From a virus, in the IMG/VR virus record IMGVR_UViG_3300027782_000230, positions 1 through 32,679 of that record: 32,679 nucleotides of DNA; one strand, given 5' to 3'. Under the pieces are notes generated by a model, which was not told the origin of the DNA, did no database searches, and was given only the letters and a program-made list of their open reading frames with translations. Shown piece after piece: positions 1 to 32,679 of this stretch (positions are counted from its first letter, which is position 1; each line of letters starts with the position of its first letter). A program made the translations under genes and the position numbers.

Positions 1-1520
1 ACTTGTTAGATATCAAAAAGAACACAGGTGCGGAAGAATTAAGAGCAAGAGATTTATTCACAGCTCTTTGGATTCCCGACAACTTCATGAGAGCAGTAAA
101 GGAAAGTGCTGATTGGTATTTATTCTGCCCTAACGATATTATTAAAGCTGGCATTAAACCACTTCAAGAATGTTACGGTAGTGAATATGAAACAAATTAT
201 AACAAAGCTGTTGAGTTAGGTATTGGTAAAAAAGTTAAGGCTCAAGATATTTGGACTAAGATTATTGAATCACAAGTTGAGACAGGTGTCCCTTACTTAT
301 GTTCTAAAGACAATGCTAATAAGAAAACAAATCACCAAAACATTGGTGTGATTAAACAATCAAACCTTTGTAATGAGATTTACCAATATACTGACGAGGA
401 TACTACGGCAATCTGTACATTATCTTCAATGGTGTTGAAAAACTTTATTGAAAAAGGTGAGTTTGATTTTAATTTACTTTATAGTGAAGTTAGAAAAGTT
501 GTTAGAGCTCTTAACAAAGTTATTGACATTAACAGTTACTCAACTGAAAAAGGTAGAAAAGGTGGATTGGACCAAAGAGCAATTGCGATTGGTACTCAAG
601 GTTTAGCTGACGTATTTTATTTGATGGATTACATTTTCACATCTGAAGAAGCTAAGAAATTAAATAAAACTATTTTTGAAACTATATACTTTGCAGCAAT
701 CACTGAAAGTATGGAATTATGTAAAATAATGATACACAAACCATACGCTCACTTTAAAGGTTCACCAATGTCAAAAGGGGTATTCCAATTTGATATGTGG
801 GGGTTAGATTATGAAGGGTTAAGTGGTCTTTGGAATTGGGATTCTTTAAAAGAAGAAGTTAAAACTTACGGTGTTTGTAACTCATTATTTACAGCTCAGA
901 TGCCAGTTGCATCTTCAGCAAAGATTACAGGTTCATTTGAAATGACAGAACCAGCTCACTCTGCGTTATTTAACAGACGAGTTGTTGGTGGTGAGATTAT
1001 GATTGTAAACAAGTATCTAATTAATGACTTTGAAAAAATCGGTATTTGGAGTGAAGAGTTAAAGAATGAAATTATTATGAACGAAGGTTCTATTCAGAAT
1101 ATAAACTTTAATAACCATCTTGACACTGAAGATAAAAACTATATAAAGAAAGTTAAACGAACTGAACATTTGATAAGTAAGTATAAAACAATTTGGGAGA
1201 TATCTCAAAGAGAATTAATTGATATGGCGGCAGATAGAGCTCCATTTATCGACCAATCTCAATCAATGAATATCTATATGGCTAATCCAACATTGTCTAA
1301 GATTACTTCATCTCACTTTCATTCATGGGAGAAAGGTTTGAAAACTTTATGTTATTATGTTAGAACTAAAGCAATTTCAACAGGAGCAAAACATTTGGCG
1401 GTAGATGTGTCAAAAATACAAAAACCTAAAGTTAAACTTGAAGTTCCAAAATTTGAAGTTACTGAGTTAACAACAAAACCTGAAGATAGTCCATTTGATT
1501 GTTTTGGATGTTCATCATAA
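1..1520 (+). CDS. nrdA: Ribonucleoside-diphosphate reductase large subunit, class I (5'-truncated by window edge)
   Basis: Catalytic subunit of class I ribonucleotide reductase, which reduces ribonucleoside diphosphates to deoxyribonucleotides in the host cytoplasm for phage DNA synthesis. About 505 codons are visible. The apparent TTG at position 3 is only the first in-frame codon, and by comparison with family members roughly 300 N-terminal residues lie upstream. Numbering from that codon, the active-site motif N121-L-C123-N-E125 matches the Asn-x-Cys-x-Glu catalytic triad, C138 (AICTL) matches the second redox cysteine, Y451-Y452 match the radical-transfer tyrosine pair, and the C-terminal tail ends in C500-x-x-C503 (CFGCSS), the motif that re-reduces the active site. 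The blocks around MAADRAPFIDQSQS and NRRVVGGE resemble the eukaryote-like NrdA branch. No intein or intron is visible in this part. A terminator follows directly. The small subunit gene is not in the window. Confidence 0.95.
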   Translation, partial: LLDIKKNTGAEELRARDLFTALWIPDNFMRAVKESADWYLFCPNDIIKAGIKPLQECYGSEYETNYNKAVELGIGKKVKAQDIWTKIIESQVETGVPYLCSKDNANKKTNHQNIGVIKQSNLCNEIYQYTDEDTTAICTLSSMVLKNFIEKGEFDFNLLYSEVRKVVRALNKVIDINSYSTEKGRKGGLDQRAIAIGTQGLADVFYLMDYIFTSEEAKKLNKTIFETIYFAAITESMELCKIMIHKPYAHFKGSPMSKGVFQFDMWGLDYEGLSGLWNWDSLKEEVKTYGVCNSLFTAQMPVASSAKITGSFEMTEPAHSALFNRRVVGGEIMIVNKYLINDFEKIGIWSEELKNEIIMNEGSIQNINFNNHLDTEDKNYIKKVKRTEHLISKYKTIWEISQRELIDMAADRAPFIDQSQSMNIYMANPTLSKITSSHFHSWEKGLKTLCYYVRTKAISTGAKHLAVDVSKIQKPKVKLEVPKFEVTELTTKPEDSPFDCFGCSS

Positions 1521-1529
1521 ATAATAATA

Positions 1530-1562
1530 AAAATCCCAACTATGTTGGGATTTTGTTTTTTA
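1530..1562 (+). terminator. Intrinsic terminator after the RNR gene
   Basis: An 11-bp perfect stem (AAAATCCCAAC / GTTGGGATTTT) at 1530-1540 and 1544-1554 closes a 3-nt TAT loop and is followed by GTTTTTT. This is a textbook rho-independent terminator 10 nt after the stop codon. It separates the nucleotide-metabolism gene from the virion genes. Confidence 0.9.
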
Positions 1563-1564
1563 AT

Positions 1565-1574
1565 CTATTTATTA
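1565..1574 (+). promoter_or_regulatory. Candidate late-promoter element CTATTTATTA
   Basis: The 10-mer CTATTTATTA lies just past the terminator and 29 nt before the ATG of the gp25-like gene. The same 10-mer occurs at 3988-3997, and CTATTTATAA at 12965-12974, each ahead of a gene that follows an intergenic gap. T4-type late promoters have a single AT-rich -10 octamer (TATAAATA), and this could be this phage's counterpart. The sequence is AT-rich, so chance hits are common; an additional TATATTTATA sits at 1591-1600. Confidence 0.4.
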
Positions 1575-1603
1575 GAAAAAACTAGGACATTATATTTATA
1601 GGT

Positions 1604-2074
1604 ATGGCAGATGGAATTACTTACGGTATTAATTTTCCTTTTAGAGATTCTAGAAGGGGTGATTATTTAGAGTTAACAGAACTTGAAGCTCAAGAAATTA
1701 AAGCTGATTTAGTTCACTTGTTGTTAACAAGAAAGGGGTCACGATATTTTTTACCTGGTTTTGGTACAAGATTATATGAATTTCTTTTTGAACCCTTTGA
1801 TGGTTTAACATTTAATGCGATTGAATCTGACATAAGAGACGCTATTGAGAATTTTATGCCAAACTTATTAGTTAATAGTTTAAGTATAACGCCAGCTGAC
1901 CCTCAAGAAGAAATTGACATTGCAACAGGACAAAATACTGTTGGAACTAGTGAGTCATCAATTTATAGATTCCCTGGTAAAGGTACTTCAGAGTATACTG
2001 CAAAAATAAGATTAGATTATTCTACAAATGGTTCAACATATGCTCAGAGTGATTTTGTGATTATTAATATTTAA
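1604..2074 (+). CDS. 25: Baseplate wedge protein, gp25/GPW family
   Basis: 156-aa protein of the T4 gp25 / P2 gpW family, a baseplate wedge component that links the baseplate to the tail tube and sheath start. The diagnostic core is at about residues 39-64: LLLTRKGSRYFLPGFGTRLY followed by EFLFEP, matching the family's conserved Gly-Arg, Pro-x-Phe-Gly and Leu positions. The C-terminal part, residues about 100-156, adds a Gly/Ser/Thr-rich stretch and a short beta-rich tail, so the protein is slightly longer than minimal GPW domains. The start is the ATG after AT-rich DNA; there is no good Shine-Dalgarno sequence (only TATAGGT directly before it). It is followed after 5 nt by the gp6-like gene, the usual wedge-gene neighbourhood. 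Confidence 0.9.
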   Translation: MADGITYGINFPFRDSRRGDYLELTELEAQEIKADLVHLLLTRKGSRYFLPGFGTRLYEFLFEPFDGLTFNAIESDIRDAIENFMPNLLVNSLSITPADPQEEIDIATGQNTVGTSESSIYRFPGKGTSEYTAKIRLDYSTNGSTYAQSDFVIINI

Positions 2075-2079
2075 TAGAA

Positions 2080-3918
2080 ATGGCAAATAACAAAATATCA
2101 TACACTACTAGAGATTATCAGTCAATTAGAACTGAACTCTTAAATTATGCTAAAACTTACTATCCTGATTTAATTCAAGATTTTAATGACGCTTCGGTGT
2201 TTTCGGTATTTTTAGATTTAAATGCTGCGGTTGCAGATAACTTAAATTATAATATTGATAGAAGTATTCAAGAGACTGTTTTACAATATGCTCAACAAAG
2301 GTCTTCAATTTATAATATAGCTAGAACTTATGGTTTAAAATTACCAGGTCAAAGACCATCAGTTTCATTAGTTGATTTTTCTATTACTGTACCAGCATAT
2401 GGTGATAAAGAAGATGAAAGATATCTTGGAACTTTATTAAGAGGTTCGCAAGTTGTTGGGGCTGGAGTTGTTTTTGAAAATGTTTATGATATTGATTTTG
2501 CGTCCCCATATAATGCACAAGGTTTTCCTAATAGATTAAAAATACCAAATTTTAATGCTAATAATGTATTAGTTAATTATACTATTACTAAAAGAGAAGT
2601 TGTTGTTAACGGGATAACTAAAGTATTCAAAAGAGTTATTGGTGCAAATGATGTAAAACCTTTCTTTGAATTATTTTTACCTGAAAAAAATGTGTTAGGT
2701 ATTACAAGCGTTTTGTTAAAGAATGGAACTCAATATACAAATACACCTACAACAGCTGAATTTTTAGGTGCGGAGAATAGATGGTATGAAGTAGATGCCT
2801 TAGCTGAAGATAGAGTTTTCATTGAAGACCCAACAAAAGTTTCAGACCAACCAGGTATTAAAGTTGGTAGGTATATTCAAACACAAAATAGATTCATTAC
2901 TGAGTATACTCCTGAAGGTTTTAAAAAGATGACATTTGGTGGAGGTACAAACACTGCACAAGACCAATTAAATCAATTTACAACTTTAGGTACAACATTA
3001 GAGTTACAAAAATACTCAAATAATTTTTCATTAGGTTCTACGTTAGCACCAAACTCAACTTTATTTATTCAATATAGAATTGGTGGTGGATTAGCGACAA
3101 ACTTAGGAACAAACGTAATTAACCAAATTGGTACCGTTTCATTTTTTGTTAATGGACCGTCAGAGACAACAAACTCTGCGGTGGTTAATTCATTGAGATG
3201 TGTTAACGTAACTGCAGCGGTTGGAGGTGCGGGAGTTCCTTCATTAGAAGAAATTAGGAATTATGTATCATTTAACTTTGCAGCACAAAAAAGAGCGGTA
3301 ACAGTACAAGATTACGAATCAATTATTAGAAACATGCCAGCTCAATTCGGGGCACCTGCAAAGGTATCAATCACTGAAAATGACAATAAGATTTTAATTC
3401 AAATATTATCTTATGATACTTCAGGTAAATTAACAAACATTGTTTCAAACACATTAAGACAAAATATTGCAAATTATTTATCAAACTATAGAATGATGAA
3501 TGACTATATTTCAATATTCAGTGCTGAGGTTATTGACTTAAGTGTAGATATTTCAATTGTGTTAGATTCTGCTCAAAACTCAGGACAAGTTATATCAAGT
3601 GTTGTTGATAAGATTTCTGCTTACTTTAACCCACAAACGAGAGAGTTGGGTCAAAATGTATACCTTTCTGAACTTAGAAGTATTGTTCAGAATACTAATG
3701 GGGTATTAACAGTTGCAGGATTAGATGTGTTTAATGAAGTTGGAGGTCAATACTCTTCGGCAGAAACTTCTATGGTTTATACAAATGAGGAGACAAAATT
3801 AATAGGGCCTGTTGATGATACCATCTTTGCTCAACCATCTCAAGTTTACCAAATCAGATACCCAGGTAAAGACATTAGAGTGTCGGTAAAAAATTTCCAA
3901 TCAGTTACTTTTTCGTAA
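2080..3918 (+). CDS. 6: Baseplate wedge subunit, gp6-like (baseplate J family)
   Basis: 612-aa homologue of T4 gp6 / baseplate J, the wedge protein that forms the ring joining baseplate wedges and transmits the contraction signal. The N-terminus (ISYTTRDYQSIRTELLNYAK, then a Tyr-Pro-Asp and Asp-Phe-Asn-Asp-Ala segment) and the helix with DNLNYNIDRSIQETVLQYA at about 50-70 are characteristic. A second hallmark is at about residues 400-420 (AAQKRAVTVQDYESIIRNMP), the conserved domain found before the C-terminal ferredoxin-like modules of the family. Length is close to T4 gp6 (about 660 aa). The start ATG follows AATAGAA with no Shine-Dalgarno sequence. It lies 5 nt after the gp25-like gene and is probably co-transcribed with it. 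A 92-bp gap follows. Confidence 0.9.
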   Translation: MANNKISYTTRDYQSIRTELLNYAKTYYPDLIQDFNDASVFSVFLDLNAAVADNLNYNIDRSIQETVLQYAQQRSSIYNIARTYGLKLPGQRPSVSLVDFSITVPAYGDKEDERYLGTLLRGSQVVGAGVVFENVYDIDFASPYNAQGFPNRLKIPNFNANNVLVNYTITKREVVVNGITKVFKRVIGANDVKPFFELFLPEKNVLGITSVLLKNGTQYTNTPTTAEFLGAENRWYEVDALAEDRVFIEDPTKVSDQPGIKVGRYIQTQNRFITEYTPEGFKKMTFGGGTNTAQDQLNQFTTLGTTLELQKYSNNFSLGSTLAPNSTLFIQYRIGGGLATNLGTNVINQIGTVSFFVNGPSETTNSAVVNSLRCVNVTAAVGGAGVPSLEEIRNYVSFNFAAQKRAVTVQDYESIIRNMPAQFGAPAKVSITENDNKILIQILSYDTSGKLTNIVSNTLRQNIANYLSNYRMMNDYISIFSAEVIDLSVDISIVLDSAQNSGQVISSVVDKISAYFNPQTRELGQNVYLSELRSIVQNTNGVLTVAGLDVFNEVGGQYSSAETSMVYTNEETKLIGPVDDTIFAQPSQVYQIRYPGKDIRVSVKNFQSVTFS

Positions 3919-3987
3919 CAAGTTTATTTATTTTTTCTTTGGTTTATTATTTAATGGTGTGGATTAACTGTAAAAGTTATACATAAA

Positions 3988-3997
3988 CTATTTATTA
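3988..3997 (+). promoter_or_regulatory. Candidate late-promoter element CTATTTATTA
   Basis: Identical 10-mer to that at 1565-1574, within the 92-bp gap 3919-4010 and 13 nt before the ATG of the 1780-aa gene. The extended match AAACTATTTATWA is shared with 12962-12974. No hairpin terminator is visible in this gap, so read-through from the gp6-like gene is also possible. Confidence 0.4.
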
Positions 3998-4010
3998 ACT
4001 AAAGAGATTA

Positions 4011-7000
4011 ATGGGTCAATCGTATAGAATTAGAACTGAATTAGGGGTCAACAAAACAATAAATGTACAACTAGACCAAGAATTTGAAGAATTAGAGATT
4101 TTATCTTTAAAACTTCAACAATCAGATGTGTACACAAGAAGTTGTGCGGACTACGGTGTACTAGTAGGAAGAGTTACTGCAAACAATGGATTTGGATTAC
4201 CAAATGCAAGAGTATCTATATTCATACCAATAGAATCGGTTGATGAATCTAACCCTTTAATTTCAAGTATATATCCATACAAATCTCCGACAGATAAGAA
4301 TGAAGATGGGTATAGATATAATTTATTACCTTACGAACAATCTTATTCAACCCACGCAGCCACAGGTACATTACCAACAAGATTAGATGCTTTAACAGGT
4401 AATACCGCAATTGAAATATATGACAAATATTATAGGTTAACCGCAAAAACAAATGACAGTGGTGACTATATGATTTTAGGTGTACCATTAGGGTATCAAA
4501 CCGTAGTTATGGATGTTGACTTATCAGACATTGGTGAGTTTTCACTAACACCACAAGATTTAATTAGGATGGGTCTTGCAACTGAAGGACAAGTTGCGGG
4601 TAATCGTTTTAGAACTTCAAACAATTTAAATTCCCTACCTCAGTTAGTTAACTTAGTTAAAAATTTGGAGATATCTCCACTTTGGGGAGAACAACAAGTT
4701 TGTGATATTGCTATTAACAGACTTGATTTTGATTTGAGAGATGAGGCAAATATTGATATACAACCTACATCTGTTTTTATGGGTTCAATATACTCAACAC
4801 CAGATAGTTTTAGAGTTAGACGAAATGCTAGACCACCTGATGACATGGGTAATCTATGTAATTTATCTACAGGACCTGGTCAAATACTTGCAATCAGACA
4901 AACAATTTATCAAGACACTACAGGTAAGCCAGTATTAGAACAATACCAATTAGAACAGTCGGGTAATATTATTGACGGTAATGGTGTTTGGTTAACTGAA
5001 CTACCAATGAATTTGGATTATTATATCACCAATGAATTTGGTGAAAAAGTATTATCAAATGACCCAACAGTTGGTATACCAACTAAAGCCAAATATAGAT
5101 TTAAAATTAAATGGGCTCAACCTCCAAGTATTACAGAACAAACAAGAAGAGCCTATTATTTGGTACCAAATGTTAGAGAATATGGTTGGTCTAATACATT
5201 GTCTGACCCAAATTACGACTCAACGTCATCACCAAATGGGATAAAACTTGCTGGCTCTTATTATTTTGGACTTGATTGGACTGGATATACAAATACTCAA
5301 GCAGCTATAAATTGTGATGATACATTTTATCAATTTGAGTATAATAGAGTTTATACTGTATCAGGATTAATTGATGAATTTAAAAATGGTGGTAGAGGTA
5401 GATTCATTGGGATTAAAGAAATTGATAGTCAAGATTGTGAAAGTACTGTAAACAAATTCCCTGTTAATGAAGGGTTCCGAAATTTTGATTTACTATATTT
5501 CATATTCTCAATTATTTTTACAGTAATACAAATTATTGGAGTACCTCTTTTAATTGTTTTTGAATTTTTAGCTTGGTTATGGAATAATTTTGCAGTACCA
5601 ATATTAATATATCTTATTTATTTGGCGTTTAGAGAATCCGCCCAAAATTTTATTGCTGCGGCAACTTCATGGCCAGCATTAGGGTTAATCTTCTCATTTG
5701 CGGTTAAAGGAGCTTTATGGTTAGCTGCGGCGATTTATATGTTAACAAACTTTACTGAATTGGTGAAATATAGATTTGGTAGAGTTAAATTACCAATGTT
5801 AACATATCCCGATTGTCAAGCGTGTGAGTGTACTTCGGAAACTACAGGACCTGGTGGTAATGGTCCTGATGACATAGTACCATCTGCAGGAGCTCTTTCC
5901 CAATTGTCAAATTCTGGATTATATTATGATAACTTATTAACTTACGAAGAAGATACAACTTCAACACCAACAACTGACCCTGATTATGATACTATTAATC
6001 AAGTTAGTGTTCTAATTAAATCACAAGCACTTGCTGGTTATTCGGCTAACGCTAGTAATCCTAGAAAATTTAAAGTACCTGTATCACAAATAGGTACTTA
6101 CCCCAGTAACGATAAACAATTTGCATTTTCAAATACTTTACCACCAGGAGAAAGAATTAATGTTTATAATACCAGAAAAAAATATTTTGATGGTGTAAAT
6201 AGAATAAAAGTAACCTTTGCATCAAATCAAAACACTGCACATCACTTTGATAATACATTGACAATGTTAACTGGTTTTGATTTTGAACCTGGTACCTTAC
6301 TTAGTTTTGTTAGTCCCACTAATACTACTGATAAAAATTATAGATGGAGTGGTCAAACAGGTGGAGGAACAATACAAAATAGTATTAACGGTAAAATAAA
6401 AGTTAGCGCATTTACTGCTAGTGTTAATTATGCTGACCCAAATAACCCAAGTCAAAATACTAATTTAGTAACAACATATTTAATTCCAACTGGAGAAACA
6501 ACATGTGTTGATAGTATTACATTAAACATTACAAATTCTGGTACTGTAACTTATAATACTTGTAGTACTGTTAAAGTGACTCTAACTGCGACAACTTTAG
6601 GACCATTTTCAATTGTTAATAATGATTGTATTAATATTTCAACGTTAGCGGGTACCGCATCATATGATATAACAGGTAGTGGAGATACTTGTCAAAGATA
6701 TGCATACCCATCAGACATTGAATATTTTCAAGTATTAACGGCAATTACAATAACAAAAACAGTGGTTGCTGGAGTCACACAATATTCAATACCAAATTTA
6801 GGTTCTGGTACTAGTATATGGTCAACTTTAAATTCGTTAAATCAAATCAGTGTTTTTTATGAGGCAACATGTGACGGAGATAAATTTGGGTGGAAATATA
6901 ATTATACTAATCAGTTACAAACATCCACTTACGCGGATTTTAGCGACCAAAAAATATTAATTTTACAAAGAGGTGTTGACCCATATTCTCAGAAGTTAAC

Positions 7001-9353
7001 TAACAAATATGGTATTGGTAAAATATTAGGACATGCAAATGAAAATGATGTTGTTTTCACTGCATCAACTAGGATGAATATTCCTATTCAAAAATTACCT
7101 ACAGGTTCATATACGTCAGTACAGCAACATGACAATCAAGATAATATATATCATCCATCATATGTGTACACTCCAGGCTTTGCAGGTTCAGCAACACCAG
7201 GGTTGCAATTTTCATCATATACCACAAGTAATGTTGGATATTATGGGGCTTTAGATGCAAAAACGCCATACAGAAAAGTTACAACTAAAAATTACGGTAC
7301 ATTTTATTCTAACAATTATGTTAATACAATACCAATTGGTTCTTCATATGGAGTTGTAAGTAAAAATAATAATCTTTATAATACTAATTATTCTCACATG
7401 CCAGGACCAACCATTGGTTTTTATAATCCAGCAATTTCCGATAGTTCATATGATTTATCTGAAGATTTATCAGGTGCGGCAATACTTGACTATGATGTAT
7501 TAAACTGGTACCATAAGTGTAAAAAATCGTTCTTTTCTTTTAATTGTAATATATGTGATTATTATTATGTTGAAGGTCCACCAAACGGTCTTTATTTTAG
7601 TCCTATATTGTATCCAACACTAACAGGCACAAGTGCGTTGAACATTACCAATCCAACTAAGAATGTTATGAGAACCGATAGATTACCTTCATCAGATTAT
7701 ATTGATAATGGTGGAGACCTTAATGGTAGTGTTAGTTTATTACAACAAAATTTAGGGTTTGCGATGTATTTAATCACTGAAAATGGTTTTAGTGCTACAT
7801 CACCAGGAAATAGTACTGGTGGTTCACAGGTAACACCAAATATTGAGGGACAATTAGCGGCTCAAAATGTGTTAAGAACGATGAACACTTGTGAAAACAT
7901 GGTTGGTTTAACTTGTTATAGTGGTAATGGTACTAATTTTGGAGTTTCATCAGGTTGTCAATCTGAAGATACTGTTGAAAATGGTTGTTATGTTATGATG
8001 AATAGACCACTAACTGATTTAAAACAAGATTTGAATACATTCGCTGAATGGGGATATAGATTTAGATTTTATTATGGTTTATGTAGAGGAGTACTATCAC
8101 AATCATTTACAAACAATTGGGTTAATGGTTCATTATATACATTCCCAATACAAGTTGATACTTATTTTGATTCCCAAAATAAACCATTACCTCCAGAGTT
8201 TGCGAAAGAGTTAATATATTTTGATGAAAAAACAAATAATTTCTATTATAGAAGCTCACCTTATTATTCGGGTTCAACGTCTCAGAGGTTTATTGGAAGA
8301 CCTGTTTCAGGATTGGAAGACCCTGTAAACAGTAGAAACCTATTGTTCCCAACAACAATTGTTAATTTAGGTATTAAAGATGATTTCTATCAAGAAATAA
8401 TTTTTGACCCATCTGCTAAGGGGTATATTATGAAAAGCTTGGCACCGACAAGTTATTCAGATACATCTGATTTGGTTAATTTATTTGTTATTTCAAGAAT
8501 CACGGATGAAGGATTTTTAAAAAAGATTATATCAGGACTTAATAATAGTTTAAATCAATTATTTAGTAGACCAAAATTAAGAATTGATGGCGATTTAGCT
8601 CAAAGTATGTCAATAAATTCTGAGTATGGGGTAATACCATTTTCACCTGAGTTTTATAGTGTGTACGGTACTTCAGATGACCCTGTGGTTATTTTAGGTG
8701 GATTAGATAATCCTACTATGGGTATTTTCTTCTCTTCAACAACAGTTGATTTACAGAATAAAGATTATTTAAGTCCTGGTGTTATTGATTTTAGACCATC
8801 CAACAATGCAAATGCGATAACATACCCTTATGGTATTAAATCACAATATGTTCCATTCTACCAATGGCAATTAAAACAACCTGGAATCCAAAGTATTTTT
8901 GGTTCACAAGATAATAATTGGAAGACAAATCAGTCGGCGGATATTAATAATACAGGTATTTTCGGATACTACTATCAATCTTTAGATAGGAGAAACATTA
9001 ATAGTCCAACTTATTTCATTGGTTCAAATACTCAAGTAAGTGACATATATGAAAGAGGTTATATATACAACGTAGGTCCTTGTTATGAGGGTACTACAAA
9101 TGGTAACTATTCGTATTATGATTGTGAACATGTATTACGCACAGGTAATAATGTTGGAACTACGGTATTCTATACCAGTATTGGATTTGGTGTTACACCA
9201 TCAGGTAATCCACCTGTGATGAGATATTCATATTATGCTGGTACTTATCCTGAAAAGTTTTTAGTTAGTGCTCCTAATCATTTCTATTTTGGATTAATTA
9301 AAGGGGAAACTGCTTTAGATAAATTTAAAACAAAATACTCAGTAGATGAATAA
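4011..9353 (+). CDS. Very large virion/baseplate protein with carboxypeptidase-regulatory-like N-terminus and hydrophobic segments
   Basis: 1780-aa protein, probably a tail or baseplate component from its place between gp6-like and other tail genes. I do not recognise the whole protein. Residues about 47-73 (DYGVLVGRVTANNGFGLPNA and on) and 147-170 (NDSGDYMILGVPLGYQTVVM) resemble the carboxypeptidase regulatory-like beta-sandwich, with a long insert between. Residues about 494-582 are strikingly hydrophobic, with three to four possible membrane-spanning segments separated by short polar turns, then C602-x-x-C605-x-C607. The rest (about 620-1780) is Asn/Thr/Ser/Tyr-rich with several Cys, as in beta-rich secreted or virion proteins. 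The start follows AAAGAGATTA. The next gene begins inside its last codons. The hydrophobic block is odd for a soluble structural protein. It could be a membrane-active tail protein or simply a buried core. Confidence 0.6.
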   Translation: MGQSYRIRTELGVNKTINVQLDQEFEELEILSLKLQQSDVYTRSCADYGVLVGRVTANNGFGLPNARVSIFIPIESVDESNPLISSIYPYKSPTDKNEDGYRYNLLPYEQSYSTHAATGTLPTRLDALTGNTAIEIYDKYYRLTAKTNDSGDYMILGVPLGYQTVVMDVDLSDIGEFSLTPQDLIRMGLATEGQVAGNRFRTSNNLNSLPQLVNLVKNLEISPLWGEQQVCDIAINRLDFDLRDEANIDIQPTSVFMGSIYSTPDSFRVRRNARPPDDMGNLCNLSTGPGQILAIRQTIYQDTTGKPVLEQYQLEQSGNIIDGNGVWLTELPMNLDYYITNEFGEKVLSNDPTVGIPTKAKYRFKIKWAQPPSITEQTRRAYYLVPNVREYGWSNTLSDPNYDSTSSPNGIKLAGSYYFGLDWTGYTNTQAAINCDDTFYQFEYNRVYTVSGLIDEFKNGGRGRFIGIKEIDSQDCESTVNKFPVNEGFRNFDLLYFIFSIIFTVIQIIGVPLLIVFEFLAWLWNNFAVPILIYLIYLAFRESAQNFIAAATSWPALGLIFSFAVKGALWLAAAIYMLTNFTELVKYRFGRVKLPMLTYPDCQACECTSETTGPGGNGPDDIVPSAGALSQLSNSGLYYDNLLTYEEDTTSTPTTDPDYDTINQVSVLIKSQALAGYSANASNPRKFKVPVSQIGTYPSNDKQFAFSNTLPPGERINVYNTRKKYFDGVNRIKVTFASNQNTAHHFDNTLTMLTGFDFEPGTLLSFVSPTNTTDKNYRWSGQTGGGTIQNSINGKIKVSAFTASVNYADPNNPSQNTNLVTTYLIPTGETTCVDSITLNITNSGTVTYNTCSTVKVTLTATTLGPFSIVNNDCINISTLAGTASYDITGSGDTCQRYAYPSDIEYFQVLTAITITKTVVAGVTQYSIPNLGSGTSIWSTLNSLNQISVFYEATCDGDKFGWKYNYTNQLQTSTYADFSDQKILILQRGVDPYSQKLTNKYGIGKILGHANENDVVFTASTRMNIPIQKLPTGSYTSVQQHDNQDNIYHPSYVYTPGFAGSATPGLQFSSYTTSNVGYYGALDAKTPYRKVTTKNYGTFYSNNYVNTIPIGSSYGVVSKNNNLYNTNYSHMPGPTIGFYNPAISDSSYDLSEDLSGAAILDYDVLNWYHKCKKSFFSFNCNICDYYYVEGPPNGLYFSPILYPTLTGTSALNITNPTKNVMRTDRLPSSDYIDNGGDLNGSVSLLQQNLGFAMYLITENGFSATSPGNSTGGSQVTPNIEGQLAAQNVLRTMNTCENMVGLTCYSGNGTNFGVSSGCQSEDTVENGCYVMMNRPLTDLKQDLNTFAEWGYRFRFYYGLCRGVLSQSFTNNWVNGSLYTFPIQVDTYFDSQNKPLPPEFAKELIYFDEKTNNFYYRSSPYYSGSTSQRFIGRPVSGLEDPVNSRNLLFPTTIVNLGIKDDFYQEIIFDPSAKGYIMKSLAPTSYSDTSDLVNLFVISRITDEGFLKKIISGLNNSLNQLFSRPKLRIDGDLAQSMSINSEYGVIPFSPEFYSVYGTSDDPVVILGGLDNPTMGIFFSSTTVDLQNKDYLSPGVIDFRPSNNANAITYPYGIKSQYVPFYQWQLKQPGIQSIFGSQDNNWKTNQSADINNTGIFGYYYQSLDRRNINSPTYFIGSNTQVSDIYERGYIYNVGPCYEGTTNGNYSYYDCEHVLRTGNNVGTTVFYTSIGFGVTPSGNPPVMRYSYYAGTYPEKFLVSAPNHFYFGLIKGETALDKFKTKYSVDE

Positions 9354-11046
9354 GTTTACAATAATACCAAGTAGTCAGGAGTATAAATCGGCACCTGCTG
9401 TTGACCAAGAAATTAATATCTCTTTAGAACAACAAAGTCAACAAATGGTTGAATATGATAGAAGTCAAAGTATTAGTTTGGCTCAAGTATTTGATGACGA
9501 AAGACAAGCTAGTACTGTTTTTAGACCAACATTTAAAATTAATTATTTATATGGTAATACCTATTCAGGTACAACTCAATATGTTCCATTTAAAAACAAT
9601 TTATTTTATGTGAATCCTGAACAGTCAAGTGTTAGTAATATTTGGAAAGGATTCCCTCAATACTATGAGTTTGATTTTTATAGACCATATATTGATGACC
9701 AACATGTTGAATATAGAGCTAAGAGTGCTTATACCTACAATTGGACTTACTACGTTAGTTACGCCTCTGAAAACAATTATACAAAACAATTATCATATGT
9801 TTTAAATAATACAAGTTATGTGTGGACGGCTTCAACTGGTATTGCGTTCTCAATTAAAAATTCAACAGAAAATGGTAATAATGTTATTGGATTCCAATGT
9901 ATTGCACCACATGGGTTAACTGTTGGCGAGTATGTTGAACTATCTTTCAAATATAACGGAAACAATTTATTCCAAGTTTATTCACTGGGTAACGGATTAT
10001 TTGATAGTGAAAAATATATTTTTAATTTATATAATGTTGGGTACACAGGAACTACGTTTGCCAATAATGTTACTGGTACATTTAAAAGAGTTATTAATCC
10101 TGACAATTTATTAGAGACAACATCAAAATATTATATTAGAGAACATAAAATTCTTACTAATGTTGATGATTGTATCATGGTTAAAAACGGTTTTGAAAAA
10201 AATGTATTTAATGAAGAAAGAAAATTTGAATACAGTTCAATAACCCCAAACTATATCTCAAGAGTTTCGCAAAAAACAAGTAGTAACTCTTATAACGTTA
10301 CAGTTAATTATGATTTAGATTTAAATAATATTTTAGATAATCAAAAACGACCTGTAAGTGAATTATTTTTAACGGTAATCAATAGAGGTTTTACGGGATA
10401 TTTTAATCAACCAAATAATGGTATAGGTTTAAAACAAGGTTGGGGGTTTAATCTAACCAAACTTTCAAATTTTTGGTGGGATTTAACAAATCCGTTATCA
10501 GATACTAGTATACCGACATACAATTACACTTTAACTGATGTTAGTGGTAATACTAAAACTTTCTACTATAACCAAGATTTAAAATCTGGAGATTTAATTG
10601 ACGGGGATTTTTGTGAGTGGAATGACTATGAACAGGTGGAAAGAGTAATCTCACCGTATTTTCAAAAGTTGAATTATAATCAAGATATCTTCCAAACAAC
10701 TGACGTTTATTCAACTAACACACCTGGTTTTTATTATGAACCACATCACTCAATGACAATTAGAGTATTCTCTGATTATATTGAAACGGGTGATGTCGGA
10801 TTTGTTGACCAAGTTCCAAGTTATTCATTTTATTCAACATCTGACCAACAATTTAGATGGAGAGATATATATTCATATGGGTTTAAAGATAATCTTGGTA
10901 GAGGGGTTGATTATCCATTTTTAAACAGTGCCCAATATCCTTTCAAGGAAGTTATTTTTAGATTAATACCTGAAGGACTAAACTATAACTCTGATTTACT
11001 TGGAGTGGATTACCCTGTTAAACCATTGATTGATGAGTGTGAATAA
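9346..11046 (+). CDS. Virion structural protein of unknown family
   Basis: 566-aa protein that I cannot assign to a family. It begins MNKFTIIPSSQEYKSAP, and the N-terminal 50 residues are Gln/Ser-rich (SLEQQSQQMVEYDRSQS) and could be an attachment segment. The remainder is rich in Tyr, Phe, Asn, Thr and Gly with alternating hydrophobic patterns, typical of all-beta tail proteins. There is no signal peptide or membrane segment. The ATG lies within the end of the preceding 1780-aa gene (8-nt overlap), and the next gene overlaps its 3' end, which argues for translational coupling in a tail-gene operon. A role in the baseplate periphery or tail is inferred only from context. Confidence 0.6.
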   Translation: MNKFTIIPSSQEYKSAPAVDQEINISLEQQSQQMVEYDRSQSISLAQVFDDERQASTVFRPTFKINYLYGNTYSGTTQYVPFKNNLFYVNPEQSSVSNIWKGFPQYYEFDFYRPYIDDQHVEYRAKSAYTYNWTYYVSYASENNYTKQLSYVLNNTSYVWTASTGIAFSIKNSTENGNNVIGFQCIAPHGLTVGEYVELSFKYNGNNLFQVYSLGNGLFDSEKYIFNLYNVGYTGTTFANNVTGTFKRVINPDNLLETTSKYYIREHKILTNVDDCIMVKNGFEKNVFNEERKFEYSSITPNYISRVSQKTSSNSYNVTVNYDLDLNNILDNQKRPVSELFLTVINRGFTGYFNQPNNGIGLKQGWGFNLTKLSNFWWDLTNPLSDTSIPTYNYTLTDVSGNTKTFYYNQDLKSGDLIDGDFCEWNDYEQVERVISPYFQKLNYNQDIFQTTDVYSTNTPGFYYEPHHSMTIRVFSDYIETGDVGFVDQVPSYSFYSTSDQQFRWRDIYSYGFKDNLGRGVDYPFLNSAQYPFKEVIFRLIPEGLNYNSDLLGVDYPVKPLIDECE

Positions 11047-11854
11047 ACTAACTATAAGAAAAGACGGATTTGTAGACAAACAACTTACAATCCCTGTCCA
11101 ATTTACTTGGGATTACTTAGGGTTAGACCAAAGTATTGACGAGTATGAGAGTGAAATGATTACTCAAGTAATTGGTGTTGGTAGGGACTTTGAAGTTACT
11201 AGGTTTTCACATGCACCTCAAACAGGGGCAACTCAAGCGACCGACATTCAATATGAATTTAATTTTTATTCAGGAGGTTCTTTAAATGATGTTGCAAATT
11301 GGAAATCTAACTATCAGATGGAAGGTTTTACCACACAAGAGATTTATTATTACACAAACAATTTTACAAATTCGTTCTTTAAATTGGATTTGTATGATAA
11401 TGTTGATGAAAAAAGACAGAAAAACTATATAACAATTATTATTCCAACACAACAAGGTTTAAAAATGGATGCAATCATGCAGACAACACCTGTGACTATT
11501 AAGAAACCATATTTTATTTTAGATTATGTTGGGGATAAAGAAGGATTTTTTCTTTATTGGTTAAAGAAAAGAAATTTTTTAGACATTAGTACTTTTTTTA
11601 TGACCGCCAAATTTTATGACGCAAAGACTGGTCGTTTTACTAAGATGATGAATATGCCACAGTCATCTATTTCAGGTAACAAATATAGTTTTGATTCAAC
11701 ACAATTCTTTTATTATAGAGTTCAATTGGATTATGAAAAACACAATTATCAAGTTTTTAATATGAATCAAAATCAACATATTTATGATTCATTTGACCAA
11801 AGAGCGGGGGCGATAGTACCCATAAAATGGTATGAATATGTTAACCCACAATAA
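11033..11854 (+). CDS. Virion structural protein of unknown family
   Basis: 273-aa protein of unknown family, starting MSVNKLTIRKDGFVDKQLTI. The ATG at 11033 is preferred to the in-frame TTG one codon earlier; it overlaps the upstream stop by 14 nt. The sequence mixes charged and aromatic residues (for example FFLYWLKKRNFLDISTFFMT near residues 160-185) with no membrane signal. It ends in a TAATG junction with the next gene, so the two are probably translationally coupled. The size and position suit a small baseplate or tail accessory protein, but nothing in the sequence defines its function. Confidence 0.55.
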   Translation: MSVNKLTIRKDGFVDKQLTIPVQFTWDYLGLDQSIDEYESEMITQVIGVGRDFEVTRFSHAPQTGATQATDIQYEFNFYSGGSLNDVANWKSNYQMEGFTTQEIYYYTNNFTNSFFKLDLYDNVDEKRQKNYITIIIPTQQGLKMDAIMQTTPVTIKKPYFILDYVGDKEGFFLYWLKKRNFLDISTFFMTAKFYDAKTGRFTKMMNMPQSSISGNKYSFDSTQFFYYRVQLDYEKHNYQVFNMNQNQHIYDSFDQRAGAIVPIKWYEYVNPQ

Positions 11855-12963
11855 TGGAAGATTTTTATAATATAATAATTTCCCCCGAAACAATTAAGGG
11901 TGATTTGTTTACTGTTAATATGAAGGGTCAAAATGTTGGACCATCATATACTGGTGAAACGACAGGGGTTTACTCTGGTATGACCCAAGTGCTGACCGCA
12001 GGTCCTAATGGTAGTTCACTATTGTCAGGACTAACCATACCAATTTTAATTAGACAAACCGCAGTTGATGTAGGATACTTTAGTCCTTTTGATGGGGCGG
12101 TTTTACAGAAAGATGTTGTTGCTAATTTTATATTTTCATCAACAACTTCAAATCCTTATGTATATAACATTTATAATACATCAAGTGAATTTCAAAAATT
12201 TCTTGATTTATCTGCCTATAAAGTAGATTGGGGGGATGGTTCACCAAAACAAACCATTACAACATATGCACCAAACTCATTAAACCATACTTACCCAACT
12301 GCAAATAAAAAATATACTATAACATTAGAACAAACAAATCCATGGGGAATTACAAGAGTTTCTAAAGTTATTACGACACCATATAGTGATGTTGTGATTA
12401 ACAATCCAAATGGAGAGGCATTTTTTATTCCTGCAGGTGGTAATTGGTTAGAAACTCCTATTAGTTATAACTACATATTTTCGGGGGATGCGGTTAATGA
12501 GGTGTCGGCCCAAACTTCAAACAATTTCACAACGGTACCATTTACAGTATCAGGGTTAACTAAATCAAGAATTACTGAACTTGCGTTATATGGTACACCA
12601 AAATATCAAGTTGGTGTTCCTGTAATTAAGAATGGTCAGATATGGGGCGCGATAACAAACACAGCAACAACCTATACTGCCTATACAATTAATTTAGTTG
12701 ATTACTATGATTATATTGACGGAACAACAATATTTTTTGGACAATCATCAGGATTTACTGAAAATAACTTAAGTCAAAGACCTATTACTAAAGAAGAGGT
12801 TTTAATTAATGTTGTTGACCAACCACAAATTCAAACTAATGTTTTTGTGGAGAGAGGAAAAAATTCTGCATACGAAAGAGTTCAAAGATTAGGTGAGGTT
12901 GATAATCTTGGGGACATGATTAATTACGGATATGGATTTTTTAATGTTGAAAAAAAGAACTAA
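11854..12963 (+). CDS. Structural protein with PKD-like domain
   Basis: 369-aa protein. Residues about 120-175 look like a PKD (Ig-like beta-sandwich) domain: V124-D-W-G-D-G129 is the conserved WGDG-type turn, H145-T-Y147 is the downstream HTY motif, and the strand KKYTITLEQTNPWGI matches the YTVTL-x-x-x-N-x-x-G pattern. PKD domains mediate protein-protein or protein-carbohydrate contacts and occur in surface proteins and in some phage tail proteins. The flanking parts are unrecognised; the C-terminus (SAYERVQRLGEVDNLGDMIN) may be helical and could anchor the protein. The start shares one base with the preceding stop (TAATG). A 23-bp gap with a candidate late-promoter element follows. Confidence 0.6.
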   Translation: MEDFYNIIISPETIKGDLFTVNMKGQNVGPSYTGETTGVYSGMTQVLTAGPNGSSLLSGLTIPILIRQTAVDVGYFSPFDGAVLQKDVVANFIFSSTTSNPYVYNIYNTSSEFQKFLDLSAYKVDWGDGSPKQTITTYAPNSLNHTYPTANKKYTITLEQTNPWGITRVSKVITTPYSDVVINNPNGEAFFIPAGGNWLETPISYNYIFSGDAVNEVSAQTSNNFTTVPFTVSGLTKSRITELALYGTPKYQVGVPVIKNGQIWGAITNTATTYTAYTINLVDYYDYIDGTTIFFGQSSGFTENNLSQRPITKEEVLINVVDQPQIQTNVFVERGKNSAYERVQRLGEVDNLGDMINYGYGFFNVEKKN

Positions 12964-12964
12964 A

Positions 12965-12974
12965 CTATTTATAA
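12965..12974 (+). promoter_or_regulatory. Candidate late-promoter element CTATTTATAA
   Basis: The motif sits in the 23-bp gap 12964-12986, 12 nt before the ATG of the 302-aa gene, and shares AAACTATTTAT with the copy upstream of 4011. The short gap and its placement suggest an internal promoter within the tail-gene cluster, though its A-rich flank (GATAAAGAAACT) may act only as a ribosome-binding context. Confidence 0.4.
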
Positions 12975-12986
12975 GATAAAGAAACT

Positions 12987-13895
12987 ATGGCAATCGGTTC
13001 ATACGGCACAATACGACCAAGTGATGTTTCACCTGAGGACGTACAAATAATAATGAATTACACACCTTCAAGGGATGTAACGGACAATTTTGTCTTAACA
13101 CAACTTGATGCTCAAACAGTACTTAAACCATATTTTAATAATACTCAGACAGGCGGAAATGCTGGTGTTGAGGTTTTAGGTGGTTTATATAACTTAACAT
13201 TACCTGCAGAACAATTTAATGCTCTTGGGATTTATACATTATATTTAAGACCCGCACAAATTAGAACTGTAATTACAGATTGTGGTGTTTTAAGCGCATT
13301 ACCTAACGTAAAAGGAATTGTTATTGATATTACAAATGTACCAACTCAATATCAAAACAAATTCGTTCCTCAAGGACTTGTAGGATTTAGAATTGAGTAT
13401 TTAAATGCCGACGGTTCTAAAATACCTAACTTTTTTAGAGTGGTTACGTCATCTTTCTTTTGCGAGCCAGTTGTAACTAATGAGGTTAATACAACTCAAA
13501 AATCAATAAGATATAGATATGTTGATGGAGATTCTAATTTAATATTTTTAACTCTTTCACCTTCATCTTCACCAACTAATAAGCCAAACGCAACACCTTA
13601 TATTGGGCAACCAAATCAAAATATTATTATTTCAAACACATTTTTTAATCCAATTACATTGGAGATTGAAATGGTAGAATACGATGTATCGTCTCTTGCT
13701 ATTGCACTTTACGGTAATCAAACCAAATCTATTGATGATGGTATCTACACAATTTACGATTCTCAAAATAACATATACAGACAATACAACTTATATGAAA
13801 TTAGAGACCAATTTAACGCGTTGCTTTATGAGGTTAGACAAAGTAGAGGAAATAATATTGATTTCAGTAAAAACTTCACAAATATAACTAGTTAA
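12987..13895 (+). CDS. Virion structural protein of unknown family
   Basis: 302-aa protein starting MAIGSYGTIRPSDVSPEDVQ, not recognised. It lacks signal peptide and membrane segments. The N-terminal 70 residues look polar and helical/beta mixed. The middle (LYLRPAQIRTVITDCGVLSA) and the end (YNLYEIRDQFNALLYEVRQS) contain regular secondary-structure patterns. Position between the PKD-like protein and the 992-aa tail protein suggests a baseplate or tail-fibre connector, but this is only context. The start is the first ATG after an A-rich leader. The stop overlaps the next ATG by one base (TAATG). Confidence 0.55.
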   Translation: MAIGSYGTIRPSDVSPEDVQIIMNYTPSRDVTDNFVLTQLDAQTVLKPYFNNTQTGGNAGVEVLGGLYNLTLPAEQFNALGIYTLYLRPAQIRTVITDCGVLSALPNVKGIVIDITNVPTQYQNKFVPQGLVGFRIEYLNADGSKIPNFFRVVTSSFFCEPVVTNEVNTTQKSIRYRYVDGDSNLIFLTLSPSSSPTNKPNATPYIGQPNQNIIISNTFFNPITLEIEMVEYDVSSLAIALYGNQTKSIDDGIYTIYDSQNNIYRQYNLYEIRDQFNALLYEVRQSRGNNIDFSKNFTNITS

Positions 13896-16873
13896 TGGCA
13901 AAATCTAAAAGTAAATATTTTTACCCGCCTAGACCTGGTAACGGTTCTGGTACCTTTTCCGACAACATTGTAGGGTTACAAACTGTTGAGGGTGGAGGAC
14001 TTACGCAAGGTAATTTTGAGTTTACTACAGGAGTAACTGAAAAAGTTAATAGGACTTTTAATGTTGGTGCTTTTTCAGAGCCAATGACTTTGGACATGAT
14101 GGATGTTGAAAGTTTAGAAGAGAGTAGAAGAATACTTGCAACACAATTTAGAGTTTACCCTAATTATGATGTATCACAAGTTTTAAATTTCTCAATGTAT
14201 GGTTCATTATCTGAAAGATTTAGAGTTTCTATTACAAGAATCATTAATTATTTCCCAGCGTCTTTAGACGTTCAATTTAGTAACGGTGATTATGTTACGG
14301 GTAATACTGCATACAACATTGTATATGATGTACAAAGTGATGAAACATATTTTAAAGTTAGTGTTGATAGGATTAATAACCCTTTTGATATAGATTATTC
14401 TGTTAGTGCTTCGACTAATTTATCTATCAGAGAATTAGTTGTGTCCAATTATAGAAATATTAATGAGACATATTTGGACTATTGTATTAGTATTAATGAT
14501 AATATATACAAAGTTCTTGCCTTTACACCTTCAGATACATTATCTTCAGGTGAACTTACTTTTTATGTGTCAGGAGACCCTTTTGGTGCAACCGCAACAA
14601 CATCTAATGAGGACTTTCAAATAAGACCAAATGATTATATTGTTGATAAAATTTTTCAAGAGTCATTTGATGAAGTTGAGAAATTTTTAGTTAACAGATT
14701 AGTTAGACCTGAATATACTGCGGTATTTCAAGTACCACAACAAAATGAATATGGCCAAATATACACCGAATATCAACAAGTAACTTGGCCAAAAGATGGT
14801 GTATGGAACTTAGATATCAAATCATTTTTATTTGACTATTACTTGGAACAAATTCAAGCGATTGCGATTAATCTTGATTCATTTAAAACAAATTTAATTT
14901 CAAGATTTTTAGTTACGGATTCATTAAAAGAATTTGATACTTTAGGTCAAAAAGTTGAAAAGATATTTCAAATATACGGTAGAAGTTTTGACCAAATAAA
15001 ACAATTCATTGATGCGTTGGCTTACATGAATTCTGTGAACTATAATCCGTCAAACGACATACCATCTGAGTTGTTAGTTAATCTTGCACGAACTTTGGGT
15101 TGGTCATCAAACTTTTCGCCAATAACAAATGAAGATTTTTTATCTTCAGTTTTTGGTAATACATCAACTCCAACATATCCTGGATATGCAAGGGCTTTAA
15201 CTCCAACTGAATTAAATTATGCTTACTATAGAAATTTAATTCTAAACGCGTCATATCTTTTTAAATCAAAAGGAACGAGAAGGTCGGTTGAATTCTTATT
15301 AAGATTAATAGGGGCACCTGATTCATTAATAGAATATAATGAACACATTTATTTGGCGGACCAAAAAATTAATCTTGACCAATTTTACAATCAATGGACT
15401 CAAATTTCAGGAGGTACATATGCTCAAGAATCTCCAAGTTATTTAACGGGTCAGACTTATAAAATTAAAGGACAGTTATTTACTGCATTTACTGCTACCT
15501 CAACATACCAAGATACTAATATTACATTAGAGGATTATCCTATGGATTTTGAAGGTTATCCTAAAGCTCCTGTTAACACTGAAACGTATTTCTTTCAAAT
15601 AGGGGCTGGTTGGTATGAAACAACACCATCACATAGAAGTCCCGACCAAGTACAACTTACAGGAAATGTTTATACAGGACAAAATTTTGATATACAAACA
15701 CAATTAACTCCTTTTACTTATGGTCAAACATATTTGAATAGATTTAGAGATTTCCCATATATGAATGAAGGGTTTAAACTTCAAAAAGTTGTTGATAATA
15801 ATAAATCTTGGTTAGCGGACGATGAAAAAATAAGAGTATCAACTCAAGGAGATTACAATGCTTATTATTATGTTGATAATGAAAAGTTAGTGTTAAACGT
15901 TAAAAATGTTGATTTATTTTTAAATCCTGCTCAAGGACTTGTTTACGATGTTTGGGACCAATCAAGAAGATATGATTATCCAATTCCTGAATCAGGATTA
16001 ACTGTTGGTTATCCTGTACCAGGTGGAGTTGATTGGACTTATGTTGACCCACAACCAAAGAAAAAAACATTTTTTGAATTTACACAAACTTTTTGGCAAA
16101 ACATGATTAACACCAGAAATAGACAATATATTTCAGATGGTAAAACAGGTGGGTATCCAACACTACAATCTATTTTTTGGAAGTATATTGAGTCAGAACA
16201 AACTGTTGGATTACCAAATAACAAATACACATACCAAAAGTTAATTGATTATGTTAATGGTATTGGACCTTATTGGACTAAATTGATTGAACAAATGTTA
16301 CCTGCAACTACAATATGGAATGGCGGAGTAAGATTAGAGAACTCAATTTTTAATAAACAAAAATTTGTTTATAGAAGACAAAGAGGTTGTCAATTTATAC
16401 CAGTTCCTGTTGACCCTTGTTATATTATATCAAACATTTTTGATTATACATGTAGTACGGAGTATGTTGATTTTTATATTTATCCATGGTTAAATGGAGA
16501 CATTCAAGTTAGTAATTTTAGTAGCATTTTAGCTAACAGAGTTAATAATATGTTAGCGGAAAGTGGACTAACCCTTAACGACTGTTATCAAAATTCAGTA
16601 CAGACAGAATGGTTTGTTGATTTAAGAATTGCGGGGGACATCCTTATCCAAGATACTTTTTATAACGGTTATGGGTTAACAGATGTTCCATTAAATAACC
16701 AATGGAGAAATGCCTTAATTAATTATCTACCTACTTTGTATGATTATGGCTACACATATTACCTAAATGGTAATAAATTAACGATAACCAATTTAAATTG
16801 TTTACCTCAGAATATTGAAGAGACGGTTATTTTAAATGTGGGGATAAATATTAGTATTAACTGTACCAACTAA
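13895..16873 (+). CDS. Large tail/baseplate protein with a tail-protein-I-like segment
   Basis: 992-aa structural protein. The most informative part is at about residues 395-475: LVNLARTLGW, then a Tyr-rich linker, then helices ending K457-S-K-G-T461 and RRSVEFLLRLIGAP. Leu-rich helices followed by Lys-Gly-Thr, then a Leu-Leu-x-x-x-Gly-x-Pro turn, resemble phage tail protein I (P2 gpI type) and related baseplate proteins of contractile phages. The N-terminal 250 residues are beta-rich, and the C-terminal 400 contain Tyr/Asn-rich and Cys-containing segments (GCQFIPVPVDPCYIISNIF). A role attaching fibres to the baseplate would fit, because the next genes encode adhesins. The start is coupled to the preceding stop (TAATG), and the next gene starts the same way. 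Family assignment is tentative; virion location is more secure. Confidence 0.6.
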   Translation: MAKSKSKYFYPPRPGNGSGTFSDNIVGLQTVEGGGLTQGNFEFTTGVTEKVNRTFNVGAFSEPMTLDMMDVESLEESRRILATQFRVYPNYDVSQVLNFSMYGSLSERFRVSITRIINYFPASLDVQFSNGDYVTGNTAYNIVYDVQSDETYFKVSVDRINNPFDIDYSVSASTNLSIRELVVSNYRNINETYLDYCISINDNIYKVLAFTPSDTLSSGELTFYVSGDPFGATATTSNEDFQIRPNDYIVDKIFQESFDEVEKFLVNRLVRPEYTAVFQVPQQNEYGQIYTEYQQVTWPKDGVWNLDIKSFLFDYYLEQIQAIAINLDSFKTNLISRFLVTDSLKEFDTLGQKVEKIFQIYGRSFDQIKQFIDALAYMNSVNYNPSNDIPSELLVNLARTLGWSSNFSPITNEDFLSSVFGNTSTPTYPGYARALTPTELNYAYYRNLILNASYLFKSKGTRRSVEFLLRLIGAPDSLIEYNEHIYLADQKINLDQFYNQWTQISGGTYAQESPSYLTGQTYKIKGQLFTAFTATSTYQDTNITLEDYPMDFEGYPKAPVNTETYFFQIGAGWYETTPSHRSPDQVQLTGNVYTGQNFDIQTQLTPFTYGQTYLNRFRDFPYMNEGFKLQKVVDNNKSWLADDEKIRVSTQGDYNAYYYVDNEKLVLNVKNVDLFLNPAQGLVYDVWDQSRRYDYPIPESGLTVGYPVPGGVDWTYVDPQPKKKTFFEFTQTFWQNMINTRNRQYISDGKTGGYPTLQSIFWKYIESEQTVGLPNNKYTYQKLIDYVNGIGPYWTKLIEQMLPATTIWNGGVRLENSIFNKQKFVYRRQRGCQFIPVPVDPCYIISNIFDYTCSTEYVDFYIYPWLNGDIQVSNFSSILANRVNNMLAESGLTLNDCYQNSVQTEWFVDLRIAGDILIQDTFYNGYGLTDVPLNNQWRNALINYLPTLYDYGYTYYLNGNKLTITNLNCLPQNIEETVILNVGINISINCTN

Positions 16874-19014
16874 TGCAAGCTGCGTCACTTTTTTATAGAA
16901 TATCGGTAACAGGAGATTGTTCAAATACAGACTCAGGTGCAATTAGTTTGTTTGTGTCAGGAGGTACGTCTCCATATACAGTACAATGGTTATCACCTGT
17001 ATTATCGCCAGATATTGTTACAGTTGACCCAGTAGTTAAAACAGGATTAAGCGCTACAACTTATTCAGTAAGGGTAAATGATAGTACATTACCATTAAAT
17101 AATGAATTTTACATTAACATACCCATTTCAAGTGGAGTGTGTGCAAATATTTTAGCAGTTCAAGGAACAACATGTTCTCTAAATAATGGTTCAGTTACAG
17201 GTAGTTCTAGTTCAGATTATTCTTCTACTGATTTTTATGTTTATCGTTTAGATGATTCATTTGTAATGTCGGCGACAACAAATCAAGGTACAGTAGTTTT
17301 TGGTAGTCTTACTGCGGGAACTTATTATATGAAAGCCGTTGATTTAGGTGGATGTACAGGACAAAGCCAAAGTTTTATTGTTGAAGAATCAGATACTTTA
17401 AATTATGGGTTATATGCGGTGCCAAATTCGGGATGTAATGGTGTACCTGTAGGTAAAATTACCGTTACAGGATTAACAGGAACGCCACCATACACTTATT
17501 TGTGGAATACAAGTGCCACAGGGTCCACAGTAACTGGTTTAACAGCAGGCGCATATTCAGTTAATGTTACAGATAGTTACGGTTGTACTAATACTCAAAC
17601 CGCAACAATTGTGGATGTTGGACAAGTTGGTCTTGGGTCTTTTACTACGACACAACCAAGTTGTTTTTCTGCGGATGGAGTATTAACAATACAAATTACG
17701 GGAGGTACTGCACCATATTATTATTCTGCAAACACGGGAGACGTTGTAATTCAATATGGGACATCGTGGTCATTATCAGGATTATCGCCAGGTACATATA
17801 CAATCCAAGTTACAGACGCAGCATTATGTACATTTGTTGCGGGAACAACACTAAGTACTCCAAATGGAATTACATCGGTTAATATTGGAACTAAAGGTTC
17901 TACATGTTCAAGTAATGGTGGTTCAATAACCGTTTCAGTCCTTGGAGGTTCGTCACCATACACTTATACTTTAATTTATCCTGATGGGAATGTGTTGAAT
18001 GTTAGTAATAATCAAACAACTCAATTATTTCCAAATTTATATTCAGGGACTTATGGGGTTGCGGTTCAAGACTCAACAAATTGTTCTTACTTTGATGAGG
18101 TAACATTATACGCGACAGATACTTTTACAATATCAACAGATATTACAGGAACAACATGTAATATATCTAATGGTACTGTTTTAGTTACCAAATCACAAGG
18201 TGGTTCTGCTCCATTCAATTATTCTTTAGATGGATTAATAGACGTTTACAATACAAATTTATCGGCAATTACATTTAATAATGTTTCTGCAGGTCAACAT
18301 ACAATAACTGTTTCGGATTCAACAGGATGTACTCAAACAAAACAAATATATGTCGATTCAAGTCCATCGTTAGATTACACATTATATAGTACTTCATGTG
18401 GTACAGGTTCTGACGGAACACTAACTGCATTTATTTCATCAGGTACTCCGCCATACACTTACAATTGGTCAAGTAATGTTGCGGGTAATCCACAACAAAT
18501 ACAAGTCCAAGGATTATCAGGAGGAACTTATAGTTTAACTGTTATTGATGACAACGGATGTTCTTTAACTAGAACAACAAATATTAATTGTAGTGAATTA
18601 TATGTTTCATACCAAACTTATGTTATGGGCTCTGAAACATTTAATATACAATCACAAACTAAATACGGTTTATTACAAATGTTAAATGAGGGTTACGACG
18701 ATTTAATTTCAGGTAATACAAATTGTAATTTAATTTCTGCAACATTTAGTGTTAAAGTTTCGGTTAATCCTTTAGGATTAACAACAAGTCAAACTTTCTT
18801 TACATCAACATCTTTAGTTACCGCTCCAAGTGATAACTTATACTATGATACGGTTGTTAGTTTATTGGAATCAATTCCTGGTATTGGTAATGTAACCATA
18901 GATGCCTTAAATAACCAAATAATTATTACAACAAGTGCGGGTAACGATTCATTAAATGGTCAAGAAATCATTGTTGAGTTAGTAATTGTTTATGACATAA
19001 TTTGTTTATCATGA
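16873..19014 (+). CDS. SprB-repeat adhesin-like virion protein
   Basis: 713-aa protein built mainly of seven divergent SprB-type repeats, starting near residues 16, 99, 187, 263, 345, 430 and 509. The units share a Cys near the start, then Gly-G-T/S-x-P-Y-x-Y, a hydrophobic stretch, LSAGTY-x-V-x-V-x-D and a final G-C-T/S. Clear examples are GTPPYTYLWNTSATGSTVTG and LTAGAYSVNVTDSYGCT. SprB repeats are known from flavobacterial gliding adhesins and related secreted Bacteroidota proteins. Residues about 577-713 form a different C-terminal domain, mostly beta, unrecognised. No signal peptide is seen, consistent with a virion rather than a secreted protein. It is coupled to the preceding tail gene (TAATG) and the following gene (ATGA). 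Inferred role: an extended fibre or decoration that contacts the host surface, possibly mimicking or derived from host adhesins. Confidence 0.8.
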   Translation: MQAASLFYRISVTGDCSNTDSGAISLFVSGGTSPYTVQWLSPVLSPDIVTVDPVVKTGLSATTYSVRVNDSTLPLNNEFYINIPISSGVCANILAVQGTTCSLNNGSVTGSSSSDYSSTDFYVYRLDDSFVMSATTNQGTVVFGSLTAGTYYMKAVDLGGCTGQSQSFIVEESDTLNYGLYAVPNSGCNGVPVGKITVTGLTGTPPYTYLWNTSATGSTVTGLTAGAYSVNVTDSYGCTNTQTATIVDVGQVGLGSFTTTQPSCFSADGVLTIQITGGTAPYYYSANTGDVVIQYGTSWSLSGLSPGTYTIQVTDAALCTFVAGTTLSTPNGITSVNIGTKGSTCSSNGGSITVSVLGGSSPYTYTLIYPDGNVLNVSNNQTTQLFPNLYSGTYGVAVQDSTNCSYFDEVTLYATDTFTISTDITGTTCNISNGTVLVTKSQGGSAPFNYSLDGLIDVYNTNLSAITFNNVSAGQHTITVSDSTGCTQTKQIYVDSSPSLDYTLYSTSCGTGSDGTLTAFISSGTPPYTYNWSSNVAGNPQQIQVQGLSGGTYSLTVIDDNGCSLTRTTNINCSELYVSYQTYVMGSETFNIQSQTKYGLLQMLNEGYDDLISGNTNCNLISATFSVKVSVNPLGLTTSQTFFTSTSLVTAPSDNLYYDTVVSLLESIPGIGNVTIDALNNQIIITTSAGNDSLNGQEIIVELVIVYDIICLS

Positions 19015-19346
19015 TACAAGTAAGAATATCTAACATATCAGGGGGAACTTACCCAATTAATGTTTACATAGCAGATGTTTATGGAAATAATCAATCATTG
19101 CTTGGAACTATTAATTCAGGTCCAGTACCTCCCACAGTTGAATATAATTCAACAATACCTTCAATATTTGAAACCGCACCTGAAATCATGATATTATTAA
19201 CGGATGCTAATAATTGTAGTGTCTTTAAAATTTTAGATTGTACTTACGGATGTTCTTTCCAAATCACAATTCAATTAACCTCTTGTGTGGTTAATATGAA
19301 TATAGAAAACTCAACCTGTTCATTTTCAATTACAACGTCAGACTAA
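19011..19346 (+). CDS. Small beta-rich protein of the adhesin cluster
   Basis: 111-aa protein of unknown family. I prefer the ATG at 19011, which overlaps the preceding stop in an ATGA junction, over the in-frame TTG at 19002. It starts MIQVRISNISGGTYPINVYI and contains five Cys, with YGC and NC-type turns (DANNCS, CTYGCS) echoing the ends of the SprB repeats in the preceding protein. It may be a single Ig-like or chaperone-like domain associated with that protein. There is no signal peptide. A 67-bp AT-rich gap with a candidate promoter element follows. Confidence 0.55.
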   Translation: MIQVRISNISGGTYPINVYIADVYGNNQSLLGTINSGPVPPTVEYNSTIPSIFETAPEIMILLTDANNCSVFKILDCTYGCSFQITIQLTSCVVNMNIENSTCSFSITTSD

Positions 19347-19388
19347 GAATAATAGTTTTTTATTTTTTACTTAAATAAGATAGTTGAA

Positions 19389-19398
19389 GTATTTATTT
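19389..19398 (+). promoter_or_regulatory. Candidate late-promoter element GTATTTATTT
   Basis: A TATTTAT core at 19390-19396 in the AT-rich gap 19347-19413, 15 nt before the preferred ATG at 19414. It is a weaker match than the copies at 1565, 3988 and 12965. The gap has T-runs but no convincing terminator stem. If this is the promoter, the upstream TTG start at 19384 would be excluded. Confidence 0.3.
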
Positions 19399-19413
19399 AA
19401 TAAAAAACATCTG

Positions 19414-20427
19414 ATGTCAACATATTCTATATTAGTAACAAATAACGCCCCTGGATGTGGAACTGAAATTGAACAACAATTAACAGTTACAGGTTGTACA
19501 TCCTACATTGTTAGATTAGATTCTAACTCAAACGCAATAGGACCATTCAATGTTTATGTTGATAGTGTTATATATTATTCCGCTCAAACAAGAACAGAAA
19601 TGATAAATGGTGTTGTTGTTAATTTACAATGTGCAACTCCAACACCAACTCCAAGTACAACACCGACCTCAACGCCAAATAGTGTAACACCAACTCAAAC
19701 TCCAACAAATACTGCGACACCAACCAATACACCAACACCAGGATTATCTCCAACGCAAACACCAAGTCATACACCAACACCAACAGTTACTCCAAGTATA
19801 ACTTCAAGTCCTGCGCCTGCTACGTTCAGTGCTTACTTATTCCCTGAACCACAAGACAGTACGTCATTAAATAATTTAGGTCAATTTATGTTTGATACTG
19901 GTGCTATTTCATTCTTTGGATGGGGTAACAGTGGTACTCCTGCAGGTGTAAACTATGCAACTGATTTGGCAATTTATGCTAGATATCCAGGATGGACAGG
20001 TAATTCAGGTAATTTTAAAACAAATGTTACTTCATTGGCTGGCGCAATTAGACAATCGTCAGGTGCTGGTGTAGATAGCTACGGATGCCCACAAAATCAA
20101 TATACTTTTGGTAGTATACAAGTTACAACGGCTCAAGTTGAACCTACAATACAGTATACGTACACAGTTTGGGTACCATTAACAGGTGTTGGAGGAACTC
20201 TTAATAATTTGACTCTTGACGTTGGCTTTGGTAGTCCTTGTTCAACATCAGTTATTAATGATGGTGTACCAGATGCAACAAATGCTGGTATTAACGTAAC
20301 GGTACCAAGTGGATGTGCAATTCCTTCAGGAACTTACAGAGTTTTATGGATGAACGAATTGTATTCTGAACCATCAGGAGTACCATTAACCACAACATTT
20401 TGGGTTAAAGGAGACACTAAATCATAA
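19414..20427 (+). CDS. Fibre/adhesin protein with Pro/Thr linker
   Basis: 337-aa protein in three parts. Residues 1-74 form a small N-terminal domain (MSTYSILVTNNAPGCGTEIE...), probably the virion attachment part, resembling the preceding 111-aa protein in style (Cys, NVYVDS). Residues 75-136 are a low-complexity Pro/Thr linker with TPTPTPS and TPTNTPTP-type units. Residues 137-337 form a beta-rich C-terminal domain (FSAYLFPEPQDSTSLNNLGQ to VKGDTKS) that I do not recognise and that could be a receptor-binding or structural tip. The ATG at 19414 is chosen over the TTG at 19384, because the upstream codons would overlap the candidate promoter and are Lys/Phe/Asn-rich like intergenic DNA. The same linker type occurs in the gene at 28900. 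Confidence 0.7.
   Translation: MSTYSILVTNNAPGCGTEIEQQLTVTGCTSYIVRLDSNSNAIGPFNVYVDSVIYYSAQTRTEMINGVVVNLQCATPTPTPSTTPTSTPNSVTPTQTPTNTATPTNTPTPGLSPTQTPSHTPTPTVTPSITSSPAPATFSAYLFPEPQDSTSLNNLGQFMFDTGAISFFGWGNSGTPAGVNYATDLAIYARYPGWTGNSGNFKTNVTSLAGAIRQSSGAGVDSYGCPQNQYTFGSIQVTTAQVEPTIQYTYTVWVPLTGVGGTLNNLTLDVGFGSPCSTSVINDGVPDATNAGINVTVPSGCAIPSGTYRVLWMNELYSEPSGVPLTTTFWVKGDTKS
19636..19821 (+). repeat. Pro/Thr-rich linker coding repeat
   Basis: 62 codons dominated by ACN-CCN alternation (TPTPTPS, TPTQTPTNTATPTNTPTP), giving an extended flexible linker between the N-terminal and C-terminal domains of the 19414 gene product. It is degenerate at the DNA level with mixed Thr and Pro codons. Confidence 0.85.
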
Positions 20428-20456
20428 TAACATAATTAAAAATAATATAATAACAT

Positions 20457-23400
20457 ATGTCATTTCCGTATAAAAACCCCTTATCGTCATCACAGCTTGC
20501 AGGGCCTAATAGTGTTGTAAGAACTAGTACGTTTGGTACTAATTTCTCTGTATTACAGACGGGTGGTTACATGGAGGTTTATAATTTGCATGACTTAGGA
20601 TTAACACTAACTGCGGCAACTTATCCTTCAAACATCCAATTATCTGCTAACACAATACCTATTAACTTTACAAAAGGTACTGGTACTTCATTTTCACCTG
20701 ATTTTATTACATTAAATTCGGATAATATTTCTTCAGGTAGAAGAAGATTGGGTATGCTAGCTTACGTTCAAGAAACTGATACGGTTTACCAATATTCAAT
20801 TTTAAATTATGACGCATTATGGGGTAATGTTACTGGACTTACGGGTAGTTCTGCTATAACTGTTAGTGATTATGGTACGGTTGTTAACAGTCGTTCACAA
20901 GCAGGTAGAGATTTCATTGCCGCTTGGACAGGTTCAACAATTGAAGGTGTTAATGGTGTTAGTCATGTTGATGCGAGATGGAAAATATTTTATGGTTCAG
21001 ATGTTCAAATTACAGGTGGTACATATTATTCGGCCACAACAACTTTAGATTTATATAATAGTACGGGAGGAACAGTAACTGTTCCAGGATTTGCCGCTGC
21101 GGTAGTTAGTGGAACTTATGATAGTGGAACTAACGAGTTAACATTATACATGAGTGATGATGATAATATCGTTATTACTGGAATCACATCAGGAGGAGGA
21201 AGTCCTCTTAGTGTTGGAGACGGCGCAACAACCGTTACTAATGTAACTGGAATCACATTTAATGGTGGTACGGTTGTAGATGATGGTTCAGGTGCGATTA
21301 CTGTAACTGTAAATGGAAGTGGTACTTCAGGTAGTGATGGAACAAGTGGTTCAAGCGGAACTTCAGGAACAAGTGGTATTGATGGTTCAAGTGGTACTTC
21401 AGGAACAAGTGGTATTGATGGTTCAAGCGGTACTTCAGGTACAGATGGTTCATCAGGGATTAGTGGAACAGATGGTACTTCAGGAACGAATGGTTCAAGT
21501 GGTACTTCAGGAACGGATGGCTCAAGCGGTACTTCAGGTACTGACGGAACAAGTGGAATAGATGGTACTTCAGGAACAAGTGGAATAGATGGTTCTTCAG
21601 GAACTAGTGGTACAGACGGAACTAGTGGAACATCAGGTACTGATGGTAGTTCAGGAACAAGTGGTACAGACGGAACTAGCGGAACGGATGGTTCTTCAGG
21701 AACTAGCGGAACAGATGGTTCTTCAGGAACTAGCGGAACGGATGGTTCGTCAGGAACAAGTGGTACAGACGGAACTAGCGGAACGGATGGTTCTTCAGGA
21801 ACAAGTGGTACAGACGGAACTAGTGGAACATCAGGTACTGATGGTAGTTCAGGAACAAGTGGTACAGACGGAACTAGTGGAACATCAGGTACAGACGGAA
21901 CTAGTGGAACATCAGGTACTGATGGTAGTTCAGGAACAAGTGGTACAGACGGAACTAGCGGAACGGATGGTTCTTCAGGAACTAGCGGAACGGATGGTTC
22001 GTCAGGAACAAGTGGTACAGACGGAACTAGCGGAACGGATGGTTCTTCAGGAACTAGCGGAACAGATGGTTCTTCAGGTAGTGATGGAACAAGTGGTTCT
22101 TCAGGAACATCAGGTAGCGATGGAACAAGTGGAACTTCAGGTTCAGATGGAACTAGTGGTTCAGATGGAACAAGTGGTACTTCAGGTAGTGATGGAACAA
22201 GCGGTTCTTCAGGAACTAGTGGTACATCAGGAACTAGCGGCTCAGATGGTACAAGCGGTACTTCAGGTAGCGATGGTACAAGCGGTACTTCAGGTAGCGA
22301 TGGTACAAGCGGTACTTCAGGTACTGACGGAACAAGTGGAACTTCAGGTTCAGATGGAACTAGTGGTTCAAGCGGTACTTCAGGTAGCGATGGAACTAGT
22401 GGTTCTTCAGGAACTTCAGGTTCAGATGGAACTAGCGGTTCATCAGGTACAAGTGGTACTTCAGGTTCAGATGGAACTAGCGGTTCAGATGGAACTTCAG
22501 GAACAAGTGGTACAGATGGTTCTTCAGGTACTAGCGGTTCAGACGGAACTAGCGGTACTTCAGGTTCAGATGGAACTAGCGGTTCAGACGGAACAAGTGG
22601 TACTTCAGGTTCAGACGGAACTAGTGGTTCTTCAGGTACTAGCGGTTCAGACGGAACTAGTGGTACTTCAGGTTCAGACGGAACTAGTGGTTCTTCAGGA
22701 ACTTCAGGTAGCGATGGAACTAGCGGTTCAGATGGAACAAGTGGTACTAGCGGAACTTCAGGTAGCGATGGAACTTCAGGTTCAGATGGAACTAGCGGTT
22801 CAGACGGAACTAGCGGAACTTCAGGTAGTGATGGAACATCAGGAACTAGCGGTACAGATGGTAGTTCAGGAACTAGTGGAACTTCAGGTAGCGATGGAAC
22901 ATCAGGTACTAGTGGTTCAGATGGAACTAGCGGTACTTCAGGTTCAGACGGTACAAGTGGTACTTCAGGTTCAGATGGAACTTCAGGAACTAGCGGTTCA
23001 GACGGAACTTCAGGTTCGGATGGAACATCAGGTACATCGGCCTTAATTTGTACACCATTCTTAGCAGGTGATTATTATTTTCAAGCGGTAGCACAGCCTT
23101 ACAATGGACCTTCGTATCCAAATATGTCATGGGGTCCTGGACAAACATTAAGTGTTTATGCTCCTGATGACATTATAGAATATATGTTAATTAGTGGTTA
23201 TACCGCTTCAACAGGAGCTTTGGTTGCGGTTATTACATATTCTCAAAATCCTGGTTATAAAACACAGGCAGGAGTTACTCTTTGTCTTGTAGGTACACAA
23301 GGTTCAAATGGTACGTCAGGTTCAAGTGGTACGTCAGGTTCAAGTGGTACGTCAGGTTCAAGTGGTACGGATGGTTCGTCAGGAACTAGCGGTACAGACG

Positions 23401-26400
23401 GCTCAAGCGGAACTTCAGGAACTTCGGGTACAAGTGGAACAGATGGTTCTTCAGGAACTTCGGGAACAAGTGGAACAGATGGTACTTCAGGAATTAGCGG
23501 AACAGATGGTTCTTCAGGAACTAGCGGAACGGATGGTAGTTCAGGAACTAGCGGAACTTCAGGTACAGACGGTTCTTCAGGAACTAGCGGAACGGATGGT
23601 TCTTCAGGAACTAGCGGAACAGATGGTTCTTCAGGAACTAGCGGTACTTCAGGTTCAGATGGTTCATCAGGGACTAGCGGTACTTCAGGAACTAGCGGAA
23701 CGGATGGTAGTTCAGGAACTAGCGGAACTTCAGGTACTTCAGGTACTGACGGTAGTTCAGGAACAAGCGGAACGGATGGTTCAAGCGGTACTTCAGGTAC
23801 GGATGGTACTTCAGGAACTAGCGGAACGGATGGTAGTTCAGGAACTAGCGGAACTTCAGGTACAGACGGTTCTTCAGGAACTAGCGGAACGGATGGTTCT
23901 TCAGGAACTAGCGGTACTTCAGGTTCGGATGGAACTTCAGGTAGTGATGGTACATCAGGAACTAGCGGTTCAGATGGAACTAGCGGAACATCAGGTAGTG
24001 ATGGAACATCAGGAACTAGCGGTTCAGACGGAACAAGTGGTTCTTCAGGTACTTCAGGAATAAGTGGTGTAGACGGAACTGACGGAACTAGTGGAACTTC
24101 AGGTTCAGACGGAACTAACGGTACTTCAGGTACTTCAGGTAGCGATGGAACAAGTGGTTCTTCAGGAACTTCAGGTAGTGATGGTTCATCAGGTAGCGAT
24201 GGAACAAGTGGAACTTCAGGTAGCGATGGAACAAGTGGTTCTTCAGGAACTTCAGGTTCTGATGGTACTAGTGGAACTTCAGGTAGTGATGGTTCATCAG
24301 GTAGCGACGGTACAAGTGGTTCTTCAGGAACTTCAGGTACTAGTGGTTCAGATGGTACAAGTGGAACTTCAGGTAGCGATGGAACAAGTGGTTCTTCTGG
24401 AACTTCAGGTTCAGATGGTACAAGTGGAACTTCAGGTAGCGATGGAACAAGTGGTTCTTCAGGAACTTCAGGTAGCGATGGAACAAGCGGAACTTCAGGT
24501 AGTGATGGTTCATCAGGTAGCGACGGTACAAGTGGTTCTTCAGGAACTAGTGGAACTTCAGGTTCAGACGGAACTAGTGGTTCTTCAGGAACTTCAGGTA
24601 CTAGCGGTTCAGACGGAACATCTGGTAGTTCAGGAACTTCAGGTAGTGATGGAACAAGCGGTACTTCAGGTACTAGTGGTTCAGACGGAACTAGCGGAAC
24701 TTCAGGAACATCAGGTAGCGACGGAACAAGTGGTTCTTCAGGTACTTCAGGTAGTGATGGTACAAGTGGTTCTTCAGGTACTAGTGGTTCTTCAGGTACT
24801 AGTGGTTCAGACGGAACTTCAGGAACATCAGGTAGTGATGGAACAAGCGGTACTTCAGGTAGTGATGGTACAAGTGGTTCAAGTGGAACTTCAGGTAGCG
24901 ATGGTACAAGTGGAACTTCAGGTAGCGATGGTACAAGCGGTACTTCAGGTAGCGATGGAACAAGTGGTTCAAGTGGAACTTCAGGTAGCGATGGAACAAG
25001 CGGTACTTCAGGTTCTGATGGTACTAGCGGAACTTCAGGTACTAGTGGTTCAGATGGTACAAGTGGAACTTCAGGTAGCGATGGAACAAGTGGAACTTCA
25101 GGTAGCGATGGAACAAGCGGAACTTCAGGTACTAGTGGTTCAGACGGAACTAGCGGTACTTCAGGAACTTCAGGTAGTGATGGAACAAGTGGTACTTCAG
25201 GTTCTGATGGTACTTCAGGTTCCGACGGAACTAGTGGTTCTTCAGGAACTTCAGGTACTAGCGGTTCAGACGGAACATCTGGTAGTTCAGGAACATCAGG
25301 TAGCGACGGAACAAGTGGTTCTTCAGGTACTTCAGGTAGTGATGGAACAAGCGGTACTTCAGGTAGTGATGGTACAAGTGGTTCTTCAGGTACTAGTGGT
25401 TCAGACGGAACTAGCGGAACTTCAGGAACATCAGGTAGTGATGGAACAAGCGGTACTTCAGGTAGTGATGGTACAAGTGGTTCAAGTGGAACTTCAGGTA
25501 ACGATGGTACAAGTGGTTCAAGTGGAACTTCAGGTAGCGATGGTACAAGCGGAACTTCAGGAACTAGCGGCTCAGATGGTACAAGCGGTACTTCAGGTTC
25601 TGATGGTACTAGCGGAACTTCAGGTACTAGTGGTTCAGACGGAACTAGCGGTTCTTCAGGAACATCAGGTAGTGATGGAACTAGTGGCTCAAGTGGAACT
25701 TCAGGTAGCGATGGAACAAGCGGTACTTCAGGAACTTCAGGAATAAGTGGTGTAGACGGAACTGACGGAACTAGTGGAACTTCAGGTAGTGATGGAACTA
25801 GTGGTTCAAGTGGTTCTTCAGGAACATCAGGTAGCGACGGAACAAGTGGTACTTCAGGTTCAGACGGAACAAGCGGTACTTCAGGAACATCAGGTAGCGA
25901 TGGAACAAGTGGTTCAAATGGAACTTCAGGTAGTGATGGTACTAGCGGTACTTCAGGTTCAGACGGAACTAGTGGTTCAAGTGGTACTTCAGGAACTTCA
26001 GGTAGCTCAGGTTCATCAGGAACATCAGGTACTAGTGGAACTTCAGGTTCGGACGGAACTAGTGGTTCAAGTGGTACTTCAGGAACATCAGGTAGCGACG
26101 GAACAAGCGGTACTAGCGGTACTTCAGGTTCAGACGGAACTAGTGGTTCAAGTGGTACTTCAGGAACTTCAGGTAGCTCAGGTTCATCAGGAACATCAGG
26201 TAGCTCAGGTTCATCAGGAACATCAGGTACTAGTGGAACTTCAGGTTCGGACGGAACTAGTGGTTCAAGTGGTACTTCAGGAACATCAGGTAGCGACGGA
26301 ACAAGCGGTACTAGCGGTACTTCAGGTTCAGACGGAACTAGTGGTTCAAGTGGTACTTCAGGAACTTCAGGTAGCGACGGAACAAGCGGTACTAGTGGTA

Positions 26401-28847
26401 CTTCAGGAACATCAGGTAGCGACGGAACAAGCGGTACTTCAGGAACATCAGGTAGCGATGGAACAAGTGGTTCAAGTGGAACTTCAGGTAGTGATGGAAC
26501 AAGCGGTTCTTCAGGAACTAGTGGTAGCTCAGGTTCAAGTGGTTCTTCAGGAACTAGCGGTTCAGACGGTACTAGTGGAACTTCAGGTTCTGATGGTACT
26601 AGTGGTTCTTCAGGAACGTCAGGTAGTGATGGAACAAGTGGTACATCAGGTTCGGACGGAACTAGTGGTACTTCAGGTAGTGATGGAACAAGTGGTTCAA
26701 GCGGAACTTCAGGTAGTTCGGGAACATCAGGTAGTGATGGAACTAGTGGTACTTCAGGTTCAGATGGTACGTCGGGTAGTTCAGGAACTTCAGGAACATC
26801 AGGTTCGGATGGTACTTCGGGTAGCTCAGGAACAAGTGGTTCGTCAGGAACTAGCGGTAGCTCAGGAACATCAGGTTCAAGCGGTTCATCAGGAACTAGC
26901 GGTAGCTCAGGAACATCAGGAACAAGTGGTTCTTCAGGAACTAGCGGAACTTCAGGTTCAAGTGGTTCTTCAGGAACTAGCGGAACTTCAGGTTCAAGTG
27001 GTTCTTCAGGAACTAGCGGAACTTCAGGTTCGGATGGTACATCAGGTTCAAGTGGTTCTTCGGGAACTTCAGGTAGCAGTGGAACATCAGGTTCAAGTGG
27101 TTCATCAGGAACTAGCGGTAGCTCAGGAACATCAGGAACAAGTGGTTCTTCAGGAACTAGCGGAAGTTCAGGAACATCAGGTTCAAGTGGTTCATCAGGA
27201 ACATCAGGAAGCAGTGGAACTTCAGGTTCAAGTGGTTCATCAGGAACTAGCGGAACTTCAGGTTCGGATGGTAGTTCAGGTTCTTCAGGAACTAGCGGAA
27301 CTTCAGGTTCGGATGGTACTTCAGGTTCATCAGGAACTAGTGGTAGCTCAGGAACATCAGGTTCAAGCGGTTCTTCAGGAACTAGCGGAACTTCAGGTTC
27401 AAGTGGTTCATCAGGAACTAGCGGAAGCTCAGGTTCTTCAGGAACTAGCGGAACTTCAGGAACATCAGGTTCAAGTGGTTCATCAGGAACTAGCGGAACT
27501 TCAGGAACATCAGGTTCAAGTGGTACATCAGGAAGTTCAGGAACATCAGGTTCAAGTGGTTCTTCAGGAACTAGCGGTAGCGATGGTACTTCAGGAACAT
27601 CAGGTTCAAGCGGAACAAGTGGTTCAAGTGGTTCATCAGGAACTAGCGGTAGCTCAGGAACTTCAGGTTCGGATGGTACTTCGGGTAGCTCAGGAACAAG
27701 TGGTTCTTCAGGAACTAGCGGAACTTCAGGTTCAAGTGGTTCTTCGGGAACTTCAGGTAGCAGTGGAACATCAGGTTCAAGTGGTTCTTCAGGAACTAGC
27801 GGAACATCAGGTTCTTCAGGAACTTCAGGTTCAAGTGGAACAAGTGGTTCTTCGGGAACTAGCGGAACTTCAGGTTCAAGTGGAACATCGGGAACTAGCG
27901 GAACTTCAGGTACAGATGGTAGTTCAGGTTCTTCAGGAACTAGCGGAACTTCAGGTTCGGATGGTACTTCAGGTTCATCAGGAACTAGTGGTAGCTCAGG
28001 AACATCAGGTTCAAGCGGTTCTTCAGGAACTAGCGGAACTTCAGGTTCAAGTGGTTCATCAGGAACTAGCGGAAGCTCAGGTTCTTCAGGAACTAGCGGA
28101 ACTTCAGGAACATCAGGTTCAAGTGGTTCATCAGGAACTAGCGGAACTTCAGGAACATCAGGTTCAAGTGGTACATCAGGAAGTTCAGGAACATCAGGTT
28201 CAAGTGGTTCTTCAGGAACTAGCGGTAGCGATGGTACTTCAGGTAGCTCAGGTTCTTCAGGAACATCAGGTTCAAGTGGTTCTTCAGGAACTAGCGGAAC
28301 TTCAGGTTCAAGTGGTTCATCAGGAACTAGCGGAACTTCAGGAACATCAGGTTCAAGTGGTTCATCAGGAACTAGCGGTAGCTCAGGTTCTTCAGGAACA
28401 TCAGGAACAGGATTTAGTGCAGTTACTGACCCTGGTTTAACAAGAATTCTAACATCAGATGGAACAACAGACGGAGCAATAGCTCAATCAGGTTTCACGT
28501 TTGATGGTACATACTTAAGTTTGATTGGTACACAAAGAATACAGAGTGATGTAAATACTGGAGTAACTACTAGTACGTCTCTTTATCAAATACCGACCTT
28601 AAGTGGGTGTGGAGCGTTCTTTGACTATTGTGTCATAGATGGTTCGGATAATAAGAGACTTGGAACTGTAATGGCGACATGGGATAGTAGTGGTGCTGCA
28701 TTTACAGATACTTCAACACCTGACTTGAATGGTTCAACAATAGGATTAGGATTTACCGTAACCGTATCGGGAGCAAATGTAAACTTCAACTCAGTAGTAA
28801 CGAGTGGAACATGGACGATTAGATTATCGGTAAGAGTAGTATATTAA
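20457..28847 (+). CDS. Giant collagen-like (Gly-X-Y) tail-fibre protein
   Basis: 2796-aa protein. Residues 1-288 are a beta-rich N-terminal domain, probably virion-attached. Residues 289-861 (191 triplets) and 946-2649 (568 triplets) are continuous Gly-X-Y repeats made of GTS, GSS, GTD, GSD and rare GID, GIS, GVD, GTN and GND. No proline is present in the triplets. Residues 862-945 are a non-repeat island with Cys near each end. Residues 2650-2796 form a C-terminal domain (RILTSDGTTDGAIAQSGFTF to RLSVRVVY) that resembles tips of phage fibres and is probably a trimerisation or receptor-binding head. Glycine at every third residue is the collagen signature. Phage collagen-like fibres are known, but lack of proline and this length are unusual. 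The start is the ATG after an AT-rich 29-bp gap without a Shine-Dalgarno sequence. A hairpin follows. Role inferred: long, probably trimeric, host-binding fibre. Confidence 0.85.
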   Translation: MSFPYKNPLSSSQLAGPNSVVRTSTFGTNFSVLQTGGYMEVYNLHDLGLTLTAATYPSNIQLSANTIPINFTKGTGTSFSPDFITLNSDNISSGRRRLGMLAYVQETDTVYQYSILNYDALWGNVTGLTGSSAITVSDYGTVVNSRSQAGRDFIAAWTGSTIEGVNGVSHVDARWKIFYGSDVQITGGTYYSATTTLDLYNSTGGTVTVPGFAAAVVSGTYDSGTNELTLYMSDDDNIVITGITSGGGSPLSVGDGATTVTNVTGITFNGGTVVDDGSGAITVTVNGSGTSGSDGTSGSSGTSGTSGIDGSSGTSGTSGIDGSSGTSGTDGSSGISGTDGTSGTNGSSGTSGTDGSSGTSGTDGTSGIDGTSGTSGIDGSSGTSGTDGTSGTSGTDGSSGTSGTDGTSGTDGSSGTSGTDGSSGTSGTDGSSGTSGTDGTSGTDGSSGTSGTDGTSGTSGTDGSSGTSGTDGTSGTSGTDGTSGTSGTDGSSGTSGTDGTSGTDGSSGTSGTDGSSGTSGTDGTSGTDGSSGTSGTDGSSGSDGTSGSSGTSGSDGTSGTSGSDGTSGSDGTSGTSGSDGTSGSSGTSGTSGTSGSDGTSGTSGSDGTSGTSGSDGTSGTSGTDGTSGTSGSDGTSGSSGTSGSDGTSGSSGTSGSDGTSGSSGTSGTSGSDGTSGSDGTSGTSGTDGSSGTSGSDGTSGTSGSDGTSGSDGTSGTSGSDGTSGSSGTSGSDGTSGTSGSDGTSGSSGTSGSDGTSGSDGTSGTSGTSGSDGTSGSDGTSGSDGTSGTSGSDGTSGTSGTDGSSGTSGTSGSDGTSGTSGSDGTSGTSGSDGTSGTSGSDGTSGTSGSDGTSGSDGTSGTSALICTPFLAGDYYFQAVAQPYNGPSYPNMSWGPGQTLSVYAPDDIIEYMLISGYTASTGALVAVITYSQNPGYKTQAGVTLCLVGTQGSNGTSGSSGTSGSSGTSGSSGTDGSSGTSGTDGSSGTSGTSGTSGTDGSSGTSGTSGTDGTSGISGTDGSSGTSGTDGSSGTSGTSGTDGSSGTSGTDGSSGTSGTDGSSGTSGTSGSDGSSGTSGTSGTSGTDGSSGTSGTSGTSGTDGSSGTSGTDGSSGTSGTDGTSGTSGTDGSSGTSGTSGTDGSSGTSGTDGSSGTSGTSGSDGTSGSDGTSGTSGSDGTSGTSGSDGTSGTSGSDGTSGSSGTSGISGVDGTDGTSGTSGSDGTNGTSGTSGSDGTSGSSGTSGSDGSSGSDGTSGTSGSDGTSGSSGTSGSDGTSGTSGSDGSSGSDGTSGSSGTSGTSGSDGTSGTSGSDGTSGSSGTSGSDGTSGTSGSDGTSGSSGTSGSDGTSGTSGSDGSSGSDGTSGSSGTSGTSGSDGTSGSSGTSGTSGSDGTSGSSGTSGSDGTSGTSGTSGSDGTSGTSGTSGSDGTSGSSGTSGSDGTSGSSGTSGSSGTSGSDGTSGTSGSDGTSGTSGSDGTSGSSGTSGSDGTSGTSGSDGTSGTSGSDGTSGSSGTSGSDGTSGTSGSDGTSGTSGTSGSDGTSGTSGSDGTSGTSGSDGTSGTSGTSGSDGTSGTSGTSGSDGTSGTSGSDGTSGSDGTSGSSGTSGTSGSDGTSGSSGTSGSDGTSGSSGTSGSDGTSGTSGSDGTSGSSGTSGSDGTSGTSGTSGSDGTSGTSGSDGTSGSSGTSGNDGTSGSSGTSGSDGTSGTSGTSGSDGTSGTSGSDGTSGTSGTSGSDGTSGSSGTSGSDGTSGSSGTSGSDGTSGTSGTSGISGVDGTDGTSGTSGSDGTSGSSGSSGTSGSDGTSGTSGSDGTSGTSGTSGSDGTSGSNGTSGSDGTSGTSGSDGTSGSSGTSGTSGSSGSSGTSGTSGTSGSDGTSGSSGTSGTSGSDGTSGTSGTSGSDGTSGSSGTSGTSGSSGSSGTSGSSGSSGTSGTSGTSGSDGTSGSSGTSGTSGSDGTSGTSGTSGSDGTSGSSGTSGTSGSDGTSGTSGTSGTSGSDGTSGTSGTSGSDGTSGSSGTSGSDGTSGSSGTSGSSGSSGSSGTSGSDGTSGTSGSDGTSGSSGTSGSDGTSGTSGSDGTSGTSGSDGTSGSSGTSGSSGTSGSDGTSGTSGSDGTSGSSGTSGTSGSDGTSGSSGTSGSSGTSGSSGTSGSSGSSGTSGSSGTSGTSGSSGTSGTSGSSGSSGTSGTSGSSGSSGTSGTSGSDGTSGSSGSSGTSGSSGTSGSSGSSGTSGSSGTSGTSGSSGTSGSSGTSGSSGSSGTSGSSGTSGSSGSSGTSGTSGSDGSSGSSGTSGTSGSDGTSGSSGTSGSSGTSGSSGSSGTSGTSGSSGSSGTSGSSGSSGTSGTSGTSGSSGSSGTSGTSGTSGSSGTSGSSGTSGSSGSSGTSGSDGTSGTSGSSGTSGSSGSSGTSGSSGTSGSDGTSGSSGTSGSSGTSGTSGSSGSSGTSGSSGTSGSSGSSGTSGTSGSSGTSGSSGTSGSSGTSGTSGSSGTSGTSGTSGTDGSSGSSGTSGTSGSDGTSGSSGTSGSSGTSGSSGSSGTSGTSGSSGSSGTSGSSGSSGTSGTSGTSGSSGSSGTSGTSGTSGSSGTSGSSGTSGSSGSSGTSGSDGTSGSSGSSGTSGSSGSSGTSGTSGSSGSSGTSGTSGTSGSSGSSGTSGSSGSSGTSGTGFSAVTDPGLTRILTSDGTTDGAIAQSGFTFDGTYLSLIGTQRIQSDVNTGVTTSTSLYQIPTLSGCGAFFDYCVIDGSDNKRLGTVMATWDSSGAAFTDTSTPDLNGSTIGLGFTVTVSGANVNFNSVVTSGTWTIRLSVRVVY
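21321..23039 (+). repeat. Gly-X-Y triplet block 1 (191 triplets)
   Basis: 1719 bp = 191 x 9 bp, each unit GGN followed by two Thr/Ser/Asp codons. The first part (to about 22075) is dominated by GTD-GSS-GTS units; the second part by GSD-GTS-GSS units. Codon choice varies (GGT/GGA; ACT/ACA; TCA/TCT/AGT/AGC), so DNA identity between neighbouring units is imperfect. The local GC content is visibly higher than in flanking genes. Confidence 0.95.
23040..23291 (+). other. Non-repeat island inside the Gly-X-Y stalk
   Basis: 84 codons (residues 862-945) that interrupt the triplets: begins ALICTPFLAGDYYFQAVAQP and ends AGVTLCLV. It has aromatic residues, prolines and two cysteines (near the two ends), and predicted beta character. 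It could be a folded knob, hinge or trimer-registration domain in the stalk. The Gly-X-Y phase resumes directly after it with GTQ-GSN-GTS. Confidence 0.85.
25998..26177 (+). repeat. Direct repeat A, copy 1 (180 bp)
   Basis: Identical by eye to 26196-26375, at an offset of 198 bp (22 triplets). The copies are nearly tandem, with 18 bp between them. Confidence 0.85.
26196..26375 (+). repeat. Direct repeat A, copy 2 (180 bp)
   Basis: Second copy of the 180-bp repeat at 25998-26177. The copies diverge at the next base on each side (26178 T versus 26376 G). Confidence 0.85.
27267..27595 (+). repeat. Direct repeat B, copy 1 (329 bp)
   Basis: Identical by eye to 27915-28243, offset 648 bp (72 triplets), in the Asp-poor part of the stalk. 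The encoded segment begins with GSDGSSGSS and ends in GSDGTSG. Confidence 0.85.
27915..28243 (+). repeat. Direct repeat B, copy 2 (329 bp)
   Basis: Second copy of the 329-bp repeat at 27267-27595; the flanks differ (GTD instead of GSD at the start, GSS instead of GTS after the end). Confidence 0.85.
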
Positions 28848-28855
28848 ATAATAAA

Positions 28856-28877
28856 TCCCACCCCTAAAAAGGTGGGA
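28856..28877 (+). terminator. Hairpin after the giant fibre gene (no U-tract)
   Basis: A 7-bp perfect stem TCCCACC / GGTGGGA around the loop CCTAAAAA, 8 nt after the stop codon. The downstream bases (ATAATCATAATAAG) are not a T-run, so termination may be weak, or the element may act as a transcript-stability or processing hairpin. The loop is identical to that of the hairpin at 30061. Confidence 0.6.
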
Positions 28878-28899
28878 ATAATCATAATAAGAAACAATA

Positions 28900-30012
28900 A
28901 TGGCTACAGCAAGACCATTCTCGTATAACATAGGTTCAGCAATTGCGGGGACAATACAAGTTGGAAGTTTGGCGGTAGGAGTTCCTACCTCAGGATTTAC
29001 AAACAGTCCAAAATTTTGGGATGGACCCGATGAAGAATTGGGTTATGTGATTGCGGTACCTGTATCAGGTAATACACAACCAACACCTGTATCAGGAGTT
29101 ACCGCATCAGTTGGATTTTATAGGACGGATGATTTTACTGACAATTCATTTATTGGTTTGGCTCAATATGTTTCAAATCAATATGGAACACCACAAACAT
29201 TTTCATCTGGAAATGATGCATCAACATGGTTAACCACTAACGGATATTGGAATTCTTGGATTTTTCTTACACCAACTCCAACCCCGACACCAACTATAAC
29301 CCCAACAAATACAATTACACCGACCAATACTAAAACGCCAACTGTAACACCAACAAATACTCAAACGACAACAATTACACCTACTAAAACTCAAACACCA
29401 ACTCCAACAAATATAAACGCACAAGGATTTAGTTATTCTAACTTTGCGTCAACTGGAGGTACTGTTTCTGTTGGTAACGTATCACTATCATCAAACATTC
29501 TTTATTTAACAACGGCTACTGCGGGTCAGGTTGGTAATGTTTATAGAACAACCGCAATTCAATATAACAGAAACTTCTCAACTCAATGGTCAACATTTAT
29601 TGGAGGAGGCTCAGGTGCTGATGGATATTGTGTACAATGGACAACAACAAATAATACAAATGGTTCTACAGGTGGTGGAGTTGGTTTAATTACTAATGCA
29701 ATAAATGCAATTACATTCTTAACATATACAAACAACAATTATACTTGGTATAAAAATAACGTTTCACAAGGTGCAACAAGTGTTAGTTCAGGATTTTGGA
29801 GACAAACATTGTATTTTTGGGGTGACTATAATCATTCTGCACAAACATTCGCACTTTATTACAATACAACAAATAGTAAACCTGGTTCACCAAATAAAAC
29901 ATTTACTAGTTTCTCATTTGACACAGGTTCTTACTATATGGGATTTGGAGCAGGAACAGGGGGTGCTAACGATAACCAAGAATTATTATCTTGGAGTTTA
30001 ACCTTTACATAA
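28900..30012 (+). CDS. Adhesin with Pro/Thr linker and L-type lectin-like C-terminal domain
   Basis: 370-aa protein. Residues 1-123 form an N-terminal domain (MATARPFSYNIGSAIAGTIQ...), probably for virion attachment. Residues 124-170 are a Pro/Thr linker (TPTPTPTPTITPTNT-type). Residues about 172-370 look like an L-type (legume/ConA-like) lectin: the hallmarks are GADGYCVQW (compare the GADG-x-x-F-x-x-Q motif), GGGVGLITNAINAITFLTYT at the position where this family has the extended FD-containing strand, and the last strand YYMGFGAGTGGANDNQELLS followed by WSLTF, matching the G-F-x-A-x-T-G-G ... LSWSF ending. The start ATG follows AGAAACAATA without a Shine-Dalgarno sequence. Neighbours are two Gly-X-Y fibres. 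Inferred role: carbohydrate binding at the host surface. The sugar is unknown, and metal-site residues cannot be assigned by eye. Confidence 0.75.
   Translation: MATARPFSYNIGSAIAGTIQVGSLAVGVPTSGFTNSPKFWDGPDEELGYVIAVPVSGNTQPTPVSGVTASVGFYRTDDFTDNSFIGLAQYVSNQYGTPQTFSSGNDASTWLTTNGYWNSWIFLTPTPTPTPTITPTNTITPTNTKTPTVTPTNTQTTTITPTKTQTPTPTNINAQGFSYSNFASTGGTVSVGNVSLSSNILYLTTATAGQVGNVYRTTAIQYNRNFSTQWSTFIGGGSGADGYCVQWTTTNNTNGSTGGGVGLITNAINAITFLTYTNNNYTWYKNNVSQGATSVSSGFWRQTLYFWGDYNHSAQTFALYYNTTNSKPGSPNKTFTSFSFDTGSYYMGFGAGTGGANDNQELLSWSLTFT
29269..29409 (+). repeat. Pro/Thr-rich linker coding repeat
   Basis: 47 codons of Thr-Pro alternation mixed with Thr-Asn/Ile/Lys (TPTITPTNTITPTNTKTPT), joining the N-terminal and lectin-like domains of the 28900 gene product. 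It is the same linker class as at 19636-19821 but with different codons and different X residues. Confidence 0.85.
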
Positions 30013-30060
30013 CCAAATCAATATACGGACTCTAAAAACATTACTATTATATTAATATTT

Positions 30061-30090
30061 ACCACCTCCTAAAAAAGGTGGTGTTTTTTT
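30061..30090 (+). terminator. Intrinsic terminator after the lectin-like gene
   Basis: 7-bp perfect stem ACCACCT / AGGTGGT (30061-30067 and 30076-30082), loop CCTAAAAA, followed by G and seven T residues. It lies 48 nt after the stop codon of the lectin-like gene. The interval 30013-30060 shows no gene. Confidence 0.88.
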
Positions 30091-30192
30091 ATGCTTTTAT
30101 TACCAAAAGAAATTCGTAATGTATTTATTGATAATAAACATAAAAGAGTTTTTCTTTTGGAAAGTGAAAAAAGAAATAAAAAATGGCAATAA
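30091..30192 (+). CDS. Possible 33-aa leader ORF
   Basis: ATG directly after the T-run of the terminator opens a 33-codon frame (MLLLPKEIRNVFIDNKHKRV..., ending NKKWQ, stop at 30190-30192) that overlaps the start of the next fibre gene by 10 nt. It is Lys/Arg/Leu-rich and unlike the neighbouring structural proteins. No Shine-Dalgarno sequence is possible because the terminator stem lies directly upstream, and a candidate promoter core (TATTTAT) lies inside it. It may be chance in AT-rich DNA. Confidence 0.25.
   Translation: MLLLPKEIRNVFIDNKHKRVFLLESEKRNKKWQ
30121..30130 (+). promoter_or_regulatory. Weak candidate late-promoter element GTATTTATTG
   Basis: A TATTTAT core at 30122-30128, between the terminator and the last fibre gene, 52 nt before its ATG at 30183. 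This gene needs its own promoter because a strong terminator lies upstream. The match is weaker and the spacing longer than for the other copies. Confidence 0.25.
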
Positions 30193-32679
30193 ATCCAAAT
30201 CAATTTGTCGCTCGTAAAGGTATTATATCTTTAGGAAGCGTAACATTCCCCTTAATACAGAAAAATAGTAACTATAACATAGGCTTTGATGACTATGGTA
30301 TTGAGTATACTGGCGGTACTTATACCGCAACATTACCATCACCTGCTAATATAACAGGAAAAATTTATTTTATTAAAAATTCAGGTAATGGTGTCATTAC
30401 TGTTGATACTAGCGCGGGGTTAATTGATGGTCAATCTTCTATAACATTAGGCCAATATGGTTCATTACAAGTTGAAAGTAATGGAACAAATTATATTATT
30501 TCAGGGGTAGATGGTACTTCAGGTACTTCAGGAAGCTCAGGTTCAAGTGGTTCTTCAGGTTCTTCAGGAACATCTGGTTCAAGTGGAACAAGTGGTTCAT
30601 CAGGAAGCTCAGGTTCATCAGGAACGTCAGGTTCAAGTGGTTCTTCAGGAACATCAGGTTCTTCAGGAACTAGTGGTAGCTCAGGTTCTTCAGGAACATC
30701 AGGAAGCAGTGGTAGCTCAGGTTCAAGTGGAACAAGTGGTTCTTCAGGAACTAGCGGTTCTTCAGGTTCTTCAGGAACAAGTGGTTCTTCAGGAACTAGC
30801 GGTAGCTCAGGTTCTTCAGGAACATCAGGAACATCAGGTTCAAGTGGAACATCAGGTTCTTCAGGAACTAGCGGTTCTTCAGGAACTAGCGGTAGCTCAG
30901 GTTCTTCAGGAACTAGTGGTAGCTCAGGTTCTTCAGGAACATCAGGAAGCAGTGGTAGCTCAGGTTCAAGTGGAACAAGTGGTTCATCAGGAACTAGCGG
31001 TTCTTCAGGTTCATCAGGAACAAGTGGTTCTTCAGGAACTAGCGGTAGCTCAGGTTCTTCAGGAACATCAGGAACATCAGGTTCAAGTGGAACAAGTGGT
31101 TCATCAGGAACTAGCGGTTCTTCAGGAACTAGCGGTAGCTCAGGTTCTTCAGGAACATCAGGTTCAAGTGGAACAAGTGGTTCTTCAGGAACTAGCGGTA
31201 GCTCAGGTTCATCAGGAAGTTCAGGAACATCAGGTTCAAGTGGTACAAGTGGTTCATCAGGAACTAGCGGTAGCTCAGGTTCAAGTGGTACAAGTGGTTC
31301 ATCAGGAACTAGCGGTTCAAGTGGTTCTTCAGGTTCTTCGGGAACATCAGGTTCAAGTGGTACAAGTGGTTCTTCAGGAACTAGCGGTAGCTCAGGTTCA
31401 AGTGGTTCTTCAGGTTCTTCAGGAACATCAGGTTCAAGTGGTACTTCAGGTTCTTCAGGAACATCAGGTTCAAGTGGTTCTTCAGGAACTAGCGGTAGCT
31501 CAGGTTCATCAGGAAGTTCAGGAACATCAGGTTCAAGTGGTTCTTCAGGAACATCAGGTTCAAGTGGTACAAGTGGTACAAGTGGTTCATCAGGAACTAG
31601 TGGTAGCTCAGGTTCATCAGGAAGTTCAGGAACATCAGGTTCAAGTGGTACAAGTGGCTCTTCAGGAACATCGGGAAGTAGCGGAACATCAGGTTCTTCA
31701 GGTTCTTCAGGTTCTTCAGGAACATCAGGCTCAAGTGGTACTTCAGGGTTAAGTGGAGTAAATGGGACATCAGGTTCATCAGGAACTAGCGGTAGCTCAG
31801 GTTCAAGTGGTTCTTCAGGAACTAGCGGTTCAAGTGGTACTTCAGGTTCAAGTGGAACAAGTGGTTCTTCAGGAACTAGCGGTAGCTCAGGTTCATCAGG
31901 AAGTTCAGGAACATCAGGTTCAAGTGGTACAAGTGGTTCATCAGGAACTAGCGGTAGCTCAGGTTCATCAGGAACTAGCGGTTCAAGTGGTTCTTCAGGT
32001 TCTTCGGGAACATCAGGTTCAAGTGGTACTTCAGGTTCATCAGGAACTAGCGGTAGCTCAGGTTCAAGTGGTTCTTCAGGAACATCAGGTTCAAGTGGTA
32101 CAAGTGGTTCATCAGGAACTAGTGGTAGCTCAGGTTCAAGTGGTACAAGTGGTTCATCAGGAACTAGCGGTAGTTCAGGTTCAAGTGGTTCTTCAGGAAC
32201 ATCAGGTTCAAGTGGTACTTCAGGTTCTTCAGGAAGTTCAGGAACATCAGGTTCAAGTGGTACTTCAGGTTCTTCAGGAACTAGCGGTAGCTCAGGTTCA
32301 TCAGGAAGTTCAGGAACATCAGGTTCAAGTGGAACAAGCGGTTCTTCAGGAACTAGCGGTAGCTCAGGTTCAAGTGGTTCTTCAGGAACATCTGGTTCAA
32401 GTGGTACTTCAGGTTCTTCAGGAACTAGCGGTAGCTCAGGTTCTTCAGGAACTAGCGGTAGCTCAGGTTCTTCAGGTTCTTCGGGAACATCAGGTTCAAG
32501 TGGTTCTTCAGGAACTAGTGGAAGCTCAGGAACATCAGGTTCAAGTGGTACGAGTGGTTCATCAGGAACTAGCGGTAGTTCAGGTTCAAGTGGTTCTTCA
32601 GGAACATCAGGTTCAAGTGGTACTTCAGGTTCTTCAGGAAGTTCAGGAACATCAGGTTCAAGTGGTACTTCAGGTTCTT
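30183..32679 (+). CDS. Second Gly-X-Y (collagen-like) tail-fibre protein, 3'-truncated by window edge
   Basis: At least 832 codons; the frame is open to the window end with no visible stop. Residues 1-107 form a fibre N-terminal domain (MAINPNQFVARKGIISLGSV..., then YTATLPSPANITGKIYFIKN and TVDTSAGLIDGQSS), the latter resembling a beta-rich module common in phage tail fibres in which TLP, IKN-x-G and TIDG-type motifs recur. From residue 108 it is Gly-X-Y: GVD then GTS and GSS, more than 240 triplets, almost free of Asp and proline, with one odd GLS-GVN near 31746. The start ATG follows AAAAAGAAATAAAAA; the A-rich context and lack of Shine-Dalgarno are like the other genes. The C-terminal tip is outside the window. 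Role inferred: a second long fibre, of a different type or a paralogue of the 20457 product. Confidence 0.85.
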   Translation, partial: MAINPNQFVARKGIISLGSVTFPLIQKNSNYNIGFDDYGIEYTGGTYTATLPSPANITGKIYFIKNSGNGVITVDTSAGLIDGQSSITLGQYGSLQVESNGTNYIISGVDGTSGTSGSSGSSGSSGSSGTSGSSGTSGSSGSSGSSGTSGSSGSSGTSGSSGTSGSSGSSGTSGSSGSSGSSGTSGSSGTSGSSGSSGTSGSSGTSGSSGSSGTSGTSGSSGTSGSSGTSGSSGTSGSSGSSGTSGSSGSSGTSGSSGSSGSSGTSGSSGTSGSSGSSGTSGSSGTSGSSGSSGTSGTSGSSGTSGSSGTSGSSGTSGSSGSSGTSGSSGTSGSSGTSGSSGSSGSSGTSGSSGTSGSSGTSGSSGSSGTSGSSGTSGSSGSSGSSGTSGSSGTSGSSGTSGSSGSSGSSGSSGTSGSSGTSGSSGTSGSSGSSGTSGSSGSSGSSGTSGSSGSSGTSGSSGTSGTSGSSGTSGSSGSSGSSGTSGSSGTSGSSGTSGSSGTSGSSGSSGSSGTSGSSGTSGLSGVNGTSGSSGTSGSSGSSGSSGTSGSSGTSGSSGTSGSSGTSGSSGSSGSSGTSGSSGTSGSSGTSGSSGSSGTSGSSGSSGSSGTSGSSGTSGSSGTSGSSGSSGSSGTSGSSGTSGSSGTSGSSGSSGTSGSSGTSGSSGSSGSSGTSGSSGTSGSSGSSGTSGSSGTSGSSGTSGSSGSSGSSGTSGSSGTSGSSGTSGSSGSSGSSGTSGSSGTSGSSGTSGSSGSSGTSGSSGSSGSSGTSGSSGSSGTSGSSGTSGSSGTSGSSGTSGSSGSSGSSGTSGSSGTSGSSGSSGTSGSSGTSGS
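30504..32679 (+). repeat. Gly-X-Y triplet block of the second fibre (runs off the window)
   Basis: At least 241 consecutive 9-bp triplets, nearly all GSS or GTS. It includes near-identical internal copies, for example about 30665-30850 and 30908-31093, offset 243 bp (27 triplets), differing by eye at two synonymous Ser codons (TCT/TCA). Confidence 0.9.

Follow-up and report, generated by a model that had tools for sequence, protein, structure and literature searches.

A widespread, modular phage fibre family with long proline-free collagen-like repeats

Analysis of a 32,679-base window, comprising a whole IMG/VR record, identified a plus-strand open reading frame (20457-28847; ATG start, 2796 aa, stop codon at 28845-28847) that encodes a member of a widespread, modular phage fibre family; in this protein, glycine occupies every third residue of two perfect, proline-free runs. 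The translated protein consists of an N-terminal domain that is likely the virion anchor (20457-21320, residues 1-288), a first Gly-X-Y (GXY) shaft of 191 perfect triplets (21321-23039, residues 289-861), an 84-residue module termed the bead (23040-23291, residues 862-945), a second shaft of 569 perfect triplets beginning with GTQ and ending with GTG (23292-28412, residues 946-2652), and a 144-residue C-terminal cap and predicted beta-sandwich head (28413-28844), all on the plus strand. We consider it probable that this protein forms a homotrimeric fibre of modular build in a T4-like (contractile-tail) phage, with a shaft that is a collagen triple helix built without proline. The first-pass annotation, made from the sequence alone, had recognised the glycine periodicity and proposed a collagen-like fibre of a tailed phage, in agreement with the baseplate genes in the window, the gp9/tailspike-like predicted head, and a match to the Pfam Collagen family (PF01391) of 982.1 bits against a cut-off of 27.2, a score that is inflated by low complexity. 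Its count of 191 + 568 = 759 triplets was right for the first run and omitted the last triplet (GTG) of the second, giving a corrected total of 760.

Glycine is present at 760/760 expected positions, and the X and Y residues of the two runs together are drawn from a narrow set (X: T 456, S 293, I 8, V 2, N 1; Y: S 584, D 170, N 4, Q 1, G 1), so that the earlier description of X and Y as almost only Thr, Ser and Asp, with no Pro, holds. Neither run contains Pro, Lys, Arg or Glu; all 18 prolines of the protein, and all of its Lys, Arg and Glu residues, are located in the non-repeat parts, and Pro accounts for 4.4% of the 6269 residues encoded by ten other ORFs of the window. Placement of the residues is strict in the window, with Thr at X in 456/456 cases and Asp at Y in 170/170. 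Published accounts of bacterial collagens describe a preference for Thr at Y, whereas Thr occurs only at X here. Adjacent Asp triplets number 0 in run 1 and 2 in run 2, versus means of 19.8 and 20.3 when the Y column is shuffled, and the 170 Asp of each chain have no partner of opposite charge within the shaft.

The glycine periodicity is beyond chance, because 500 shuffles of the repeat residues yielded a longest glycine run of 14 triplets (mean 6.7). In each of the 760 Gly codons the first two bases are G, whereas the third varies (T 428, A 325, C 5, G 2). Run 1 uses 36 different 9-mers to encode its 7 amino-acid triplet types, and run 2 uses 61 to encode its 11. This variation at the third position, together with the many 9-mers per tripeptide, indicates that the periodicity is maintained in the protein and is more than a recently arisen DNA repeat. 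The shaft also holds recent duplications, as a 198-bp unit at 25989-26375 in run 2 is a tandem duplication with 99% identity. As expected for PF01391, Gly-X-Y is uninterrupted over at least 20 triplets, the two runs extending over 191 and 569; Collagen was the sole family matched in a Pfam scan of the whole protein. PHROG matches of the repeat were discarded as family evidence because they are driven by low complexity, and long ORFs that overlap the repeat in other frames or on the minus strand were attributed to codon usage and rejected. A Ca-binding RTX beta-roll was rejected by eye, the repeat having a strict period of 3 and no hydrophobic strand residue.

Relatives of the anchor were found at 44 IMG/VR loci, with 56-100% identity over the best segment, and an alignment of 26 of these rows has a mean column identity of 74%. 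GXY repeats follow the anchor in 38/44 loci. The other six loci (L030-L035) encode identical proteins of 556 residues, which carry the anchor at 67% identity and no GXY repeat, on contigs of up to 309 kb, and the collagen model had no match in the two of these six contigs that were searched (G005 and G016). The upstream neighbour of the fibre gene, which contains a Thr/Pro-rich stretch (19384-20427, plus strand), has a relative upstream of the anchor in 44/44 loci, and a Hoc-like/SprB gene located three genes upstream of the fibre ORF has one in 42/44. As the upstream genes are conserved around anchors with and without GXY repeats, the anchor keeps a fixed genomic position, whereas the shaft can be exchanged. 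The last ~40 residues of the anchor constitute a cap, found again immediately ahead of GXY in the relatives, and the pattern of this cap precedes 34 of 825 distinct GXY runs. An AF2 model of the anchor (26 rows) was poor (pLDDT 52.5), a profile search against PDB sequences gave three matches (best E 0.32), and no match was found among 50,697 phage records (E limit 1e-5).

Across 26 anchor loci the GXY parts total 5724 triplets (runs of fewer than 5 triplets ignored), with mostly Thr, Ser, Ile, Val and Glu at X and mostly Ser, Asp, Thr and Asn at Y, and with Pro at 2 of 11,433 X/Y positions. In-phase replacement of Gly was seen 12 times, always by Ala (11 in L027 and 1 in L013), and no off-phase short break was found in the 5724 triplets. 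Residue placement is looser in the family than in the window, Thr being found at Y 169 times and Asp at X 4 times. The set of 26 skips the near-duplicates L010, L011, L014, L016, L018 and L020, leaves out L002, L030-L035, L037, L038, L040-L042 and L044, and still includes close copies (L004/L005, L017/L019, L024/L025 and L039/L043/L045). A DNA pattern for (GTS)4 was present in at least 120 stretches in viral contigs and at least 118 in genome contigs; 31 of the 118 genome loci listed have a GXY-type run of at least 15 triplets, some of them out of frame, making this number a rough guide.

Relatives of the bead, a module with one Cys close to either end, occur at 23 loci and comprise 15 distinct sequences; in 23/23 the bead is flanked on both sides by GXY, with triplets of GTS, GES, GAT, GYS, GYTGS or GIQ types. 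Both Cys residues are present at 17 loci and both are absent at 6. No bead match was found in the 50,697 phage records (E limit 1e-3). Across the family, GXY runs are separated by modules of about 60 to 170 residues; some modules recur at several loci or more than once in a single protein, and the C-termini are likewise swapped.

Relatives of at least part of the C-terminal cap and head were found at 41 loci. The cap begins with FSAVTDPGLTRILTSDGT in the window, where the junction with the shaft reads GTG/FSAVTDPGLTRILTSDGT, and the corresponding junctions at the end of Pro-containing repeats read GETGPQGPG/FDTISNPGATRILTSDGT in L095/L096 and GDQGPG/FDAVYNPGANRLLVSDGT in L105. Among 30 distinct GXY runs that are followed by the cap, 26 are Pro-free and 4 contain Pro (L048, L095, L096 and L128); runs of fewer than 8 triplets were ignored in this count, which leaves out L105, and the 30 include the copies L046/L077, L095/L096 and L089/L092/L093. 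Since the same cap is found on Pro-free and Pro-containing repeats, the Pro-free repeat occupies the place of other collagen-like repeats, and this is the best, albeit indirect, evidence that the Pro-free shaft is probably the same kind of structure.

An AF2 model of the head (last 154 residues, 24 rows; pLDDT 85.0, pTM 0.73) was predicted to adopt the beta-sandwich fold of the T4 gp9 C-terminal domain. The top match from the second-look aligner was T4 gp9 (1qex_A; Z 12.4, rmsd 2.2, 106 residues), followed by a chain of the Klebsiella phage baseplate structure 9f4a (Z 10.6) and by tailspike or fibre C-termini (6e1r, Z 9.6; 7xy1, 8.7; 6c72, 8.7), with further tailspike-type rows at Z 6-7 and other kinds below 6. 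In a Foldseek search of the PDB with the head, no match fell below E 0.001 (best 1.3e-3; gp9 4.6e-3). Among predicted viral proteins, 106 matched the head at E ≤0.001, the best 50 of which are mostly unnamed phage proteins, with several annotated as tail fibre or virion proteins. A head profile searched against PDB sequences (E up to 1) returned four matches, with gp9 absent. In the 50,697 phage records the head was found in two records (one uncultured 735-kb phage), and the L096 head had no match at an E limit of 1e-3.

A second GXY fibre gene with a different N-domain is located downstream (30183-32678, plus strand) and is cut by the contig end; its 241 complete triplets are nearly all Ser/Thr and contain no Pro. 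An intact relative of this gene, L360 (2775 codons, N-domain 47% identical), has 658 Pro-free triplets and a C-terminus that matches Peptidase_S74 (33.6 bits), as does the C-terminus of L013, which has the same anchor as the window fibre (30.6 bits versus a cut-off of 22). The window's own head is not an S74 domain. S74 was present in the contigs of 1/14 relatives searched; it was therefore rejected as a general mark of the family and bears on particular relatives only. S74 domains are trimerising chaperones of phage fibres, and T4 gp9 and tailspikes are trimers. The predicted gp9-like head, and S74 in relatives, would thus fit a homotrimer without proving one.

Genes are cut at both window ends, and the record is therefore evidently a fragment. 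The gene order in the window is a partial ribonucleotide reductase, a gp25-like baseplate wedge gene (1604-2074, plus strand; PHROGs), a gp6/Baseplate_J-like baseplate wedge gene (2080-3918, plus strand; PHROGs, and PF04865 with 34.1 bits against a cut-off of 21.1), several unassigned genes, and the fibre-type genes. The baseplate wedge genes at 1604-3918 point to a contractile-tail phage. Relatives of the baseplate proteins are distant (about 27%) and limited to Flavobacterium phage immuto, Microcystis phage Mel-JY01 and one uncultured phage. No GXY run of at least 8 triplets was present in the regions fetched from immuto, Mel-JY01, one Arthrobacter phage and one Microbacterium phage.

The length of the repeat was compared between contigs. 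A second IMG/VR contig of the same virus (L002) agrees with the window at 12,110/12,110 bases, an overlap that spans all of run 1 (identical) and reaches roughly 30 triplets into run 2; beyond that point, run 2 is supported by one contig. In a group of seven contigs from one phage group (L039-L045), the anchor shows no codon change, and the repeat of L043 differs from the others by seven gaps that are all multiples of nine bases (36, 18, 27, 9, 27, 9 and 9), while L041 and L045 differ by one 81-base gap in 5733 aligned bases. Gaps that are not in nines were seen in the same-virus comparisons L019/L020 (12 bases) and L004/L005 (51 bases), in both cases close to where the alignable part ends; L023/L026, a more distant pair with several non-nine gaps, was left out of the comparison. 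Indels in nines between near-identical contigs suggest that shaft length is not fixed and changes triplet by triplet, a pattern that repeat assembly errors can mimic. If the shafts were a fully extended triple helix, 2280 residues at 0.286 nm per residue would span 652 nm, a figure that is arithmetic and not a measurement, with the rise taken from a triple-helix model of (GAS)19 (57 residues, 163 Å; PMC7682875). The span of about 650 nm given previously is correct as arithmetic, and applies only to a fully extended triple helix and to one triplet number, which differs between near-identical contigs.

In the arrangement that we propose, the anchor would dock the fibre on the virion, most likely at the tail or baseplate, and the two shafts split by the bead would hold the beta-sandwich head far from the particle, where it may take part in adsorption. 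The head and cap would probably set three chains in register and start shaft assembly at the C-terminal end. The shaft would be a Pro-free triple helix in which each triplet adds little stability, with the shaft's length and the trimeric end domains compensating for this, and its length would drift through gain and loss of whole triplets. The absence of the usual stabilisers (no Pro, no Lys/Arg) speaks against such a fibre, as do the unpaired Asp residues, the confinement of Thr to X, the Foldseek result against the PDB, the finding of S74 in 1/14 relatives and the poor model of the anchor.

Two other structures for the shaft were weighed against a triple helix. It could be disordered, a hydrophilic tether or brush of Gly, Ser and Thr whose only role is to keep head and particle apart, a reading that we regard as unlikely: its composition resembles that of flexible Gly-Ser linkers, its length varies among near-identical contigs and the anchor exists without it in L030-L035, but a tether would have no need for Gly at every one of 760 positions, for Thr confined to X and Asp confined to Y, or for a repeat in which the 26 loci show so few replacements of Gly, all of them in phase. 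A polyglycine-II (PGII) assembly, in which single chains fold back and pack as PGII helices, would make the shaft compact rather than ~650 nm long, and we consider it rather improbable. PGII helices need Gly at regular positions and tolerate Ser, Thr and Asp, and a polyglycine-rich domain is described in a phage adhesin (the S16 tip adhesin); however, runs of 191-658 triplets without a turn-like break are a poor fit for a folded-back bundle, and the sharing of bead and cap with GXY proteins of other chemistry, some with Pro, suits a triple helix.

The location and the length of the fibre have alternatives of their own. We give a low probability to the protein being a capsid fibre or decoration protein in place of a tail fibre, which would be in keeping with the nearby Hoc-like/SprB-repeat gene and with two head-and-packaging virion families that PHROGs lists for the repeat, matches driven by low complexity; against this, the predicted head fold is of the type found in gp9 and in tailspike C-termini, and the order of the wedge genes matches that of immuto, in which annotated tail fibre and tail spike genes come next. 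It is similarly improbable that part of the length is a metagenome assembly artefact. Such an artefact could be suspected from the 31/38 GXY relatives that stop at a contig end before the stop codon and from the 198-bp duplication within run 2, but run 1 is identical in the second contig, the frame and both termini are intact, and other uncut open frames of like size exist (L009, 2733 aa; L045, 2361 aa; and L360).

Beyond the triple-helical tail fibre that we favour, it is possible, though we are inclined to doubt it somewhat, that phages have reached a separate solution to building a triple helix. In this solution Thr or another beta-branched or aromatic residue would be placed at X and Ser, Asp or Asn at Y, with no Pro, no charge pairs and Asp triplets kept apart; shafts of 400-650 uninterrupted triplets would be stable through hydroxyl and hydration networks, end trimerisation and perhaps O-glycans or metal, and would be freely tuned in length by gain and loss of whole triplets. 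Glycosylation of the repeat had been suggested earlier, and a search for glycosyltransferase genes gave it no specific support: PF00535 was present in the contigs of 10/14 relatives, including the 309-kb relative with no collagen-model match, and was not found in the 48-kb sister contig of the same virus. As the presence of PF00535 is not linked with GXY, glycosylation was rejected as a specifically supported stabiliser.

If the shafts are true triple helices, they would represent a collagen rod of great length without proline, hydroxyproline or salt bridges, would inform what glycine periodicity alone buys, and would provide a simple, genetically encoded rod material. Phages could then carry fibres several times longer than the T4 tail, which is about 100 nm in length. 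The family contains natural controls for such work, in that the anchor occurs with and without a shaft, and the bead and cap occur next to repeats of differing chemistry.

Known proteins resemble the window fibre in part. T4 gp9 (1qex) is matched by the predicted head in its C-terminal domain, with 8% identity and over gp9 residues 169-283 only, and gp9 is not known to have a collagen shaft. Phage S16 has in its tip adhesin gp38 a Gly-rich phage adhesion protein, as the window fibre probably also is, whereas the sole Pfam family of the window fibre is Collagen. No phage fibre with Thr/Ser/Asp GXY repeats, and no structural study of one, was present among the open-access matches listed (titles and abstract openings), and none of the open-access papers matching the string GTSGTSG was on phages by title; as far as these searches show, this is a known kind of fibre in a variant that is uncharacterised in the open-access literature. 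Triple collagen repeats are reported in structural genes of pelagimyophages and cyanomyophages, T4-like phages that, like the window, have collagen repeats among baseplate or fibre genes, and that the available part of the source names in a list only (PMC7029224).

The closest phage comparison is with the Escherichia coli prophage tail fibres EPclA and EPclB, which also have an N-terminal domain and a collagen-like shaft; a globular part lies inside the EPclB chain, and a trimerisation domain forms the C-terminus (PMC3368898). Recombinant EPclA is trimeric, and its triple helix melts at 42 °C (PMC3368898). The statement that known collagen-like proteins normally contain Pro and charged residues is correct for the EPcl proteins and for the bacterial collagen literature as far as it is accessible: unlike the window fibre, EPcl collagen is Pro-rich at X (about half) with abundant charged residues, and the whole EPclA chain is about 47 kDa, giving a shaft far shorter than that of the window (PMC3368898). 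The Pro-rich, charge-paired shaft of the EPcl type is absent here, where 760 triplets lack Pro, Lys and Arg, and the EPcl end domains PfN (PF08400) and PfC (PF06820) were not found in the whole protein, or in the N- and C-terminal domains alone, at E up to 0.1.

The closest comparison in chemistry is with the Bucl proteins of Burkholderia. According to the accessible parts of these papers, Bucl3 has Pro-free GTS/GSS repeats, Bucl5 is the only Bucl protein with Pro, and most have computed melting temperatures of 20-35 °C (PMC4565658), while recombinant (GAS)19 of Bucl8 gives a shallow 220 nm CD peak at 25 °C that is gone at 50 °C and was read as a triple helix (PMC7682875). The earlier conclusion, which called for either a new stabilisation or a fold other than collagen, was thus too strong, because Pro-free GXY, including a CD-supported (GAS)n helix, is already in print. 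Bucl3 and Bucl8 share with the window a Pro-free GXY repeat of one or two triplet types, GTS being dominant in the window, and share with its family a triplet number that varies between strains; they differ in being cellular and not phage proteins, in having 38-63 (Bucl3) and 4-38 (Bucl8) triplets of GTS, GSS or GAS without Asp, and in that no gp9-like head is reported in the available portions of the two papers (PMC4565658, PMC7682875). Collagen-like phage fibres and Pro-free GXY repeats are therefore each established, and what is unusual in the window fibre is its scale, the combined lack of Pro and of positive charge, the placement of Thr at X, and the separation of its Asp triplets.

Loci related to the N-domain, the probable anchor, of the main fibre vary in what follows it. 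In L030-L035 (IMG/VR relatives), this N-domain and synteny are kept in a protein without Gly-X-Y (GXY) triplets, and two of these contigs, one of 309 kb and the other of 102 kb, gave no match when searched with the collagen model (PF01391). In a further relative, L027 (9001-15006), the second GXY stretch has Ala for Gly in phase at 11 sites, as SSATS units; this is a rare, tolerated change, and the 11 sites look like one change multiplied by duplication.

The 84-residue module of the main fibre (23040-23291) has a Cys near each end. Because the two residues are kept or lost together (both kept at 17 loci, both lost at 6), the pair suggests a putative disulphide or paired contact. Around the relatives of this module at L068 and L076, the X position of the GXY repeats is Tyr-rich (GYSGYSGIS), which is another unusual, Pro-poor chemistry.

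A second GXY fibre gene, truncated by the contig end, lies on the plus strand at 30183-32678. Its triplets are Ser/Thr almost throughout, and its N-domain differs from that of the main fibre and is distantly like Arthrobacter and Microbacterium phage proteins, some annotated "minor tail protein". An intact relative (L360) has 658 triplets without interruption and ends in Peptidase_S74. The protein encoded at 28900-30012 has a Thr/Pro-rich linker and a weak C-terminal legume-lectin-like match (15.3 bits, below the cut-off of 24), and is possibly a sugar-binding fibre. SprB repeats (PF13573) and Hoc-like similarity in the 713-residue protein encoded at 16873-19014 point to predicted Ig-like display domains and perhaps to a link to Bacteroidota.

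Among the matches listed from a (GTS)4 DNA pattern search, L255, L257, L269, L308 and L316 are Burkholderia and Paraburkholderia genomes with almost pure, Pro-free GTS triplets (46-86 uninterrupted), in line with the GTS-type collagen-like proteins already published for the Burkholderia group (PMC4565658).
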